Source of the DNA: Nevskia sp.
GTDB taxonomy: Bacteria > Pseudomonadota > Gammaproteobacteria > Nevskiales > Nevskiaceae
DNA: 64,000 nt
Assembly: GCA_031291075.1 (NCBI GenBank)
Contig: JARLJS010000006.1
Coordinates: 1 to 64,000 of the forward strand
Direction of reading: 5' to 3'
Shown: one piece after another, positions 1 through 64,000 of the stretch
Layout of the letters: each line of letters starts with the position of its first letter
How positions within the stretch are numbered: the first letter of the stretch is position 1
The notes under the pieces: generated by a model
The model's database searches: none
What the model saw: the letters and a program-made list of their open reading frames with translations, nothing else
Told to the model about the DNA's origin: nothing
Translations under genes and position numbers: made by a program

Positions 1-134
1 GCCGTAACCGTCACCCGCCGCCGACGCAAACCACCGTCGCCGAATAGAACCACCCACTTCTTCGCGCTCAATTCCAGCGCCATGTACAGTACCTTGGCTC
101 CGCAGTACGCTTCCTGAACTCGGGTCGTTTCCAT
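1..134 (-). CDS. IS110-family transposase, N-terminal fragment (cut by window edge)
   Basis: The first 44 codons of a leftward gene that continues beyond the window. The start (METTRVQEAYCGAKVLYMAL) and the following ELSAKKWVVLFGDGG segment resemble the N-terminus of IS110/IS1111-type DEDD transposases, which begin with an RNase H-like strand after a short leader. A GGAGGG Shine-Dalgarno sits 8 nt before the ATG. The catalytic residues that would settle the assignment lie outside the window, so the call rests on the N-terminal pattern only. IS110-group elements lack terminal inverted repeats, and none is visible. Only 88 bp separate this start from the end of the next gene. Confidence 0.6.
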   Translation of the reverse strand, partial: METTRVQEAYCGAKVLYMALELSAKKWVVLFGDGGLRRRRVTVT

Positions 135-222
135 CTCAGATCCCTCCGTGTTGGGACTTCAGCACCCCAATGGAGTCGGATGGAACGACCCGGGTTCATA
201 GCATCTACGATTCTGCGGCGGC
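135..222. other. Non-coding flank of the IS110-type element
   Basis: Gap between the transposase start and the yidD stop. It must contain the transposase promoter and probably the element's end. In IS110-group elements a non-coding (bridge) RNA can come from the flank upstream of the transposase. No RNA fold could be assigned by eye, and no boundary is evident. Confidence 0.3.
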
Positions 223-633
223 TCAGTGGCAGTTGCAGTCGCCGATCGGGCAATCCGCGCAGTCTATGTCGCAGCCGCCGAGATCGCAGGCGTTGAGGTC
301 CGCAGCGTCGCAGAGCCAGCCGTCGCAGAAGTCGTCGCCGCCGCAGGTGCGTGTGGCGTTGCGGCGGCGACGGCGTTTCCTCTCCTCTTCCGTTTCGTTC
401 CGTTCGGCGCTGAGTTGCAGGTAGGCGGCGTGACACTGCGCGAAGCGCAGCCGCACCAGGGGCAGACCGCCGAGCACGCCGTGTTCGCGAACGATTTCCT
501 TCACCGCGGCGGAGCAGGAGAGGCCGTGATGAAAGGCGGCGTGGGCGCAGCGATAGCCCTTGTAGGGCGAGAGGTAACGCTGGTACAGGCCGATCAGGAA
601 GATCACGAGGGCGCGCAGCATGGCGCGGAGCAT
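223..633 (-). CDS. yidD: YidD-family membrane protein insertion efficiency factor with cysteine-rich tail
   Basis: 136 aa. Residues 5-60 carry the YidD signature: a hydrophobic amphipathic N-terminus (ALVIFLIGLYQRYLSPYKG), then CAHAAFHHGLSCS and a GLPLVRLRFAQC-like segment. YidD helps insert inner-membrane proteins through Sec/YidC. The gene is not in the usual rpmH-rnpA-yidD-yidC cluster. A basic Arg-rich stretch follows (about 81-92), and then a tail of about 40 residues with ten Cys and many Asp, ending in DCPIGDCNCH. The tail looks metal-binding or disulfide-forming; this is inference. Two Met starts four codons apart are possible, and no strong Shine-Dalgarno decides between them. Confidence 0.8.
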   Translation of the reverse strand: MLRAMLRALVIFLIGLYQRYLSPYKGYRCAHAAFHHGLSCSAAVKEIVREHGVLGGLPLVRLRFAQCHAAYLQLSAERNETEEERKRRRRRNATRTCGGDDFCDGWLCDAADLNACDLGGCDIDCADCPIGDCNCH

Positions 634-744
634 CGTGAAGGGCGCGGCGCGGGGGCGTCAAGCCTGGAGGCTTGTACCTCCTTGAGGTTTGATGAAGTGC
701 GTCCACCAATGGTGGACGGCGGTGCGCACGGTGCCCGCGGGTTC

Positions 745-822
745 GTCACCCCGGCGAAAGCCGGGGTCCAGTGCTTGGGGTTCCTGGATTCCGGCTTGCG
801 CCGGAATGACGATTCCCGTATC
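745..822. repeat. Interspersed CCCCGG/CCGGGG hairpin repeat (family D)
   Basis: Two hairpins: one around CCCCGGCGAAAGCCGGGG, the other a TTCCGG...CCGGAA stem. Related copies lie at 9458, 11704, 27476 and 30850. Confidence 0.6.
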
Positions 823-829
823 CGCGGCC

Positions 830-2218
830 TTACCGCACGTGGTTGCGGAACGGCTGGTGCAGCGGCCCACGCAGTTCGTTGGGATCCTCGCCGGACTGTG
901 CCATGGCGGAGAGGATGTCGTTACGGTCCCAGCCGGTGAGGTCGTGCAGGGCGGTGGCTTCCTTGTTGTAGCGGGTGGGGAGTTCGCGTTGGTAGGCGCG
1001 GCCGGCCTGGCAGCTGAGGTCGCCGGTGGCGGGGTGGTGGATGGAGTAGACGACCTGGTAGGGGTTGCCGTCGCGGGTTTCCTGGAAGGCGAGGTCTTCC
1101 GGGAAGTGGGCGCGGTCGTAGCGGATGTGCAGGCGGGTGATGAAGCCGGTTTCCGCGACCAGGGGGCGGGAGGCGTTATCGGCTTCCGTGCTGCTGCCGT
1201 CCGCGTCCGGGTATTGCCAGCGGGCGCCGAGGGCGTAGAGTTCGACGGAGTTGGGCTTGGCGGCGGAGCAGGGGTCGCAGTAGGTGGACAGGCTCCAGGC
1301 GTATTCGGTGTAGACGTTGCTCATGTCGTCCTGCCTGACCTGGCGTTCGAAGGCGGCGCGGTAGACCGGCTGCAGTTTGTCGCGCACGTACAGCGGCAGG
1401 TCGACGTGGCTGGGCATTTGCGCGGTGCGGTAGTTGACGCTTTCGACGCGGCCGTTGCGGGTGAGGGCGAACACCAGCAGGTCCTGCGGGCCGTTGGCGT
1501 TGACGGTGCCGAGGCGGAGGGGAAGCATGAACTTGGGGCTGCGGTAGCTGACCTGCAGCGGGCGCAGGAATTTCTCGCCGGTGGCGTTCTGGCGGTCGAG
1601 GTTCACCTTGGCCAGGAAGAAGTACATGTTCTGGGCGATGTAGCTGCCCAGCACCTCGGCGGCGCCGGCGGGAATGCGGTAGTGGTTGTCCGTCAGGTAG
1701 CGGACCAGGCCGGCGCTCTCCTCGGCCTTGAGGATGACGATGTCGTAGACGCCCACTTGGTATTGGGCTTCGATGGAGACTTTGTACTGTTCCGACTTGC
1801 GCACGGCGATGCCGGCGGGGGCGGCAGTGGCCGCGCCCGCCATCGGTGCCATCTCGTACATCACCTGTGGGGCGCAGGGCTCAGGGTCGTAGTACTCGGT
1901 GAGGCGCGGCGCGGAGTAGGCGTCGAGCTTGTCGACCAGGTTCATGCTGACCACGCGGATGTCGCTCTTCTTCACCACCACCGGCACGGGGACGACCAGG
2001 CCGAATTCCTTCGGCTCGCCGCGGTAGTCGCTGGCCATGGTGACGGTGATGCGGCCGTCGTCCCAGGCCAGCACCACCTTGGAGGCTTCGTTGTAGAGCG
2101 GCTCATCGCCCTGGGAGACGTAGAAGCCGCAGAAGGCGAAGGCGGAGGGCGCGCCCGCGATCAGTACGGTAAGAACGGTGACGAGGGCGGGGAGGAGGCA
2201 GGACAGGCGCGGCTTCAT
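830..2218 (-). CDS. DUF2330 domain-containing secreted protein
   Basis: 462 aa. The N-terminus is a clear signal peptide (LLPALVTVLTVLIAGAPSAFA, positive Met-Lys-Pro-Arg start) followed by FCGFYVSQGD, the hallmark of DUF2330 proteins. The mature protein has no membrane segment and several Cys (for example CDPC). No enzymatic function is established. The ATG at 2218 overlaps the stop of the upstream RnfD-like gene by 4 bp (ATGA), so the two are translationally coupled. This start was chosen over the longer open frame because of the signal peptide and the overlap. Confidence 0.85.
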   Translation of the reverse strand: MKPRLSCLLPALVTVLTVLIAGAPSAFAFCGFYVSQGDEPLYNEASKVVLAWDDGRITVTMASDYRGEPKEFGLVVPVPVVVKKSDIRVVSMNLVDKLDAYSAPRLTEYYDPEPCAPQVMYEMAPMAGAATAAPAGIAVRKSEQYKVSIEAQYQVGVYDIVILKAEESAGLVRYLTDNHYRIPAGAAEVLGSYIAQNMYFFLAKVNLDRQNATGEKFLRPLQVSYRSPKFMLPLRLGTVNANGPQDLLVFALTRNGRVESVNYRTAQMPSHVDLPLYVRDKLQPVYRAAFERQVRQDDMSNVYTEYAWSLSTYCDPCSAAKPNSVELYALGARWQYPDADGSSTEADNASRPLVAETGFITRLHIRYDRAHFPEDLAFQETRDGNPYQVVYSIHHPATGDLSCQAGRAYQRELPTRYNKEATALHDLTGWDRNDILSAMAQSGEDPNELRGPLHQPFRNHVR

Positions 2219-3057
2219 GAGGTGGCTCCGTGGAGGGCGGGAGTGGGCTTGGGGGACGGGGTGCGGCTGGTGAGCCAGTCGATCAGCGGCACCAGCGGCG
2301 CGGCGGCGAACAGGGACCAGTAAAGAGCGGAGCGGCACTGGCAGGTGAAGGCGAGGTAGTGGGCCAGGGCGGCGACGGCGGCGACGAAGACGGCACGCGC
2401 GGGCAGGCTGCGCGGAGTGGTCTTGGGATCGGTGATCATGAAGAAGGCGAACAGCAGCAGGGCGCCGCTTTCGAGCTGGTGGGCGGGGATGGTGAGCGGG
2501 TCGCCCAGGCGGTGGGCGCGGCGCAGCAGCAGGCCGGCGTAGGCGGCGAGGAACAGGCTTGCGGTGGAGAGCTGGCCGGCGCGCGCCAGCACGGACATGG
2601 CGAGCAGGCCGAACAGCGCGACCAGCAAGGCGGAGGCGCCCCACTGCCCGGGCGAGACCCAGGCGTGGCCGGTGAGCAGCATGGCGACGATGCCGAAGGT
2701 GGCGGGGTTCCACACGTGGCGGCCGCGGATGCGCAGCAGGAACTTGGAGCCGATGGCGGCGGCGGCACCGGCGGCCATCACCCACAGGCCATCGCCGCGC
2801 AGCAGCAGGCTGAGCGACAGGCCGGTGATGAGCGGCGAGCGCAGGTCCGGCGCGATCCGCTGCAGGCGCGAGCAGGCGAGCTGCGTGGCCAGGCTGGCCG
2901 CGATGGCGACCAGGCTGGGCAGGAGGTGGGCGCCGTAGTCGAGCGTGGCGAGGTTGAAGGCGAGCAGGCTGCCGAGCGCCACGATCTGCAGCTCGCGCGC
3001 GTCGCGTGGTCGGGCGGGGCGGGCCGGCAGGTTTCCGGCGTAGAGCTGGGCGGGCAT
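2215..3057 (-). CDS. RnfD/NqrB-like membrane protein
   Basis: 280 aa with about eight hydrophobic segments. The pattern (ITGLSLSLLLRGDG, then GRHVWNPATFGIV) matches the NQR2/RnfD family of ion-pumping electron-transport subunits, where the N-P-[AT] loop is typical. No other rnf or nqr subunit is present, so this is an orphan member paired only with the DUF2330 gene. It is unlikely to be a working Rnf complex by itself. The start at 3057 follows a GAGGAG motif about 10 nt upstream. It is divergent from the gene at 3232. Confidence 0.75.
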   Translation of the reverse strand: MPAQLYAGNLPARPARPRDARELQIVALGSLLAFNLATLDYGAHLLPSLVAIAASLATQLACSRLQRIAPDLRSPLITGLSLSLLLRGDGLWVMAAGAAAAIGSKFLLRIRGRHVWNPATFGIVAMLLTGHAWVSPGQWGASALLVALFGLLAMSVLARAGQLSTASLFLAAYAGLLLRRAHRLGDPLTIPAHQLESGALLLFAFFMITDPKTTPRSLPARAVFVAAVAALAHYLAFTCQCRSALYWSLFAAAPLVPLIDWLTSRTPSPKPTPALHGATS

Positions 3058-3231
3058 GGCTGCGGCATCTCCTCGTTCAGGCCGGGCGGGAGCGGGGATC
3101 CGTCGCGGGTCCGGCAGGGGTTAAAACGGGGAGGGTGGGGGAATGGGGTTAAGGGCTGGTCCCGGACGCCCTGCGTGTGTTGCGGAACGGCGTTACCATC
3201 GAACCCCTCACTGCGAATCCGGGGCGGCGGC

Positions 3232-3657
3232 ATGAGGCGTAAGGTGATTAAGGCTTTGCGATGGCTGCTGGTTCCTCTGGCGTGTTACTCGATCGCTGCC
3301 TTCACCGTTACTGTCGGCGGGTTCCTGTTCGATCGCGCGCCGTACTGGTTTTGCCCGCGCGATCAGCTCGTCTCGGGCATGTGCATGGCGGATTCGTTCG
3401 AGGGTGTCCTGTCGGCCATTCAGTGCGTGACGGCCGGCCTGACCGCGTTTGTCGTGGTGCTCGCCGGCAGCTGGACGGCGCCGCTGCGGCATCCGGCGGT
3501 GCCGTGGACGATCTTCGGGATCGGCCTGATCCCCGCCGCTTTCCTTTCCTTCCTGGCGAGCGATGCGTTGCCGTTTGTATTGGCGGCGATGGCAGGTGCC
3601 TCCTGCGCGTTCATGTTGATGAAGCGTGCCCCGCACGCGCGGCCGGCAGCGGCCTAG
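3232..3657 (+). CDS. Hypothetical four-TM membrane protein
   Basis: 141 aa with four hydrophobic segments (about residues 8-30, 60-80, 92-108 and 112-130) and short loops. The N-terminal helix is followed by a Cys-containing loop (FCPRDQLVSGMC). No family is recognised. The start at 3232 was chosen because the longer open frame upstream overlaps the divergent RnfD-like gene. The stop directly abuts the next ATG with no gap, so it is co-transcribed with the metallo-hydrolase. Confidence 0.65.
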   Translation: MRRKVIKALRWLLVPLACYSIAAFTVTVGGFLFDRAPYWFCPRDQLVSGMCMADSFEGVLSAIQCVTAGLTAFVVVLAGSWTAPLRHPAVPWTIFGIGLIPAAFLSFLASDALPFVLAAMAGASCAFMLMKRAPHARPAAA

Positions 3658-4599
3658 ATGAGCGGCGGGAGGCGGAAGCACGCCACGGCCTGGACCATCG
3701 GCTATCTTGCCGTGGCCGTGCTGGCCTGCAGCGCAACGGCGATGGCCGCTCCCGGCTGCGGCGGCGAGGGCGTGGCGCTGCAGGTGCTGGGCTCTGGCGG
3801 GCCGGAGCTGCAGGACCGGCGCGCCAGCAGCAGCTACCTGGTATGGCGCGACGGCAAGGCGCGCGTCCTGGTGGATGCCGGCGGCGGGTCGGCGCTGCGT
3901 TTCGGCGAGGCGGGCGCGCAGGTGGCCGATCTCGAAGTCGTGCTGCTCTCGCATCTGCACGTCGACCACACGGCGGACTTGGCGGCGCTGATCAAGTCCT
4001 CCTACTTCGAGGAGCGCACGCGGCCGCTGCCGGTGTACGGTCCGCCCGGCAATGCGGGCTTTCCGGCGACGACCGCCTTCGTCGCCGCGCTGTTCGACCC
4101 GGCGCGCGGCGCCTACCGCTACCTGGGCGATTTCGTGGCGGGGCGGGAGGACGGCTACCGGCTGCAGGCGCACGACGTGCACGCCGGGCCGCACGAGATC
4201 CGTGCGGTGTTCGCGGAACCCGGGCTGGCGGTGTCCGCCACGCCGGTGATCCACGGCACGGTGCCGGCGCTGGCTTACCGGGTGGAGGTGGACGGCCGCA
4301 GCATCGTGTTCAGCGGCGACGGCAACGGCGACAACGGCAACCTCGAAAAGCTGGCGCGCGGCGCCGACCTGTTGGTGGTGCATAACGCCATCCCGGAGGA
4401 CCTGGGCGGCGCGGCGCGCGCGCTGCACATGCCGCCGTCGGTGATCGGACGGATCGCGCGGGATGCGGGGGTGAAGCAACTCGTGCTGTCGCATCGCATG
4501 CTGCGGACGCTGGGAAGGGAGCGGGAGACGCAGGAACTGGTCGGGCGGAGTTATGCGGGGGCGGTCAGCTTTGCCGACGATCTGGAGTGTTTCCAGTAA
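3658..4599 (+). CDS. MBL-fold metallo-hydrolase, secreted
   Basis: 313 aa. A signal peptide (cleavage near ATAMA-APG) precedes a metallo-beta-lactamase domain. The zinc motif SHLHVDHT spans residues 98-105 (H99, H101, D103, H104), and later conserved positions are visible in VIHGTVPALAYRVE, VFSGDGNGDN and LSHRML near the C-terminus. The layout is that of RNase Z/arylsulfatase-like MBL proteins. The substrate is unknown and the location is probably periplasmic. Confidence 0.85.
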   Translation: MSGGRRKHATAWTIGYLAVAVLACSATAMAAPGCGGEGVALQVLGSGGPELQDRRASSSYLVWRDGKARVLVDAGGGSALRFGEAGAQVADLEVVLLSHLHVDHTADLAALIKSSYFEERTRPLPVYGPPGNAGFPATTAFVAALFDPARGAYRYLGDFVAGREDGYRLQAHDVHAGPHEIRAVFAEPGLAVSATPVIHGTVPALAYRVEVDGRSIVFSGDGNGDNGNLEKLARGADLLVVHNAIPEDLGGAARALHMPPSVIGRIARDAGVKQLVLSHRMLRTLGRERETQELVGRSYAGAVSFADDLECFQ

Positions 4600-4636
4600 G
4601 GTACGTAGGTGGGCAAAGCGCTGCGTGCCCCAATCG

Positions 4637-4668
4637 GGCGGATTACGCTCCTGCGGAGCTAATCCGCC
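4637..4668 (-). repeat. REP palindrome (RAYT-type), long form
   Basis: 32-bp near-perfect palindrome with arms GGCGGATTA and TAATCCGCC around a CTCCTGCGGAG core. It is preceded by a short GTGGGCAAAG repeat fragment at 4608-4630. Family members differ in core length (32 or about 27 bp). Confidence 0.75.
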
Positions 4669-4740
4669 CCGCGGTCCTACTTGCAATCCGTCGGCGGCGT
4701 TACCATCTCTGGTCTGGAGCGGCGGAAGATGGATTCGACC

Positions 4741-5007
4741 ATGGCGACCGGTTGGGCAGGTGAAGGCGCGGTGCTGGAGCAGATCGACGCGACGGTGAAG
4801 GACGCGGTTGCGCGTGCGCGTAGCGAGCTGCCGTCGGGTCCGGGGCTGAGTCATTGCGCCGAGTGCGGGGAGGAGATCCCGGAGGGGCGCCGGCAGGCGA
4901 TTGCAGGTGTCCGGCTTTGCGTGTCCTGCCAGCAGTCGCAGGACAACTCGGCCCAGGTGTTCAGCGGTTACAACCGGCGCGGCAGCAAGGACAGCCAGTT
5001 GCGCTGA
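4741..5007 (+). CDS. DksA/TraR C4 zinc-finger protein, YbiI-like
   Basis: 88 aa, the usual length of the small YbiI-type members. Starts MATGWAGEGAVLEQIDAT, carries the C4 finger CAECGEEIP...RLCVSCQQ (four Cys), and ends YNRRGSKDSQLR, a conserved C-terminus. It lacks the long coiled coil of true DksA. Such proteins may modulate RNA polymerase, but the specific role is unknown. An ATG 12 nt upstream (4729) is in frame; family alignment favours 4741. Confidence 0.9.
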   Translation: MATGWAGEGAVLEQIDATVKDAVARARSELPSGPGLSHCAECGEEIPEGRRQAIAGVRLCVSCQQSQDNSAQVFSGYNRRGSKDSQLR

Positions 5008-5037
5008 TCGGGGCCATAGGGCGGGCAGCCCCGGCCT

Positions 5038-5054
5038 GATAGGGATAATCTATC
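5038..5054 (+). promoter_or_regulatory. Candidate OxyR box upstream of katG
   Basis: GATAGGGATAATCTATC is a dyad fitting the OxyR half-operator GATAG-N7-CTATC. It lies about 96 bp before the katG ATG. A further ATAG at 5016 is 23 bp upstream of this one, where 22 would be expected for the full tandem site. OxyR control of katG is well known; binding here is inference. Confidence 0.6.
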
Positions 5055-5134
5055 GGCAGGCCGTGTAAAAAATAATTTCTCCGAGGTGCGCGTAGACGCT
5101 ACCGTTGGGTGGTCAAAGCACTCCATCTCACTAA

Positions 5135-7333
<2,199 letters not shown>

Positions 7334-7418
7334 ACGGTTTCGGGCGGAGGTGATTGCAGGCAGTGCGGCGCTGCGGGGCGGGTTGGCTCCGTGGGAGCGT
7401 GACCGGCCTTGCGCGGAA

Positions 7419-7445
7419 GGTGGATTACGCTGGCGCTAATCCACC
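7419..7445 (-). repeat. REP palindrome, short form
   Basis: 27-bp palindrome with arms GGTGGATTA and TAATCCACC, followed by CTACGG (GTAG on the minus strand). It carries compensating changes in both arms relative to the majority copies. Confidence 0.75.
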
Positions 7446-7496
7446 CTACGGTGCTCCTCATTCCGGGCATCTATGCTTGCTGGGAGCGTCTCTACC

Positions 7497-8903
7497 CTAC
7501 GCGGCCTGCCCGACGTCGGTGGATTGTGCGGCCTTCGCGGCCGGCACTGTGAAGTGAAAGGTCGCGCCGCCGCCGGAGTTCGGCTCAGCCCAGATGCGGC
7601 CGCCGTGCGCTTCCACCAGCGTCCGGCAGATGGACAGGCCGACGCCCATGCCGCCTTTCTTCGCCGAGTAGGCCGGTTCGAACAGCGCGGCCGCGGACTG
7701 TGTGGGCACGCCCGGTCCGGTATCGCTGACGCTGACGCGCACCATGTTATTGCCGTCCGCCGTGACGGCCAGGCCCAGCACGCGGCGTTCGCATTGCCGC
7801 ATCGCCTGGGATGCATTACGCATCAGGTTGATCAGCACCTGTTCGATGTGCGTCCGGTCGACGCACACGGCGGGAACGTCGTCCTTGAAATCCCGTGTGA
7901 TGAACAGTCCTTCGCGATGCAGCGCGATCAGTTCGATCGCTTCCTCCAGCAGGAGCGCCATTGACTCGACGGTCGTCTGGCCGGTGCCGCCGACAATGTA
8001 TTTGCGCAGTCGCTCCAACACATCGCCGGCCCGCTTGATTTGCTTGCCACTGAGAACGACGGCCTCCCGGACGTCGGAAGCAGGCTGCCCGCTGTCGATC
8101 AGCCTGGCCGCGGCCTGGAGATAGGTGCCGGCCGCGGTGATGGGTTGAGTGATTTCGTGGGCGAGCATGGCGGCGTTCTGGCCGATGGCGTTGAGGCGCG
8201 AAACCTCCTGCAGCTTGGCTTGAACGCGGTCCATCCGCAGGCGATTCCGGTCCTGTACCGTGAGCAGCGTGGCCAGTACGACGCAGCTCAGGGTGATGAC
8301 CATGGTCAGCGCCGCCAGCGCAATGGAAATCGCCGCGGCGCGCGCGGCGTTTTGCTGGCGCTGCTGGAGCAGGTCCTGTTCCACCTGTCGAAACGCCGCG
8401 AGTCCGTCGATGATCGATTTCTTGATGTGCTGGGCTTCAACGTTGAGGATCAGGGCGGCCACCAGGTCCGGATGGGCATGGCCGGCGGCAACAACCTTGT
8501 CGAGGTGGGAAAGTCGTTGTTGCAGGAGCGCGGCTAGTGCATGGAGTCTTTGCGCTTGCGGCGGGTTGTCCGAAACAACCGCCTGCAGGCCATCCAGTCC
8601 GGCCATGGTGTCGGCTTTGACGCGTTCGAAGGTTTCCGAGTACCGGCTGTCGCCCGTCAATGCGTATCCGCGCGATACCGACTCCGCGTGCAGCAGGTTG
8701 TTTTCCAATTGCGTGGAGAGGAGCAGGACCTGCTGCGTGTGATCCACCCACCGCGAGCTTTCGCGGCCGCTGTGCAGGCTGGAAATCAGGGCGACTCCGG
8801 CCACCGCGGCAGCCACGGCGCCAGTCGCCCAGATGACCAGACGTATGTTCCAGGTGATTCGGAATGGGCGGGGGGCGGGCTGGCGGATCGAATCGCGCTT
8901 CAT
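7497..8903 (-). CDS. Membrane sensor histidine kinase with CHASE3-like sensor
   Basis: 468 aa. A TM helix lies near residues 20-42, followed by a periplasmic all-helical domain with the CHASE3 pattern (WVDHTQQVLLLSTQLENNLL...ESVSRGYALTGD). A second TM helix (about 190-215) follows, then a dimerisation domain with phospho-accepting His in MLAHEITQP, an N-box (LMRNASQAM), and ATP-lid motifs DTGPG and GMGVGLSICRTL. The catalytic part is of the FixL/NtrB type. No response regulator lies nearby, so it is an orphan kinase and its signal and partner are unknown. Confidence 0.88.
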   Translation of the reverse strand: MKRDSIRQPAPRPFRITWNIRLVIWATGAVAAAVAGVALISSLHSGRESSRWVDHTQQVLLLSTQLENNLLHAESVSRGYALTGDSRYSETFERVKADTMAGLDGLQAVVSDNPPQAQRLHALAALLQQRLSHLDKVVAAGHAHPDLVAALILNVEAQHIKKSIIDGLAAFRQVEQDLLQQRQQNAARAAAISIALAALTMVITLSCVVLATLLTVQDRNRLRMDRVQAKLQEVSRLNAIGQNAAMLAHEITQPITAAGTYLQAAARLIDSGQPASDVREAVVLSGKQIKRAGDVLERLRKYIVGGTGQTTVESMALLLEEAIELIALHREGLFITRDFKDDVPAVCVDRTHIEQVLINLMRNASQAMRQCERRVLGLAVTADGNNMVRVSVSDTGPGVPTQSAAALFEPAYSAKKGGMGVGLSICRTLVEAHGGRIWAEPNSGGGATFHFTVPAAKAAQSTDVGQAA

Positions 8904-9003
8904 TGCGGCCCCCGGATCCAGGTTGGCTGTGCCGGAATATAAACTATTACGGCAATCTACCGCTTCAGGGGAGACGGGTTCTCCAACGGGCGCCGCGCAG
9001 GAT

Positions 9004-9032
9004 CCGCTCCCGCCCGTGGACGACGGGAGCGG
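9004..9032 (-). terminator. Hairpin downstream of the ABM-domain gene
   Basis: A 9-bp perfect inverted repeat (CCGCTCCCG / CGGGAGCGG, 11-nt loop) lies 20 bp past the stop of the leftward gene at 9053. There is no T-run, so it may be a weak or non-intrinsic terminator. Confidence 0.4.
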
Positions 9033-9052
9033 TGTATGCCTCGACGGCCGCT

Positions 9053-9343
9053 TCAGCCGGCCAGGATGTCGAAGTATTCCACGCTGAGCTGATCCACCAG
9101 CGGGCGCATCAGCGGGAAGCAGCGTGTAGCGTGGGGCGAGACCTGGTGCCGCGATATGGCTTCCTGGTCGCGGTATTCCTCGTGGACGACGTAGGAGCCC
9201 GGATGCAGGCGCGAGCGCAGCAGGGAGTGCACGATGCAGCCGGGTTCGTTCCTCAGCACTTCGCCGTGCAGCTCCATGAAGAGCTGCTCGAATTCCCGCT
9301 CGTGGCCTTGTTTGACGTGGATGACGCGCAATCCGCCGACCAT
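9053..9343 (-). CDS. Antibiotic biosynthesis monooxygenase (ABM) domain protein
   Basis: 96 aa, a single ABM ferredoxin-like domain: starts VIHVKQGHEREFEQLF, has a central EPGCIVHSLLRSR and SYVVHEEYRDQEAISRH, and ends near YFDILAG. These small dimeric proteins include quinol monooxygenases (YgiN) and heme-degrading enzymes; the substrate cannot be read here. The ATG at 9343 follows GAGGAGG by about 7 nt. Confidence 0.85.
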   Translation of the reverse strand: MVGGLRVIHVKQGHEREFEQLFMELHGEVLRNEPGCIVHSLLRSRLHPGSYVVHEEYRDQEAISRHQVSPHATRCFPLMRPLVDQLSVEYFDILAG

Positions 9344-9457
9344 GGCTGACCTCCTCGATGGCCGACGGCGCTGGCGCCGCCAGCATCGTGTTGAACAGAT
9401 TCATCCATTCTACGGCAACCGCGCGCGGGTGGAGTGCCCTTGAGGAAGCCCTGATCG

Positions 9458-9516
9458 GTTCGTCATCCCGCTGCTGTGGGCTCCTGGACCCCGGCCTTCG
9501 CCGGGGTGAGGGATTG
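9458..9516. repeat. Interspersed family D hairpin
   Basis: Contains CCCCGGCCTTCGCCGGGG, just past the stop of the leftward LysR gene. It could also serve that gene as a terminator. Confidence 0.5.
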
Positions 9517-9517
9517 A

Positions 9518-10441
9518 TCAGGCGGTGGCGAGGGCTGCCCGGGCGCCGGCCTTGGCGGAGGTGGCTTTGCGGCGCTGCGGCGCCAGGCCGGCCTGCAGGT
9601 GGGCGGCGAACAGGTCGCGCGCGGCCTGGGGCTTGTGGCGAGGGCTGACCAGGCGGATGGGGACGCGGGCGTAGCGCTCGGGCAGGCGGTGAAGGGAGAG
9701 GGCGGCGCGGCCGGCATAGCCGTCGATGACGGAGCGCGGCACGGCGGCGACGCCGGCACCGGCGGCGGCGCAGGCGAGGATGGCGTGGTAGGAGCCGAGC
9801 TCGACGGTGCGTTCGGGCACGATGCGGGCGGCGGTGAGCCATTGCTCCAGGCGGGCGCGGTAGGCGCAGCCGCTGCTGAAGACCAGCAGGGCGCGGCCGC
9901 GCACCTCGCGGGCGGAGGGCACGCGGGCCTGGCCGGCGTCGGCCACCAGCACCAGCTCCTCGGTCCATAGCGGCAGCTCGCTGAACACCTGCGGGTCGAC
10001 CGGCTCGCCGACCACGGCGGCGTCGAGCTGGCCTTCGGCGACGGCGGTGACGAGGCGGCGCGACTGGCCGGTGGTGAGGTCCACCTGCACCTGCGGATGG
10101 CGGCGGAAGAAGCCGGCCAGCACGGCGGGCAGGCGGCTGGCGGCGACGCTCTCCATCGAGCCCAGGCGCAGGCGCTGGGCGGCGGGCTCCTCCACCACCG
10201 CGGCGCGCGCTTCCTCGGCCAGGGCCAGCAGGCGGTCGGCGTAGTCGTACAGGCGGCGGCCGGCGGAGCTGAGGGACAGGCGCCGGCCCTCGCGCTTGAA
10301 CAGCTCCACGCCGAGGGTTTCCTCCAGCTGGCGCACGCGGGTGGTGACGTTGGACTGCACGCGGTGGAGCTGGCGGGCGGCGGCGGTGATGCCGCCCGCG
10401 TCCACCACGGCGCGGAAGATGCGCAGTTCGTCGAGGTCCAT
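9518..10441 (-). CDS. LysR-family transcriptional regulator
   Basis: 307 aa. A winged HTH at residues 1-60 (MDLDELRIFRAVVDAGGITA, then QSNVTTRVRQLEETLGVELF) is followed by a periplasmic-binding-like effector domain. It is divergent from the YbfB-type MFS gene across a 77-bp gap, so that gene is the likely target. The ATG at 10441 was chosen because GGAGA lies 7 nt upstream; two more Met codons just upstream overlap that Shine-Dalgarno. The effector is unknown. Confidence 0.92.
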   Translation of the reverse strand: MDLDELRIFRAVVDAGGITAAARQLHRVQSNVTTRVRQLEETLGVELFKREGRRLSLSSAGRRLYDYADRLLALAEEARAAVVEEPAAQRLRLGSMESVAASRLPAVLAGFFRRHPQVQVDLTTGQSRRLVTAVAEGQLDAAVVGEPVDPQVFSELPLWTEELVLVADAGQARVPSAREVRGRALLVFSSGCAYRARLEQWLTAARIVPERTVELGSYHAILACAAAGAGVAAVPRSVIDGYAGRAALSLHRLPERYARVPIRLVSPRHKPQAARDLFAAHLQAGLAPQRRKATSAKAGARAALATA

Positions 10442-10518
10442 GGTCATCTCCAAAAGAGAATGGTCAAGTCACAATAATTCATTTTACCAGATGATGTGCC
10501 GGGCTTATCCTGCCTGCC

Positions 10519-13200
10519 ATGAACCAGCAACGGAGTACTGCGCAGATCTGGCCCGCCGTGCTCGCCGGCGCCGCGGCGATGGCGGTGACCCTGGGCATCG
10601 GCCGCTTCCTGCTGACGCCGATGCTGCCGCTGATGCAGCGCGAGCTGCACCTGGACAGCGCGGCGGCGGGCTGGCTGGCTGGCGCGACCAACGTGGGGTA
10701 CCTGGTGGGCGCGCTGTGCTGCGCCTGGCTGCCGTGGCGCTCGCCGCAGGTGCTGCGCGGCGGGCTGGCGCTGGTGGCGGGATTCACGGCGGTGAGCGGG
10801 CTGTCCGCCGCCTGGTGGCTGAACCTGGCGGCGCGCACGCTGGTGGGCATCGGCTCGGCCTGGGTGATGGTGCACGCGGTGTCGCTGGTGACCGGGCGGC
10901 TGCGCCTGCACGGGCGCGGCGGGCTGGAAGGTGTGTTCTACGCCGGCGTGGGCGGCGGCATCGTGGCCACCGGGCTGGCGGTGCCGTGGCTGGCCGGGCG
11001 CGGCGTGCCGGTGGCGTGGCTGTGGCTGCATGTCGCGCTGCGGGGCGCGCTGACGCTGCCGGCGGCGAGGCAGTGGCTGCACGACCGCCACCACCCGGCG
11101 ACGCCGGCGCCGGTACGCACGGCGGCGGTGTTCCCGGCGGGCAGCGGCACGCTGATCGGGGCGTACGGCCTGACCGGCTTCGGCTATGCGGTGCCGGCGA
11201 CCTTCCTGCCGCTGATCGCGCGCGAGTTTCTGCACCGGCCGGCGCTGGCGGACAGCATCTGGCCCTGGTACGGCGTGGCCACGGTGGCGATGAGCCTGGC
11301 GCTGCCGCTGCTGCGCCTGCCGGCGACGGTGAACCGGGCGGCGATGGCGGCCTGCCTGGTGGCGATGGTGGCGGGCATCGGCGTGTGCCTGGCGCGGCCG
11401 GACGTGGCGGGCGTGGCGCTGTGCACGGTGCTGTGCGGCAGCGTGCTGACGGCGGTGGTGATGTTCACCATGCGCGAGGCGCAGCGGCTGGCGCCGGGCC
11501 AGGCCACGGCGCTGATCGCCTGGCTGACCAGCGCCTTCGGCGTGGGGCAGATCCTGGGGCCGCTGGCGGCGGGTTACGCGGCGGCGTTCAGCGGCAGCTT
11601 CCGCGGCGCGCTGCTGCTGTCGGACGCGGCGCTGGTGCTGGCGGTGGGGCTGGCGCTCGCGGGGGGCGGCGGGGACGGGTTGGGCGGGTGGTTGTCCAGG
11701 CTCGCGAGTGATTCCCGCGCAGGCGTGAACCCGGTTTTTGATTGGATTCCGGCCTGGGTCTGGATGGCGCCGGGGCACGAGTCCGCGAGTACATCGCTCA
11801 AACAAAACTGCTGTAATAACGTGGCGGCATCTGCCGCGGGGGGGTGGGGGCGGGCGGGATGCGCGGATGAACGCGGCGGGACAGCGTGGCTGGACGGCGG
11901 CGCTGCTGGCGCTCTCGGCGCTGCTGGCGGCGCTGGTGGTGGCAGCGAACCATTACCTGGTGCCGGTGAGCGCGCTCACCAACCCGGAGGAGCTGCGCGC
12001 GGACCTGATGGGTTATCGGGGGTTCGACGTGCCGGCCACCTGGGTGGACGAATACCTGTGGCGGCAGGAGGCGCCGCACAAGTACCGCATCCTCGGCAAG
12101 CTGCCGCTGTGGGCGGTGTACGCGCTGCAGCGGCCGGGACCGACGGCGGCGGAGCGGGATGTGGCGTTTTTCCGCTCGTTCCTCGCCTGCAGCTTCGGCA
12201 CGCTGCTCCTCGCGCTGGCGATGCTGGCGGCATTCGCGCGCAGGATGGTGCTGGACACCTTCGGCGCGCTGCCGCCGGGGAGGGTGGCGACGCTGCAGGC
12301 GGCGGCGATGGCGATGTTCGCGCTGTGCGCGCCGGTGCTGCTGTTCGCCAAGTTCGCGATCCATGGCGGCCCCAACGACTTCCTCGGATACTTTCTGATG
12401 CTGGCCGGGCTGCACCTGGCTTGGCGCGGGCGGCTGAAGGCCTGCTGCGCGGTGTCGGCGCTGGCGGTGTTCTGCCGCGAGACGACGCTGCTGGTGCCGT
12501 TCCTGCTGCTGTTCTACCCCGGGGTGCAGTGGCGGCGGCGCGCGCTGCTGGCGCTGCTGCCGGTATTACGCTGGCGGCGTTCCGCATGCTGTGGTCGGGA
12601 TCCTACGATCCCACCGGCGGGGCGCGCATGAACCTGGCGATCCCAGTGCAGTCGCTGGCGTTCCTGTTCCTGGTGTTCGGCCCGCTGTGGCTCCCGGGGT
12701 TGATGGGCTACTGGCGGCTCCGGCGCGAGCAGGTGCAGCCGCCGGCCCTGCGGGCGATGGTGCGGGCGTTCCCCTGGGCGGTGGTGCTGACGCTGGCGGT
12801 GGTGGTGTCGTTCGCGCGGGTGCGGGAGATCCGCATCCTGTACGTGCTGTCGATTTGGTTGGTGCCGTTCTCGCTGCTGTGGCTGTACCGGCGGCGTGCG
12901 CACCTGGCGGCGCTGCTGAAGGAGAAGTACTTCGCGCTGTGGGTGCTGGCGCTGCTGGTGGCGATGCTGCGCCTGCGGGTGTGGCTGTTCCCGCCGGACC
13001 AGGAGGCGCACCGGCGGCTGGAGAACGTGCTGGGGATCATGTTCACCGGCTTCTACCATGGGCCGCAGGCGTACTGGATTCCGATCACGCTCGGGTACCT
13101 GTTCCTGTTCATGATGTGCGTGCCTCTGGCGCTGCCGCTGCGCTGGCCCGGGCGCGGCGGATCGGGCGAGGCGGTCCGCGGCGGCGAGGATGTGCGGTGA
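10519..13200 (+). CDS. YbfB/YjiJ-family MFS transporter; frame runs on without a stop
   Basis: The first 380-390 residues form a 12-TM major facilitator of the YbfB/YjiJ type, with the characteristic early segment GIGRFLLTPMLPLMQ. A normal member ends near 11660-11710. Here the frame has no stop there. It crosses a family D repeat (11704-11765), runs out of frame through most of the next gene, and from about 12565 encodes that gene's genuine C-terminal half. The 893-aa product is therefore an artefact or a run-on. A G-rich stretch near 11655-11680 could hide an indel: one alternative frame ends at 11711. Confidence 0.75.
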   Translation: MNQQRSTAQIWPAVLAGAAAMAVTLGIGRFLLTPMLPLMQRELHLDSAAAGWLAGATNVGYLVGALCCAWLPWRSPQVLRGGLALVAGFTAVSGLSAAWWLNLAARTLVGIGSAWVMVHAVSLVTGRLRLHGRGGLEGVFYAGVGGGIVATGLAVPWLAGRGVPVAWLWLHVALRGALTLPAARQWLHDRHHPATPAPVRTAAVFPAGSGTLIGAYGLTGFGYAVPATFLPLIAREFLHRPALADSIWPWYGVATVAMSLALPLLRLPATVNRAAMAACLVAMVAGIGVCLARPDVAGVALCTVLCGSVLTAVVMFTMREAQRLAPGQATALIAWLTSAFGVGQILGPLAAGYAAAFSGSFRGALLLSDAALVLAVGLALAGGGGDGLGGWLSRLASDSRAGVNPVFDWIPAWVWMAPGHESASTSLKQNCCNNVAASAAGGWGRAGCADERGGTAWLDGGAAGALGAAGGAGGGSEPLPGAGERAHQPGGAARGPDGLSGVRRAGHLGGRIPVAAGGAAQVPHPRQAAAVGGVRAAAAGTDGGGAGCGVFPLVPRLQLRHAAPRAGDAGGIRAQDGAGHLRRAAAGEGGDAAGGGDGDVRAVRAGAAVRQVRDPWRPQRLPRILSDAGRAAPGLARAAEGLLRGVGAGGVLPRDDAAGAVPAAVLPRGAVAAARAAGAAAGITLAAFRMLWSGSYDPTGGARMNLAIPVQSLAFLFLVFGPLWLPGLMGYWRLRREQVQPPALRAMVRAFPWAVVLTLAVVVSFARVREIRILYVLSIWLVPFSLLWLYRRRAHLAALLKEKYFALWVLALLVAMLRLRVWLFPPDQEAHRRLENVLGIMFTGFYHGPQAYWIPITLGYLFLFMMCVPLALPLRWPGRGGSGEAVRGGEDVR
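11704..11765. repeat. Interspersed family D element inside the open frame
   Basis: Carries TTCCCGCGCAGGCG and a GGATTCCGGCCTGGGTC segment like the copies at 745 and 30850. It lies where the MFS gene should end. Confidence 0.5.
11867..13200 (+). pseudogene. Multi-TM membrane protein gene split by a frameshift near 12560
   Basis: The N-terminal half begins MNAAGQRGWTAALLALSALL and runs in one frame to about 12560 (FYPGVQWRRRALLALLPV). The C-terminal half (GITLAAFRMLWSGSYDPTGG onward) is in the frame that is one base back. Joined, they give about 440 aa with roughly ten TM helices, periplasmic loops (HKYRILGKLPL, YDPTGGARMN) and no recognised family; the pattern recalls polytopic glycosyltransferase-like membrane proteins. 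A single missing base near 12558-12566 explains the break. It could be a real mutation or a sequence error. Confidence 0.7.
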
Positions 13201-13492
13201 GCCCGGACTGGGTGATCGGCATCGGCATAGGGCTGCTGCTGGCGGACCAGGCGGTGTCGGCGCTGGCACTGCTGAGCGGGCACTACCGCTGGTGGTAGAA
13301 GCTGCTGCAGCCCGCGCTGGTGTGGTCGATGCCGGGTTCTGGAGCGAGATGCCGTTTCAATTGCTGGCACTCTCCTTTCTGGCCTCGCTGGTGACGGCAG
13401 TGGCGCGGAGGCGGAGCGACCGCGGGGTGCTTCAATGCGGCGCGGAGATGGCGATGGCGCTCGGGATATTGTTGCTGTTGCCGGCGCCTTGA
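13197..13492 (+). pseudogene. Possible remnant of a small membrane-protein gene
   Basis: A GTG overlapping the preceding stop opens a 33-codon frame with one TM segment (VIGIGIGLLLADQAVSALAL) that stops at TAG 13296. A second hydrophobic stretch (MPFQLLALSFLASLV, then AMALGILLLLPAP) follows in another frame up to 13492. Together they would make a two- or three-TM protein of about 98 aa, broken by a stop and a frameshift. The evidence is only hydrophobicity and position. Confidence 0.3.
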
Positions 13493-13603
13493 GGCGAGCG
13501 CCAGCGGCGGTTCGCCGCCTTACCTGCGGCCACTGGCGGCGCGGCGAATGTGCGGCGCGCCGGCCTGGGCGACACTGCGGGCCGCACAATCGAGGTGACT
13601 TCC

Positions 13604-14752
13604 ATGCCGGATTCCATGGGGCCGCGCGAGGCCTTGCCGCGCGGTCCGGCGGCCGCGCGCCGCGCCGCCAACCTGCGCGACCGCGTGTTCGACCCCGGCT
13701 CGCTGGTACAGGCGGAGCGGACGCCTTACCAGGTCATCCACCAGCAGGACATCATCCGCCTGCGCTGGTATCCGCCGCTGGCGGAGCGCCGCATCGAGCT
13801 GGACCAGGGTTCGCTGGAGGTGCGCCCGCAGTCCCTGCCGGTGCCATTGGTGCTGGTGGCGCCGCTGGCGGTGAACATGAGCATCTACGACCTGTTCCCG
13901 CAGCGCAGCCTGGTGCGCTACCTGCTGGCGCGCGGGTTTTCGCTGTACCTGGTCGACTGGGGACGGCCGCAGGCGCGCCACGACCACTGGCGCCTGGGCA
14001 CCTACATCACGGAGCTGCTGCCGGACCTGCTCGAGCGCGTGCGCGCGCATGCCGGCGTGCGGCCGTTGTCGCTGCACGGCTGGAGCTTCGGCGGCCTGTT
14101 CGCTTATTGCTACGCGGCCTGGAGCGGCGATCCCGACCTGGTCAACCTGGCCCTGGTCGGCGCGCCCTGCGACTATCACAACAACGGCATGCTGGGGCGG
14201 CAGTACCAGCTGCTGGGGCGCGTGGTGCGGCGGCTCGGCCGGCACACGGGGCTGCGTCCGCACGCCCTGCCGCCGCGCCTGTTGCGCATGCCGGGCTGGA
14301 TCAACAGCTTCGCCTACAAGCTCACCAACCCGGTGGCCAGCCTGCGGCCGCACCTGGACCTGCTGCGCAACCTGCACGACCGTGAGCGGGTCGCCGCGCA
14401 TGCGACCAACGCTGCCTTCCTCGACGACATGGTGGCCTACCCCGGCGGCGTGATCCAGGACACGCTGCAATACTTGTGGACGGACAACGTGCTGGCCGCG
14501 GGCGGGCTGCCGATCGCCGGCTGCGAGGCGCGGCTCTCGTCCATCGCCGCCAACCTGCTGGCGGTCGCCGGTTCCGGCGACCCGATCGTCACGCCGGAGT
14601 GCGCCCGCACCCTGCTGCGCTTCCCGCAAGGCGCCGACCAGACCTTTCTCGAAGTGCCCGGCGGCCACATGGCTATCCTCGGCGGCAGCCAGGCCGCGTC
14701 GCAGGTGTGGCCGGCGGTGGCGGACTGGCTGGAGCGGCGTTCGCAGGGGTAA
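13604..14752 (+). CDS. PHA-synthase-like alpha/beta hydrolase
   Basis: 382 aa. The order of motifs (VAPLAVNMSIYDLFP, SLYLVDWGRP, lipase-type box, GSGDPIVTP, GGHMAIL) is that of class III-type poly(3-hydroxyalkanoate) synthases. The nucleophile box reads HGWSFGG, with Ser161 where PHA synthases have Cys. Asp in GDPIV and His in GGHM complete a triad. It may be a hydrolase or acyltransferase rather than a polymerase. The ATG at 13604 was chosen for the GAGGTGA 6 nt upstream. No phaE or phasin gene lies nearby. Confidence 0.8.
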   Translation: MPDSMGPREALPRGPAAARRAANLRDRVFDPGSLVQAERTPYQVIHQQDIIRLRWYPPLAERRIELDQGSLEVRPQSLPVPLVLVAPLAVNMSIYDLFPQRSLVRYLLARGFSLYLVDWGRPQARHDHWRLGTYITELLPDLLERVRAHAGVRPLSLHGWSFGGLFAYCYAAWSGDPDLVNLALVGAPCDYHNNGMLGRQYQLLGRVVRRLGRHTGLRPHALPPRLLRMPGWINSFAYKLTNPVASLRPHLDLLRNLHDRERVAAHATNAAFLDDMVAYPGGVIQDTLQYLWTDNVLAAGGLPIAGCEARLSSIAANLLAVAGSGDPIVTPECARTLLRFPQGADQTFLEVPGGHMAILGGSQAASQVWPAVADWLERRSQG

Positions 14753-14938
14753 GTACGGACCTGTCCGCCATGATCCGGGTCAAGGCGGCGGGCGCCCGCG
14801 TCCTGTTATCAAAGCCGGCAGGCGAGGCATTCGAGTCCCCTTTGTGGCGGTGCCCGGCCTTCCGGTAATGAGGTCGTTGACGTCGAGTTGTACCATGGTT
14901 GTCATTGGCTGATATCAAATCCGAACAAGCGAGCGAGC

Positions 14939-15514
14939 GTGAGCAAACCGAGCGTCATCGATGGCATTGACTATGGCCCCCTGGCGGGACTGATCGGCAC
15001 CTGGAAGGGCGACAAGGGGGTGGATCGCGCGCCGGAGCCTGAAGGGGAGGAGCGCAACCTGTTCTACGAGACCATCCTGTTCGAGGCCTGCGGCGACGTG
15101 GAGAACGCCAAGGAGCAGGTGCTGGCGGTGGTGCGCTACCACCAGGTGGTGAGCCGCAAGTCGAACGACAAGGTGTTCCACAACGAGACCGGCTACTGGA
15201 GCTGGGACGCGAAGAGCGGCGTGCTCATGCAGTCGCTGACCATTCCGCGCGGCTTCGCCCTGCTGGCCGGCGGTCGCTTCGACGCGAAGGCCGACTACAG
15301 CGGTGAGTTGGTGCTGGAGGTGAAGGCGGCGGAGAACGACGCGGACTGGGGTATTGTCCAGTCGCCGTTCCTGCGCGACAAGGCGCGCACGACCGCGTTC
15401 ACGCACAAGGTTGTCCTCAACGGCGACGCCATGAGCTACACCGAGACCACGGTGCTGGCGATCTACGGCCGCAGGTACGATCACATCGATGTCAACCGGC
15501 TGATGCGCGTCTGA
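14939..15514 (+). CDS. Nitrobindin-like heme-binding beta-barrel protein
   Basis: 191 aa. The segment GPLAGLIGTWKGDKGVDRAP near the start and the closing pattern of a ten-stranded barrel (THKVVLNGDAMSYTETTVL) match the FABP-like nitrobindin/THAP4 heme-binding family. A late His is present (YDHIDVNRL). Such proteins bind ferric heme and may isomerise peroxynitrite; here the function is inferred. The GTG at 14939 gives a family-like N-terminus. A TTG at 14888 is in frame but would add an unlikely leader. Confidence 0.75.
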   Translation: MSKPSVIDGIDYGPLAGLIGTWKGDKGVDRAPEPEGEERNLFYETILFEACGDVENAKEQVLAVVRYHQVVSRKSNDKVFHNETGYWSWDAKSGVLMQSLTIPRGFALLAGGRFDAKADYSGELVLEVKAAENDADWGIVQSPFLRDKARTTAFTHKVVLNGDAMSYTETTVLAIYGRRYDHIDVNRLMRV

Positions 15515-15576
15515 GGCGGGGCATGCAGCGGGGTCCTAGCTGCGATGCTCGATAGAAGGGTTGGACCTCGCGTGCA

Positions 15577-16380
15577 CTACATGCTTCTTGCTATGAACAC
15601 GATGAACAAAGCCGCTGGAACCAGCAGCGCCTGCGCGAGCAAGGTTCCCGCAATACGACTGCCGACCAGCCACACAATGGCCTTTCGGAACGGCGCCTCC
15701 GGCACCTTGCGTTCCATGACATCGTCGGTCATCACTGACATGTGCGGGTCGATGAACACGAACATCATGATGGTGGCCAGACCATTGACCACCGACGACA
15801 AAGTGCTTGAGGTGACCCGAAGTTCCGGGTTCAGGTACCCCGCGTAAAGCGCCGCGAAGACGCCGATGGTCCAGAACGCAACTGCGATGATGTTCAGAAG
15901 CGTGATCCAGTACGAAGTGCCGTGGCCAATTCGCAGTTGCGTGACGTTCTCGGCGGCCGGAAGGCTTGCAGCATCCTTGAGCTGAGTGAGGCCGCCTTTG
16001 AAAATGCCGCGCATCAGCAGTTGCGGGATGGAGCGATGTACCTGGAAGTGCCGCACCGCGCCGCTAAAGATACGTTGAAATGTCGGAATCAGAAACGCCC
16101 CGACGACTGTCGCAAGTGTTGCGGAGAGCAGCAGCCAGCGAAAGTCTCCGAGCAGGCCGTGAGCCACCCCGTGGCGGATGTTGTCCTCGATTCTCTTGGC
16201 GAGGAACGGGCCTTGAAACGAATTCGACGTACGCGAAATGAGGACAAGGATGTTGAACAGCGCAAAGGAAACGGCAATGCGCCTGGTGCGCACACCCGCG
16301 ATCCGTACCGCATAGGCAAGCGTGCCTATCAGGTGAATGACGAATGTGAGAACGCAGAGGATTGCGAGCTGGACGTCCAT
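15577..16380 (-). CDS. amj: Lipid II flippase, Amj family
   Basis: 267 aa with six to seven TM helices. The N-terminus (LCVLTFVIHLIGTLAYAVRI, then AGVRTRRIAVSFALFNILVL and SRTSNSFQGP) is highly typical of Amj, the alternate lipid II flippase first described in Bacillus subtilis as a substitute for MurJ. It sits 15 bp after the BchE-like gene on the same strand, so the two are probably co-transcribed. Why a lipid II flippase should share an operon with a radical-SAM enzyme is not evident. Confidence 0.88.
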   Translation of the reverse strand: MDVQLAILCVLTFVIHLIGTLAYAVRIAGVRTRRIAVSFALFNILVLISRTSNSFQGPFLAKRIEDNIRHGVAHGLLGDFRWLLLSATLATVVGAFLIPTFQRIFSGAVRHFQVHRSIPQLLMRGIFKGGLTQLKDAASLPAAENVTQLRIGHGTSYWITLLNIIAVAFWTIGVFAALYAGYLNPELRVTSSTLSSVVNGLATIMMFVFIDPHMSVMTDDVMERKVPEAPFRKAIVWLVGSRIAGTLLAQALLVPAALFIVFIARSM

Positions 16381-16395
16381 GCGTACTGTTGAGGG

Positions 16396-17934
16396 CTACC
16401 TCAAGGGGACCTCCGCTCCAGGCCGCGAGGGGCGTGTTCGTTTCTTCGCCATCACCATCGCATTCTCCTCATGCGCCTGCGGAGCACCCCAGAACTGTTC
16501 CAATGTTGGCCCCTGCTCTGTACGCCAGTCCCGGCGGAAGAAGTTCGATATCTCGAAAAACCAAACGCGCCGCCCTATTCGGGTATACCAGCGCTGAGCG
16601 TGGCGCAGCTCGGGATCGCGCCAGAACAGGCGGGCCAGAGCACGGGGGCGGGTCTGCAGCGCGACTTCGATGAGCTTCACCCATAGCATGACCTGCCAGG
16701 CCCGCATGTTGCGAGTGGCCAGGACCTGGTGCTTGTAGTCCCAGCGGCGCTGGTCGGTCTGGATCACTTTGCGATCGCGCGCGATCTCATAGAACGGCGT
16801 CCAGCGGTGAGGGGTGACATACAGCATCTGGATCTGGTCCGGATCATAGGACAGCAGCTGTCTCATTCCGCGCAGATAGTCTCTGTGCGTTTCCTGTTCG
16901 AACCCGACTACCCAGGTCGCCATAGAGATGATGCTGTGCTGTCGCAGCAGGCGTATCGCCTCGCGGTCCTTGGCTATCGTGCTGCCCTTGCGAATGAGCT
17001 GAAGGGTTTGTTGATCGGTGCTCTCCATGCCCATCAGGAAGCGGATCACGCCGGCCTGCTTGTAGAGGTGCAGCAGGTCGGCATCCCGCACGATATCGTC
17101 CGCGCGGGTCGAACCTACCAGCAGCACTTTTACTTTCTCGGCGATCAGCGCCTCGCAGAATTCCCGCCAGCGCGCTCGCGAGGAGGTCGGGTTCTCGTCC
17201 GCGAAATTGAACAGCCCGACGCCGTGCTCGCGGTGCAGGCGCGCGATCTCCTTCGCAAACGTCACTGGATTGCGGTGCCGCCAGCTCGTCCAGAATCCGC
17301 GCTGGCCACAGTAGTTGCAAGGGTGGGGGCATCCCCGCGAGAACTGCACGACCACCGCACGGCGTCCACCCCAGTAGCTATATTGGCTGTGATCGATCAG
17401 TTCCCAGCCCACCCGGTAGTCGTCCAGTTTCTGGATGACCGCGGCCGGCGGGGTAGCCCTGGGCGCGCCGCCAATGCGATAGGCGATTCCACGCACTGCA
17501 TCCAACGGGCTTCCGTCCTGTAGCGCCCGCATCAGCCGGACCGTGGTGTCTTCCCCCTCTCCGCGTACAACTACGTCGATCTGCGGCTCCTGGGTCAGCA
17601 CCTCGCGCCAGTGGTAGCTGGGGAATACCCCGCCGTAAATCAGATGTATGCCTGGATGGACGGTCTTGAGAGACCGTGTGATCGCCCTTGCTTCCGGGTG
17701 TCCGGAGGTGGAGCCGGAGTGTCCGATCAGTACCGCGTCAGGCGTCCACTCAAGGGCGCGTGCCACGGCCAGGCTTGGTGCCAGGTCTTCGCGGTCGGCA
17801 TCGAGCAGGCGCACCGTATGTCCGTCATCGATCAGCGGGCCGCCTATGCTGAGCAGGCCCAGGGGCGGCAAATGGTCGTCGGGTATTCGGCTGCCGATGG
17901 AGGAGTGGCGCGGGTTCAGGAGTAGAATTCTCAT
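16396..17934 (-). CDS. B12-binding radical SAM protein, BchE-like
   Basis: 512 aa. The N-terminal cobalamin-binding Rossmann domain (about 1-140) is followed by a radical SAM core whose [4Fe-4S] ligands are C202, C206 and C209 (RGCPHPCNYCGQRGFW). The C-terminal quarter is rich in Trp and Arg. The whole resembles proteins annotated as anaerobic Mg-protoporphyrin IX monomethyl ester cyclase (BchE family), including WELIDHSQYSYWGGRR. No other bacteriochlorophyll gene is in the window, so the substrate may be different. The downstream neighbour is amj. Confidence 0.8.
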   Translation of the reverse strand: MRILLLNPRHSSIGSRIPDDHLPPLGLLSIGGPLIDDGHTVRLLDADREDLAPSLAVARALEWTPDAVLIGHSGSTSGHPEARAITRSLKTVHPGIHLIYGGVFPSYHWREVLTQEPQIDVVVRGEGEDTTVRLMRALQDGSPLDAVRGIAYRIGGAPRATPPAAVIQKLDDYRVGWELIDHSQYSYWGGRRAVVVQFSRGCPHPCNYCGQRGFWTSWRHRNPVTFAKEIARLHREHGVGLFNFADENPTSSRARWREFCEALIAEKVKVLLVGSTRADDIVRDADLLHLYKQAGVIRFLMGMESTDQQTLQLIRKGSTIAKDREAIRLLRQHSIISMATWVVGFEQETHRDYLRGMRQLLSYDPDQIQMLYVTPHRWTPFYEIARDRKVIQTDQRRWDYKHQVLATRNMRAWQVMLWVKLIEVALQTRPRALARLFWRDPELRHAQRWYTRIGRRVWFFEISNFFRRDWRTEQGPTLEQFWGAPQAHEENAMVMAKKRTRPSRPGAEVPLR

Positions 17935-18038
17935 GCTCCCAAGTCTGCTCCGTAACTCTGACCCCGATCATGCCGAAGCTTGGGAGTTTTTGTGCAATTG
18001 CGTGCAAATTTTGTGACGCGTCAGCGCGGTCGGACACG

Positions 18039-19385
18039 CTACTTCTTCGACATCACTCCCACTCGGAAGCTCATCGTGGCGAGGTCGAGCGTGTAGCTGT
18101 CGAACCGTTGCAGGACGTCCTGCCCCAGCGTCCCGTATTCGCCGGTTTGCGCCCTTGAAGCATCGGAGATTGCGACGTCGAGGTTGGGGAGCTTGATCGA
18201 GTTGCCCGCAATCGATACGACCGGCGAATCCAATACTCCGACCTGCTGATTGACGGTGCCGCCGGCGCTGCCTTCGTGGCTGATGGTCCGGGTGACATGG
18301 TCGAGGATCGATGGATGCGCGTTGACGAAGGCGGCCGCCAGGGTCGTGCTCGTTGAGCCGGTATCGAGCCGCAACGGGGATTCGATCCCGTTGACGACGA
18401 CGTCGACAAACAGGTTGCTGCCGCCCAGGCGCAGGTTGTGTGCTTGCTCCATACCGGCCGGAGCGCAGGTATCGAGCCAGCCATCGGCGCTGAACACGAC
18501 GCAGCCCAATGCGCGAAACACGGGGAAGCCAAGAATTGCCCGGATCTGGCCGCCCTTCGGCAGCTTGAGCTGCGCATCGTCGAGGACCAGGAAGGCGACA
18601 TGCTGCAGGACCGCGCCGGCGAGCTCGACCCGGTCGGCCACGCCGATGCGGGCGGCGATCAGGTCCTTGGTCCAGCTGCCGATGGTTCCGCTCTCCTGGA
18701 GCATGCGCAGCTTCAGGTCACGCGCGGTCGAGGCGGAGAGCACGGAGAGGTTGGCGCCGCTGTCCATCACCGCATCCAGCGACGTGCCGTTGATGGTCGC
18801 CGGCGCCTGGATGAGGCCAACCGTGTTCCGCGAGGTGGCGACCCGCAGCCGGTTCCGGCTGAGCACGGTCTGAAGCGGAGCAAGCGCCAGGGGAGCGGCG
18901 ATGCTGGCCAGGGCTTTGATGCCCTGTGCGTCGTGGATCGGATCGCTGCCCGCGGGGAGCGCAAGCCACTGCCGGGCGGCGTTGGCCGCGCCCTGGTAGT
19001 CCCCGGCGGCGAATTCGGCGTCGGCGGCGATCGCGGCGGCCATCGCTTGCACGGCCGGGTCCTTGCTGTGTGCGAGGGCGTCGTCGTCAAGCGCTGCCCG
19101 TACGGCGCCGATGTCGAGTTGCGAAGCGGCCAGGCGCGCGCGCATCAGCGCGGACGCGGCCGGGTCCTTCGATGTCTGCAGGGCGGAGCGCAGGGGTGCG
19201 ACTTCGCCACGCTCGGCCATCTGGAGCAGCCGGCCCGGATTCTCGCCTGCGTCGGCAACAGCCCGAGGCGGCAGAACGCCGATCGACGAGCCCAGTAGAA
19301 GCGCCAGCGTGAAGGCCGTGGCGAGCGCGGCCGGCTCCCTCGCCAGTTTGGAAGGACTTGATGTAGAATGATGATTAGTTATCAC
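18039..19385 (-). CDS. Secreted retropepsin-like aspartic protease
   Basis: About 448 aa. A hydrophobic N-terminal segment (ALATAFTLALLLGSSIG) is followed by a helical, TPR-like region (residues 60-180) and two retropepsin-like lobes. The first carries DSGANLSVLS, the second DTGSTSTTLAAAF, so both catalytic Asp of a pepsin-like pair may come from one chain. The substrate is unknown. The GTG at 19385 is the first start that includes the signal segment without overlapping the divergent DUF2975 gene. No clear Shine-Dalgarno was seen. Confidence 0.75.
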   Translation of the reverse strand: MITNHHSTSSPSKLAREPAALATAFTLALLLGSSIGVLPPRAVADAGENPGRLLQMAERGEVAPLRSALQTSKDPAASALMRARLAASQLDIGAVRAALDDDALAHSKDPAVQAMAAAIAADAEFAAGDYQGAANAARQWLALPAGSDPIHDAQGIKALASIAAPLALAPLQTVLSRNRLRVATSRNTVGLIQAPATINGTSLDAVMDSGANLSVLSASTARDLKLRMLQESGTIGSWTKDLIAARIGVADRVELAGAVLQHVAFLVLDDAQLKLPKGGQIRAILGFPVFRALGCVVFSADGWLDTCAPAGMEQAHNLRLGGSNLFVDVVVNGIESPLRLDTGSTSTTLAAAFVNAHPSILDHVTRTISHEGSAGGTVNQQVGVLDSPVVSIAGNSIKLPNLDVAISDASRAQTGEYGTLGQDVLQRFDSYTLDLATMSFRVGVMSKK

Positions 19386-19400
19386 AATATATGTATTAAT

Positions 19401-19415
19401 TTCTGTTTTACAGAA
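19401..19415. promoter_or_regulatory. Palindrome in the protease/DUF2975 divergent promoter
   Basis: TTCTGTTTTACAGAA is a 5-bp-arm dyad in an AT-rich 35-bp divergent gap. It ends 5 nt before the DUF2975 ATG, overlapping where a Shine-Dalgarno would be. It is a plausible operator for the XRE regulator encoded downstream; this is inference. Confidence 0.35.
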
Positions 19416-19420
19416 TATAA

Positions 19421-19936
19421 ATGAGCCCAATCCCGACTGCAACCGCCTTGCGTGGTCCGGCGCGGCGCCTGCGCTTCGTTGCCGCGGCGGGGGCATTGAT
19501 CATCCTGCTCCTGCCGTTTCTCGCCACGTTCGTCCCGAACCTGCCGGCTTTGGGGGTATTCGTTCGACTGGATGCGGATGGGCTGCCACGGGCCGCGGCC
19601 GCAACCGTTGCCATGGCAAGCGGGATTCTTCTGGCTGGTGCGCTTTGGGAGTTATGCCGGATGCTGAGCCGCGTGGAGGAAGGACAGGCTTTCGCGCCTG
19701 TCACCACCCGGCACTTCAAGCGATTCGCCGCGCTGCTGATGGTTTCGGCATTGGCCAACGTCATCCTGCCCAATGCCATCAGGTTCTGGGTCGGCCGTGC
19801 CGCGCAGGGCTCGATCGAGTTGACGGCGGGCGCCAAGGATCTGCTGTTTCTGTTTCTGACCGTCGTGCTGGTCTTCGTGGCGGGGCTGCTGGAGCAGGCG
19901 GCCCGCTTCGAAGAAGACAGCCGCTCGATCGTCTGA
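19421..19936 (+). CDS. DUF2975 domain-containing membrane protein
   Basis: 171 aa, four hydrophobic segments (about 19-42, 60-82, 105-122, 143-160), with the DUF2975 features GQAFAPVTTRHFKRFA and a cytosolic C-terminus. DUF2975 genes are commonly followed by a short YozG-type XRE regulator, as here with a 7-bp gap. The role is unknown. Confidence 0.85.
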   Translation: MSPIPTATALRGPARRLRFVAAAGALIILLLPFLATFVPNLPALGVFVRLDADGLPRAAAATVAMASGILLAGALWELCRMLSRVEEGQAFAPVTTRHFKRFAALLMVSALANVILPNAIRFWVGRAAQGSIELTAGAKDLLFLFLTVVLVFVAGLLEQAARFEEDSRSIV

Positions 19937-19943
19937 GGCCGGC

Positions 19944-20186
19944 ATGCCCATCGTCGTCCGGCTTGACGTAATGCTCGCCATGCGCAAGGTGCGCTCCAAG
20001 GACCTGGCCGCACACGTGGGGATCACGGAGTCCAACCTGTCCCTTTTGAAGGCCGGCCATGTCCGCGGCGTGCGCTTCGAGACGCTGGCCAGGATCTGCG
20101 AATACCTGGAGTGCCAGCCGGGAGACTTGCTTGCCTATGTGCCGGATGGCGAGGAATCCGGCGCGGGGACTCGGGATGCTCGATGA
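19944..20186 (+). CDS. Short XRE/Cro-type regulator (YozG-like)
   Basis: 80 aa, a single HTH domain: MLAMRKVRSKDLAAHVGITE, SNLSLLKAGHVRGVRFETLA and RICEYLECQPGDLLAYVP. This is the minimal regulator usually paired with DUF2975 proteins and probably regulates its own operon. A TGAGG motif at the upstream stop can serve as Shine-Dalgarno. Confidence 0.88.
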   Translation: MPIVVRLDVMLAMRKVRSKDLAAHVGITESNLSLLKAGHVRGVRFETLARICEYLECQPGDLLAYVPDGEESGAGTRDAR

Positions 20187-20230
20187 CGGCTGGTGTTGCG
20201 ACCGGTCACGTGTGCTCGGTGTGGATCAAA

Positions 20231-20272
20231 GACGCCGGGATTCCACTCCGTTCCATCCCAGCCTGCAAACTG
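20231..20272 (+). repeat. 42-bp repeat E, copy 1
   Basis: Shares GGGATTCCACTCCGTTCCAT and the following CCCAGCC segment with the copy at 20845-20886 (three mismatches or so). It fills most of the 169-bp gap between the XRE gene and the next gene. Confidence 0.7.
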
Positions 20273-20355
20273 AGCTGAAATCCGCCTAAGCGGTAGTCGG
20301 CAATGGCGGCTTCCGGGTAGTGCAGTGACGTAACCTGTGAGAAGGCGTGCCAGTC

Positions 20356-20715
20356 ATGAACAAACGTCGTCGCGCTGACATTCTGTGCTGCGCGCTCTTG
20401 CTTTGCGCTACTGCGAGTGCTGGTGGACACGGCCTTACCAGCGAGCAAGGCTGCAATCGTCTAAAGGCGGTGATCGCTCGCCAACGTTCTGCGCCTCATG
20501 GCGCGGCGGAATATCGTTGTGACCTTGATCCGACGGAGGGAGCCAGCCGCTACTATGTTTTTGCTCTCCGCTCAAATTTTCCCGCCCCGCCAGGAGCTGG
20601 TCCGGACTGGGTTGGCAGCGCCCTGGTTGATTGGTTTGCCGTATCCAAGAGTTCCGGGGAAATCTCTGAGTGGGACGTAGGTGAAGAAGCAATAGGAAAA
20701 AAGGTTGGCCGCTAG
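20356..20715 (+). CDS. Small secreted hypothetical protein
   Basis: 119 aa. Signal peptide MNKRRRADILCCALLLCATA, cleaved near ASA-GGHG. The mature part has two Cys (GCNRLKAV..., YRCDLDPTEG), likely disulfide-linked, and a central Tyr/Phe-rich strand (SRYYVFALRSNF). No family is recognised. The ATG at 20356 was preferred over an in-frame GTG at 20347 because the signal peptide starts there; GAGAAGG lies about 12 nt upstream. Confidence 0.6.
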   Translation: MNKRRRADILCCALLLCATASAGGHGLTSEQGCNRLKAVIARQRSAPHGAAEYRCDLDPTEGASRYYVFALRSNFPAPPGAGPDWVGSALVDWFAVSKSSGEISEWDVGEEAIGKKVGR

Positions 20716-21047
20716 TGAGCTACGCTTGCTGCACAAGGACGGGACGCCGTATTGAATCCGGCCTTGTCGCTGCTGAACGGTTGCCATCGCTCGGTAGGCT
20801 GGGATGAAGCGTAGCGAATCCCAGCGCTTTGCCAGTCGATCAACGACGCTGGGATTCCACTCCGTTCCATCCCAGCCTACAAACTGGGCACCATCTAAAA
20901 TCCGTGGCGTACCTGCGATTGCTGCTGTGTTCGATCGAAGACAACGTTCATAACAAGAGCGCCAGCGAGCTGCACTCGCAAGCCGGCGTGACGAACCCCG
21001 CAAGCGGGAGAGGGGAACAGCATTCATGCATCTAAGCTGGAGATGCT
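20716..21047. other. 332-bp gap between convergent genes, mostly repeats
   Basis: No coding sequence is supported. The middle (20793-20886) holds an inverted and a direct copy of repeat E. The remainder shows no recognised signal apart from ordinary spacer sequence before the leftward phosphatase gene. Confidence 0.6.
20793..20886. repeat. Repeat E, inverted plus direct copy
   Basis: GGTAGGCTGGGATGAAGCG (inverted, 20795 onward) faces the direct copy at 20845-20886. The pair could fold as a long imperfect hairpin with AGGCTGGGAT / ATCCCAGCCT stems. Confidence 0.65.
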
Positions 21048-21746
21048 CTACACGATCAGCGCGGGCAGCTGGCGGAAGTCGTCGATGATCGCGTCCGGAT
21101 GGCTGCGGGCGATGGGCTCGCCTTCGTTGTAGCCGTAGCTCACGGTGACCACCGGCATGCCGGCGGCGCGGGCTGCCGCCACGTCGGTGCGGGAGTCGCC
21201 CACCAGCAGGCAGCCGGCGGCGGAGGTGTCGAGTTGGTGTGCGAGGTTGAGCAGCGGGGCGGGATCGGGCTTGCGGGTGGGGAAGTCGTCGCCCGCGGCG
21301 ACGGCTTCGAACAGCGCGGCGATGTCCAGGCGCTGCAGCAGGGGCAGCGTGAACCGGCGTGGCTTGTTGGTGCACACCGCCAGGCGCAGGCCGCAGTGCG
21401 CGAGCTGCGGCAGGGTGTCGCGCACGCCGGGGTAGAGCGTGGTGCGCACGGCGAACTCGCGGCCGTAGTGGTCCACGAACAGGGCCTCGGCGCGCTCGAC
21501 GGGGACAGCCATCTCCAGGCCGGCGTGGCACAGGGCGCGCTCGATCAGGACTTTCATGCCCAGGCCCAGCCAAGTCCGCACGCGGGCTTCGCCGGCGGCC
21601 GCCGCACCGAGATCCGCCAGGGTGCGGTCGACGGCCACGGCGATGTCGGCGGCGGTGTCGGCGAGGGTGCCGTCGAGGTCGAAGATCAGGGCGCGGCAGG
21701 CGAAGGGCGCGGACGGCGGAGGTGATGTTGTGGAAAGGGACGGCAT
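21048..21746 (-). CDS. gph: Phosphoglycolate phosphatase (HAD family)
   Basis: 232 aa. HAD motif I FDLDGTLADT (nucleophile and acid/base Asp), motif II VCTNKP, motif III Lys in TRKPDPAPL, and motif IV GDSRTD are all in order. The alpha-helical cap after motif I and the GYNEGE segment near the end are typical of Gph, which removes the 2-phosphoglycolate formed in oxidative DNA repair or photorespiration. Close HAD relatives cannot be excluded. The start at 21746 has no obvious Shine-Dalgarno. Confidence 0.87.
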   Translation of the reverse strand: MPSLSTTSPPPSAPFACRALIFDLDGTLADTAADIAVAVDRTLADLGAAAAGEARVRTWLGLGMKVLIERALCHAGLEMAVPVERAEALFVDHYGREFAVRTTLYPGVRDTLPQLAHCGLRLAVCTNKPRRFTLPLLQRLDIAALFEAVAAGDDFPTRKPDPAPLLNLAHQLDTSAAGCLLVGDSRTDVAAARAAGMPVVTVSYGYNEGEPIARSHPDAIIDDFRQLPALIV

Positions 21747-21881
21747 GGGGATGGCGAGCGAAGGTCGATCCGCACCTTAGCAAAGCGGACGGCATCCCGC
21801 GAAATCCGGCTTCCGAAAACAGCCAGACATTTGTCTGAGTCCGCCGGATAGTAGCGGCGGAATCCATCAAGGCAGATTGAC

Positions 21882-22640
21882 ATGCACGTGACCACCGAGC
21901 CGGCGATCTTCTACCTGGGCACGCCGGTTGTACTCGTCAGCACGCAGAATCCCGACGGCAGCACCAATATCGCGCCGATGTCGTCGGCGTGGTGGCTGGG
22001 CTGGAGCTGCATGTTGGGACTGGACGCGAGTTCGCGCACCACCGAGAACCTGCGGCGCACGCGCGAGTGCGTGCTCAATCTGCCCGCGGCGGATGCCGCC
22101 GCGCTGGTGGACCGGCTGGCGCTGCTCACGGGGAGCGATCCGGTGCCGCTGCACAAGGTGATGCTGGGCTACCGGTATTCGGCGGACAAGTTAGCGGAGT
22201 CAGGCTTCACGCCGATGGCGTCGTGCGAGGTGAAGCCGGCGCGTATCGCCGAATGCCCGATCCAGCTGGAGGCGCGCGTGGTGAGCGTAAGGCCGTTGGC
22301 GAAGGATGATCCGCGCATGGGCGTTCCCGCCTGCGCCATCGAGGTCCGCATCGTGCGGGCGCACGTGGAGGAGGCGCTGCTCGACCGGCCGGGCGGCCGC
22401 AGGATCGATCCGGACAAGTGGAAGCCGCTGATCATGAGCTTCCGCCGACTCTACGCGATCGGCGAGGAGGTGGGGCTGTCGCGGCTGGCGCAGGGGCCGG
22501 AGGCGAAGTACGCGCCGTGGCGGTCGCGGGGGCCGAACCGGCTGATCGGGATGGTCTATCGCCGGTGGGCGCAGCGTAAGTATGCGGACCGCAGCGATGC
22601 GGAGACCGTCGAGGGGCTGGAGGACCTGGTCGGGGAGTGA
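21882..22640 (+). CDS. Flavin reductase-like FMN-binding split-barrel protein
   Basis: 252 aa. The N-terminal half has the split-barrel pattern (GTPVVLVSTQNPDGSTNIAP, WWLGWSCMLGL, ECVLNLPAAD) and a RIAECPIQLEARV strand that shapes the flavin site. The family includes flavin reductases and related oxidoreductases; the substrate is unknown. The longer C-terminal part is rich in Arg and Trp. It stands alone between gph and an LprI-like gene. Confidence 0.82.
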   Translation: MHVTTEPAIFYLGTPVVLVSTQNPDGSTNIAPMSSAWWLGWSCMLGLDASSRTTENLRRTRECVLNLPAADAAALVDRLALLTGSDPVPLHKVMLGYRYSADKLAESGFTPMASCEVKPARIAECPIQLEARVVSVRPLAKDDPRMGVPACAIEVRIVRAHVEEALLDRPGGRRIDPDKWKPLIMSFRRLYAIGEEVGLSRLAQGPEAKYAPWRSRGPNRLIGMVYRRWAQRKYADRSDAETVEGLEDLVGE

Positions 22641-22761
22641 TCGCGCGCTACGTCTGCCCGGCCGAAGCGCGATTCGCGGACGACCTGGCAGACCTGCAGC
22701 GTGTATTCGGCATAGAACGAGCGCCGGCCCTGCTTTGCCCATGCTGCGGTACGGTTTGGTC

Positions 22762-23148
22762 TTACTGCCCGACATTTTCGAATAGCTCCTTGAGCTCCTT
22801 CGTTCGCGCTTCGGTCATGTCGGCTTCGCACACGGAGGAGTACGCCGACTTCCACATGCGGACTCCGCCACTGACTTCTCCGACGAGTGCGCATTGGTCA
22901 TCGCGATACTTGATCCATGTACGCTGAGCGGCGATCAGTGTCCGCCGAGGGTAGTTGTCAGGTTCATCCTTGGGCAAGTTCTTCAAAATCCGTTGGTAGG
23001 TGGCATTGAGTTGCTTGTCCGCCTCCGACCGTCTCTCATTCGCGGCGAGGCCAGTATTCATCGCGCTGCCAGGCGGCCAGTCCTCCGGTTTGTCTTGGGA
23101 AAATCCGAGAATTGGAACAGCTAGTAGGACGCAGGCTATGAAGCGCAC
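22762..23148 (-). CDS. LprI-like secreted protein (DUF1311)
   Basis: 128 aa. A signal peptide (ACVLLAVPILGFS) is followed by the DUF1311 pattern: N-terminal ANERRSEADKQLNATYQRIL, central RRTLIAAQRTWIKYRDDQC, and a late Cys (SVCEADMTEARTKEL). Related proteins include the mycobacterial lysozyme inhibitor LprI; inhibition is not established here. The GTG at 23148 follows AAGGGGA closely and opens a clean signal peptide; an upstream GTG at 23187 is the alternative. Confidence 0.82.
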   Translation of the reverse strand: MRFIACVLLAVPILGFSQDKPEDWPPGSAMNTGLAANERRSEADKQLNATYQRILKNLPKDEPDNYPRRTLIAAQRTWIKYRDDQCALVGEVSGGVRMWKSAYSSVCEADMTEARTKELKELFENVGQ

Positions 23149-23215
23149 TCTTCCCCTTTTCGGTAGTGTGACAACGCCCGGTTTCACGCGCGCCGATCGA
23201 GCGCGGCGAGTGCTT

Positions 23216-23512
23216 TCATGCAGCCTTCAGAGCCCGCAGGACCGCCTTCGGCTCGCGCTCGATGATTCTGAGCAGGGTCTTGGCGGCGCCGGTCGGGGCG
23301 CGTTGGCCCTGCTCCCATTTGCGCAGGGTGGATGCGCTGACGCCGAAGGCGTCGGCGAACTGGTCCTGCGACAGCCCGAGCTGCTTGCGGGCCTTCTGGA
23401 TGGTGTCGGGCCTGACCGCGATCTTGCGGGTGCGGGTCCCGCTCTCCCCGCCGCGGGCGTGGGCGAGCGCCTCCGCCATCGACTGTAGGAGTTCGTCTCC
23501 AAGCTTGCTCAT
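23216..23512 (-). CDS. HTH antitoxin-like regulator (NadS type)
   Basis: 98 aa. An N-terminal MSKLGDELLQSMAEALAHA helix is followed by an Arg/Lys linker and an XRE HTH (ARKQLGLSQDQFADAFGVSA, STLRKWEQGQRAPTGAAKTL). This layout is that of HigA/NadS-like type II antitoxins, normally next to a RelE/HigB-type toxin. No toxin gene is recognisable upstream, where only a repeat-containing stretch lies, so it may be an orphan. GGGGA precedes the ATG by 7 nt. Confidence 0.8.
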   Translation of the reverse strand: MSKLGDELLQSMAEALAHARGGESGTRTRKIAVRPDTIQKARKQLGLSQDQFADAFGVSASTLRKWEQGQRAPTGAAKTLLRIIEREPKAVLRALKAA

Positions 23513-23626
23513 TTGCGTTTCCCCGTTGCCTTGATCGCGGCCGCGAAGGATACCGCCATCTTGTGCACTGTAGCCCATTGGGTTATAGAGCGCCATGCGG
23601 TGGTTTGGTGAGTTGCAGGGTGGGCA

Positions 23627-23672
23627 AAGGCCGCGGGCCTTGCCCACGCGGATGCGCACGGTGGGCACGTAC
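23627..23672. repeat. GTGGGCAAAG repeat (family B)
   Basis: GGTGGGCAAAGGCCGCGGGC then CTTGCCCACGCGG forms an imperfect hairpin. It lies upstream of the HTH gene, where a toxin gene might have been expected. Confidence 0.6.
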
Positions 23673-23776
23673 GGGGCTTGGGCTTCGCATTGCGGCCTCC
23701 GGCGGCGCCCTGTGCGCCATTCCCGTTAGCGGGTAGCATGAATCCGCGGCCTTCCGGCCGCAGGCCGAGGATACCC

Positions 23777-25078
23777 ATGCCCGACGTGATCGCCAGCTCG
23801 GTGGTGTCGTTGGTGGCGCTGGGGATGGCGGCGGCGTTCTACGGGGCGGACCGGGAGTCGCCCATCAGCCGGGTGCTGGCGCTGGGGCTGGCGGCGATGG
23901 GGGTTTCCTATGGCCTCGGCGTGCCGGTTGCGGACATGGAGCAGCAGCTGGGGCGCGGCTTTTACCTGACCGGGCTGCTGGGGCTGGTGGAGGCGGTGTC
24001 GCTGGTCGCCTTCACGGAGTGGCTGGTGCGGGTGCGCCACACGGTGCCGGCGGGCGATCTGGACACGCGCCTGGGCGATACCACGCTGCGGCTGGTGCAG
24101 GGCCTGTCGGTGCTGTACGGGCTGCTGGGGCTGCTGCTGCCAGGGGTGAAGCAGCGCGATTTCTACAACGGCCTGGAGAACGCGGATGCGCTGACGCGGC
24201 CGGGCTTCTGGCTGTTCGCGGTGACGCCGATCGGAGTGCTGGCGGGCTGCGCGCTGGGGCTGGGGCTGCTGCTGCGGCGGCGGCTGGACAAGGCGGAGCG
24301 GATGCGGGTGCTGGGGGCGCTGCTGGCAGGGCCGTTCCTGATGGCGGGGATGGTGCTGCCGCTGTCGGCGGGCAGCGTGGCGATCGCGCTGGGGGAGATG
24401 ATCTTCCTGGTGGGCGCGGTGAAGTACCACGTGCTGCAGGGCCGGCGCGGCGAGTTCATGGCGCGTTTCCTGTCGCCGCAGGTGGCGCAGCTGGTGCGGC
24501 AGCAGGGCCTGGACAGCGCCATCGAGCAGCGGCAGTTGGAGATCAGCGTGGTGTGCTGCGACCTGCGCGGCTTCACCGCGTACGCGCAGGGGCATCCCTC
24601 GCGCCAGGTGATCGAGCTGCTGCGGGAGTACTACGACCTGGCGGGCGAGGCGGCGGCGGAGTTCGGCGCGACGATCAAGGATTTCGCCGGCGACGGCGTG
24701 CTGCTGCTGGTGGGCGCGCCGATCGAGCAGGCCGATCATGCCGCGCGCAGCCTGGAACTGGCGCGGCGCCTGCGCGAAGCGGCGGGCGCGCTGGCCCGGC
24801 GCTGGAGCGACGCGCGCGGGCGCATCGGTGTGGGCGTGGGCGTGGCCAGCGGGGTGGTGACGGTGGGCGTGATCAATTCCACCTCGCGGCTGGAGTACGC
24901 CGCGGTGGGCGCGGCGGTGAACCTGGCCTCGCGGCTGTGCGAGATGGCGCAGGACGGCGAGATCCTGGCCGACGAGCACACCATCCGGCTGGCGGCGGCG
25001 ACCGATTTCAGGCGCAACGAGCCGGTAGCGGTGCACGGGTTCGCGGCGCCGGTGGAGTTGTTTGCGAGCAGGGCGTGA
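23777..25078 (+). CDS. Membrane-bound class III adenylate/guanylate cyclase
   Basis: 433 aa. Six or seven TM segments (residues 5-235) precede a class III cyclase domain (about 255-430). Metal-binding Asp residues lie in VVCCDLRGFTAYAQ and in IKDFAGDGVLLLVGAP; the later GVASGVVTVGVINSTSRLEY and AVNLASRLCEMAQ carry transition-state-type Asn/Arg positions. The ADGVL-like GDGVL and the short N-terminal membrane sensor resemble bacterial CyaA-type receptors. The start at 23777 follows CGAGG by 8 nt. Confidence 0.88.
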   Translation: MPDVIASSVVSLVALGMAAAFYGADRESPISRVLALGLAAMGVSYGLGVPVADMEQQLGRGFYLTGLLGLVEAVSLVAFTEWLVRVRHTVPAGDLDTRLGDTTLRLVQGLSVLYGLLGLLLPGVKQRDFYNGLENADALTRPGFWLFAVTPIGVLAGCALGLGLLLRRRLDKAERMRVLGALLAGPFLMAGMVLPLSAGSVAIALGEMIFLVGAVKYHVLQGRRGEFMARFLSPQVAQLVRQQGLDSAIEQRQLEISVVCCDLRGFTAYAQGHPSRQVIELLREYYDLAGEAAAEFGATIKDFAGDGVLLLVGAPIEQADHAARSLELARRLREAAGALARRWSDARGRIGVGVGVASGVVTVGVINSTSRLEYAAVGAAVNLASRLCEMAQDGEILADEHTIRLAAATDFRRNEPVAVHGFAAPVELFASRA

Positions 25079-25081
25079 GGC

Positions 25082-25447
25082 ATGCCGCACTTCACGGAAA
25101 GTGAAATTTCAGCCTTGAATTCTCTCTCGCATAAGCCAGGAGAGCCGGCCTACTTTGATCCGCTTAGGTATTGTTTGCGGTGGCGTGATGAAGAGCCCCC
25201 GGACTTTCGCGGCCAAAGCTATAAGAGGCTTATTGATCTTGCGATTGCAAGATCATTCATCCATAGGGGGCTCCCCAGGATCAAGTGGTGGGTAGTCGAG
25301 CCTACGACTCATTTTGTCGAGGTATGGGAAGAAGCATTGCATAGAGCCCCGGATTGGCCGGGCTTTAGGCGTGTTGAGCTTTCGACGGAAGACTATTCGT
25401 TCTTTGTGAACCAGATAGCCAAGCCACTAAGTGAACACATCTTGTAG
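25082..25447 (+). CDS. Hypothetical protein
   Basis: 121 aa, soluble, rich in Trp and aromatic residues (RYCLRWRDEEPPDFRG, RIKWWVVEPTTHFVEVWEEA). No family is recognised. It starts 3 bp after the cyclase stop without a clear Shine-Dalgarno. Base composition is visibly lower in G+C than its neighbours, and an inverted REP pair follows directly, which suggests an acquired gene. Confidence 0.55.
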   Translation: MPHFTESEISALNSLSHKPGEPAYFDPLRYCLRWRDEEPPDFRGQSYKRLIDLAIARSFIHRGLPRIKWWVVEPTTHFVEVWEEALHRAPDWPGFRRVELSTEDYSFFVNQIAKPLSEHIL

Positions 25448-25448
25448 A

Positions 25449-25516
25449 GCGGATTGGCGTCAGCGTGATCCGCCTTCCGCGATCGGCGGGTTACGCTCCT
25501 GCGGAGCTAACCCGCC
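25449..25516. repeat. Two REP palindromes in opposite orientation (BIME-like)
   Basis: A short form (25449-25474, preceded by GTAG on the plus strand) faces a long form (25485-25516, GTAG on the minus strand), with 10 bp between them. A family B fragment follows at 25570-25598. Confidence 0.75.
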
Positions 25517-25649
25517 CTACTTTTTGGGTTTCGCGGGCGGGGATTTTCTGGTGAATTCGATGCGGCGTGCCGCGTGGGCACGCTACGCTTTGCCCACGCA
25601 GAAGACTGTGCTTGGTCAGGAACGATAGCAAAAGATCAAGGATTGGCTC

Positions 25650-26123
25650 ATGGACGTTCAGATCGTCGTATTTCCCGAGACAAACGTTGCCGCGATTGAG
25701 CATTTCGGATCGCCCGCCCTTGAACACGATACTGTGCGGAAATTGATCGCTTGGAAGCTCGAGCAGCGCCTGCTGGATCCGGTAAAGTACCGCAGCTATG
25801 GCATTCATTATACCGACCCGCGCACTACGCGGCCGTCAGATCATCACGTGGACTTCTGTCTTTCCGTCGAGTCCGCAGTCGGTCCCAATCCTTTCGGTAT
25901 CATCAACAAGGTAATTCCGCGAAACCGGTGTGCACTCGCCCGTGACATTGGCTCTCGCTATAACAACAAGGCTGCAGTCCACCTATATGAAACGTGGTTG
26001 CCGCAGAGCGGCGAACTGCCTGGCAATTTCCCAATCTTCTTCCACTACGTCAACGTCGGACCACATGTTCGAGAAGAGGAAATGATTACCGATGTATACC
26101 TGCCCTTAAGGCAGTCGTCGTAG
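25650..26123 (+). CDS. GyrI-like small-molecule-binding domain protein
   Basis: 157 aa, a stand-alone GyrI-like/AraC effector-binding domain: MDVQIVVFPETNVAAIEHFG, a conserved YGIHYTDPRTT strand, VDFCLSV, and ALARDIGSRYNN...LYETWLPQSG with the family's W-L-P-x-S-G motif. No DNA-binding domain is attached. Family roles include binding of drugs and inhibition of DNA gyrase (SbmC). The gene is less G+C-rich than its surroundings. Confidence 0.82.
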   Translation: MDVQIVVFPETNVAAIEHFGSPALEHDTVRKLIAWKLEQRLLDPVKYRSYGIHYTDPRTTRPSDHHVDFCLSVESAVGPNPFGIINKVIPRNRCALARDIGSRYNNKAAVHLYETWLPQSGELPGNFPIFFHYVNVGPHVREEEMITDVYLPLRQSS

Positions 26124-26196
26124 TGAATCCGTTCTCGTGCCGCGTGGCACGCTTCGCTTTGCCCGCCCTGCGAGAAGCTACGACAAGCTGCGGGAA

Positions 26197-27225
26197 CTAC
26201 GACGCGACGAGCACGATCTTGCCGCTCACCGCGCGCGTCTCCAGCGCGTGATGGGCGGCGGCGGCTTCCTTGAGCGGGAAGGTGGCTCCCACCAGCGGCT
26301 TGAGGCGGCCGTCGGCGACGAGGGCGAGGACGCTGGCGAGGTCGCGGCGGTAGGCGGCGGGGCGCTGGTCGCGCCAGATGGGAGAGGAGTAGCCGACCAC
26401 GCCCTGGCCGCGGTTGAACAGGCGGTAGCTGGCGAAGCGGCCGTTGAGCATGAGATCGACGGCGGCCAGCGGGTTGAGGCGGCCGTCGCGGGTGGCGTTG
26501 TAGCCGCCGTAGAGGATGCCGATGCCGCCGGGACGCAGGGACGGCATGGTGACGCGGCGGAGGTGGCTGCCGCCGATGTGGTCGAAGGCGGCGATGACGC
26601 CGCCCCCGGTCAGCTCGCGGGTGCGGCGGGGGAGATCGCCGGCCTTGTGATCGAGCGCTGCGCCGCCGCGCGCGGTGACGACGGCGAGCTTGCCGGCGGA
26701 GGCGGTGCCGACGGCGCGCACGCCGGCGAGCTTGCACAGGTCGAGCAGGAGGGTGCCGACGCCACCGGCGGCGCCGTGGACGAGCACCCATTCGCCAGGC
26801 TCGGGGGCGGCGATGCGGTGGAGCATCTGCCAGGCGGTGAGGCCGTTGAGGATGGCGGCGACGAGGGCACCGGCGTCGACGTGCTCGGGAGCGGGGACGA
26901 GCCAGCGGGCGTCGACGTTGCGCTGGTTGACATAGGAGCCGGAGACGGTGACGGCGGCGACGCGCTGGCCGACGCTGAAGCCCTGCACGCCGGGGCCGAG
27001 GGCGGCGATGCGGCCGACCAGGTCGTAGCCGGGGGTGACGGGCAGCGGGGCGAGGTCGTAGAGGCCCTGGCGGGTGACGATGTCGGCGTAGGCCACGCCG
27101 GCGGCCTCAACGATGACGCGGGCCTCGCCGGGGCCGGGCGGGGCGAGCTTGCGCACCAGGGCCTGGAACACCTCGGGCGCGCCCTTGCGCGGCAGGTGCA
27201 TTTCGATCGCTTCGTCGGTGACCAT
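26197..27225 (-). CDS. MDR-family NAD(P)H-dependent alcohol/quinone dehydrogenase
   Basis: 342 aa. GroES-like N-terminal domain (VEAAGVAYADIVTRQGLYDL, PGYDLVGRIAALGPGV) and Rossmann domain with VHGAAGGVGTLLLDLCKLAG. The zinc ligands of classical alcohol dehydrogenases are absent, pointing to the quinone oxidoreductase branch. The ATG at 27225 lies 6 nt after AAGGAGG. Confidence 0.87.
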   Translation of the reverse strand: MVTDEAIEMHLPRKGAPEVFQALVRKLAPPGPGEARVIVEAAGVAYADIVTRQGLYDLAPLPVTPGYDLVGRIAALGPGVQGFSVGQRVAAVTVSGSYVNQRNVDARWLVPAPEHVDAGALVAAILNGLTAWQMLHRIAAPEPGEWVLVHGAAGGVGTLLLDLCKLAGVRAVGTASAGKLAVVTARGGAALDHKAGDLPRRTRELTGGGVIAAFDHIGGSHLRRVTMPSLRPGGIGILYGGYNATRDGRLNPLAAVDLMLNGRFASYRLFNRGQGVVGYSSPIWRDQRPAAYRRDLASVLALVADGRLKPLVGATFPLKEAAAAHHALETRAVSGKIVLVAS

Positions 27226-27475
27226 GGGTGCCTCCTTGTCTTGGGTCCTTGCGCCTTGGCTTGCCTCGGCGCGGATATCTTCCTGAACGTGCCCGTGGCC
27301 GGGCACTGTCATTTTGGACAAAAGTGTGTCGCAGAAGTGACAACGGCGGGGGTGCGAGCCAATGGGCGCGTCAGCTTAATGGATGTGACGGCGCGTGGCT
27401 GTAGCCGGTGTCACCAAAAGGGGGATGGCGGAGCGTTGTTCCGCTTGCGGAATCCAGGGAATTCAGCGTGGCACC

Positions 27476-27514
27476 GTGGGGCCTGGACCCCGGCTTCCGC
27501 CGGGGTGACGATTG
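27476..27514. repeat. Interspersed family D hairpin
   Basis: CCCCGGCTTCCGCCGGGG stem just beyond the stop of the leftward lipoprotein gene at 27522. Confidence 0.55.
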
Positions 27515-27521
27515 AGGTTCC

Positions 27522-28097
27522 CTATGGCTCGGCCAGGATGTTGCGCGTCCGCAGCTGCGCGAACCCGGGCAGCGTTTGCCGCAGCTGCGCGGTGCTCGGG
27601 TCGTAGTTGTCCTTCAGCGAGGAGAGTTTCCAGATCGTATCGTCGCGACGGCCGTAGTTGCCGCGGACCTCGATGATCATGTCGCCGACATAGCAGGCCT
27701 CGCCGGCGTGGACGTCGAACGGCGCGGTGAACGGTCCCGAAAGCTCCTTGCGGGCGAGCAGCTCGTGATTGCCGACGGTGCCGATGAGCTCGCCGATGTG
27801 GTAGGTGCCGGGCTTTACGGCGATGGCCTTCGGCAAGGCATCAGGCGCGAATTCGATGGTGTAGTTTTCGCCCGCGGATCCGTCGGTCGGCGTGTCCGCG
27901 TCCGCGCCGGGGTCGACGGCGAGGCCGGCGCGGATGGAGTCGTCGTGGCGATCGACACGCTCCAGCTTGAAGCGGCCGTAGAGGTAGCCATGACGGGAAT
28001 CGGGCGCGGCGGAGATCTCGAGCGGCGGGGTATAGATGGCGACGCAGGCGCTGAGCAGTGGAACGAGCAGCGCCGCGGCCGCGGCGGTGAGGCGCAT
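27522..28097 (-). CDS. Lipoprotein of unknown function
   Basis: 191 aa. Lipoprotein signal peptide with lipobox LLSAC (Cys18). The mature part is mostly beta (YLYGRFKLERVD, AVKPGTYHIGELIG, VGDMIIEVRGNYG). The predicted location is the cell envelope. No domain was recognised. AGGGAG precedes the ATG by 8 nt. Confidence 0.7.
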   Translation of the reverse strand: MRLTAAAAALLVPLLSACVAIYTPPLEISAAPDSRHGYLYGRFKLERVDRHDDSIRAGLAVDPGADADTPTDGSAGENYTIEFAPDALPKAIAVKPGTYHIGELIGTVGNHELLARKELSGPFTAPFDVHAGEACYVGDMIIEVRGNYGRRDDTIWKLSSLKDNYDPSTAQLRQTLPGFAQLRTRNILAEP

Positions 28098-28217
28098 GTG
28101 GTGACTCCCTGGTCGGGTGATGGCACGGCACCTGGGCCGTGGCAGTTTCGCGGGCGTCAGCTTAAAGGATGTGGCGGCACATGGCTGCCGGCGTCGCCGT
28201 AACGGGTGATGCCGCGC

Positions 28218-28796
28218 TCAGTGCCTGGGCTTGTAGCCGAGGATGGCGGCGACCAGCGCCGGGTGGTCGACCGGGTTTATCTCGTAGGCGACGAACTTGC
28301 CGGGCGCGTCCTGGCACCACTTGAGCTGGTCGGCGGCGGGAGCCTGGGACATGAGGCCGAGGGCGTGCAGGTTTTCCTGGGTCATGCCGGCGGAGAACTG
28401 GTGGAGCTGGGTGTCGCTGAGGCGGTCGTGCAGGATCTCGACTTTTCTGGAGGCCAGCTCGGCGTTGCGCCGCAGCCAGGCGTCGCGCGCCTCGGCCACG
28501 GCCGGGGCGGTGGCGGGGGCGTGGCGCTGGCAGAAGTCGTAGGTGCTCTTCACGATCACCTCGAGGGAGGCGACCTTCATGGAGGCGGTGGTGGGGTCGC
28601 TCTCGTCGACGGCGCCCGGGCTGGAACCGCCGGCGCGGACCGGCTGGGTGGTGCCGGCGGCGGGCGGGATGTCGCTGAAGGTGATCTTGCCGTCGGGGCC
28701 GACGGTCTTGTACAGCGGGCCGGCGGCGCAGGGTAGCGCGGCGGCGAGGCCGAGCGCGAGGTACAGCGCGCGGCGGCGCGACGTGGTGACAGGCAT
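28218..28796 (-). CDS. DUF4124 domain-containing secreted protein
   Basis: 192 aa. Signal peptide (LYLALGLAAALPCAAG) followed by the DUF4124 strand pattern PLYKTVGPDGKITFSDIPP at residues 26-45. The remainder is helical with two Cys (DFCQRHA, KWCQDAP). DUF4124 proteins are periplasmic with unknown function. The ATG at 28796 was chosen for the signal peptide; the open frame extends further upstream. Confidence 0.78.
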   Translation of the reverse strand: MPVTTSRRRALYLALGLAAALPCAAGPLYKTVGPDGKITFSDIPPAAGTTQPVRAGGSSPGAVDESDPTTASMKVASLEVIVKSTYDFCQRHAPATAPAVAEARDAWLRRNAELASRKVEILHDRLSDTQLHQFSAGMTQENLHALGLMSQAPAADQLKWCQDAPGKFVAYEINPVDHPALVAAILGYKPRH

Positions 28797-28935
28797 GGCT
28801 TCGGCGTTCCTTCGCCTCGGTTGGGCGCACCCAAAAAACGGGTCCGGAAATAGTTTCCGGTCCCCCCGAGGATTATTGAGACAGATGCGGCGGGGCGGTG
28901 CAAGCCTCATCCGCCGGCCGGCTAGAATGCGGAGC

Positions 28936-29262
28936 ATGAGACTCGCCGACCTGCGTCGTTACGCGATGGGCCTGCCGGAAGTGACGGAGGAGCCGCATTT
29001 CAATTTCGGCTCCTTCCGCGTGCGCGGCAGGATCTTCGTCACGCTGCCGCCGGGCGACGAGTACATCCATGTGTTCGTGCCGGAGGAGCTGCGCGAGCAG
29101 GCGCTGGCGCTGCATCCGGACTGGGCCGGGAAGTTGATGTGGGGGGCCAAGGCAGTCGGTATCCGCGTGCGTGTGAAGGCGGCGCCGGCGGCGGCGCTCA
29201 AGCATTACGTGCTGGCGGCGTGGACGTGCAAGGCGCCGAAGGGTTTGGGGGGGAAGAGGTAG
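28936..29262 (+). CDS. MmcQ/YjbR family protein
   Basis: 108 aa, the usual length. Starts MRLADLRRYAMGLPEVTEEP, with the family's [FY]-x-V-x-G/R-R-IFVTL strand (FRVRGRIFVTL) and a C-terminal helix (AALKHYVLAAWTCKAPKGL). The fold is CyaY-like and the family is annotated as possibly DNA-binding; the role is unknown. It is divergent from the DUF4124 gene. Confidence 0.85.
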   Translation: MRLADLRRYAMGLPEVTEEPHFNFGSFRVRGRIFVTLPPGDEYIHVFVPEELREQALALHPDWAGKLMWGAKAVGIRVRVKAAPAAALKHYVLAAWTCKAPKGLGGKR

Positions 29263-29287
29263 CGGAGGCGCGTTACGTTCCGCGGAA

Positions 29288-29314
29288 GGCGGGCCACGCT
29301 GGCGCTGATCCGCC
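29288..29314 (-). repeat. REP palindrome, short form, degenerate
   Basis: GGCGGGCCACGCTGGCGCTG then ATCCGCC. It retains the outer arms but has mismatches near the core. Confidence 0.6.
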
Positions 29315-29414
29315 CTCTGCCTGCTGCCCCCTAAATGCGGCCTGTACCCGGACAAGAGCGGTCGATACCTTTCCGCTGCGGACAGTGCAATGCTCAAGCC
29401 GCTGGGAGGTTGCC

Positions 29415-30203
29415 ATGAAGATAAGGACGTCTGCGCTGTTGGTCGCCGCAACGCTGTTCTGTTCGGCATGCTCCACCGTCGCCACGGTGCAGGATCGTGC
29501 CGCGCCCGCAGCGCCCGCAGCGCCCGTAGCGTCCACCGCGCCGGACGCGGGCGATGTTGCCCGCGGAGCCGTCGGCACGGCGGAGAAGAGCGGCGCGCCG
29601 CACACCGAATTCACCGTGCCCGCGCCCGCATCCGGCGGGCAGGCGCTGCCACCGGCGCAGGCGATCGGCGCCGACTGGCTCCCGCTCGTCTGCGGCGCGC
29701 TGGTGGAGATCCGGGCCGGGTATCCGCCAAAGTGGCTGCAGGGCTTTGACGGAAGCGACAACTGGTTTTCGCCGTCCGCCCAGTCGCAGGCGGGGTTTTT
29801 CGTGCATGACGTGGATATCGGCGGTGGCATCGAGTTCGAACGCGACCAGGTGGTCAGAGACATCGAGGATTCGCGCGAACGCCTGCAGCAGCACATCATC
29901 CTCGGCTACGGCACCCTCAACGTCGGCGACGTGCCGGGGCGCTACGAGATCATGTACGAGTTCGGCAAGCAGCATGGCGACGACGGCTCGACCAACAGGA
30001 TGCTGATCCGGTGGGCCGGCTACTGGAGCCGCCCGCACAAGCGCGACGACGTCGATTACGTGCAAATCGGCCAGGTGGAGTTCACCGCTTTTTTCGATCC
30101 CGGCTTTTACGATCAGTACGCGCCCTATGCGGTGGCCATCCTGAAGACGCTAGAGATTCATCCAGCGGTGGACCGGGAGTCCACTCCCGCGCCGAAGCCT
30201 TAG
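29415..30203 (+). CDS. Lipoprotein of unknown function
   Basis: 262 aa. Lipoprotein signal MKIRTSALLVAATLFCSACS with lipobox FCSAC. An Ala/Pro-rich linker (residues 30-55) leads into a globular domain with many Trp/Tyr residues (PPKWLQGFDGSDNWFSPS, IRWAGYWSRPHKRDD). No family is recognised. The ATG follows GGGAGG by 5 nt. Confidence 0.72.
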   Translation: MKIRTSALLVAATLFCSACSTVATVQDRAAPAAPAAPVASTAPDAGDVARGAVGTAEKSGAPHTEFTVPAPASGGQALPPAQAIGADWLPLVCGALVEIRAGYPPKWLQGFDGSDNWFSPSAQSQAGFFVHDVDIGGGIEFERDQVVRDIEDSRERLQQHIILGYGTLNVGDVPGRYEIMYEFGKQHGDDGSTNRMLIRWAGYWSRPHKRDDVDYVQIGQVEFTAFFDPGFYDQYAPYAVAILKTLEIHPAVDRESTPAPKP

Positions 30204-30207
30204 CAGC

Positions 30208-30276
30208 GTAGGGCGGATCGCTCCGCGGGAGTGTGTCGGCTTTCGCGGAAGGCCGATTACGCTGCGCTAATCGGCC
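30208..30276. repeat. REP pair, one arm degenerate
   Basis: GTAGGGCGGATCGC at 30208 begins a truncated copy. The second (30251-30276, arms GGCCGATTA / TAATCGGCC) has both arms changed in a compensating way. Confidence 0.65.
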
Positions 30277-30677
30277 CTGCTATGACAGCTCCGCTCACTG
30301 TCACGTTCGGCCCAGGCCTGGCAGAGGTCGCGGGCGTGTTCGGCGAGGGCTTTTTCCTCGGCGGACATGGCGGCGTTGGCGAGCAGGGTGCGGTAGAGGC
30401 GGTGCAGGGCGGACTGGGCGGCACGGGTGCGCTGGTTGCGGGCGAGGCGCTGGTTCAAACGTTCGCCCTGGTAGCGGCTGCGCAGGTGGCGTTCGTCGGA
30501 TTCGGCCAGGAAGTCGCGGCCGACGGCGTCGAGAAAGTCGTCCTCGTAAGTGCGCAGGGCGTGCAGGGCCTGCTGGTGGATGCCGGCGGCGGCTTCGTCG
30601 TTGGCGGCCCTGGCGTGGGCGGCGGCGAGCAGCGTGCGGGCCTGGCAGGCGGGCGCCGTGGCGGCGGGACTGGGCAT
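30267..30677 (-). CDS. Unknown helical protein under phage-type operators
   Basis: 136 aa, almost entirely helical and charged (DDFLDAVGRDFLAESDERHL, LHRLYRTLLANAAMSAEEKA). No signal, TM segment or known domain is visible. AAAGGAAG precedes the ATG by 6 nt. Its promoter carries two copies of the 15-bp operator also found beside the phage-type repressor gene at 40022, with the same placement relative to the -35 and -10 boxes, so it is probably controlled by that repressor. The C-terminal 10 codons overlap a REP copy. Confidence 0.6.
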   Translation of the reverse strand: MPSPAATAPACQARTLLAAAHARAANDEAAAGIHQQALHALRTYEDDFLDAVGRDFLAESDERHLRSRYQGERLNQRLARNQRTRAAQSALHRLYRTLLANAAMSAEEKALAEHARDLCQAWAERDSERSCHSRAD

Positions 30678-30712
30678 GGGACTTCCTTTGGTTTGCGATC
30701 CTTGGTGAGGAT

Positions 30713-30753
30713 AAGGTAAGTCGAGCTTACAAGTGATGTCAAGTAATACTTAC
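30713..30753 (-). promoter_or_regulatory. Promoter with two phage-repressor-type operators
   Basis: On the minus strand TTGACA (30737-30742) and TACCTT (30713-30718) are 18 bp apart, placing a start site about 28 nt before the ATG. Operator 1, GTAAGTCGAGCTTAC (30716-30730), is a perfect-arm dyad between the boxes. Operator 2, TCAAGTAATACTTAC (30739-30753), covers the -35 with one good arm. Their centres are 23 bp apart. Confidence 0.65.
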
Positions 30754-30779
30754 TCACTGGGGTAAGCGGGCCGACGGGT

Positions 30780-30844
30780 GGTTGCGGGCAGCAGGGCGGG
30801 CCATGCCCGCCGGCAGAGGATGGCGGGCGCGGCCCGCCCTGCGA
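30780..30844. repeat. GGGCGGGC hairpin repeat (family F)
   Basis: Stem GCAGGGCGGGCC / GGCCCGCCCTGC around a GCCGGCAGAGGATGGCGG centre. Related to the elements at 63525-63586 and 63690-63736. Confidence 0.6.
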
Positions 30845-30849
30845 CTACA

Positions 30850-30935
30850 CGTCATTCCCGCGCAGGCGAATCCGGTTTTCGATTTTGCATGGCGCTCAAA
30901 GCAAACCGGGTCCCCGCCTGCGCGGGGACGACGTT
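30850..30935. repeat. Interspersed family D element, long copy
   Basis: CGTCATTCCCGCGCAGGCG at the left and TCCCCGCCTGCGCGGGGACG at the right, giving an internal hairpin and an overall inverted layout. Confidence 0.6.
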
Positions 30936-30996
30936 GTCGGCTTTTGTTGGCGAACCTCTGGGACATAACACCAGGCACGACATTACGGCGCGTGGG

Positions 30997-31625
30997 TCAT
31001 GGGTGCTGCTGTTGCAGCATGGCCATCACGCCCAGTTCCTCCAGCTGCTGCACTTCGATCTGCGTGGCGAGGGTGCGCACGGCGGTGGTCCCGGCGTTGT
31101 GGGCGGCGAAGTGGGCCATGGGCAGGGCGCCCTGGTGGTGGCGGGTCATGAGTTGCAGGAACAGCCGGTCGCGCGGGTCGCCGTCGAGGCTGCGCAGGCG
31201 GTTGAGCTCGTCGTTGGTGGCGAGGCCGGGCATGCCGCCGGCGGCGCGGCAGTCGGCGAGGTAGCGGGTGAGGTGGCGTCGGGCGGGGTCTTGCCGAGGA
31301 GCATCCAGTCCTCGCCGGTGCCGGCGGGGAGCAGGGGTTTGTCCCACAGCAGCAGCCAGCCTTTCATCTCGCCGATCTCGACCAGCTGCGCGGCCTGGAT
31401 GCCGCGGGCGAGGCTGGCGAGGCGGGTGGTGCCGTGGTCGAGCAGGATCTGCGTCATCACCACGGCCTGGTCGTGGTGGCTGCGCATGGCCTGGGCAAAG
31501 CCGATGTCGACCGGGCCGGGCGCGGTGGCGGCCTGCGCCGTCGTGGCGGAGTGGCGCTGGCAGGCGGCACCCAGGGTGGCGCCGGCGAGCAGCAGGGCGC
31601 CGGCGGCGAGGCGGCGTGGGCTCAC
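30997..31625 (-). pseudogene. DUF305 protein gene with an internal frameshift near 31275
   Basis: A GTG at 31625 overlaps the stop of the LVIVD gene (GTGA). The first half encodes a lipoprotein-like signal (LLLAGATLGAACQRHS) and the first DUF305 histidine motif (FAQAMRSHHDQAVVMTQILL), up to LGKTPPDA. The second half (HLTRYLADCRAAGGMPGLAT, then LFLQLMTRHHQGALPMAHFA) is in a different frame. One missing base around 31270-31280 restores a protein of about 210 aa with both HH motifs. It may be a real mutation or a sequence error. DUF305 proteins are ferritin-like and may bind metal. Confidence 0.8.
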
Positions 31626-33217
31626 CGGATGGGGTAGACGCCGTTGGTGAACTGCAGGGCCATGAAGCCGTTGTCCATGCAGGTGACCCACAGCTGGTCG
31701 CCGACGAAGCGCGGCGGCGAGCTGCACCAGTCGGCGCTGAGGTTGCCGGAGACGGGGCCCTTGCCGGCACCGGCGAGCAGCGTGGGCAGGGCGGCGACGA
31801 AGTCGGCGAGGTAGCGGGCGTCGACCTTGGCGGTGCCGGCGTTGGGGCCGGAGGCGGAGCTGTTGAGGTCGGAGATGGTGGGCAGCAGGCCGCCGATCCA
31901 GGCGTGCAGGGAGTGCTGCAGGGCGAGGCCCTTGCCGGTTTGCGCGGGCGGGTTGTAGTAGGCGATCTCGCGCGGCTGCAGGGGGTTGCGCACGTCGAAC
32001 ACGCGGATGCCGGACTGGAAGTAGCCGCAGGCCAGCGCGGTGGGATCGGTGGGGGTGTCGACGGCGCAGTAGTGCGCTTCGTAGCCGAAGGCGCCGTCGC
32101 CGGCGGTATCGGCGGCACGGGTGGCGGCGTTCTGCGGCAGCTGGATCTGCAGCTGGATCTGCCGCGCCACCGTGGGCTCGGCGGGGTTGGAGATGTCGAC
32201 GATGTGGACGCCCTCGGAGTCGAACTCGTCCGCGGCGATGAGGTAGGGCTTGCCGTTCCAGGTGACGGGCAGGGCGTGCTGGCCGCAGCTCAAGGGGTTC
32301 CAGGTGACGGCGCCGATGTGGCGGATGGCGGGCGCGGGCTTGCGCGCCTGGATGTCGCTGACGTCGAGGATGAGCACGCCGCCGGGCAGGCAGGTGGCGA
32401 GGTAGAGGGTGTTGCCGTCGGCGCTGAGTTCCACGCCGTGGTTGGCGGGGAAGCCTTCCAGCCCGGTGTAGACGATGCGCGGCGACTTGGGATTGCTGAC
32501 GTCGATGGCGGTGATGGAGCCGGCGGCGGTGCCGGTGGCCCAGTAGGTCTTGCCGTCCGGCGACCAGTTGCCTTCGTGGCCGAGCACGTTGTCGGGCAGC
32601 TCCAGGGCGGTGCCGGCCAGGCCGTTGGAATGGACCGGGTGGGCGCAGTCGGAGATGTCGTACACGTCGAAGAAGCCGGCGCCGACCAGGCCGCCGACGG
32701 CGACGCCGCCGAGCAGCCGGCGCGGCTCGCTCACCTTGAGCGATTCCCAGGTGCCGATCAGCATGGAGGGGCCGGCGAGGCTGGTGGACAGCGCCGGCCG
32801 CGCGGGGTTGGAGGCGTCCACCACCAGCACTCCGGGCGCGGGCTCCAGTGCCTGCAGCGGATCCAGCAGGGTGCCGCTGGTGGACATGTAGGCGCAGGTG
32901 GCGGTGGAGGGGCTGACCACGCTGGCACCGGTGCCCTGGTACTGGCCGACCAGCGCGAGGTTGCAGTGGTAGCCCTGCAGGTTGCGGCCGCTCTTGCGAT
33001 CCGCCAGCGGCACCTGGCCTTGCAGGCCGGTCTCCGGCAGCGAGCCGGCTCCGCAGGCGGCGCCGGTGACGGCGGCGGCCTCGGCGGCGACGGATGGATC
33101 CGCCGGCGTGCCGCCGGTGCCGCTTGCACCGCAGGCGGCCAGCTCGCACAGGAGGGGGCCGGCCAGCGTGGCGAGCAGGCGGGGTGTGAATACGCGGGTT
33201 CCCTTGAGCGTGTGCAT
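31622..33217 (-). CDS. LVIVD-repeat beta-propeller lipoprotein
   Basis: 531 aa. Signal sequence with a possible lipobox (LCELAAC), then repeated propeller blades carrying the LVIVD-type strand: VLVVDASNPARPAL, FFDVYDISDCAHPV, ITAIDVSNPKSPRIV, VLILDVSDIQARKP, VHIVDISNPAEPTV and IRVFDVRNPLQPRE. Probably periplasmic or surface-exposed. Its stop overlaps the DUF305 start, so the two are one operon and possibly one complex. AAAGGGAA lies 6 nt before the ATG. Confidence 0.85.
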   Translation of the reverse strand: MHTLKGTRVFTPRLLATLAGPLLCELAACGASGTGGTPADPSVAAEAAAVTGAACGAGSLPETGLQGQVPLADRKSGRNLQGYHCNLALVGQYQGTGASVVSPSTATCAYMSTSGTLLDPLQALEPAPGVLVVDASNPARPALSTSLAGPSMLIGTWESLKVSEPRRLLGGVAVGGLVGAGFFDVYDISDCAHPVHSNGLAGTALELPDNVLGHEGNWSPDGKTYWATGTAAGSITAIDVSNPKSPRIVYTGLEGFPANHGVELSADGNTLYLATCLPGGVLILDVSDIQARKPAPAIRHIGAVTWNPLSCGQHALPVTWNGKPYLIAADEFDSEGVHIVDISNPAEPTVARQIQLQIQLPQNAATRAADTAGDGAFGYEAHYCAVDTPTDPTALACGYFQSGIRVFDVRNPLQPREIAYYNPPAQTGKGLALQHSLHAWIGGLLPTISDLNSSASGPNAGTAKVDARYLADFVAALPTLLAGAGKGPVSGNLSADWCSSPPRFVGDQLWVTCMDNGFMALQFTNGVYPIR

Positions 33218-33359
33218 GAAATTCCCTTTTCGGTGTACAGGCGCCTGGGGAATCTTAGCTCGATTGCGGGATCGGCGCGGACGGGGCCTGCCGTCTTGGG
33301 CCCGGCCGTCCTGCGGACTGATCGCGGGCGTTCAACCGCCGTCTTGACGGTGACCGGCC

Positions 33360-33405
33360 GCGCGTCCGCGTGGGCACGGCCTGCGGTCTTTGCCCACCTT
33401 ATGGG
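33360..33405. repeat. Family B repeat fragment
   Basis: GTCCGCGTGGGCACGGCCTG then CGGTCTTTGCCCACC, half of the larger element seen intact at 43115 and 44643. Confidence 0.6.
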
Positions 33406-33435
33406 TCTTTGCCCAGGGGGCTGCGCGGCTGTTTC

Positions 33436-34770
33436 TCAGTTGGCGTTGTACAGTTGGCCGTACAGGTTTTCGTTGTAGGTGCCGAGAATGTTCTGCGACC
33501 ACGTGTAGAGGATGACGCCCTGGTTGGCGGCAACGGAATTGCCAGAGTTGCTGTTGCCGCTGACCGGGAAGGGATCGCCCAGGGGCCAGCCCGCGGCATT
33601 GAATGCCTGCGACATCAATACGTTGCTTGGGCTGGCCCGCCACTCCATGATCAACGTGCCGTCCGCATCCAGCGCCGCAGCGTAGCTGAACGTTCTCAGC
33701 GAGTCGACGGCGCTGGAGGAAGCCAGGACAAAATGGCCGAAGGCGATGCCCAGCGGGGAGATGCTCTTCGAGTGAATCGACAGGTCCAGCGTCTGGGTCC
33801 CGAACTGGGGTACGAAGTCTTCGACCCAGGACGCGGTAATGCCTTGTGAGGTGTAGCGGAAAGGGCCCGAGGAAATACCGACACAACCGGCGAATCCACC
33901 CAGGGCGACGGATCCTATCTCGTAGACGCCGGTGCAGGATTGGATGTTGGCCGGCAGGCCGACCGGCTTGCCGTCCGCCGCTCCGAAGCGGCGGACGTTG
34001 GTGGAGAGGTTCAAGAGTTGAAACCCGCCCAGGGCAAGGCCGCTATCCACGTTCCAGCTCACCGCGAGTTCGCCGGTGGTGGGGTTCATGGCGGCCAGGC
34101 CCGACCGCACTGCCGCCGTGGTGAGGCCTTCGGGAACGGTCAGGTTGGCGACCGCGATCGGCGAGGGGTCCTTGGGCGCGCCGCTCGCCGAAAAGCGGAT
34201 GGCATCGACCGTGGAGGTGACGCTGGGGGCGCTGCTTGGTCCCGTGGACGAACTGAGGTCTCGAACCACCGCGAAATCGCCGGCGTCGTCCATGGCCAGG
34301 CTGTACCCGGTCGCGCTGACGCTGCAGGCGGCGTCCACGCAGAACTCGTCGCCCACCGGCGTGCCATTGGCCTGGAACAGCCGCAGCTTGATGGTTCCGA
34401 GATCACTGGTGGACGTCTGGACGTTCGTCATCCAGGCCAGGGCGAAATTGCCGTGGGCGTCGGTGACCACCTCCGGGGAGACTTCTGTGGTGGACGAGGT
34501 GTTGACGCGGATATCCTGGGTCAAGGGGCTGCCGTTGGCCGCGAAACGGCGGACGTAGAGGTTCGGGCTGGTGTCGCTGCCTTCTGGAGCGACCCAGGCG
34601 ACGACAAAACTGCCGTCCTTGGCCACGGTCGTGACGGTTGTGGAGTACAGGGAGGTGATGGCGGTCGCGTTGATGAGGAAGGCTTGTCCCGCCACCGGGA
34701 CCTTGTCCGCCATGGCGTTTGCAGCGGCGAGGGTGCCGAGCGAGAACAGCAGGCAAGCGGTCTTGTTCAT
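33436..34770 (-). CDS. Large secreted beta-repeat protein (paralogue of 53225-54619)
   Basis: 444 aa. Signal peptide MNKTACLLFSLGTLAAANAMA. The mature chain repeats a motif of about 60 residues: D-G-S-F-V-V-A-W, then NLYVRRFAANGSPL, HGNFALAWMTN, then IKLRLFQANGTPVGDEFC, DDAGDFAVVRDLSSST. This resembles propeller-like repeats that scan 'A-W...R-x-F-x-x-x-G'. Four Cys are present. It shares order and long identical segments with the protein at 53225-54619. No functional domain was recognised. Confidence 0.75.
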   Translation of the reverse strand: MNKTACLLFSLGTLAAANAMADKVPVAGQAFLINATAITSLYSTTVTTVAKDGSFVVAWVAPEGSDTSPNLYVRRFAANGSPLTQDIRVNTSSTTEVSPEVVTDAHGNFALAWMTNVQTSTSDLGTIKLRLFQANGTPVGDEFCVDAACSVSATGYSLAMDDAGDFAVVRDLSSSTGPSSAPSVTSTVDAIRFSASGAPKDPSPIAVANLTVPEGLTTAAVRSGLAAMNPTTGELAVSWNVDSGLALGGFQLLNLSTNVRRFGAADGKPVGLPANIQSCTGVYEIGSVALGGFAGCVGISSGPFRYTSQGITASWVEDFVPQFGTQTLDLSIHSKSISPLGIAFGHFVLASSSAVDSLRTFSYAAALDADGTLIMEWRASPSNVLMSQAFNAAGWPLGDPFPVSGNSNSGNSVAANQGVILYTWSQNILGTYNENLYGQLYNAN

Positions 34771-34922
34771 GGACGGGCGGTTCCTGGCGAGCCTGGATGA
34801 TAGCGCGGCGCATGCGGCGGACTGGTGTCGCGCAGGGGACATGACAGCCACGGCGTCACCCGAATGGTGGACGGTTCGGAAATGCTCGGGCTTTCCGCAG
34901 CAGTACGGCTCTCCACCCGTGC

Positions 34923-35156
34923 TCAGAGCGGTCCCGGCGGCTGGCGGCGCTTGACCACGATAGCGCCGAAGCAGGCGCCGGCGATGGCCAGCCAGACGAC
35001 GATGCCGAGCATGGTTTTGGTCACGTCCCCGGAGCAGTCCATGGAGGTGATGCGGTTGCAGACGAGTGCGCCGGTTTCGCCCGGCAGGGCGCGGAAGAAG
35101 GCGCGGATGGAGAGCAGCAGGTCGAGGAAGGGTTGCCAGGGTGCTTCGCTGTACAT
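34923..35156 (-). CDS. Small single-TM hypothetical protein
   Basis: 77 aa with an amphipathic N-terminal half and one TM helix (TMLGIVVWLAIAGACFGAIV) close to the C-terminus, ending KRRQPPGPL. Two Cys flank the turn (ALVCNRITSMDCSG). No family is known. A GCAGG motif precedes the ATG by 9 nt. The open frame continues upstream, so other starts are possible. Confidence 0.5.
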   Translation of the reverse strand: MYSEAPWQPFLDLLLSIRAFFRALPGETGALVCNRITSMDCSGDVTKTMLGIVVWLAIAGACFGAIVVKRRQPPGPL

Positions 35157-35408
35157 GGCCGGGTCCTGCCTGTCGGGGCGCTGGACGGGATGATATCGCG
35201 CGGCAGCGGGCGGAAACGGGGTGTGGGGCGGCGGGTGTCGCCCGAACGGGGGAGGCGGCGGCGTGGTGTCCCAGGCTGACAGCACATTGTCCGAAAATGA
35301 CAGGGCGGGGAAAGTGGCGGCAGGGCAGGATGCGGATGCCGGTGCGCCTGCCGCGAAGGCGTACTATCAACGGCGGCGCGACCGCCGCCGACCACACTGG
35401 AGCTGTGC

Positions 35409-36311
35409 ATGGAATTCCTGAGGACGCCTGACGAACGTTTCCACAATCTGCCGGGGTTTGCGTACCCGCCGCACTACGCGACGGTGGACGATACCGAGGG
35501 CGGCACGCTGCGCATGCATTACGTGGACGAGGGGCCGCGCGAGGCGCCGGTGGTGCTGATGCTGCACGGCGAGCCGTCGTGGAGCTTTCTCTATCGCAAG
35601 GTGATGGGGCCGGTGCTGGCGGCGGGCCACCGCGTGGTGGCGCCGGACCTGGTCGGCTTCGGCCGCTCGGACAAGCCGACGCGGCGCGCGGATTACACCT
35701 ACCAGCGGCACGTGGACTGGGTGCGTTCGCTGCTGCAGCAGCTGCGGCTGCGCGACATCACGCTGCTGTGCCAGGACTGGGGCGGGCTGATCGGGCTGCG
35801 GCTGGTGGGCGAGCACCCGGACTGGTTCGCGCGGGTGGTGGCGGCCAACACCATGCTGCCGACCGGCGACCACGATCCGGGCAAGGCCTTCCTGGCCTGG
35901 CAGAACTTTTCGCAGACCACGCCGGTGTTCGACGTGGGCAAGATCGTCAAGGGCGGCTGCGCCACGCCGATGTCGCCGGAGGTGATGGCGGCGTACGACG
36001 CGCCGTTCCCGGACGAGCGCTACAAGGAAGGCGCGCGGCAGTTCCCGCTGCTGGTGCCGGTGCGGCCGGACGACCCGGCCGCCGCGCCGAACCGCAAGGC
36101 CTGGGAGACGCTGCGGCAGTTCGACAAGCCCTTCCTCACCGCCTTCAGCGACAAGGACCCGATCACCGGCGCGGCGGCGCCGGTGCTGCGCAAATTGATC
36201 CCGGGCTGCAAGGACCAGCCGCACGTGACCATCGAGAACGGCGGGCACTTTTTGCAGGAGGACCAGGGGGAGCGGTTGGGGGAGGTGGTGGTGGGGTTTG
36301 TGGGGCGGTGA
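35409..36311 (+). CDS. dhmA: Haloalkane dehalogenase, subfamily HLD-I
   Basis: 300 aa, alpha/beta hydrolase that cleaves carbon-halogen bonds to alcohol and halide. Oxyanion motif HGEPSW (residues 53-58); nucleophile D123 with halide-binding W124 (CQDWGG); second halide-binding W164 in the cap (AFLAWQNF); acid D250 (SDKDP); base H280 (GGHFLQED). This arrangement is that of DhlA/DhmA-type enzymes. No halo-acid dehalogenase or alcohol dehydrogenase gene is adjacent. A REP copy lies directly downstream. Confidence 0.9.
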   Translation: MEFLRTPDERFHNLPGFAYPPHYATVDDTEGGTLRMHYVDEGPREAPVVLMLHGEPSWSFLYRKVMGPVLAAGHRVVAPDLVGFGRSDKPTRRADYTYQRHVDWVRSLLQQLRLRDITLLCQDWGGLIGLRLVGEHPDWFARVVAANTMLPTGDHDPGKAFLAWQNFSQTTPVFDVGKIVKGGCATPMSPEVMAAYDAPFPDERYKEGARQFPLLVPVRPDDPAAAPNRKAWETLRQFDKPFLTAFSDKDPITGAAAPVLRKLIPGCKDQPHVTIENGGHFLQEDQGERLGEVVVGFVGR

Positions 36312-36345
36312 GGGGGACGGCTGGCTGTGGCGGAGTTGCGCGGAA

Positions 36346-36377
36346 GGCGGATTACGCTCCTGCGGAGCTAATCCGCC
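36346..36377 (-). repeat. REP palindrome, long form, in a 72-bp repeat
   Basis: Embedded in a longer stretch (about 36315-36386) that is almost identical to 38647-38722, starting GACGGCTGGCTGTGGCGGAG. The pair looks like a recent duplication. Confidence 0.75.
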
Positions 36378-36410
36378 CTACGGGCTGATGGAAAGAGGAT
36401 CATATTGGGA

Positions 36411-36776
36411 ATGAAAGAAAGCATTGACGAAGTTGTAAGAGCGGCGGCGGCGCTACCCCTTTACGATGCTGCTTACAAACTCTGGACATCCAGGCGCGAA
36501 TACTTGAAGTTGGGGGGGGCGGCAATACCAGGCGGGAAGATATTTGAAATTCTTCAAGCGGCGCATCCCGAGGTTTCGGACGCCGCCCTTAAGGCGGCAA
36601 TTCAAAGCGCAGCCGATTTCGAAATTGCTTGCACCAGCAGTTTCAAGTACACAGATGGTGGCAATCTCGGCCGAGACGCCGATTGGGCGATCGCGCTTGC
36701 AAGGGTGACGTATCCTCAATTTCAGGAGAATACGTATCGGCTTGCTTCGTTTGCGCTGGCCTTGGCTATGCGTTAG
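36411..36776 (+). CDS. Hypothetical protein between REP elements
   Basis: 121 aa, helical, soluble (MKESIDEVVRAAAALPLYDA, then AAIQSAADFEIACTSSFKYT). No family is recognised. It is bounded by REP copies at 36346 and 36782 and is less G+C-rich than flanking genes, so it may have been acquired. GGGA sits just before the ATG; a TTG at 36405 is in frame. Confidence 0.5.
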   Translation: MKESIDEVVRAAAALPLYDAAYKLWTSRREYLKLGGAAIPGGKIFEILQAAHPEVSDAALKAAIQSAADFEIACTSSFKYTDGGNLGRDADWAIALARVTYPQFQENTYRLASFALALAMR

Positions 36777-36781
36777 TACAT

Positions 36782-36812
36782 GTAGGGCGGATTAGCGCCA
36801 GCGTAATCCGCC
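36782..36812 (+). repeat. REP palindrome, short form, left flank of the RAYT gene
   Basis: GTAG then a 27-bp palindrome with arms GGCGGATTA / TAATCCGCC. It is in inverse orientation to the copy at 37392-37423 on the other side of the transposase. Confidence 0.8.
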
Positions 36813-36828
36813 TTCCGCGTGCCCAACG

Positions 36829-37356
36829 TCACTCGTAGTCGAGCGTTCTGATCGCGGGCGCGGCGCCCCAATCGAGGGGCAGCAGGCCATCGGCGACAAA
36901 GCGGTGGAAGCTGGAATGCTGCCAGTCGGCGGCGCGCCGGGCGTATCCGTGTTTGACCGGGTTGAAATGGATGTAGTCCACGTGCGCGGCATGGTCGGCC
37001 TCGTCGCGGATGGTGTGTTCCCAGAAGCGCCGTTGCCAGATGGCGCGCTCGCCCTTTGCGGCGCGCGTGGTCGACAGCCGTTCCACGGCGGGCAGGCTCT
37101 TGGCGAAGCGGGTCTTGATCAGGCGCCAGCGTGTCGGGAAATCGGGGTCGTCCGGCGGCAGGGTCCAGATGCAGTGCAGGTGATCCGGCAGCACGACGAT
37201 GGCGTCGATGCGGAACGGCCGCGTGGCGCGCACCGCGCGAAACGCTTCCCGCAGATCCTCGATGCGCTCGACCAGCAGGCCGCGCCGGCGCTCCAGCAGG
37301 GCGGCGGTGAAGAAGAAGGTTCCGCCGGGGACGTGGCTGCGGATGTAGTGGGGCAT
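36829..37356 (-). CDS. REP-associated tyrosine transposase (RAYT)
   Basis: 175 aa. A Y1 HUH-type single-strand transposase: N-terminal PHYIRSHVPGGTFFFTAALL, metal motif H-L-H in VVLPDHLHCIW, a conserved REP-recognition segment (WQRRFWEHTIRDEADHAAHV), and the Tyr-containing VDYIHFNPVKHGYARRAADW. RAYTs bind and move short GTAG-prefixed palindromes. Here the gene lies between two inverted copies of just such a palindrome, the classical REPtron layout. The start at 37356 matches the family N-terminus. Confidence 0.92.
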   Translation of the reverse strand: MPHYIRSHVPGGTFFFTAALLERRRGLLVERIEDLREAFRAVRATRPFRIDAIVVLPDHLHCIWTLPPDDPDFPTRWRLIKTRFAKSLPAVERLSTTRAAKGERAIWQRRFWEHTIRDEADHAAHVDYIHFNPVKHGYARRAADWQHSSFHRFVADGLLPLDWGAAPAIRTLDYE

Positions 37357-37391
37357 CGCGGCAGTTTGCCGGCGGTGGCGCCTGCGCGGAA

Positions 37392-37423
37392 GGCGGATTA
37401 CGCTCCTGCGGAGCTAATCCGCC
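37392..37423 (-). repeat. REP palindrome, long form, right flank of the RAYT gene
   Basis: 32-bp palindrome 36 bp upstream of the RAYT start. It is followed by GTACG, a variant of the usual CTACG (GTAC instead of GTAG on the minus strand). Confidence 0.8.
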
Positions 37424-37445
37424 GTACGTGCTACGTGCTGGGAGC

Positions 37446-38408
37446 TCATTCGCCGCTCAGGCAACCCTTCTGGCCGTCTTTGTTGGGATAACCGGTGCCG
37501 GAGTTGTAAGCCCGGTTGGACCATTCGCCCTGGACTTTCCACTGCGAGCCATTGGTGAAGGTGACCAGCGGGACGTCGAAGGTGTGGGCGCACAGGTCGC
37601 CCACTTCCTTGCCGGAGGTGTTGTTGTACCAGCCGTCGCCGTGATAGGGGTCGGTGCGGGCTTCCGACAGTTCGTGGGCGGAGGAGTTGCCCAGGTCGGA
37701 CAGGCCCGGGGAATGCAGTCCGGAGGTGTCGTGGTTGGAGCAGCCGTCGTCGCCGTCCGGGTCGAAGAAGTAGCTGAAGGTCACTTCCGTGCCGCCGCAG
37801 GTGCCGCTGGCGTGCCAGGCGCAATAGCCCGCGTTGCCGCGCTTGTAGTCGGTATAGACGGGGTAGTAGCCGACGCGCTTGCTATGGGTGGGGGGATTGA
37901 TGTGCTCGCCGGCGATGACCTTGCAGACTTCGGCCAGGATGGCTTTGCCGTTGTCGCCGCTTATGGATGCGCTGCCGTCGATGTAGTGGGTGCCATAGGC
38001 GACGGTGGCGCTGACGGCGCCGTTGGTGCCGGTGTACTCGGTGACGGTCTTCGCGTAGTTGGAGCCGCCGAAGCCTTCGTAGTAGGTGTCGATTCCGCTG
38101 AACTTGTCGCCTTTGTAGCCCGGCCAGGATTTGCCCCAGAAGATGGCGTCGACGCGGGTCGAGATCAGGATCGGGCCGCCGTGGTAGTCGACGTTCGGAC
38201 TGGCGCCGGCGGCGTTCGGCAGCTTGGCATGGATCGCGGCCCGCAACTCGTCGCCTTGCCGATCGTTCGAATAGACGTAGCCGTGCGGGTCGGAGGTGAG
38301 CTGCGCCCAGCCCCTGGGCAGCCCCACGTCCTCGCTTTCGTCGGCAAGGGCCGGGAGCGCGGCGGCCGCAGAGATGCCTGCCAATAGGGCGAGTGCAAGG
38401 TTGTTCAT
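37446..38408 (-). CDS. EXORDIUM/phosphate-induced-like secreted protein
   Basis: 320 aa. Signal peptide (ALALLAGISAAAALPALA). The mature part has VDYHGGPILISTRVDAIFWG, TVTEYTGTNG and SSAHELSEARTDPYHGDGWY, a pattern like bacterial homologues of plant EXORDIUM (PHI-1) proteins, in which a 'HE-x-x-EA-x-TDP' segment is conserved. His and Glu there suggest metal binding; catalysis is unproven. Six or so Cys in the second half may pair. GGAGGAGG lies 5 nt before the ATG. Confidence 0.7.
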   Translation of the reverse strand: MNNLALALLAGISAAAALPALADESEDVGLPRGWAQLTSDPHGYVYSNDRQGDELRAAIHAKLPNAAGASPNVDYHGGPILISTRVDAIFWGKSWPGYKGDKFSGIDTYYEGFGGSNYAKTVTEYTGTNGAVSATVAYGTHYIDGSASISGDNGKAILAEVCKVIAGEHINPPTHSKRVGYYPVYTDYKRGNAGYCAWHASGTCGGTEVTFSYFFDPDGDDGCSNHDTSGLHSPGLSDLGNSSAHELSEARTDPYHGDGWYNNTSGKEVGDLCAHTFDVPLVTFTNGSQWKVQGEWSNRAYNSGTGYPNKDGQKGCLSGE

Positions 38409-38549
38409 GCTGCCTCCTCCGGAAACTTGTTGATGGAATATTTGATTCGTTCCGCCGAGCATACGGGGGTCCGCCGGGGAGTTTCGTTGGCGGCTGCGCC
38501 ACCATCGCGATGTCACGATGCACACTGTGTGTTGCGTCACAGTCAGCGC

Positions 38550-38604
38550 GCTCGGGTGTCAATGGGGGATCTGGTTCAAATGCGGCCGCTGGTCAGGCCG
38601 ACGG
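38550..38604 (+). repeat. Direct repeat, copy 1
   Basis: GTCAATGGGGGATCTGGTTC and the following CTGGTCAGGCCGACG match copy 2 with a 3-bp indel and several substitutions. Confidence 0.65.
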
Positions 38605-38679
38605 GACTACATGACCTCATGAGCTGGTTTGTGCGGAAGGGGTGAGGCGGACGGCTGGCTGTGGCGGAGTTGCGCGGAA

Positions 38680-38711
38680 GGCGGATTACGCTCCTGCGGA
38701 GCTAATCCGCC
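38680..38711 (-). repeat. REP palindrome, long form, between direct repeats
   Basis: Part of the 72-bp segment shared with 36315-36386. The direct repeats at 38550 and 38731 bracket it. Confidence 0.75.
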
Positions 38712-38730
38712 CTACGGGCTTTGCGTCGCT

Positions 38731-38788
38731 GCTCGGACGTCAATGGGGGATCCGGTTCAAATTCGTCCATCGCTGGTCAGACCGACGC
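38731..38788 (+). repeat. Direct repeat, copy 2 (overlaps the end of brnA)
   Basis: GTCAATGGGGGATCCGGTTC then CGCTGGTCAGACCGACGC. The last 12 bp include the brnA stop codon, so copy 1 is probably a displaced fragment of this region. Confidence 0.65.
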
Positions 38789-39028
38789 ATCCCTGAACGC
38801 CCTCAATACTGCATTGATGCGCGTTTGGTAGCCGGGACCCTGCTGCTTGAACCACTCGAGGACGTCCTGGTCGACCCGCAATGAGACGGAGGCCTTGGGC
38901 GGCACCGGCTGGAGCCCGCGGCGCACGACGCCGCGGACGATGTGGCGAATGCTTGCCTCCGGGTGTTCCGCGGTGGGTGCGGCCGATGTTGCGCTCTTGA
39001 GACGGGACCAGTCAGTCCTGGATTTCAT
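38777..39028 (-). CDS. brnA: BrnA-family antitoxin
   Basis: 83 aa from the chosen start (MKSRTDWSRLKSATSAAPTA). The C-terminal ribbon-helix-helix segment is typical of BrnA: SVSLRVDQDVLEWFKQQGPG, YQTRINAVLRAF. BrnA neutralises the BrnT RNase-like toxin and represses the operon. The ATG at 39028 overlaps the brnT stop by 17 bp; an upstream Met at 39088 would overlap brnT by 77 bp and add a Ser/Lys-rich leader not typical of the family. Confidence 0.88.
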   Translation of the reverse strand: MKSRTDWSRLKSATSAAPTAEHPEASIRHIVRGVVRRGLQPVPPKASVSLRVDQDVLEWFKQQGPGYQTRINAVLRAFRDASV

Positions 39029-39287
39029 GGAAGTAGATTTCGGCTTCGCGCTTCGTGGCTTGGCGGAATGAGATGATGCGGATTTCATGCGCGCTCTCCG
39101 TATGGACTATTGAAACAGGTATGCCTGCGAGCAGGCCGAGGGTGACAAAGCGTTGCTCGCCGTAGGAGAAGCGGTCATCTTCGAATGTGAATGTCGCCCC
39201 TGCAAAGACCGCTGGCGCATCAACGAAATCGAGCCGGTGCTGCTTCAGGTTGAGCGCACGTTTCCGGCTCGACCAGGTGAACTCCGT
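39012..39287 (-). CDS. brnT: BrnT-family toxin with non-canonical ACG start
   Basis: 91 aa reading EFTWSSRKRALNLKQHRLDF after the first codon, then VDAPAVFAGATFTFEDDRFS, YGEQRFVTLGLLAGIPVSIV, HTESAHEIRIISFRQATKRE and AEIYFHEIQD. This is a complete BrnT ribonuclease-like toxin. The frame is intact from 39287 to the stop at 39012, but the position where Met is expected reads ACG, and no ATG, GTG or TTG exists in frame between the nearest upstream stop region and the conserved core. Translation would need ACG initiation, or the toxin is silenced by a T-to-C change. Confidence 0.8.
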   Translation of the reverse strand, partial: TEFTWSSRKRALNLKQHRLDFVDAPAVFAGATFTFEDDRFSYGEQRFVTLGLLAGIPVSIVHTESAHEIRIISFRQATKREAEIYFHEIQD

Positions 39288-39293
39288 GCACGG

Positions 39294-39307
39294 ACTGTAT
39301 ATACAGT
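39294..39307. promoter_or_regulatory. Perfect palindrome upstream of brnTA
   Basis: ACTGTATATACAGT, 7 bp before the brnT start. It is the likely operator or core promoter for BrnA autorepression. Spacing between CTGT and ACAG is 4 bp, too short for a LexA box. Confidence 0.5.
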
Positions 39308-39480
39308 ATGTAGATGCGTCAAGAATGCTTTACCCGCTCCGCGCAGGCACCGCGTGGGCACGCTTGTGAATGTCGTCCGAGGATACGAGTCCTGGGGGTA
39401 GGAGCCAAGCGTGCGCATCGCACATCCCGGCGATGAAGGAGAAGGAGTCGCGGAAACGTGGCGGCGGCGCCTGCGCGGAA

Positions 39481-39512
39481 GGCGGACTACGCTCCTGCGG
39501 AGCTAATCCGCC
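39481..39512 (-). repeat. REP palindrome, long form
   Basis: One mismatch in the left arm (GGCGGACTA). Lies 30 bp beyond the stop of the small lipoprotein gene. Confidence 0.7.
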
Positions 39513-39541
39513 CTACGGGTTATGGGGTACGGGTTATGGGC

Positions 39542-39760
39542 TCAGCGGCAAACGGATGCGGCGTGTTCTCGCATGTGGATGCATTGCTCCGTCGTCACGA
39601 AGGCGGAGCGCGGTACTGGTACTCCCCCTTTGAAGCAATATTCGTCCTGGGTGGCTATCGCCTCTTTGCACATAGCCAAGGACTGATCGTCCGCCGGCAG
39701 CGATGAGCAGCCCGCGCTTACACAAAGCAGAATGAGCGAGAGGATGCGATAAGCGGACAT
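39542..39760 (-). CDS. Small lipoprotein
   Basis: 72 aa. MSAYRILSLILLCVSAGCSS is a lipoprotein signal (Cys near 18). The mature 55 residues have four further Cys (AMCKEA, EYCFKGG, EQCIHM, ASVCR) and no known domain. The ATG at 39760 best frames the signal; two more Met lie just upstream. Nothing ties it to brnTA or to the phage cassette. Confidence 0.55.
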   Translation of the reverse strand: MSAYRILSLILLCVSAGCSSLPADDQSLAMCKEAIATQDEYCFKGGVPVPRSAFVTTEQCIHMREHAASVCR

Positions 39761-39839
39761 GCGAGGCATGCTCGCCTGGGCGGTCAGGCATGTCAACTTC
39801 AAACCGGGGCACTAGAGCATTTTCTCTTTACGTGCACAC

Positions 39840-39968
39840 ATCTTCCCCTCTCCCGCGTGCGGGAGAGGGTGGCCCGCAGGGCCGGGAGAGGGGCTTTGCG
39901 TCCGGCCAAAAGCCCCTCTCCCCTACCCCTCTCCCCTACCCCTCTCCCGCAAGCGGGAGAGGGGGAAC
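39840..39968. repeat. Family C array (CCCTCTCCC / GGGAGAGGG)
   Basis: Three to four hairpin units, for example TCTCCCGCGTGCGGGAGAGG and CTCCCGCAAGCGGGAGAGG, with CCCCTACCCCTCTCC tandem pieces between. Related copies occur at 51588, 52320, 58654, 60236 and 63472. Confidence 0.7.
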
Positions 39969-40021
39969 AAACATGTATGCATCTGAACTAAAGACGCCCT
40001 AGCGCATGCGGGAATGACGGC

Positions 40022-40759
40022 CTACAACCCGCCGCGCCCGCTCTTGTCGCGCACGCGGCCGATGATGGTGATCTGGTCGGCGACCTGGTCGGCCGGGACG
40101 GTGTCGTCGGGGTAGTCGTCGCGGTTGATGCTGCGCAGGACGAGGGAGCCGTCGGCCTTGGGGATGAGTTTTTTCACCTTGAGCTGGTCGCCGTGGCGGA
40201 AGACGTAGACCTGGCCTTCGCGGACGGAGGTCTCTTCCAGGTTCACCAGGATGGAGTCGCCGGGGAAGAGCAGGGGTTCCATGCTGTTGCCGGTGACGCG
40301 GAAGCGCTTGGCCTTCTTGGGGTTGATGCGTTCCTTCTGGAACCAGGACAGGCGGTACGTCGCCGGCTCGCTGTCGCTGATGGCTTCGTAGCTGACGGCG
40401 TACTGGCCGTTGCCGCCGCTGAAGCGGACGCGGTCCTCGGGGATGCGGATCTCGTCGTCGCGGGCGGGGTCGTCGGGGTGGAAGCCGCGCACGAGCGGTG
40501 AGCTCCAGTCGGTGCCGGCGTCGATGTCGTCGTTGGTGAGGTAGTCCTCGAAGGGGGCGCCGGTCTTTTTGGCGATCTGCTTGAGCTGGTCGATGGAGGG
40601 GCGGGTGCGCTTCTCCGGCCGCGGGCTTTCCCACTGGGAGACGGCTTCGCGGGTGATGCCGAACAGGTTGGCGATGTCCTGCTGGGTGAGCTGGGCGCGG
40701 GTGCGGGCCTCGCGCAGGCGCTGCCAGAGTTCGGACTTCTTTTTGGGGGTTTTGTTCAT
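40022..40759 (-). CDS. Phage CI/LexA-type repressor (XRE + S24 peptidase)
   Basis: 245 aa. An XRE HTH (residues 20-45: QLTQQDIANLFGITREAVSQ) is joined by a linker to an S24/LexA peptidase domain: catalytic Ser159 (TGNSMEPLLFPGDSILVN) and Lys in QLKVKKL (194-197). Ala81-Gly82 in the linker (DIDAGTDW) fits the RecA-assisted self-cleavage site of LexA and lambda CI, so induction by DNA damage is plausible. No Shine-Dalgarno precedes the ATG, so the mRNA may be leaderless, as for lambda cI from PRM. It is divergent from the replication gene at 40875, with three operators between. Confidence 0.9.
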   Translation of the reverse strand: MNKTPKKKSELWQRLREARTRAQLTQQDIANLFGITREAVSQWESPRPEKRTRPSIDQLKQIAKKTGAPFEDYLTNDDIDAGTDWSSPLVRGFHPDDPARDDEIRIPEDRVRFSGGNGQYAVSYEAISDSEPATYRLSWFQKERINPKKAKRFRVTGNSMEPLLFPGDSILVNLEETSVREGQVYVFRHGDQLKVKKLIPKADGSLVLRSINRDDYPDDTVPADQVADQITIIGRVRDKSGRGGL

Positions 40760-40770
40760 GGCTTGACTAT

Positions 40771-40834
40771 GTAAGACGACCTTACGTCTGTCCAGTAAGT
40801 CAAGCTTGACCAATATGTAAGCAGCACTTACCAT
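40771..40834 (+). promoter_or_regulatory. Three-operator switch region of the phage-type repressor
   Basis: Three 15-bp dyads of form GTAAG-N5-CTTAC: GTAAGACGACCTTAC (40771-40785), GTAAGTCAAGCTTGA (40795-40809, right arm imperfect) and GTAAGCAGCACTTAC (40817-40831). Centres are 24 and 22 bp apart, as in lambda-like right operators. A rightward promoter TTGACC (40806-40811), 17 bp, TACCAT (40829-40834) has the third operator between its boxes. The palindrome GTCAAGCTTGAC (40799-40810) gives TTGAC on both strands, so -35 boxes may overlap back to back. Confidence 0.75.
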
Positions 40835-40874
40835 GCTTCCGCATGACCAAGGCGGAACGTAAGGACTGAAGACC

Positions 40875-41726
40875 ATGGATTTCTACAAGCGTTATCCGGC
40901 GGACTACGGCAAGAAGACGCGGCACCTGTCGCTGCAGGAGCACGGGGCGTATGCGCTGCTGCTGGACTGGGCGTACGCGAGCGAGCTGCCGCTGCCGGAG
41001 AGTTTCGAGGCGGTGTGCCGCATCTGCAGCGCGACGACGCGGGACGACCGCAAGGTGGTGGAGTCGGTGCTGGGGCAGTTCTGGGTGAAGGGGGCGCAGG
41101 GGTGGACGCACAAGCGGGTGGTGGAGGAGATCGCCAAGGCGGACGTCAACCGCACCAACGGCATCCGCGGCGGCAGGCCAGGGATGTTCGGCGCGCGTGT
41201 TCCACGCGAAACAAAACCGGACGGGAACCCGGGCGATAACCCAAACCCGAACCGAAACGAAACCCAGAACGGAACCCAAACCCAAACCGAACCGCCAACC
41301 GGAACCGAACCCAGAACCGAACCGAACGAGGGACATACTCAGACTCTCAGACTCTCAGACTTGAAAGAACAGCGGCAAGGTGGATCGCCTGGCGGCGAAC
41401 CACCCCCGTCCGCACCGGCGGAACCGATTCCGTTCGAGCGCATCGTGGAGATCTACAACGCGACGATGACGCGGTTGCCGAAGGTGCTGGTGCTGAATGC
41501 CAGGCGGCGTCGCATCATCCAGGCTTTTTGGCAGACGGATGCGCGTTACCGCAGCCTGGAGTTCGTGCGGCAGTACTTCGAGGAATGCGAGGAGGATGCG
41601 TTTCTCAACGGCACCGGTCCCTACGGCAGCGGGCATGCGACCTGGCAGCCGGATTTCGATTACCTGCTGCGCGCCGATGTGGTGACGCGCGTCTACGAGA
41701 AGGCGATGAGCGGGGGGCGGCCGTGA
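40875..41726 (+). CDS. DUF1376 phage replication protein
   Basis: 283 aa. The N-terminal DUF1376 (YdaU-type) domain MDFYKRYPADYGKKTRHLSL, then EHGAYALLLDWAYASELPLP, is followed by a low-complexity linker (about residues 115-155) of Asn/Pro/Thr/Glu/Gln repeats and a C-terminal helical domain (RLPKVLVLNARRRRIIQAFW). In phages such proteins act like lambda O or helicase loaders. Its TGA overlaps the helicase GTG by 4 bp, so the two are coupled. Expression should be blocked by the repressor at the upstream operators. Confidence 0.85.
   Translation: MDFYKRYPADYGKKTRHLSLQEHGAYALLLDWAYASELPLPESFEAVCRICSATTRDDRKVVESVLGQFWVKGAQGWTHKRVVEEIAKADVNRTNGIRGGRPGMFGARVPRETKPDGNPGDNPNPNRNETQNGTQTQTEPPTGTEPRTEPNEGHTQTLRLSDLKEQRQGGSPGGEPPPSAPAEPIPFERIVEIYNATMTRLPKVLVLNARRRRIIQAFWQTDARYRSLEFVRQYFEECEEDAFLNGTGPYGSGHATWQPDFDYLLRADVVTRVYEKAMSGGRP
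41237..41328 (+). repeat. Imperfect hexamer repeat coding the linker
   Basis: Repeats of ACCCAA/ACCGAA units, about 15 in 92 bp, all in frame with the DUF1376 gene. Copy-number changes in multiples of three or six would alter linker length without a frameshift. Confidence 0.65.
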
Positions 41727-43114
41727 GCGCGCGGGAGATGCGTCATCCGCCGCACTCGATGGAGGCGGAGCAGTCGGTGCTGGGCGGGCTGATGCTGGAC
41801 AACCGGCGCTATGACGAGGTGGCGGAGCGGCTGTCGGCGGATGACTTTTTCGTGCCGGATCACCGGGTGATTTTCGGCGGCATCGCGGAGCTGTTCGGCG
41901 CCGGCAAGCCGGCGGATTTCGTGACGCTGTCGGAGCACCTGCGGCAGCGCGATCGGCTGGAGGAGGCGGGCGGGCTGGCGTACGTGGGGACGCTGGCGGC
42001 GGACTGTCCCAGCGCGGCGAACGTGAAGGCTTACGCGGAGATCGTGCGGGAGCGGGCGGTGCTGCGCGGGCTGATCGCGGCGGGGCAGCAGATCGCGGAG
42101 CTGGGCTACCGGCCGGACGGGCGCGAGGGCATGGCGCTGCTGGACGCGGCGGAGCGGGAGCTGTCGCGGCTGCGCCGGCGCAGCGCGTCGCGCGACGGCA
42201 ACGAGTCGGCCTACGGCGCGCTGATGGAGGAGGTGGAGCGCGAGCTGGAGGCGGCGGCGCGCGGCGAGGGATCGCGCGGGCTGCCCACCGGCTTTGCGGA
42301 GTTCGACCGCATGACGGACGGGCTGCACGCGGGCGACCTGGTGGTGATCGCGGGACGGCCGGGGATGGGCAAGACCAGTTTCGCCATGGCCATCGTCGAG
42401 CACGTGGGGGTGCAGCTGCGCCAGCCGGTGACGGTGTTCAGCCTGGAGATGCAGCGGCGCCAGCTGATGCAGCGGCAGGTGGCCAGCTACGCGGGCGTGC
42501 CGCTGGCGGCGCTGCGCGGCGGGCGGCTGGACGATCACGCCTGGAGCCGGGTGGTGGCGGCGGGCGGGGCGCTGCGGGCGGCGCCGATCGTGGTGGACGA
42601 CACCGGCGCGCTGAGCCCGCTGGAGCTGCGCGCGCGGGCGCGGCGGGCGCTGGCGCAGCGCGGGCTGAAGCTGCTGGTGGTGGACTACCTGCAGCTGATG
42701 CAGGTGCCGGGCTGCCGCGACGGGCGCGCGGCGGAGATCGCGGAGATCTCGCGCGGGTTGAAGGCGCTGGGCAAGGAGCTGGGGGTGCCGGTGATCGCGC
42801 TGTCGCAGCTGTCGCGCGCGGTGGAGCTGCGCCCGGACAAGCGGCCGCTGATGGCGGACCTGCGCGAGTCCGGCGGCATCGAGCAGGACGCGGACGTGAT
42901 CGCCTTCGTCTACCGCGACGAGTACTACCACGCCGGGTCGGCCGATCGCGGGGTGGCGGAGATCGTCATCGGCAAGCAGCGCAGCGGGCCCTGCGGCACG
43001 GTGCGGGTGGCGTTCGACGGCGCGCTGACGCGCTTCGACAACCTGCCGGCGGGCGATGCGCGGGAGGCGGCGCGGCCGGCGAAGCGGCGCGGGTTTCGGG
43101 CAGTGCGTCCGTAG
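41723..43114 (+). CDS. Phage-type replicative DNA helicase (DnaB family)
   Basis: 463 aa. The N-terminal DnaB domain (MEAEQSVLGGLMLDNRRYDE, then DFFVPDHRVIFGGIAEL) is followed by a RecA-like motor: Walker A in IAGRPGMGKTSFAM, H1a FSLEMQRRQLMQR, Walker B LLVVDYLQLMQVPG, H3 VPVIALSQLSRAVELR, arginine-finger region GKQRSGPCGTVRV. GTG start, coupled to the DUF1376 gene. This is probably not the chromosomal dnaB, because it lies in a phage-like operon. It would be recruited by the DUF1376 protein. Confidence 0.9.
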   Translation: MSAREMRHPPHSMEAEQSVLGGLMLDNRRYDEVAERLSADDFFVPDHRVIFGGIAELFGAGKPADFVTLSEHLRQRDRLEEAGGLAYVGTLAADCPSAANVKAYAEIVRERAVLRGLIAAGQQIAELGYRPDGREGMALLDAAERELSRLRRRSASRDGNESAYGALMEEVERELEAAARGEGSRGLPTGFAEFDRMTDGLHAGDLVVIAGRPGMGKTSFAMAIVEHVGVQLRQPVTVFSLEMQRRQLMQRQVASYAGVPLAALRGGRLDDHAWSRVVAAGGALRAAPIVVDDTGALSPLELRARARRALAQRGLKLLVVDYLQLMQVPGCRDGRAAEIAEISRGLKALGKELGVPVIALSQLSRAVELRPDKRPLMADLRESGGIEQDADVIAFVYRDEYYHAGSADRGVAEIVIGKQRSGPCGTVRVAFDGALTRFDNLPAGDAREAARPAKRRGFRAVRP

Positions 43115-43230
43115 GGTGGGCAAAGCGGAGCGTGCCCGCCGGGCGCATCCGCGTCGTGTCGGGCAGGCGTGTCGATGGGGTGGCGGCGTGTCCGCGTGGG
43201 CACGGCCTGGCGGCCTTTGCCGACCCTTGG
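43115..43230. repeat. Family B repeat, full-length copy 1
   Basis: GTAGGGTGGGCAAAGCGGAG at the left, TGTCCGCGTGGGCACGGCCT at the right, CCTTTGCCGACCC at the end: an inverted arrangement of GTGGGCA motifs. Similar elements occur at 44643, 55560 and 63606. Confidence 0.65.
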
Positions 43231-43307
43231 GGGAATACGGGTAACGGGTGACGGGTTTTGACTGGAACTTTCATTTCGGCGGCGAGGGCCGCCACGGGAG
43301 GATTTGC

Positions 43308-43745
43308 ATGAAGCGGCAAATGACGATCGAGCAGCGCCTGCGCGAATACGCCGCCTGGCTGCGCCATCCGCGGCTGGAGATCGGCTGCGGTTCGATCTTC
43401 GGCAGGATCCAGGACGAGCAGATGAACGCCGGCGCCGGCGGCGACGAGACGCGGCCGGACATCGTGGACGGCGTGAGCTGCCGACCGGACGGCGGCCTGA
43501 GCCGGCTGGCGGAGCAGATGAGCCGCGACCTGCGGCGCGACATGTGCTGCCGCGACATCCACGCGCTGGTGCAGCATCTGCCGGAGCATCACCGCCGCAC
43601 CCTGGCGGCGATCTACGACAGCAGCGAGCCGCGCAGCGTACGCGCGGCGGCGGAGGCGCTGGGTGTGAGCCGAGGCCAGTATTGCGAGCGCAAGGCGGCG
43701 CTGATGGCGTGGTTCGAGGGGGCGATGTGGCGGGAGGCGGCGTGA
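43308..43745 (+). CDS. Phage Q-like/sigma-region-4-like regulator
   Basis: 145 aa. The C-terminal half (HLPEHHRRTLAAIYDSSEPR, SVRAAAEALGVSRGQYCERK) is an HTH with the shape of phage late antiterminator Q or ArpU-like proteins. The first half has Cys residues (EIGCGSIFG, DMCCRDIH) that could bind zinc. GGGAGGA precedes the ATG by 7 nt. It closes the phage-like cassette. The neighbour upstream is the helicase, separated by a family B repeat. Confidence 0.6.
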   Translation: MKRQMTIEQRLREYAAWLRHPRLEIGCGSIFGRIQDEQMNAGAGGDETRPDIVDGVSCRPDGGLSRLAEQMSRDLRRDMCCRDIHALVQHLPEHHRRTLAAIYDSSEPRSVRAAAEALGVSRGQYCERKAALMAWFEGAMWREAA

Positions 43746-43771
43746 GGGAGGGTTCGCGTTCTTTCGCGGAA

Positions 43772-43803
43772 GGCGGGTTACGCTCCTGCGGAGCTAACCC
43801 GCC
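43772..43803 (-). repeat. REP palindrome, long form, GGGTTA variant
   Basis: Arms GGCGGGTTA / TAACCCGCC, the GC-richer variant also seen at 25485, 50670, 53193 and 57140. Confidence 0.75.
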
Positions 43804-43840
43804 CTACGGTTCTGTATTATTAAGGACGTTATCTACGCAA

Positions 43841-44644
43841 ATGACAGGAAGGGCAGGGGTGGAAAAAGGTATTCGTCGTTCGGTACAACGTACCGTCATT
43901 CTGTTCTTGCCCTTTATTGCTTCTGGATGTGCAACCGATCCGGAACGTTTGGCGACGCCGTCCGAAATCACCTGCATTAACTTGACGGAGCCGATGTTAT
44001 TTACTGGGAATTATCCGCCCCTTGGATATACGGGGACGGGCAGGTTGGAGAGGGGGCCCTACTGGTCTGAAAAAGCCGATGAGAAAGGAATATTTTACAG
44101 AGCTCCGCAGGGCGGCATATCGATGGTAGGCACTGGCGGTGTGCCAATTGGCATTTCCGACGGCGGCTTTTATCTTCCCAATGATCCCAATGATCATATA
44201 AAGATGTACGAATATTTTTCTGTGGAGAAGGTGCCAGTTCAGGCTCCTCCGAGCGATGTGAATTGCTCAAATGTAAGCCTAGTAAAGGATCCATCCACGT
44301 CGAAGCTTAGTCTGGTGTCGTTTGCGGCTGCAGGCGCGGCAGGCGGTGCTGCGGGCGGCGTAATTGGCCGAAGCATCGCACATGGCAGCACCATGAGCTA
44401 TTGGCAGTCCGCGGGTGCCGGTGCAGCGGGCGGTTTGATCGGCGGAGTGATTGTTGGAGCGATGATTAACGCCGACGTGGGCAAGATCGCTACAAAGATG
44501 ACGAGCAAGGATCAAAAGTTCGAGGCGAATCTGCGAGCGCTGGCGACGGCTCGGATACCCGTAAAGCAGGTTGAACTTTCCGCAGCCGCCGCCCACGGAG
44601 AATCGCCTGCGTTCACTCCAGGTAAGCAATCTGGTAGTCCGTAG
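43841..44644 (+). CDS. Glycine-zipper lipoprotein
   Basis: 267 aa. Hydrophobic signal with lipobox (ILFLPFIASGC), mature part with PPLGYTGTGRLERGPYWSEK, and two glycine-zipper segments ([40 protein letters not shown]) that would pack against a membrane. No family is recognised. The ATG at 43841 is used. A GTG at 43859 follows AGGAAGGGCAGG and may be the true start. The gene is lower in G+C and bordered by repeats. Confidence 0.65.
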   Translation: MTGRAGVEKGIRRSVQRTVILFLPFIASGCATDPERLATPSEITCINLTEPMLFTGNYPPLGYTGTGRLERGPYWSEKADEKGIFYRAPQGGISMVGTGGVPIGISDGGFYLPNDPNDHIKMYEYFSVEKVPVQAPPSDVNCSNVSLVKDPSTSKLSLVSFAAAGAAGGAAGGVIGRSIAHGSTMSYWQSAGAGAAGGLIGGVIVGAMINADVGKIATKMTSKDQKFEANLRALATARIPVKQVELSAAAAHGESPAFTPGKQSGSP

Positions 44645-44760
44645 GCTGGGCAAAGCTTAGCGTGCCCGCCGCGCGCGGCCGCTTGATGCGGGCGGGCGTG
44701 TCGATCGGTTGGTGGTCTGTCCGCGCGGGCACGGCCCGGCGGCCTTTGACCACCCTACGG
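44643..44760. repeat. Family B repeat, full-length copy 2
   Basis: GTAGGCTGGGCAAAGCTTAG at the left, then GTGTCGATCGGTTGGTGG and GTCCGCGCGGGCACGGCCC, ending CCTTTGACCACCCTACGG. It has the same overall order as 43115-43230. Confidence 0.65.
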
Positions 44761-44803
44761 CGGCTTTCCGATCCGGGCGTGATGGCCGGTTCGATCGGCG
44801 TTC

Positions 44804-47410
44804 TTATGTTTTCGAGGGGCTGGGGGGAAACAGGGAGGCGGGAGCCGCTTGGGGGCGCTCGAAAAGGAATCCCTGGAAGGCGGGGCAGCCGTGCTCAAGA
44901 AGGAAATCGTGCTGTGCCGGCGTTTCGACGCCTTCGGCGATGACGTAGAGCCCGAGCGATTTGGCCATTGCGAGAATGGCGCGAACGATGGCAACGTCGT
45001 TCAGGTCCTCTGGAATGTCGCGCACGAATGTCCGGTCGATCTTCACCTGCGTGAGCGGAAGCCGCTTCAGGTAGGACAAGGAGGAATAGCCGGTGCCGAA
45101 GTCGTCCAGTGAGAACCCGACTCCCAGCTCGCTCAATTCGTTCATGGCCGCGATGACGTGCTCGACCCGGTCCAGGATGATGCTCTCGGTAAGTTCCAGT
45201 ATGAGTCCATCCGGCCTGGCGGCGCTCGCTTCCAGGCTGGTCTTGACCTGATCGATAAAGTCCGGCTGGTGAAATTGCTTCGCGCTCACGTTGACGGATA
45301 GATGCAGCGCTTCGGTGCGCGGGTCGGACTGCCAGCGGCTGAGCTGCTGGCACGCCTTTGTGAGCACGCACTTGCCCAGGTCGATGATAAGGCCGGTATC
45401 CTCGGCGATGTGGATGAACTCGCCGGGCAGGACCAGGCCGTGGTCGGGCCGCTCCCAACGAATCAGGGCCTCGACGCCGATGGGGCGGCCGGTGTGATCG
45501 ATCTGCGACTGGTAGTGCAGGATGAATTCGTCGCGTGCAAGGCCCTTGCGCATGGCCTTTTCAAGAGCGACACGGGACTCGATGGCCGCCTGCATGGCGG
45601 GATCGAAGAAGCGCGCGGCGTTGCGACCGGAGTCCTTGGCCTGATATAGCGCCACGTCGGCCTGTTTGAGGAGTTCCTCGATGGGCGTTTCCGTTCCCTG
45701 GAACAGGGTGAGCCCGATGCTGGCGGTCGTCACGAAGTCGGCGTCGATACCTTCCAAGGTAAAGGGGTGTTCCAGGGCGCTGCGAAGTTGTTCGACGATG
45801 TGCTCGACCTGACCGGCCGCGGTGGCCTTGTCGCTGTCGAGACCTTCGACGATCAACACGAATTCGTCGCCGCCCAGGCGGGCAACCGTATCCTCCGTGC
45901 GAACGTTCGCATTCAACCTGCGCGCCACTTCGGCAAGCAGGGTGTCACCGGCGGCATGTCCCCTGGAATCGTTGAGCGTCTTGAAGCGGTCGAGGTCCAG
46001 CAGGATCAGGCCTCCAAAGGTGTGATGGCGTTCACTGGCCATGGTGGCCTGCTTCAGCCGGTCGAGCAGAAGCCGGCGATTCGGCAAGGCGGTGAGCGGG
46101 TCATACAGCGCCAGGTACCGGATCTCTTCCTCGGCACGCTTGCGCTCGGTGATGTTGCTGACGATGACAGCGAACTGCCCGATCTTGGGACAGAAGGTCC
46201 GCACGTGGTACCACTGCCCAAGTTCCCGCGAATAGTTTTCGTAGGTGCTGGGCTCGCCGCTGAGGGCAACCTTGCCGAACTCGTCGATCCAGTATTGCTC
46301 GGTCCCGGGCAATACCTCCCGGACCGTGCGGCCGACGATTTTGGCTGCCTTTAGTCCGGTCAAGGATTCGTACGCCGGGTTGGCCGACAGGAAGCGATAG
46401 TCGACCACCATGCCGTTCGCATCGCAGATGACTTCATGCAGGGCGAGCCCGGTGGTCATATTCTCGAAGAGCTGTCGCAATCGGCTCTCGCTATCGCCAA
46501 GCTTGTCGCGCTCGATGCGCAGGATATGTTCGGTCTGGCGGCGCTCGGCAAAAAGGATGGCCAGTGACATGCTGACGACGGAGAGGCTCGCGGTGTAGAG
46601 CCAGATATTGAGCATGCGCGTCCGGGGCTCGTCGAAGGTGAAGATCCCGATACCTTGTGCCTCGCCGGTCAGGGCCTGGATCATCAGGATGACGAGGAAT
46701 AGCGAGACGCCATTGACGCCAAGCCGGATTGCGACGGGAACGGCAAAGAGGTACATCCAATATTCATGGCTGACCGGTTCCAGCCAGGTGTGAAACCATC
46801 CAAGGAAGACGATCTGTCCGGCCAGCGCGCCCAGGGCCAGGGTGGCGCTTGCGCTGAGAAATCCCGATCTCCAGTGGGACGGCAGGTGTCGCCAGACGAG
46901 GATCAGTGGCGTGACGAGGATCACGCCCAAGGCGTCGCCCAGCCACCAGGTGACGAAATTGGTGAGGATCGATTGCGGCGCCGGGGTTGCGAAGTGCAGC
47001 ACCATGGATCCGTTGAGCGCCGCGACGACCGGGGCCACAACGGCGCCCCATAGCAGCAAGTGGTAGTACTGCCTTAGCGTCGACAGGCGCGCTTCGAACG
47101 GGAAGTGACGGCTCAGCAGCCACCAGCCGAGCAGGGCTTCGCCGGTATTGCCGGCCGCTATTGCAAGCGCTGTTACCGGCGAGCCGCTCGCGAGCCAGTT
47201 TGCGAGGAACGCACCGGTCATTATCCCCGGCCAGAATCTTTTTCCACCCAGCAGCAATGCCGCCAGGGCGAGCCCACTCGGGGGCCACACGAGTGTGACG
47301 ATGTGGTTTTCGGAGAAATAGGTGAGGACGATCCGTGCCAGCAGGAAATAGGTCAGGACCAGCGCTGCCATCCAGGCAAGATCACGCCTGCGCCAAGTTG
47401 ATCCGATCAT
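44804..47410 (-). CDS. MASE1-PAS-GGDEF-EAL c-di-GMP turnover protein
   Basis: 868 aa. N-terminal MASE1-type membrane sensor (about eight TM, residues 10-290), PAS domain (about 320-430), GGDEF (about 440-600) with intact RLGGDEF and an RTED inhibitory I-site 5 residues before, then EAL (about 620-865) with VEALIRW, NVSAKQF, ELTES, DDFGTGYSSL, KIDRTFV and EGVET all present. Both cyclase and phosphodiesterase activity are possible. The ATG at 47410 has ACAGG 8 nt upstream; a Met at 47434 is the alternative. Confidence 0.92.
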   Translation of the reverse strand: MIGSTWRRRDLAWMAALVLTYFLLARIVLTYFSENHIVTLVWPPSGLALAALLLGGKRFWPGIMTGAFLANWLASGSPVTALAIAAGNTGEALLGWWLLSRHFPFEARLSTLRQYYHLLLWGAVVAPVVAALNGSMVLHFATPAPQSILTNFVTWWLGDALGVILVTPLILVWRHLPSHWRSGFLSASATLALGALAGQIVFLGWFHTWLEPVSHEYWMYLFAVPVAIRLGVNGVSLFLVILMIQALTGEAQGIGIFTFDEPRTRMLNIWLYTASLSVVSMSLAILFAERRQTEHILRIERDKLGDSESRLRQLFENMTTGLALHEVICDANGMVVDYRFLSANPAYESLTGLKAAKIVGRTVREVLPGTEQYWIDEFGKVALSGEPSTYENYSRELGQWYHVRTFCPKIGQFAVIVSNITERKRAEEEIRYLALYDPLTALPNRRLLLDRLKQATMASERHHTFGGLILLDLDRFKTLNDSRGHAAGDTLLAEVARRLNANVRTEDTVARLGGDEFVLIVEGLDSDKATAAGQVEHIVEQLRSALEHPFTLEGIDADFVTTASIGLTLFQGTETPIEELLKQADVALYQAKDSGRNAARFFDPAMQAAIESRVALEKAMRKGLARDEFILHYQSQIDHTGRPIGVEALIRWERPDHGLVLPGEFIHIAEDTGLIIDLGKCVLTKACQQLSRWQSDPRTEALHLSVNVSAKQFHQPDFIDQVKTSLEASAARPDGLILELTESIILDRVEHVIAAMNELSELGVGFSLDDFGTGYSSLSYLKRLPLTQVKIDRTFVRDIPEDLNDVAIVRAILAMAKSLGLYVIAEGVETPAQHDFLLEHGCPAFQGFLFERPQAAPASLFPPSPSKT

Positions 47411-47945
47411 TCGTAGAACCTGTCTCCCAATCATGGCGGAGGTGCGCACAATGCCCGCCCGGCAGGAAGCCGGTTGCGGGTGACAGATTCCTGGAGGCCG
47501 TGTGGTGGAATGGCGTCGAGCAAAGTGCATGCTGCCGCTGCATGTCCCGATTATAAGACGGAAGCCGTCGGCTTCAGCGCAATCCGCCTGGCGCGATCGG
47601 CGGGTTACGCTCGCGCGGGGCCGACCCTACGACATTGCCCGCACACCAGGCCTGCCTGGCTGCTCGCGGCAGGGATAAGACCTGAAATCTGATTCAACTT
47701 GTGTCTGGCGCGGCTGAAGCTTCCGTTGTGCTTGAAATGTTTTACAAACCTGCTGTTTGTCATTGAAGGCCCGTTGACCGCTCGTTTAAAAGAGTGGAGA
47801 TTGGGTGCGATAGGTGACGCATGGGGTCTGGAGGCCGCATCCGGTGGCGGGGCGGTTCTCGCTGGTGGCGACGGCCGCTTGATGGAGTGCGGCTACCGGA
47901 CACGGAGGCGATCGAGGGATTGAGCTGTAGTCCGGAGATTGATGG
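47411..47945. other. 535-bp divergent region between two c-di-GMP genes
   Basis: It contains a degenerate REP copy (47599-47630) and, from 47690 on, moderately AT-rich sequence with TGTTTTACAAACCTG and TCGTTTAAAAGAGTGG, which could hold promoters. No gene or recognised riboswitch is seen: the conserved GEMM core is absent. Confidence 0.55.
47599..47630 (-). repeat. REP palindrome, degenerate
   Basis: Left arm GGCGGGTTACGCTC is intact; the right arm is changed to GGGGCCGACCCTACG. Confidence 0.55.
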
Positions 47946-50591
47946 ATGTTCTGGCCGCGCTGGCAATGGTTCGAGGTTTCCATCCGCGTCGGTGGTGTCC
48001 TGCTGCTGGCGGTGGCGCCCGCGCTGGGTTGGGCGGTGGAGTTGGCCGCGCCCGGTGCGCCGGCGGCTGAAGCGGTGGACGGCCGTCACGGCATGGTCGC
48101 CCTGTTCGTCATGCTGCTGGTCGGCGGTCTGGCGGTGGTGTATTGGCGGCAGCGGCAGCGCATCGGTATCGAGCATGCGCGGCTGGCGGCGATCGTCACC
48201 AGTTCGGCGGACGCCATCATTGGCAAGACCCCGGACGGGATCATCACCGACTGGAATCCGGGCGCCGAGGCGATGTTCGGCTACACGGCGGTGCAGGCGA
48301 TCGGCCGCACCGTGCGGGATCTGATCGTGCCGCCGGAATACGCGGCGGCGGAGGCGGACCTGCTGGCGCGGGTGGGGCGCGGCGAGTTCGTGCAGCAGCT
48401 CGATACGGTGCGCATGCGCCGCGACGGCCGCCGGCTGAACGTGTCGGTGACGGCCTCGCCGATCCGCGACGCGCAGGGGGCGATCGTCGGCGTCTCGACG
48501 ACGGTGCGCGACATCACGCGCCAGAAGGCGGCGCAGGAACTGGTGGCGAAGTCCAGGGGGCAGTTCAAGGCGCTGATCCGGCAGGCGCCGATCAGCATCG
48601 CGATGTTCGACCAGGACATGCGTTACCTGGCCTACAGTGACCTCTGGTTCGAGCAGTACGGCCGCGGCTACGCCACGCTGATCGGGCGCAGCCATTACGA
48701 CGTCCATCCCCAGCTGCCGATCGAATGGAAGTCGGTGCACCGGCGCGCCCTGGCGGGGGAGACCATCCGCAACGACAACGATAGCTGGGTCCGGGCCGAC
48801 GGCAGCCGGCAGTGGCTGAAGTGGGTGGTGCAGCCGTGGCGGGACGAGGACCACCGCATCGGTGGCGTCATCATGGCCAGCGAGGACATCACCGACCGCA
48901 GGCGGGCGGAGGAGGAGCAGCGCATCGCCGCGGTGGCCTTCGAGTCGCGCGACGGCATGATCGTGACCGACGCGCACAGCACGATCCTGAAGGTGAACCG
49001 GGCGTTCGTGGAGATCACCGGCTACGCCGCGGCGGATGTGGTGGGCCGCACACCGGCGGTGTGGGTGTCCGGCCGGCAGGACGCGGCGTTCTACCGGAAG
49101 ATGTGGGAGGCGATCACGCGCGAGGGCCGCTGGGAGGGCCAGGTGTGGAACCGGCGCAAGGACGGCGGCGTGTACCCGCAGTGGCTGGCGATCTCCAGCG
49201 TGCGCGACGAGGCCGGCACGGTGACGCATTACGTGGGGGCGTTCTCGGAGGTGCGCGATCCCAAGGAGGCGGAGCGCCGCATCCTGGACCTGGCCTTCTA
49301 CGATCAGCTCACCGGGCTGCCCAATCGCCGCCTGATGCTGGATCGTCTGCAGCATGCGCTGGCGGCGGGCCGCCGCAACCGGCGCCTGGGCGCGCTGGTG
49401 ATGTTCGACCTGGACCAGTTCAAGGGCATCAACGACACGCTGGGCCACGATGCCGGCGACGCGCTGCTGGTGGCGGTGGCGCAACGGCTGCGCGACAACC
49501 TGCGCCGCAGCGACAGCGCCGGGCGGCTCGGCGCCGACGAGTTCGTGATCCTGCTGGAGGACCTGGACGAACGGGAGGCGGCCGCGGCGGAGGCGGCGGG
49601 GGGCATCGCGGAGAAGCTGCGCGCGGCGATCGCCGAGCCATTCGTGCTGCGCGGGCAGATGCACCACGTGAGCTGCAGCATGGGTGTGACCCTGTTCGTG
49701 GGCAACGGCCAAGGCCTGGAGCTGTTTCTGAAGCAGGCGGACCTGGCGCTGTTCCAGGCCAAGGACGCGGGGCGGAACTGCGTGCGGTTCTACCGGCCGG
49801 AGATGCAGGAGGCGGTGGACGCGCGGGCGAGGGTGGAGACGGGGCTGCGCCGCGCGCTGGAGCAGGAGGAGCTGCTGCTGCACTACCAGCCGCAGGTGGA
49901 TGCCGGCGGCAGGCTGATCGGGGTGGAGGCGCTGCTGCGCTGGCAGCGGCCGCGGCAGGAGCTGGTGGCGCCGCCGGCGTTCATCGAGGTGGCGGAGGCG
50001 AGCGGGCTGATCGTGCCGATCGGCGCGCGGGTGCTGGAGCTGGCCTGCCGGCAGTTGGGCGAATGGGCGGCGGTGCCGGCGACACGGGACCTGATGGTGG
50101 CGGTGAATATCAGCCCGCGCCAGTTCCGTCACGGCCAGATCGTGGAGCAGCTCTCCGGGGTGTTGGAGCGCAGCGGCGCCAACCCGCGCCTGCTGCGGCT
50201 GGAGCTGACCGAGAGCCACTTCCTGCACGACGTGGAGGGCGTGATCGGGGTGATGCGCAGGCTGAAGGAGATCGGCGTGACCATTTCCATCGACGACTTC
50301 GGCACGGGTTATTCGTCGTTGTCGTTGATCAAGCGCCTGCCGCTGGACGAGCTGAAGATCGCGAATGACTTCGTGCAGCATATCGAGACGGACGCCGATT
50401 ACCGGGCGATCGTGCGCACCATCCTGACCCTGGGGGAGAGCTTCAACCTGCGGGTGGTGGTGGAAGGGGTGGAGACGGAGGCTCAGCACGACGTGCTGGC
50501 CGCGATGGGGTGCAAGGCGTACCAGGGCTACCTGTTCGGGCGGCCGGGGCCGGGTGCGGAGGTGGCGGGGCTGGCGGAGCGGGTGGGGTGA
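47946..50591 (+). CDS. PAS(x3)-GGDEF-EAL c-di-GMP turnover protein
   Basis: 881 aa. Two TM helices (about 12-32 and 48-66), then PAS domains at about 75-190, 200-315 and 325-440, GGDEF (445-605) and EAL (615-870). The cyclase signature reads RLGADEF, with Ala for the second Gly, so activity is doubtful; the RRSD I-site is kept. The EAL part has VEALLRW, NISPRQF, ELTES, DDFGTGYSSL and EGVET, but LKIANDF replaces the usual KID, so phosphodiesterase activity is likely yet not certain. CGGAG precedes the ATG. Confidence 0.92.
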   Translation: MFWPRWQWFEVSIRVGGVLLLAVAPALGWAVELAAPGAPAAEAVDGRHGMVALFVMLLVGGLAVVYWRQRQRIGIEHARLAAIVTSSADAIIGKTPDGIITDWNPGAEAMFGYTAVQAIGRTVRDLIVPPEYAAAEADLLARVGRGEFVQQLDTVRMRRDGRRLNVSVTASPIRDAQGAIVGVSTTVRDITRQKAAQELVAKSRGQFKALIRQAPISIAMFDQDMRYLAYSDLWFEQYGRGYATLIGRSHYDVHPQLPIEWKSVHRRALAGETIRNDNDSWVRADGSRQWLKWVVQPWRDEDHRIGGVIMASEDITDRRRAEEEQRIAAVAFESRDGMIVTDAHSTILKVNRAFVEITGYAAADVVGRTPAVWVSGRQDAAFYRKMWEAITREGRWEGQVWNRRKDGGVYPQWLAISSVRDEAGTVTHYVGAFSEVRDPKEAERRILDLAFYDQLTGLPNRRLMLDRLQHALAAGRRNRRLGALVMFDLDQFKGINDTLGHDAGDALLVAVAQRLRDNLRRSDSAGRLGADEFVILLEDLDEREAAAAEAAGGIAEKLRAAIAEPFVLRGQMHHVSCSMGVTLFVGNGQGLELFLKQADLALFQAKDAGRNCVRFYRPEMQEAVDARARVETGLRRALEQEELLLHYQPQVDAGGRLIGVEALLRWQRPRQELVAPPAFIEVAEASGLIVPIGARVLELACRQLGEWAAVPATRDLMVAVNISPRQFRHGQIVEQLSGVLERSGANPRLLRLELTESHFLHDVEGVIGVMRRLKEIGVTISIDDFGTGYSSLSLIKRLPLDELKIANDFVQHIETDADYRAIVRTILTLGESFNLRVVVEGVETEAQHDVLAAMGCKAYQGYLFGRPGPGAEVAGLAERVG

Positions 50592-50669
50592 GGGTGGGGG
50601 CGGCTTGCGGAACGGCGCGTTGACGGGGTGACGGTGCGGTGGTGCGCGTACTCGGCTTGTTGCGCGGAA

Positions 50670-50701
50670 GGCGGGTTACGCTCCTGCGGAGCTGACCCGC
50701 C
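50670..50701 (-). repeat. REP palindrome, long form, GGGTTA variant
   Basis: One mismatch in the right arm (TGACCCGCC). In the 236-bp gap before the SDR gene. Confidence 0.7.
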
Positions 50702-50827
50702 CTACGGTTCGTGACGGGGCTTTCTGGATGACTTGATGGTGACGGGAGGGCGGTTGGGCTTGTGTTTGCCCGTGTCATTGGTTAACGTCCGTTTGCTTAA
50801 CGATCATTAATCAATGAGGAGGCGGCG

Positions 50828-51562
50828 ATGCCGACGGCGGAGCGCGGCGTGGTGCTGGTGGTCGGCGCGGGCGATGCCACGGGTGGCGCCATCGCGCGAC
50901 GCTTTGCGCGGGAGGGCTACGTGGCCTGCGTTTCGCGGCGCAGCGAGGAGAAGCTGAAGCCGCTGGTGGAGCAGATCGAGCGCGACGGCGGCCGCGCGGT
51001 GGCCTGCGCCTGCGACGCGCGCAAGGAGGAGCAGGTGGCGGCGCTGTTCGAGCGGGTGGAGGCGGAGGTGGGGCCGGTGGAGGTGTTTGTCTTCAACATC
51101 GGCGCCAATGTGCCCTGCGGCATTCTGGAGGAGACGCCGCGCAAGTATTTCAAGATCTGGGAGATGGGCTGCTTCGCCGGGTTCCTCACGGCGCAGGAGG
51201 CGGCGCGGCGGATGGCGCCGCGCGGCCGCGGCACCATCCTGTTCACCGGGGCGACGGCTTCGCTGCGCGGTGCGGCGAACTTCGCCGCCTTCTCCGGCGC
51301 CAAGCACGCGGTGCGGGCGCTGGCGCAGTCGATGGCGCGGGAGCTGGGACCGCGGAACATCCACGTGGCGCACGTGGTGGTGGACGGTGCGATCGACACG
51401 GAGTTCATCCGCAGCAATTTCCCGCAGGCTTATGCGAGCAAGGACCGCGACGGCATCCTGAATCCCGACCACATCGCGGAGAACTACTGGCACCTGCACT
51501 GCCAGCCGCGCGACGCGTGGACGTTCGAGCTGGACCTGCGGCCGTGGATGGAACGATGGTGA
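50828..51562 (+). CDS. SDR-family oxidoreductase lacking the catalytic Tyr
   Basis: 244 aa. Rossmann fold with nucleotide motif VVGAGDATGGAIARRF, NIGAN (normally NNAG-like), Ser region FTGATASLRGAANF, and the active-site segment FSGAKHAVRAL, in which Phe155 stands where Tyr of YxxxK is expected (Lys159 kept). Some relatives of this subfamily share the Phe. Substrate unknown. GAGGAGG sits 6 nt before the ATG. Confidence 0.87.
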   Translation: MPTAERGVVLVVGAGDATGGAIARRFAREGYVACVSRRSEEKLKPLVEQIERDGGRAVACACDARKEEQVAALFERVEAEVGPVEVFVFNIGANVPCGILEETPRKYFKIWEMGCFAGFLTAQEAARRMAPRGRGTILFTGATASLRGAANFAAFSGAKHAVRALAQSMARELGPRNIHVAHVVVDGAIDTEFIRSNFPQAYASKDRDGILNPDHIAENYWHLHCQPRDAWTFELDLRPWMERW

Positions 51563-51587
51563 GCATCGGAGCACCAGGGAGAGGGCT

Positions 51588-51644
51588 TTTCCGTCTGACC
51601 AAAAGCCCCTCTCCCCTACCCCTCTCCCGCAAGCGGGAGAGGGG
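51588..51644. repeat. Family C hairpin
   Basis: AAAAGCCCCTCTCCCC, then ACCCCTCTCCCGCAAGCGGG and GAGAGGGG. Confidence 0.65.
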
Positions 51645-51691
51645 ATCAGCGTGTATGCATCTCAACTGAAAATGTTCCAGGGAACCTTTGA

Positions 51692-52288
51692 ATGAGCAAG
51701 ACCATCGAGTTTTATTTCGACTTCGGCAGCCCGACCAGCTACCTGGCCTATACGCAGCTGCCGCGTATCGCGGCGGATACCGGCGCGGCGCTGGTGTACA
51801 AGCCGGTGCTGTTGGGCGGCATTTTCCAGGCGACGGGCAACAGCAGCCCGGTGGCGCTGCCGGCGAAGGCGCGCAACATGATGCGCGACCTGCAGCGCTT
51901 CTCGGCGCGCTACGGGGTGCCGCTGAATCTGAATCCGTACTTCCCGATCAATACGCTGGAGCTGATGCGGCGGGCGGTGGGGCTGCAGTTGCGCGAGCCC
52001 GGGCGGTTCGCCGCCTACGTGGACACGGTGTTTCGCGCGGTGTGGGTGGAGCGGCAGAACATGGCCGACGCGGCGGTGATGGCGGCGGTGCTGCAGCAGG
52101 CGGGATTCGATGCCGCAGCGCTGGCGGCGCTGGCGGCGGAGCCGGAAGTCAAGGAGCGGCTGAAGGCGGAGACGGCCGCGGCGGTGGAGCGGGGGCTGTT
52201 CGGGGTGCCGGCGATGTTCGTCGGCGAGGAGATGTTTTTCGGGCAGGACCGGCTGGATTTCGTGCGCGAGGCGCTGGCGGGGGCGTAG
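51692..52288 (+). CDS. 2-hydroxychromene-2-carboxylate isomerase family protein
   Basis: 198 aa. DsbA/GST-kappa-like fold: MSKTIEFYFDFGSPTSYLAY (Ser14 is the glutathione-contacting residue in the family), PVLLGGIFQATGNSSP, and the C-terminal GLFGVPAMFVGEEMFFGQDR. In naphthalene catabolism (NahD) this enzyme isomerises 2-hydroxychromene-2-carboxylate; no other aromatic-degradation gene is nearby, so the role may be general. AGGGAA precedes the ATG. Confidence 0.9.
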   Translation: MSKTIEFYFDFGSPTSYLAYTQLPRIAADTGAALVYKPVLLGGIFQATGNSSPVALPAKARNMMRDLQRFSARYGVPLNLNPYFPINTLELMRRAVGLQLREPGRFAAYVDTVFRAVWVERQNMADAAVMAAVLQQAGFDAAALAALAAEPEVKERLKAETAAAVERGLFGVPAMFVGEEMFFGQDRLDFVREALAGA

Positions 52289-52319
52289 GGTGATGTTCCG
52301 CGGATGCATGGCCACAAAA

Positions 52320-52450
52320 TCAGCGTCCCTCTCCCTTTGGGAGAGGGGCAGGGGTGAGGGCGGCACGGCTGGATCGATGTGACCACGGTTGACACGGAGC
52401 GCCCTCACCCGCGCCTCGCGGCGCGGCCTCTCCCAGGGGGAGAGGCGAGA
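52320..52450. repeat. Family C hairpins flanking a spacer
   Basis: CCCTCTCCCTTTGGGAGAGG at the left and CTCTCCCAGGGGGAGAGGCG at the right, with CACGGCTGGATCGATG between. Confidence 0.65.
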
Positions 52451-52492
52451 TGGGTGCCGGGACATCACACTGACGCTTGATCGAGGGACGCA

Positions 52493-53050
52493 ATGCGGTA
52501 TCCCAGTACGCACAAGGCGGAGACGCGCAGGAAGCTGGTGGAGAATGCGCGGGCGATCGCCAAGAAGGGGGGCTTCGAGGCTACCGGCGTCGATGCGTTC
52601 ATGCAGGGCATCGGCCTGTCGGGCGCCGCGTTCTACAACCATTTCGAATCCAAGCAGGCGCTGTTCGCGGCGATCGTGGCGGAGGAGGCGCGCCACAGCG
52701 TGCTGATGCTGTCGGCGACGAAGGATGGTTCGGCCGAGGCGTTCGTCAAGACCTTGCATGGGTACCTGAGTTCGTTCCATGCGCTGAACCCGGGGCAGGG
52801 CTGCGCGCTGGCCGCGCTGGGCCCCGAGCTGGCCAGGGCGGCGCCCGAGGTGAAAGCGCTGGTGGAGCAGGGTTTGCGGGACGTGCAGGAGAGCTGGTCC
52901 GAACGCCTGGGCGACAGCGATGCGGCGTGGTCGCTGATCTCGCAGTGCGTGGGCGCGCTGGTGCTGTCCAGGATGGTGGAGAGCGGGCAGACGCGCAAGG
53001 AGATCTTGTCGGCGAACCGGAGGTCGGTGGAGAGGGCGGCGGGGTTGTAG
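52493..53050 (+). CDS. TetR/AcrR-family transcriptional regulator
   Basis: 185 aa. N-terminal HTH (RRKLVENARAIAKKGGFEAT, GVDAFMQGIGLSGAAFYNHF) and a helical ligand domain with a GQGCALAALGPELAR segment like that of the TetR C-terminal family with conserved Cys. Its target is probably nearby, perhaps the HCCA isomerase or SDR gene; this is inference from position. Confidence 0.9.
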   Translation: MRYPSTHKAETRRKLVENARAIAKKGGFEATGVDAFMQGIGLSGAAFYNHFESKQALFAAIVAEEARHSVLMLSATKDGSAEAFVKTLHGYLSSFHALNPGQGCALAALGPELARAAPEVKALVEQGLRDVQESWSERLGDSDAAWSLISQCVGALVLSRMVESGQTRKEILSANRRSVERAAGL

Positions 53051-53081
53051 GGGCGGTGATGTGCCCTGTCGGGCCGGCGGC

Positions 53082-53122
53082 GCGTCCGCGTGGGCACGGC
53101 CTGCGGCCTTTGCTCACACTAC
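53082..53122. repeat. Family B repeat fragment
   Basis: GGCGCGTCCGCGTGGGCACG then GCCTGCGGCCTTTGCTCAC. Confidence 0.6.
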
Positions 53123-53154
53123 AGGTGCTGCAGGTGCCTTGCGGGAGGTCGCAG

Positions 53155-53224
53155 GGCGGATCGGCGTCGGCGTGATCCGCCTTGCGCGGAGCGGCGGGTT
53201 ACCCTCCTGCGGAGCTAACCCGCC
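53155..53224. repeat. Two REP palindromes in opposite orientation
   Basis: Short form (53155-53181) facing a long form (53193-53224). The latter ends at the stop codon of the leftward gene at 53225. Confidence 0.7.
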
Positions 53225-54619
53225 CTACTGGATGGTGTAGCGCTGCGCGTAGATGGTGTTGCCGGCGCCCCACACGGTGACGAAATTGCCGTGGTTGAAG
53301 GACAGGCCGCGGACTTCCTGCGGCAGCTGGGTGGAGGGTGCGGGGCCGAGGGTGAGGGCCGGGCCGAGCGTGGCGCCGTTGGGGTCGAAGACCTGGGCGT
53401 AGAGGGTGATGCTGGCCGTGGCCGGCGAGCCCGAATAGACGACGTGCGGCCAGACGGCGACCAGGTCGGCTTTCTCGTCCAGGGCGAGGGTGCCGTCGTG
53501 GGCGAGGTGATTGAGGAAGTCCGCCGGCAGCGACACCGGATGGCCGATGCCGAAGCCGAGCGCGGGCAGGATGCTCTTGGCGTAGGTGTTGTAGGTCTCG
53601 ACCGACGAGGTGTTGAGGGTGTCCTGGATCTCGGACCATGCGGTGGTGATGCCTTGCGAGGTGTAGCGCAGCACGCCGGGGCCGATTTGAAGGCCCGCTC
53701 CGGGGCCGAGGCCGACGCCGGGATAGCCGGAGCCGGCCGGATAGAAGCAGCCGTGCTCCACCAGGAAGACGGCGTAGCCGGAGCAGGCGTTGATCCCGAT
53801 CGGCGCGCCGAGCGCCTGTCCGTTGGCGGCGAAGCGGCGGAGGTTCAGCGACTGGCCCTGGATGGTGTCCGGATACTGGTCGGGGGCGAGGAAGATGAAG
53901 TCGGAAGTCGCCGCCCAGCCGACGGCGAGCTCGCCGGTGGCGGGGTTCATGGCGGCGGTGCCACCGAAGACCGTGCTGGAGAAGGCGCTGGACTTTGGCG
54001 TGTCGACGCTGGCGGCGACCATGCTGCCCCTGGGCGTGCCGTCCGCCGCGAAGCGGATGGCGTCGACGGTGGAGGAAGTCGCGGAGGACAGCGAGCGCAC
54101 CACGGCGAAGTCGCCGGCGTCGTCCATCGCCAGGCTGTAGGTGCCGACCTGGGTGGTGCAGGTGGAGTCGGGGCAGAACTCGCTGCCGCGCGGGGTGCCG
54201 TCGGCGTGGAACAGGCGGAGCTTGATCGCGCCGGTGACGCTGGCGAATTCGCTCGCGTTCAGCCAGCCGACGGCGAAGTTGCCCTGGGCGTCGGTGACCA
54301 CGGTGGGGGCGGGCGCCAGGTTGGTGGTGGCAACCGGGGTGGCGTTGACGAGGACTTCCGGGCCCAGCGGGGTGCCGGAGGCGGAGAAGCGGCGGGCGTA
54401 GAGGTTGGGGACGGTGTCGCTGCCTTCCTGGGCGTACCAGGCGGCGACGAAGCTGCCGTCCTGGGCGACCGCGACGGCGGGATAGAAGCCGAGATAGGTG
54501 ATGGCGTTGGTGTTGACCTGGAAGGGGCTGCCGACGGTGACGGGTCCGGCGGCGCCGGCGGTGCCGATGGCGGCCGTGGACAGCAGCAGGGTGGCCAGCT
54601 TGCGGTGGTGCTTGCGCAT
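53225..54619 (-). CDS. Large secreted beta-repeat protein (paralogue of 33436-34770)
   Basis: 464 aa. Signal peptide MRKHHRKLATLLLSTAAIGT. It shares with the 33436 protein the order DGSFVAAWYAQEGSDT, NLYARRFSASGTPLG, GNFAVGWLNASE, IKLRLFHADGTPRGSEFC, SLAMDDAGDFAVVRSLSSAT, STVDAIRFAADGTP, MNPATGELAVGW, LRYTSQGITTAW. Four to five Cys are conserved. Function unknown; extracellular or outer-membrane-attached by inference. Confidence 0.75.
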   Translation of the reverse strand: MRKHHRKLATLLLSTAAIGTAGAAGPVTVGSPFQVNTNAITYLGFYPAVAVAQDGSFVAAWYAQEGSDTVPNLYARRFSASGTPLGPEVLVNATPVATTNLAPAPTVVTDAQGNFAVGWLNASEFASVTGAIKLRLFHADGTPRGSEFCPDSTCTTQVGTYSLAMDDAGDFAVVRSLSSATSSTVDAIRFAADGTPRGSMVAASVDTPKSSAFSSTVFGGTAAMNPATGELAVGWAATSDFIFLAPDQYPDTIQGQSLNLRRFAANGQALGAPIGINACSGYAVFLVEHGCFYPAGSGYPGVGLGPGAGLQIGPGVLRYTSQGITTAWSEIQDTLNTSSVETYNTYAKSILPALGFGIGHPVSLPADFLNHLAHDGTLALDEKADLVAVWPHVVYSGSPATASITLYAQVFDPNGATLGPALTLGPAPSTQLPQEVRGLSFNHGNFVTVWGAGNTIYAQRYTIQ

Positions 54620-54766
54620 GCGGGTCTCGCGGTGGCTTGGCGTGGACTGCCAGCTTAGCCGAGGCGCCGGGGCGGGAGGGGTGGTTTTTAGTTCTGCCAT
54701 ACGGGCGTTTGGAGGAGAGCGGGCGCTGGAAAAATCTGAAATGGAAGCCGCTGTGTTGCTGGCGGG

Positions 54767-55330
54767 CTAGAACCGCGCGCCGATGTAGAGCTCGGCGTCC
54801 GCTCCGGTATCTCCCCTGGTGAGGGCGGGGTAGGTCCTGCTGCCCCTCAAGTCGATGGCGGCACCGCCTTTGAGGCCGTAGACCAGGCCGAAGTGGCGGC
54901 TGATTTGATAGAGGCCGTTCAGGTCGACGTTGGGGGCCAGCCAGGCGGAGCCGTCGGAGGGGAGGTCGTAGACGTCGAGGCCGGGTGACAGCATCAAGGC
55001 GTGCCGGCCGGCGGAGGCGAGGACGAATTCGCTGCGGATACCGCCTCCATAGGTGGTGGTGTTCCTGGCGGAAAAGAGGTCGAAGCCGAGGAAGCTGTAG
55101 CCGGCCAGGCCTTCGATGGCGAGGTTGAAGGAATTGGCGGAGTAGACGATGCCTTTCACGCGGGCGCCGATGAAGACGCCGAGCAGCAGGTCGAGTTCGA
55201 CCCCGGGTTGCCGTCCCACCGTGGCGGGTGCCGCCGGATTGGGTGCGGTGGCCGGCTGGATATCCGTGTCGGCGAGGACGGACCCTGACAGCAGGGACAA
55301 GCTGAGTGCGGCGGCGGCTCTATAGCTCAA
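54767..55330 (-). CDS. Outer-membrane beta-barrel-like protein, TTG start
   Basis: 187 aa. A TTG at 55330 is preceded by GGGAGA 6 nt upstream and opens a signal peptide (SYRAAAALSLSLLSGSVLA). The mature chain alternates short amphipathic strands (GVELDLLLGVFIGARVKG, IRSEFVLASAGRHALMLSPG) and ends in Phe (LYIGARF), the usual C-terminal signature of an outer-membrane barrel. No family is assigned. The frame is open further upstream, but that portion reads like spacer. Confidence 0.65.
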   Translation of the reverse strand: MSYRAAAALSLSLLSGSVLADTDIQPATAPNPAAPATVGRQPGVELDLLLGVFIGARVKGIVYSANSFNLAIEGLAGYSFLGFDLFSARNTTTYGGGIRSEFVLASAGRHALMLSPGLDVYDLPSDGSAWLAPNVDLNGLYQISRHFGLVYGLKGGAAIDLRGSRTYPALTRGDTGADAELYIGARF

Positions 55331-55559
55331 GGCGATCTCCCATGAATGACAACCGGCGTTCGAGACGCGGGCTTTGCCGGGTCGGCCTGTCGGGGCTGCT
55401 CTGGCTGGCTCCCGGGTTTGTTCTGGCCAAGCTGGAATTTTATCGGGCTTGGGCGCCGCGCCGATGAGAACGGCGGCACATCGGGACGGGTTGTGGGCGG
55501 GTTTTGACCCCCGAGTGGTGGACAGCTGGCTGGATGTTGGAGCAGGCAGCCGGGTGTAG

Positions 55560-55670
55560 GGCGTAGGGTGCCCACCATGTGGGCCCGCTTGATGCGGGCG
55601 GACGTGTTGATCGGCTGGCGGTGTGTCCGCGTGGGCATGGCCTGCGGCCTTTGCCCACGCCACGGGTTAG
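55560..55670. repeat. Family B repeat, full-length copy 3
   Basis: GTAGGGTGCCCACCATGTGG at the left, GTGTGTCCGCGTGGGCATGG then CCTTTGCCCACGCCACGG at the right. It ends at the stop of the leftward cyclase gene. Confidence 0.6.
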
Positions 55671-56947
55671 AGTCGCTTGATCTGGGCCGTGCGGGGAAGA
55701 GACGCCATCCTGGTGACGTTGCGAAGATGGCGTGTGGACACCACCCGGTTGCGTCCCGAATGCTTCGCCTCGTAGAGATTTTCGTCGACCAGCTTGCAGA
55801 AGGCGCTTGCCGTAAGATCGCGTCCGACACTGATGATGCCGGCACCGATGCTGACCGTGAACGGCGGCGCGCCCGGGTTGTCCTGGCTGCCGTCGGCGAT
55901 GTCGGTACGCAAACGCTCCAGCATGCCCTCGAGCCATTCCGGCTGGGGATCGAACCACGTCGCAATGAATTCGTCGCCGCCGATCCGGCCGACGGCGTCC
56001 AGGGGGCGGCGCACGTTGCGGTTGACCGTTTTCGCCAGCAGCTTGAAGCACAAATCGCCGGCATGATGGCCGTGACCGTCGTTGATCTTCTTGAGGAAGT
56101 CGAGGTCGATCATGGCCACGGCGATGCGGCCGTCCTGGCGTTGGGCCAGCTTCCAGACCATGTTGAGATGCTGAAAGAATGCACGTCGGTTCAGCAGGCC
56201 GGTGAGCTCGTCGATCATCGCCAGCCGCTCCAGTTCCTTTTGGAACAGGAAGGCCGTTCTCTCCGAATACTCGATGTAGTAGTTTCCCATCATCCCCAGC
56301 ACGTTCATGGAGATCAGGTATTGCACCTCGATCGGGAAGGCGGGCCGGTGAATATGCAGTGCGACGATGCCCAGAATATAAAGTACAACCACCGTTGTTC
56401 CGCACACGACGTTCCGATAGAACGTCAGGCCGGATGAAAAGTAGATGCCGATCACGGTGATGAGGTCGGCCTCGTACGGCACATCTGGATTGGCCAAGGC
56501 GTTCGACATCGTTGCGCCGACGACCCCGATGTTGAACACCAGGATGTTGATCAACACCGCCGTTTGCAGCCTGGTGCCGCTCAGCCCCATCTTGTAAGCG
56601 ACGACCGTGCAGCTCGCCGCGAGCACCGAAAGGATGAGAAAGAGATAGCCCTCGAAGGTCACTATGCCGAGGTGTGCGAGCAGATCGTCGTAGACGAAGC
56701 TGACGCACGCAAGAATGCCGAGCAAAGCGAGCGCCAGGGCGCGCCGACGCCGGACGGCAGAGCTGTAGACGGCAAATTCGTCCTCGAGCTCGGGAAGGAA
56801 GCGGAGCCAGACGAATCCCAGCCGACGCTGAGCGGCGTAGCGTTTGGCGGGATAACGGCGGCCGGTGCGCCTGGCCTGCTTTCGTATCATGCGTTCGTGC
56901 AGCTTCTCCAACCCGCTGTCGCATTCCGCGCAGCGTCGCCGAGCCAA
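55667..56947 (-). CDS. Membrane-bound diguanylate cyclase
   Basis: 426 aa. A cytosolic N-terminus with a Cys pair (RRRCAECDSGLEKL), six TM helices (about 70-235), and a GGDEF domain (about 250-405): IDELTGLLNRRAFFQHLNMV, MIDLDFLKKINDGHGHHAGD, RIGGDEF intact, with an RPLD I-site 5 residues before. Product-inhibited cyclase activity is expected. The frame begins with TTG at 56947; a Met at residue 20 (56890) is the alternative start. Confidence 0.9.
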   Translation of the reverse strand: MARRRCAECDSGLEKLHERMIRKQARRTGRRYPAKRYAAQRRLGFVWLRFLPELEDEFAVYSSAVRRRRALALALLGILACVSFVYDDLLAHLGIVTFEGYLFLILSVLAASCTVVAYKMGLSGTRLQTAVLINILVFNIGVVGATMSNALANPDVPYEADLITVIGIYFSSGLTFYRNVVCGTTVVVLYILGIVALHIHRPAFPIEVQYLISMNVLGMMGNYYIEYSERTAFLFQKELERLAMIDELTGLLNRRAFFQHLNMVWKLAQRQDGRIAVAMIDLDFLKKINDGHGHHAGDLCFKLLAKTVNRNVRRPLDAVGRIGGDEFIATWFDPQPEWLEGMLERLRTDIADGSQDNPGAPPFTVSIGAGIISVGRDLTASAFCKLVDENLYEAKHSGRNRVVSTRHLRNVTRMASLPRTAQIKRL

Positions 56948-57039
56948 CTTAGCGGAATATATTGCGAAATCAGGTGACCATGTGCCCGGGAGAATTGTTG
57001 GACCGACGAGCGGTAGTGCGTGTGACTGCTATGTCCGCA

Positions 57040-57082
57040 AGGGTCCGCGTGGGCACGGCCTGCGGCCTTGGTCCACCCTATG
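57040..57082. repeat. Family B repeat fragment
   Basis: GGTCCGCGTGGGCACGGCCT, then GCGGCCTTGGTCCACCC. Confidence 0.55.
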
Positions 57083-57139
57083 GTTGTTGAGAGAGAGCGT
57101 GGGGTGGATGACGTCGGCGTGATCCGACTTGCGCGGAGC

Positions 57140-57171
57140 GGCGGGTTACGCTCCTGCGGAGCTAACCCACC
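57140..57171 (-). repeat. REP palindrome, long form, GGGTTA variant
   Basis: Last arm changed to TAACCCACC; just downstream of the leftward MFS stop at 57193. Confidence 0.7.
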
Positions 57172-57192
57172 CTACTTTGCTACTTTGCGGGG

Positions 57193-58512
57193 TTACTCGT
57201 CGCGGATTTCGAGGCTGCGGTTGGCGCGGAGGGCGGCGAGGGTGCAGAGGGCGCCGGAGAGGAGGTAGAGGCCGATGTAGCCGACGCCGAAGTGGGCGGC
57301 GAGTTCGAGTGCGACGAGGGTGGCGAAGGCGGCGCCGGCGAGCCAGCCGAGGTCCGACGTCAGCAGGGCGCCGCTGTAGCGGTATCGGCTGGGGAAGCTG
57401 GAGTTGACGGCGCCGGCGGCCTGGGCGTGGGTGAAGCCGAGCAGGGCGAAGCCGAGGACGATGAAGAGGTAGCCGCCGGTGGTGCTGCCGGAGAGGAGCA
57501 CCGGGGTCCAGCCGCTGTAGATGGCGATGAGGACGGCGCAGACGGCGAGGGTGGTGCGGCGGCCGTAGCGGTCGGCGACTTTGCCGGAGGCGATCATGCA
57601 GGGGATGGCGATGGCGGCGCCGATGATCTGCACCAGCAGGATGGCGCCGACGGACTGCTTGGTGAAGAGCAGGGCCCAGGACAGGGGGAACACCGTGACG
57701 AGGTGGAACAGGGCGTAGCTGGCCAGGGGGGCGAAGGCGCCCATGGCGATGTTGGCGCCCTGGGTGCGGAACAGTTCACCGAGGGGGCTGGGCTCGAGTT
57801 CGCGGGTCTTGAGGAGCTGGGTGAATTCCGGGGTGACGACCAGGCGCAGGCGGGCGAACAGGGCGACGACGTTGATGGCGAAGGCGACGTAGAAGGGGTA
57901 GCGCCAGCCCCAGCTGTCGAAGTCCTCGGGGCTCAGGCTGGTGAAGAGGTAGGCGAACAGGGCGGCGGCGATGAGGAAGCCGATGGGGGCGCCGAGCTGG
58001 GGGATCATGGCGTACCAGCCGCGCTTGTTCGGGGGGGCGTTGAGGGCGAGCAGGGAAGGCAGGCCGTCCCAGCTGCCGCCGATGGCGAGGCCCTGGCCGA
58101 AGCGCAGCAGGGAGAGCAGGACGATGGCGCCGCGGCCGAGGTCGGCGTAGCCGGGGAGGAAGGCGATGCCGGCGGTGCAGGTGCCGAGCAGGAACAGGGC
58201 GGCGGTGAGCTTGGTGCCGCGGCCGTAGCGCTGGTGGATGATGCGGAACAGCATCGAGCCGATGGGGCGCGCGATGAAGGCGAAGGAGAAGACGGTGAAG
58301 GAGTAGACCATCGCCGTGGTGGGATCGGCGAAGGGGAAGAAGACGGCGGGGAAGACCACCACCGAGGCGATGCCGAAGACGAAGAAGTCGAAGAATTCGG
58401 AGATGCGGCCGATGATGACGCCGATGGCGATTTCGCCGGGGGCGACCTTGTGCGTATCGCGCCGGGGAGCGGCGGGGAACGGAGCGGCGGGGCTGTGGTC
58501 TACTGCGGACAT
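57193..58512 (-). CDS. MFS transporter, metabolite:H+ symporter type
   Basis: 439 aa, 12 TM helices. Signature loop of the MHS/sugar-porter branch: IGRISEFFDFFVFGIASVVV (E-x-x-D-F in TM1), RPIGSMLFRIIHQRYGRGTK, and GQGLAIGGSWDG, plus ASGKVADRYGRRTT between halves. Substrates of relatives are carboxylates such as citrate, shikimate or proline betaine; the one here is unknown. AGGA precedes the ATG by 8 nt. It is divergent from cyoA, 366 bp away. Confidence 0.9.
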   Translation of the reverse strand: MSAVDHSPAAPFPAAPRRDTHKVAPGEIAIGVIIGRISEFFDFFVFGIASVVVFPAVFFPFADPTTAMVYSFTVFSFAFIARPIGSMLFRIIHQRYGRGTKLTAALFLLGTCTAGIAFLPGYADLGRGAIVLLSLLRFGQGLAIGGSWDGLPSLLALNAPPNKRGWYAMIPQLGAPIGFLIAAALFAYLFTSLSPEDFDSWGWRYPFYVAFAINVVALFARLRLVVTPEFTQLLKTRELEPSPLGELFRTQGANIAMGAFAPLASYALFHLVTVFPLSWALLFTKQSVGAILLVQIIGAAIAIPCMIASGKVADRYGRRTTLAVCAVLIAIYSGWTPVLLSGSTTGGYLFIVLGFALLGFTHAQAAGAVNSSFPSRYRYSGALLTSDLGWLAGAAFATLVALELAAHFGVGYIGLYLLSGALCTLAALRANRSLEIRDE

Positions 58513-58653
58513 GCGGCGGATCCTGTCGAAGGACGCTATCTATGGAGTGGCTGCGGCGCCGGAGGTTCCGCGGAGGTTAGTTGAGTGCGCGCATCTTGTC
58601 GTCTCTCCCGCGGGCGGGGGAGCGGTCGGGTTGAGGAGGTTTTAGCGGTACGG

Positions 58654-58707
58654 AAAGCCCCTCTCCCGGCCCGGTGGGCCACCCTCTCCCGCAAGCGGGA
58701 GAGGGGA
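58654..58707. repeat. Family C hairpin
   Basis: AAAGCCCCTCTCCCGGCCC, then CCCTCTCCCGCAAGCGGGAG and AGGGG. Confidence 0.65.
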
Positions 58708-58797
58708 ACGTGATGCGTGCGTCTGAACCGACATGCTCCAGGACCCGCAGGTCCCGCGCCGGGACGAAGCTTGGCATGGCGGGACGGCGGGTTGCCA

Positions 58798-58814
58798 TTG
58801 GACAAAACGTCCAA
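58798..58814. promoter_or_regulatory. Candidate operator upstream of cyoA
   Basis: TTGGACAAAACGTCCAA: arms TTGGAC and GTCCAA with a 5-bp centre, 65 bp before the cyoA ATG. The binding protein is unknown. Confidence 0.4.
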
Positions 58815-58878
58815 TCGCGCGGCGGGTCTTCGCTGGGTATATTGCCGCTCCGACCGACCCCCCCCAAGTAATGCGCTT

Positions 58879-59919
58879 ATGTCGTTTCGAGTATTGCGCC
58901 GCCTGCTGCCGCCCGCGCTGAGCCTGCCGCTCGCCGGGTGCGGAGGCGTGATCCTGCGTCCCGCCGGGGACGTGGCCCTGCAGCAGCGCGACCTGATCGT
59001 GGCTTCCACGGTGCTGATGCTGCTGATCGTGGTGCCGGTGATGGCGCTGACGGCGTTCTTCGCCTGGCGCTACCGCGCCTCCAAGCCGCGGGCGGACTAC
59101 GACCCCGAGTGGGACCATTCGACCGCGCTGGAGCTGGTGATCTGGTCGGCGCCGCTGGTGATCATCATCGCGCTGGGGGCGATGACCTGGATCGGCACGC
59201 ATACGCTGGACCCGTTCCGCAAGGTGTCGCGGCTGGCGGCGGGACAGCCGCTGCCGGCGGGGGTGAAGCCGCTGCGGGTGCAGGTGGTGGCGCTGGACTG
59301 GAAGTGGCTGTTCCTTTACCCGGATTACGGCATCGCCAGCGTCAACGAGATGGCGGCGCCGGTGGACGTGCCGATCGATTTCCAGATCACGGCGTCGTCG
59401 GTGATGAATTCGTTCGCGGTGCCGGCGCTGGCGGGGCAGGTGTACGCGATGCCGGCGATGGAGACGGCGCTGCACGCGGTGATCAACCGGCCGGGCACCT
59501 ACGAGGGTTTCTCCGGCAACTACAGCGGCGCGGGTTTCTCCGGCATGCGCTTCCACGTGATGGGCGTGAACCAGGGCGAGTTCGAGCGCTGGGTGCGGGT
59601 GACGCGGGAGACCGGCGGCAGGCTGGGTCGCGACGATTACCTGGCGCTGGCGAAGCCGAGCGAGAACGAGCCGGTGCGGCGCTACGCCAGCGTGGCGCCG
59701 GGGCTGTACGACGCGATCGTGAATTTCTGCGCGGCGCCGGGGCAGATGTGCCGGCGCGAGATGCATGCGATCGACGCCCGCGGCGGGCTGGGCCTGGCGG
59801 GAGTGGGCAACGTGGGCGGCGGCGGCGCGGCGGGCGTGGGCTCGACCGGGGCGCTGGCGCTGTGCGCGTCGCCCTTGCAGCAGCCGGTGGTGGCGATGTC
59901 GCCGGTGGCGGGGCGATGA
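58879..59919 (+). CDS. cyoA: Cytochrome bo3 ubiquinol oxidase subunit II
   Basis: 346 aa. Lipoprotein signal (LSLPLAGCG), then two TM helices (VASTVLMLLIVVPVMALTAF; ALELVIWSAPLVIIIALGAM) and a periplasmic cupredoxin-like domain lacking the CuA ligands, as expected for a quinol oxidase (VVALDWKWLFLYPDYGIASV, SSVMNSFAVPALAGQVYAMP). The C-terminus has a Gly-rich stretch (GLAGVGNVGGGGAAGVGSTG). No strong Shine-Dalgarno. It is separated from cyoB by 482 bp of repeats, unusual for this operon. Confidence 0.92.
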   Translation: MSFRVLRRLLPPALSLPLAGCGGVILRPAGDVALQQRDLIVASTVLMLLIVVPVMALTAFFAWRYRASKPRADYDPEWDHSTALELVIWSAPLVIIIALGAMTWIGTHTLDPFRKVSRLAAGQPLPAGVKPLRVQVVALDWKWLFLYPDYGIASVNEMAAPVDVPIDFQITASSVMNSFAVPALAGQVYAMPAMETALHAVINRPGTYEGFSGNYSGAGFSGMRFHVMGVNQGEFERWVRVTRETGGRLGRDDYLALAKPSENEPVRRYASVAPGLYDAIVNFCAAPGQMCRREMHAIDARGGLGLAGVGNVGGGGAAGVGSTGALALCASPLQQPVVAMSPVAGR

Positions 59920-60012
59920 GCGTGGGGCGGGTGCGGTCCACCGTGCCTGCCGTGCGCAACCGCGTGGGCGCGCTTCGCTTTGCCCGCCCTGCGGGGCTGC
60001 CCTCATCCGGCG

Positions 60013-60168
60013 CTTCGCGCCACCTTCTCCCAGAGGGAGAAGGGATTGGTACGTCGCGCCACCTTCTCCCAGAGGGAGAAGGGATTGGCACGTCGCGTCA
60101 CCTTCTCCCAGGGGGAGAAGGGATTGGCACGTCGCGTCACCTTCTCCCAGGGGGAGAAGGGATTGGCA
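60013..60168. repeat. Tandem array, 4 x 39 bp
   Basis: Units start at 60013, 60052, 60091 and 60130. Each carries the hairpin CCTTCTCCCAGAGGGAGAAG (G in place of A in the last two) and a GGATTGGCACGTCGCG spacer. Copies 3 and 4 are identical over nearly the full length, so the array grew recently. Confidence 0.9.
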
Positions 60169-60235
60169 TGGCGGGCTGCGGACGCCATGGCGCTATGAGC
60201 GTGGAGCGGTTGCAGGTCTGACGAGGACATGTCGT

Positions 60236-60346
60236 TCCCCCCTCCCGCTTGCGGGAGAGGGCTGGGGGAGAGGGGCTTTTGATTGAACGGAAAGCCCCTC
60301 TCCCGGCCCTGCGGGCCACCCTCTCCCGCATGCTGGAGAGGGGATG
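60236..60346. repeat. Family C pair upstream of cyoB
   Basis: CCTCCCGCTTGCGGGAGAGG, then AAAGCCCCTCTCCCGGCCC and TCTCCCGCATGCTGGAGAGG. Confidence 0.7.
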
Positions 60347-60401
60347 GGTGAACGCGCTTCAATCGAGGTTGTACGGGTACTGATTTTTTCGGATTTCGAC
60401 G

Positions 60402-62405
60402 ATGCAAGACCGCGCCGCTTTCCTTCATTTCCTGTTCGGCCGCCTGGGCTGGGACGCGATTCCCTATGACGTGCCGATCCTGGTGTATACGTTCGCGGTG
60501 GTGGCCGTGCTGGGCGCGGCGCTGCTGGGGGCGATCACTTATTCCGGCAAGTGGGGCTACCTGTGGCGGGAGTGGTTCACCAGCGTGGACCACAAGAAGA
60601 TCGGCATCATGTACGTGGTGCTGGGGGTGATCATGCTGCTGCGCGGCTTTGCCGACGCGGCGATGATGCGCATCCAGCAGGCGATGGCCTTCGGCGGCTC
60701 GCTGGGCTACCTGCCGCCGCATCACTACGACCAGATCTTCACGGCGCACGGCGTGATCATGATCTTCTTCGTGGCGATGCCGCTGGTGGTGGGGCTGATG
60801 AACGTGGTGATGCCGCTGCAGATCGGCGCGCGCGACGTGGCGTTCCCGTTCCTCAACAACTTCAGCTTCTGGATGACGGTGGCGGGGGCGGTGCTGGTGA
60901 TGCTGTCGCTGTTCGTGGGCGAGTTCGCGCGCACCGGCTGGCTGGCGTACCCGCCCTTGTCGGGCATCGTCTACAGCCCGGACGTGGGGGTGGACTATTA
61001 CATCTGGTCGCTGCAGATCGCCGGCGTGGGGACCTTGCTGTCCGGCGTGAACATGGTGGTGACGATCGTGAAGATGCGGGCGCCGGGCATGACGCTGATG
61101 AAGATGCCGATCTTCACCTGGACGGCGCTGTGCACCAACGTGCTGATCGTGGCGGCGTTCCCGGTGCTGACGGCGGTGCTGGCGCTGCTGTCGCTGGACC
61201 GTTACGTGGGCACGCATTTCTTCACCAACGACCTCGGCGGCAACGCCATGATGTACGTGAACCTGATCTGGATCTGGGGCCACCCGGAGGTGTACATCCT
61301 GATCCTGCCGGTGTTCGGGGTGTTTTCCGAGGTGGTGTCCACGTTCTGCGGCAAGAAGCTGTTCGGCTATGCCTCGATGGTGTACGCCACGGTGGTGATC
61401 ACCATCCTGTCGTACCTGGTGTGGCTGCACCATTTCTTCACCATGGGCTCGGGGGCGAGCGTGAACTCGTTCTTCGGCATCACCACCATGATCATCTCGA
61501 TCCCGACCGGGGCGAAGATGTTCAACTGGCTGTTCACCATGTACCGCGGCCGCATCCGCTTCGAGGTGCCGATGCTGTGGACGATGGGCTTCATGCTGAC
61601 CTTCGTGGTGGGCGGCATGACGGGGGTGCTGCTGGCGGTGCCGCCGGCGGACTTCGAGCTGCACAACAGCCTGTTCCTGATCGCGCATTTCCATAACGTG
61701 ATCATCGGCGGGGTGGTGTTCGGGCTGTTCGCGGGGATCAACTACTGGTTCCCCAAGGCGATGGGCTTCAAGCTGGATCCGTTCTGGGGCAAGGTGTCGT
61801 TCTGGTTCTGGCTGGCGGGTTACTGGTTCGCCTTCACGCCGCTGTACGTGCTGGGGCTGATGGGGGTGACGCGGCGGCTGAGCCACTTCGACGATCCCAG
61901 CCTGCAGATCTGGTTCCAGATCGCGGCGTTCGGCGCGGTGCTGATCTTCATCGGCATCCTGGCGCTGCTGATGCAGATCTACGTGAGTTTCCGCCGCCGC
62001 GAGGCGCTGCGCGATACGACCGGCGATCCCTGGGGCGGGCGCACGCTGGAGTGGTCCACCGCCTCGCCGGCGCCGGACTACAACTTCGCCTTCACGCCGC
62101 TGGTGCACGACCAGGACGCCTGGGCGGACATGAAGCGGCGGGGCTACGAGCGGCCGCTGCGGGGCTTCATCCCGATCCACATGCCGAAGAACACCGGCGC
62201 CGGCTTCATCCTGGCCATGCTGGCGATGGCGAGCGGCTTCGGCCTGATCTGGCACATCTGGTGGCTGGCGGGCGGGGCGTTCTTCGCCATGATCGCCGCC
62301 ACCATCGCCCATACCTTCAATTACGACCGCGACTTCCACATCCCCGCCGAGGAGGTGGAGCGGGTGGAAGCCGGGCGCACGCTGCTGCTGGCGCAGCAGG
62401 CCTGA
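60402..62405 (+). CDS. cyoB: Cytochrome bo3 ubiquinol oxidase subunit I
   Basis: 667 aa, about 15 TM helices. Heme-copper oxidase core that reduces O2 to water and pumps protons. Heme b ligand in [12 protein letters not shown], CuB His with cross-linked Tyr in [12 protein letters not shown], CuB His pair in LHHFFTMG, K-channel Lys in PTGAKMFNW, and heme ligands in [10 protein letters not shown] are all present. The N-terminus ([12 protein letters not shown]) is typical of CyoB. It lies 11 bp before cyoC. Confidence 0.97.
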
Positions 62406-62416
62406 GGCTTCGATCC

Positions 62417-63043
62417 ATGCACGCCACCGAAACGATGAGCAGCGCCGCGCCGGCGCAGGGTTTTTACCTGGCCGAGGAGCATCATCCCGAGAACGGGACG
62501 ATGCTGGGGTTCTGGATCTACCTGATGAGCGACTGCCTCATCTTCGCGGTGCTGTTCGCGATGTATGGGGTGCTGGGCCGCAATTACGCGGCGGGGCCGG
62601 GGCCGAAGGACCTGTTCGAGCTGCCGACGGTGGCGGTGAACACCTCGATGCTGCTGCTGTCGTCGATCACCTACGGCTTCGCCATGCTGGAGATGGCGCG
62701 GATGCGCAAGGGGGCGACGCTGCTCTGGCTGGCGATCACCGGGGCGTTCGGCGCGGCCTTCGTGACGCTGGAGCTGGTGGAGTTCGCACAGTTCATCCAC
62801 GAGGGCGCGGGGCCGTGGCGCAGCGCGTTCCTGTCGTCGTTCTTCACGCTGGTGGGCACGCACGGGCTGCACGTGAGCTTCGGCATCGTGTGGCTGATCA
62901 CGCTGATGGTGCAGGTGACGCGGCACGGGCTGACGCCGACCAACCAGCGGCGGCTGAGCTGCCTGAGCCTGTTCTGGCACTTCCTGGACGTGGTCTGGAT
63001 CGGCGTGTTCACCTTCGTTTACCTGATGGGAGTGCTGCGATGA
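62417..63043 (+). CDS. cyoC: Cytochrome bo3 ubiquinol oxidase subunit III
   Basis: 208 aa with five TM helices: GTMLGFWIYLMSDCLIFAVL, NTSMLLLSSITYGFAMLEMA, then GTHGLHVSFGIVWLITLMVQ and FWHFLDVVWIGVFTFVYLMG. It stabilises subunit I. Its stop overlaps the cyoD ATG (ATGA). Confidence 0.95.
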   Translation: MHATETMSSAAPAQGFYLAEEHHPENGTMLGFWIYLMSDCLIFAVLFAMYGVLGRNYAAGPGPKDLFELPTVAVNTSMLLLSSITYGFAMLEMARMRKGATLLWLAITGAFGAAFVTLELVEFAQFIHEGAGPWRSAFLSSFFTLVGTHGLHVSFGIVWLITLMVQVTRHGLTPTNQRRLSCLSLFWHFLDVVWIGVFTFVYLMGVLR

Positions 63044-63459
63044 GCGCCGCCACCGAGCAGGCCGGCGACGACCGGCTGGATCCGCGCCATGTCCACGGCC
63101 ACGACGAGCACGGCCACGGCTCCGGCGCGGCGCACGGCAGCTTCAAGGGTTACATGACGGGGTTCCTGCTGTCGGTGGTGCTGACGGCGGTGCCGTTCTG
63201 GCTGGTGATGGGCAAGGTGATCCCGAACGCGCAGGCGACCACGGCGATCGTGCTGGCGTTCGCGGTGGTGCAGATCCTGGTGCACATGGTGTATTTCCTG
63301 CACCTGAATACGCGCTCGGAAGGGGGCTGGAATATGCTGGCGCTGATCTTCACCATGGTGCTGGTGGTGATCACGTTGAGCGGCTCGCTATGGGTGATGT
63401 ATCACATGGATACGAACATGATGCCGGTGTCGCCGGGGGCGATGCGCAATATGCCGTGA
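63040..63459 (+). CDS. cyoD: Cytochrome bo3 ubiquinol oxidase subunit IV
   Basis: 139 aa. Three TM helices (TGFLLSVVLTAVPFWLVM; TAIVLAFAVVQILVHMVYFL; LALIFTMVLVVITLSGSLWV). The N-terminus has six His in about 18 residues (RHVHGHDEHGHGSGAAHG), richer than in E. coli CyoD and possibly metal-binding. Small assembly subunit of the oxidase. Confidence 0.93.
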   Translation: MSAATEQAGDDRLDPRHVHGHDEHGHGSGAAHGSFKGYMTGFLLSVVLTAVPFWLVMGKVIPNAQATTAIVLAFAVVQILVHMVYFLHLNTRSEGGWNMLALIFTMVLVVITLSGSLWVMYHMDTNMMPVSPGAMRNMP

Positions 63460-63539
63460 GTGCGGCCCTCGGCCGTGCCCCTCTCCCGGCCCTGCGGGCC
63501 ACCCTCTGCTGCAAGTCTGTAGGGCGGGCTGCGCCCGCC

Positions 63540-63586
63540 GATGAGGGCGCGCCGGGTCGGCGGGCACGGCCCGCCCTACGGGTGCT
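63540..63586. repeat. Family F repeat, copy 1 of a 47-bp pair
   Basis: Starts GATGAGGGCGCGCCGGGTCG and ends CCCTACGGGTGCT; two mismatches with the copy at 63690-63736. Confidence 0.75.
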
Positions 63587-63605
63587 CCCGGGGAGAGAGG
63601 GGATG

Positions 63606-63682
63606 CTGAGGTCCCTAGGGTGGGCCAAGCGTAGCGTGCCCACGGTGCGCGTCCGCGTGGGCACGGCCTGCGGGGGCTGGGC
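63606..63682. repeat. Family B repeat
   Basis: AGGGTGGGCCAAGCGTAGCG, then GTCCGCGTGGGCACGGCCTG. Confidence 0.6.
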
Positions 63683-63689
63683 GCTTGCT

Positions 63690-63736
63690 GATGAGGGCGC
63701 GGCGGGTCGGCGGGCACGGCGCGCCCTACGGGTGCT
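63690..63736. repeat. Family F repeat, copy 2 of a 47-bp pair
   Basis: Ends 3 bp before the SURF1 ATG, so it may supply the leader of that gene's mRNA. Confidence 0.75.
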
Positions 63737-63739
63737 GGG

Positions 63740-64000
63740 ATGAGGCTGCGGCTGGTGGTGTGGATGGTTGCGGCCGTGGTGCTGTTCGCGGGCTTTGCCG
63801 CGTTGGGGACCTGGCAGGTGCAGCGGCTGGCGTGGAAGCTGGAGCTGATCGCACGGGTGGAGGCGCGCCTGCGGGCGGCGCCGGAAGCTGCGCCGCCGCG
63901 TGCGCAGTGGGGGGGCATTACCAATCGGGACGAGTACCGCAGGCTGTGCCTGGACGGGACGTTTCTGCACGAGCGCGAGACGCTGGTGCAGGCGGTGACG
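63740..64000 (+). CDS. SURF1-family oxidase assembly protein, N-terminal part
   Basis: 87 codons, cut by the window end. N-terminal TM helix (LVVWMVAAVVLFAGFAALGT) followed by the SURF1 signature WQVQRLAWKLELIARVEARL and later EYRRLCLDGTFLHERETLV. SURF1 proteins assist heme insertion into subunit I of heme-copper oxidases, fitting its position after cyoD. Confidence 0.88.
   Translation, partial: MRLRLVVWMVAAVVLFAGFAALGTWQVQRLAWKLELIARVEARLRAAPEAAPPRAQWGGITNRDEYRRLCLDGTFLHERETLVQAVT

Follow-up and report, generated by a model that had tools for sequence, protein, structure and literature searches.

Known immunity switches and the Nevskia locus

In phage lambda, the CI repressor combines an HTH part with an S24 part, a three-site oR separates cI from the right early promoter, and second operators are located at the left early promoter. 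We analysed a stretch of Nevskia DNA of 64,000 nt (the window, taken at its full length) in which five dyads, judging from the sequence, very probably represent the three oR sites and the two oL sites of a single lambda-type immunity switch derived from a temperate phage. The order and direction of the elements are those of lambda, with the left promoter and cI pointing leftward and the right promoter rightward. Unlike in lambda, oL and oR are 10 kb apart and ordinary genes lie between them, oL consists of two sites, and the operator sequence is a different one; furthermore, no cro frame was found, nor, among the frames scanned, were virion or integration genes found nearby. The window is most suitably classed as a partial and split switch of the lambda type.

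The nearest described case that we found is DicA of the cryptic prophage Qin of E. coli K-12, where the repressor of a prophage remnant silences the pL-like promoter dicBp of a small effector operon (PMC10448788). DicA resembles the window repressor in being devoid of the usual Ala-Gly bond, but it is a short repressor of 135 aa, and dicAC lies immediately upstream of dicBF (PMC10448788); the window repressor is an S24-type protein of 245 aa, and its putative target is 10 kb away, or on another contig in relatives. Pf4r, likewise the repressor of a prophage, is reported to influence the expression of host genes; Pf4 differs in being a filamentous phage, and the start of the abstract describes no lambda-type oL/oR pair (PMC8402870). 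Among the literature matches listed, as represented by titles and the starts of abstracts, none dealt with this operator, with the 136-aa family described below or with a Nevskia prophage switch.

Operators, repressor and replication module of the window

The initial annotation had described five dyads, and all of them were recovered when the sequence of the window was read (Table 1). The exact form, GTAAG-N5-CTTAC, is found at 30716, 40771 and 40817, nowhere else in the window and not once in 100 dinucleotide shuffles, which agrees with the earlier remark that no further match was noticed by eye. The two other dyads (40795 on the plus strand and 30739 on the minus strand) are half-degenerate and have in common the variant half CTTGA, which overlaps the TTGAC -35 box. 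The starts of the oR triplet are spaced by 24 and 22 bp, and the second dyad follows the -35 hexamer at a distance of 6 bp at oL (TTGACA) and 5 bp at oR (TTGACC), as in the shared promoter layout (TTGAC, 5-6 bp, operator) that had been proposed. The multi-site oR is located between cI and a divergent replication operon (DUF1376, with DnaB downstream), and the oL pair, on the minus strand, is a second operator set of the same specificity that points away from oR. The second target proposed initially is, more precisely, the probable oL half of a lambda-type oL/oR switch; viral counterparts of the operator pair were divergent in six of six cases.

Table 1. Coordinates of the features of the window; oL and oR are putative assignments
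Feature	Position	Strand	Remarks
136-aa gene, putative early-left position of the switch	30267..30677	-	homologues in 4 other family genomes, and one of 117 aa on a phage contig
oL site 2	30716..30730	-	exact GTAAG-N5-CTTAC; overlaps presumed -10
Presumed -35 TTGACA of 136-aa gene	30737..30742	-	sequence reading
oL site 1	30739..30753	-	GTAAGTATTACTTGA; overlaps -35; same variant at oL of viral contigs
CI-type repressor, 245 aa, HTH + S24	40022..40759	-	Pfam and PHROG repressor families
oR site adjoining repressor gene	40771..40785	.	exact dyad
oR middle site	40795..40809	+	GTAAGTCAAGCTTGA; overlaps -35
Presumed -35 TTGACC of replication operon	40806..40811	+	sequence reading
oR site adjoining replication operon	40817..40831	+	exact dyad; overlaps presumed -10
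DUF1376 / O-like replication gene	40875..41726	+	Pfam DUF1376, E 7.2e-21; PHROG replication families
DnaB-like helicase open frame	41528..43114	+	Pfam DnaB_C, E 1.2e-95; homology from near 41726
Possible late regulator, Q-like by position (tentative)	43248..43745	+	weak PHROG regulator matches, E 0.023 and 0.082

When up to two mismatches are allowed, the window contains no excess of the plain dyad (8 occurrences versus 6.65 +/- 2.46 expected), and the two-mismatch scan that had been proposed is therefore uninformative. The window's own genome (5.65 Mb) holds four exact dyads, with approximately 1.5 expected from base composition, and twelve one-mismatch dyads; the fourth exact dyad, C217:36509, was rejected as an operator because of its position within a predicted coding frame. 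A composite motif made up of the variant dyad, TTGAC and the exact dyad, GTAAGN5CTTGAC-N2-9-GTAAGN5CTTAC, is a better probe than the plain dyad, and we consider it decisive. It had two matches in the 58 genomes of the family and the same two in 369 genomes of the class (both sets contain the window's own genome), while its reversed control had none in either set. The two composites of the window are 10,041 bp apart.

The window repressor matched HTH_19, HTH_3 and Peptidase_S24 of Pfam above cut-off, as well as the transcriptional repressors of phrog_4 (E 1.4e-39), and had no match among solved structures at a threshold of 0.001. In named phages, 180 records carried repressor relatives (E 1e-10), which were all less than 60% identical among the 20 matches listed. 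Ser159 and Lys196 are invariant across the eight repressors compared. The SAG of the repressors of three other Nevskia genomes (G014, G022 and G012) aligns with SGG in the window, in G026 (also Nevskia) and in the viral contig L048, and with AGG in the viral contig G058. Since the Ala-Gly is absent at that place from the window repressor, a RecA route for its inactivation is uncertain.

In the proposed mechanism, binding of the repressor to oR would shut the DUF1376/DnaB operon and control the repressor's own gene, and its binding to oL would shut the 136-aa gene. Since at each promoter the first dyad overlaps the -35 and the second the presumed -10, bound repressor would be expected to block polymerase at both, and its loss or inactivation would open the two promoters together. 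Binding, repression and joint release are what we infer from sequence comparison.

Behind oR, the DUF1376 gene is the sole plus-strand frame of at least 30 codons that starts within 40832-40900. Since no cro frame is present there, the window is a partial member of the lambda-type switch class. At the place of cro, G026 and G022 carry a gene that appears by eye to be of YdaS type, and the one in G022 has a phrog_35 repressor match. The frame of the possible late regulator has a homologue, 53% identical, in the G026 module. The frames in the gap between oL and cI have matches to DUF305, LVIVD, an alpha/beta hydrolase, an IS200-like transposase (just under the Pfam cut-off) and a BrnA antitoxin, and a GGDEF/EAL protein is encoded to the right of the replication module. 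Around the switch, a selection of 24 window frames outside the module (29 were scanned in all) gave no PHROG match to integrase, packaging or virion genes, which is not the content of a complete prophage. Farther along the contig, at about 75 kb and beyond the end of the window, a GH19 endolysin-like gene is present.

A dispersed repeat of the CTTTCGCGGAAGGC type has 12 near matches in the window, versus 1.0 expected, and two of them lie just outside the ends of the region; that it could have aided rearrangements is only an idea. Direct repeats flanking the region were considered as attachment sites. The longest, of 14 bp at 30240 and 43761, was not read as such because it is part of this dispersed repeat.

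Operator matching in Nevskia genomes and on viral contigs

The initial annotation had proposed that homologues of the 136-aa gene be checked for co-occurrence with the cassette, and in the family genomes they were always accompanied by a repressor homologue. Of the 58 family genomes, 14 encode a repressor homologue, and these include all five that have the gene (hypergeometric 4.4e-4, with related genomes not independent); within the genus (n = 18 genomes), all five are among seven (2.5e-3, genomes again not independent). We compared target and repressor promoters in a 7 x 7 matrix composed of the five Nevskia genomes (window, G026, G014, G022 and G012) and the viral contigs L048 and G058. The two promoters are alike in 5/5 genomes and 2/2 viral contigs, across five operator specificities, and the score of the true pairing, 129, was reached by 2 of 5040 permutations. 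In this matrix the targets of the window and of G022 score higher with their specificity-group partner than with their own repressor promoter. That the 136-aa gene is a second target of the repressor, as originally suggested, is supported by this matching of promoter sequences, and the view that one repressor would act on two promoters via shared operators is strongly supported.

GTAAG-N5-CTTAC is the specificity of the window and L048, ACAAC-N4-GTTGT that of G022 and G012, and ATTAGTC-N-GACTAAT that of G058. Two further specificities are read from few sites: an AACTA type in G026 and, loosely, a TGTWAA-N6-TTWACA-like one in G014, where the layout is also looser. The likeness between target and repressor promoters is weakest in G014 and G026. 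G022 has three repressor matches; C612 was used since its promoter resembled that of the target (C460 scored 7 versus 22). The third match, which is an incomplete frame at the end of a contig, was left out of the promoter comparison. The two promoters hold four of the five ACAAC-N4-GTTGT matches in G022 (5.9 Mb) and four of the six in G012 (4.0 Mb), whereas the reversed control has 0 and 2 matches, respectively. Two of the three further matches were discarded as operators, lying inside predicted frames, and the third is G012:C240:17789.

On a single contig of G014, about 3 kb separate the target from the repressor, and a glycosylase gene is located in this interval. In G026, G022 and G012 the repressor is not on the same contig as the oL-136 unit, yet their operators match, and the 136-aa gene is found among host-type genes. 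The repressors of the window and G026 are identical at 127/156 positions in the C-part and at 21/65 in the HTH part, and the operators of these two genomes differ at both promoters. The LVIVD/DUF305 neighbourhood adjoins the 136-aa gene on the upstream side in the window and on the downstream side in G026, whereas in G022 the two are separate.

When the viral collection was scanned with the composite, 15 stretches were returned, with 18 composites on 12 contigs. Six of these contigs bear two composites, 519 to 2020 bp apart, and in all six the composites are divergent and a repressor-profile match lies between them; since the viral composites have this arrangement, with a CI-type repressor between, we read the sites of the window as an oR triplet and an oL pair. 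In four of the six a third exact dyad is present on the repressor side, with a triplet spacing nearly that of the window, and in the DNA examined a repressor match was found on 9 of the 12 contigs. The dyad-TTGAC-dyad composite is a compact sequence signature for oL/oR in a group of phages. The genes behind oL differ among these contigs, and a 136-family gene was found on none of the 12 in the DNA examined; thus the 136-aa gene is not a fixed part of the switch.

Among these contigs, L048/L091 (IMGVR_UViG_3300013767_000215) carries the same 3 + 2 operator sites as the window, with the same spacing and divergent oL and oR, and its repressor is 62% identical to that of the window over residues 8-245. 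It differs in an oL-oR distance of 1.8 kb and in the gene behind oL, which encodes a 126-aa protein. G058 (IMGVR_UViG_3300047160_035978; 64.7 kb), the sole viral contig with a 136-family gene in two scans of the collection, encodes a 117-aa homologue behind oL-type operators and ahead of ERF and YqaJ recombination genes. Its repressor has a related C-part (58-59%), whereas the oL-oR distance is about 4.1 kb and the operator sequence is another one, the ATTAGTC type, which is present at both promoters (5 matches versus 0.05 expected), ahead of the 136-family gene and in the interval separating the repressor from a small HTH gene. Tail-like genes were recognized by eye on this contig.

The 136-aa family and the fate of the switch

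Five of the 58 family genomes, including that of the window, carry a member of the 136-aa gene family; all five are Nevskia and all have open frames devoid of stops. A profile search detected the family in 6 of 85 genomes of the order, the sixth weakly (G055, E 8.6e-6). No homologue was found in named phages and plasmids. The weak homologue in G055 lies among genes that resemble phage early genes by eye. On the basis of the gene contexts in G058 and G055, early-left operons of temperate phages are the most likely home of the family. The protein had no match in Pfam, PHROG or NCBIfam and no solved relative by sequence; with E up to 1, six members of the family gave four scattered weak Pfam matches, and PADLOC gave a single match, at E 0.028, in one of four members. 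Its model is all-helical (AlphaFold2, mean pLDDT 81.2, pTM 0.66; other models down to 59). The best Foldseek matches had E values of 2.0 (PDB) and 1.6 (viral), and the best VIA Z was 5.1, with an rmsd of 9.9 Å over 94 residues, which is common for helical bundles. As a tentative guess from its position, the role that we favour for the protein is that of a host-takeover or inhibitor protein of the early-left operon, comparable to Kil or DicB.

The presence of such a gene behind oL may be understood in several ways. Plain prophage decay, through deletions, insertions and repeat recombination, has nearly an even chance of being the explanation; oL and the 136-aa gene would then persist by inertia and would serve no selected role outside the phage. 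The absence of a DUF1376 or DnaB match from the first 14 kb of the G012 repressor contig is consistent with decay, as is the dispersed repeat, which occurs just outside both ends of the region. The dN/dS value of the 136-aa gene, from crude counts in GC-rich DNA that are no proof of selection, is 0.84 between the window and G026, with little sign of constraint, but 0.35 between G022 and G012. The latter two genomes have in common a block that contains the gene together with VF530 and KdpD genes, and we conclude from this that it was probably inherited in place; their operator half-sites are kept while the spacers differ. This retention, the lower dN/dS value of this pair and the fact that all five homologues are intact speak against decay. 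It is rather unlikely that repressor and 136-aa gene are instead kept as a host regulon, in which, for example, a harmful 136-aa protein would be set free if the repressor were lost. Domestication of this kind would agree with the co-occurrence of the two genes, with operators that match across specificities and with the concentration of operator matches at two promoters in G022 and G012; against it, the genomes are few, the assemblies are fragmented and MAG-like apart from contigs of up to 82 kb, and replication genes are still present in the window and in G026. A fuller version, which we regard as unlikely, is that in Nevskia the lambda-type switch became a dispersed host circuit with only two promoters, those of the repressor itself and of the 136-aa gene. 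The HTH part and both operator sets would have been exchanged together more than once, the circuit staying intact because a 136-aa protein that is harmful or costly would escape control once the match was lost, and the repressor would amount to a transcription-level antitoxin.

The 136-aa gene could also be recent cargo behind oL, its regulation being real but incidental. Other phages with the same operator do bear other genes at this place, such as that of L048, but matching operators precede genes of the family in five Nevskia genomes and in phage G058, and we hold this reading to be improbable. Finally, the lack of enrichment of the two-mismatch dyad and the distribution of the genome over 302 contigs could point to chance similarity or an assembly chimera. 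Such an origin is extremely improbable, given that the composite is confined to two places in the family and class sets and has the expected arrangement on viral contigs, and that the 136/LVIVD neighbourhood recurs in G026, an independent assembly.

With respect to the lambda-type switch itself, what is new in the window is the separation of oL and oR, the matching of operators across specificities and an uncharacterised target family, which gains a clear regulatory context. The five Nevskia genomes form a natural specificity-swap series in which repressor and target, at least 3 kb apart, keep matching, and this series makes it possible to test whether early-left phage genes may hold a repressor in place after the phage has been lost.

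Surroundings of the left operators

Upstream of the oL operator pair and its 136-aa gene, the window carries LVIVD and DUF305-type genes. In G026, another Nevskia genome with homologues of this gene and of the repressor, genes of these types come immediately downstream of the 136-aa gene; in G022, a further such genome, they are present without an adjoining 136-aa gene. Across the three, the order of LVIVD, DUF305 and 136-aa genes looks as if cyclically permuted. A match to BrnA-type antitoxins sits in the gap between oL and the repressor gene cI, which also contains several copies of a dispersed GCGGAAGGC-type repeat, often followed by GC-rich hairpins. With up to two mismatches, CTTTCGCGGAAGGC has 12 matches in the window, against 1.0 expected.

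Coordinates of the features
Feature	DNA	Position	Pfam E
LVIVD and DUF305-type genes	window	30997-33217	
	G026 (L031)	3888-6094	
	G022 (L061)	5273-7584	
BrnA-type antitoxin match	window	38777-39088	1.2e-19
Repeat around GCGGAAGGC	window	29277, 30240, 36335, 37381, 38669, 39470, 43761, 50659	
S24-type repressor, glycosylase-like gene	G014 (L030)	8238-10442	
	G022 (L034)	4975-8223	
Region of the GH19 endolysin-like gene (E for this gene)	C215 (L039)	11978-14842	1.4e-7
Lectin-like frames (in L048 with the reverse-transcriptase-like frame)	phage contig L044	10464-18278	
	phage contig L048	17409-20718	

Repressor and lysis-like genes elsewhere

An S24-type repressor gene close to a formamidopyrimidine-DNA-glycosylase-like gene is common to G022 and a third Nevskia genome, G014 (identities 67% and 75%). 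This repressor gives the impression of being resident in the chromosome. On the window's own contig, C215, small holin- and spanin-like frames, judged by eye, adjoin a GH19 endolysin-like gene beyond the window (~74-77 kb). Together they may form a phage lysis cassette, which would share its contig with the switch at a distance of more than 30 kb.

Early-left regions of the phage contigs

By eye, repeated variable-lectin-like (DUF1566-like) frames were seen in the early-left regions of both phage contigs, as was a reverse-transcriptase-like frame in that of L048. Together, the two kinds of frame possibly represent a diversity-generating retroelement controlled by the switch.
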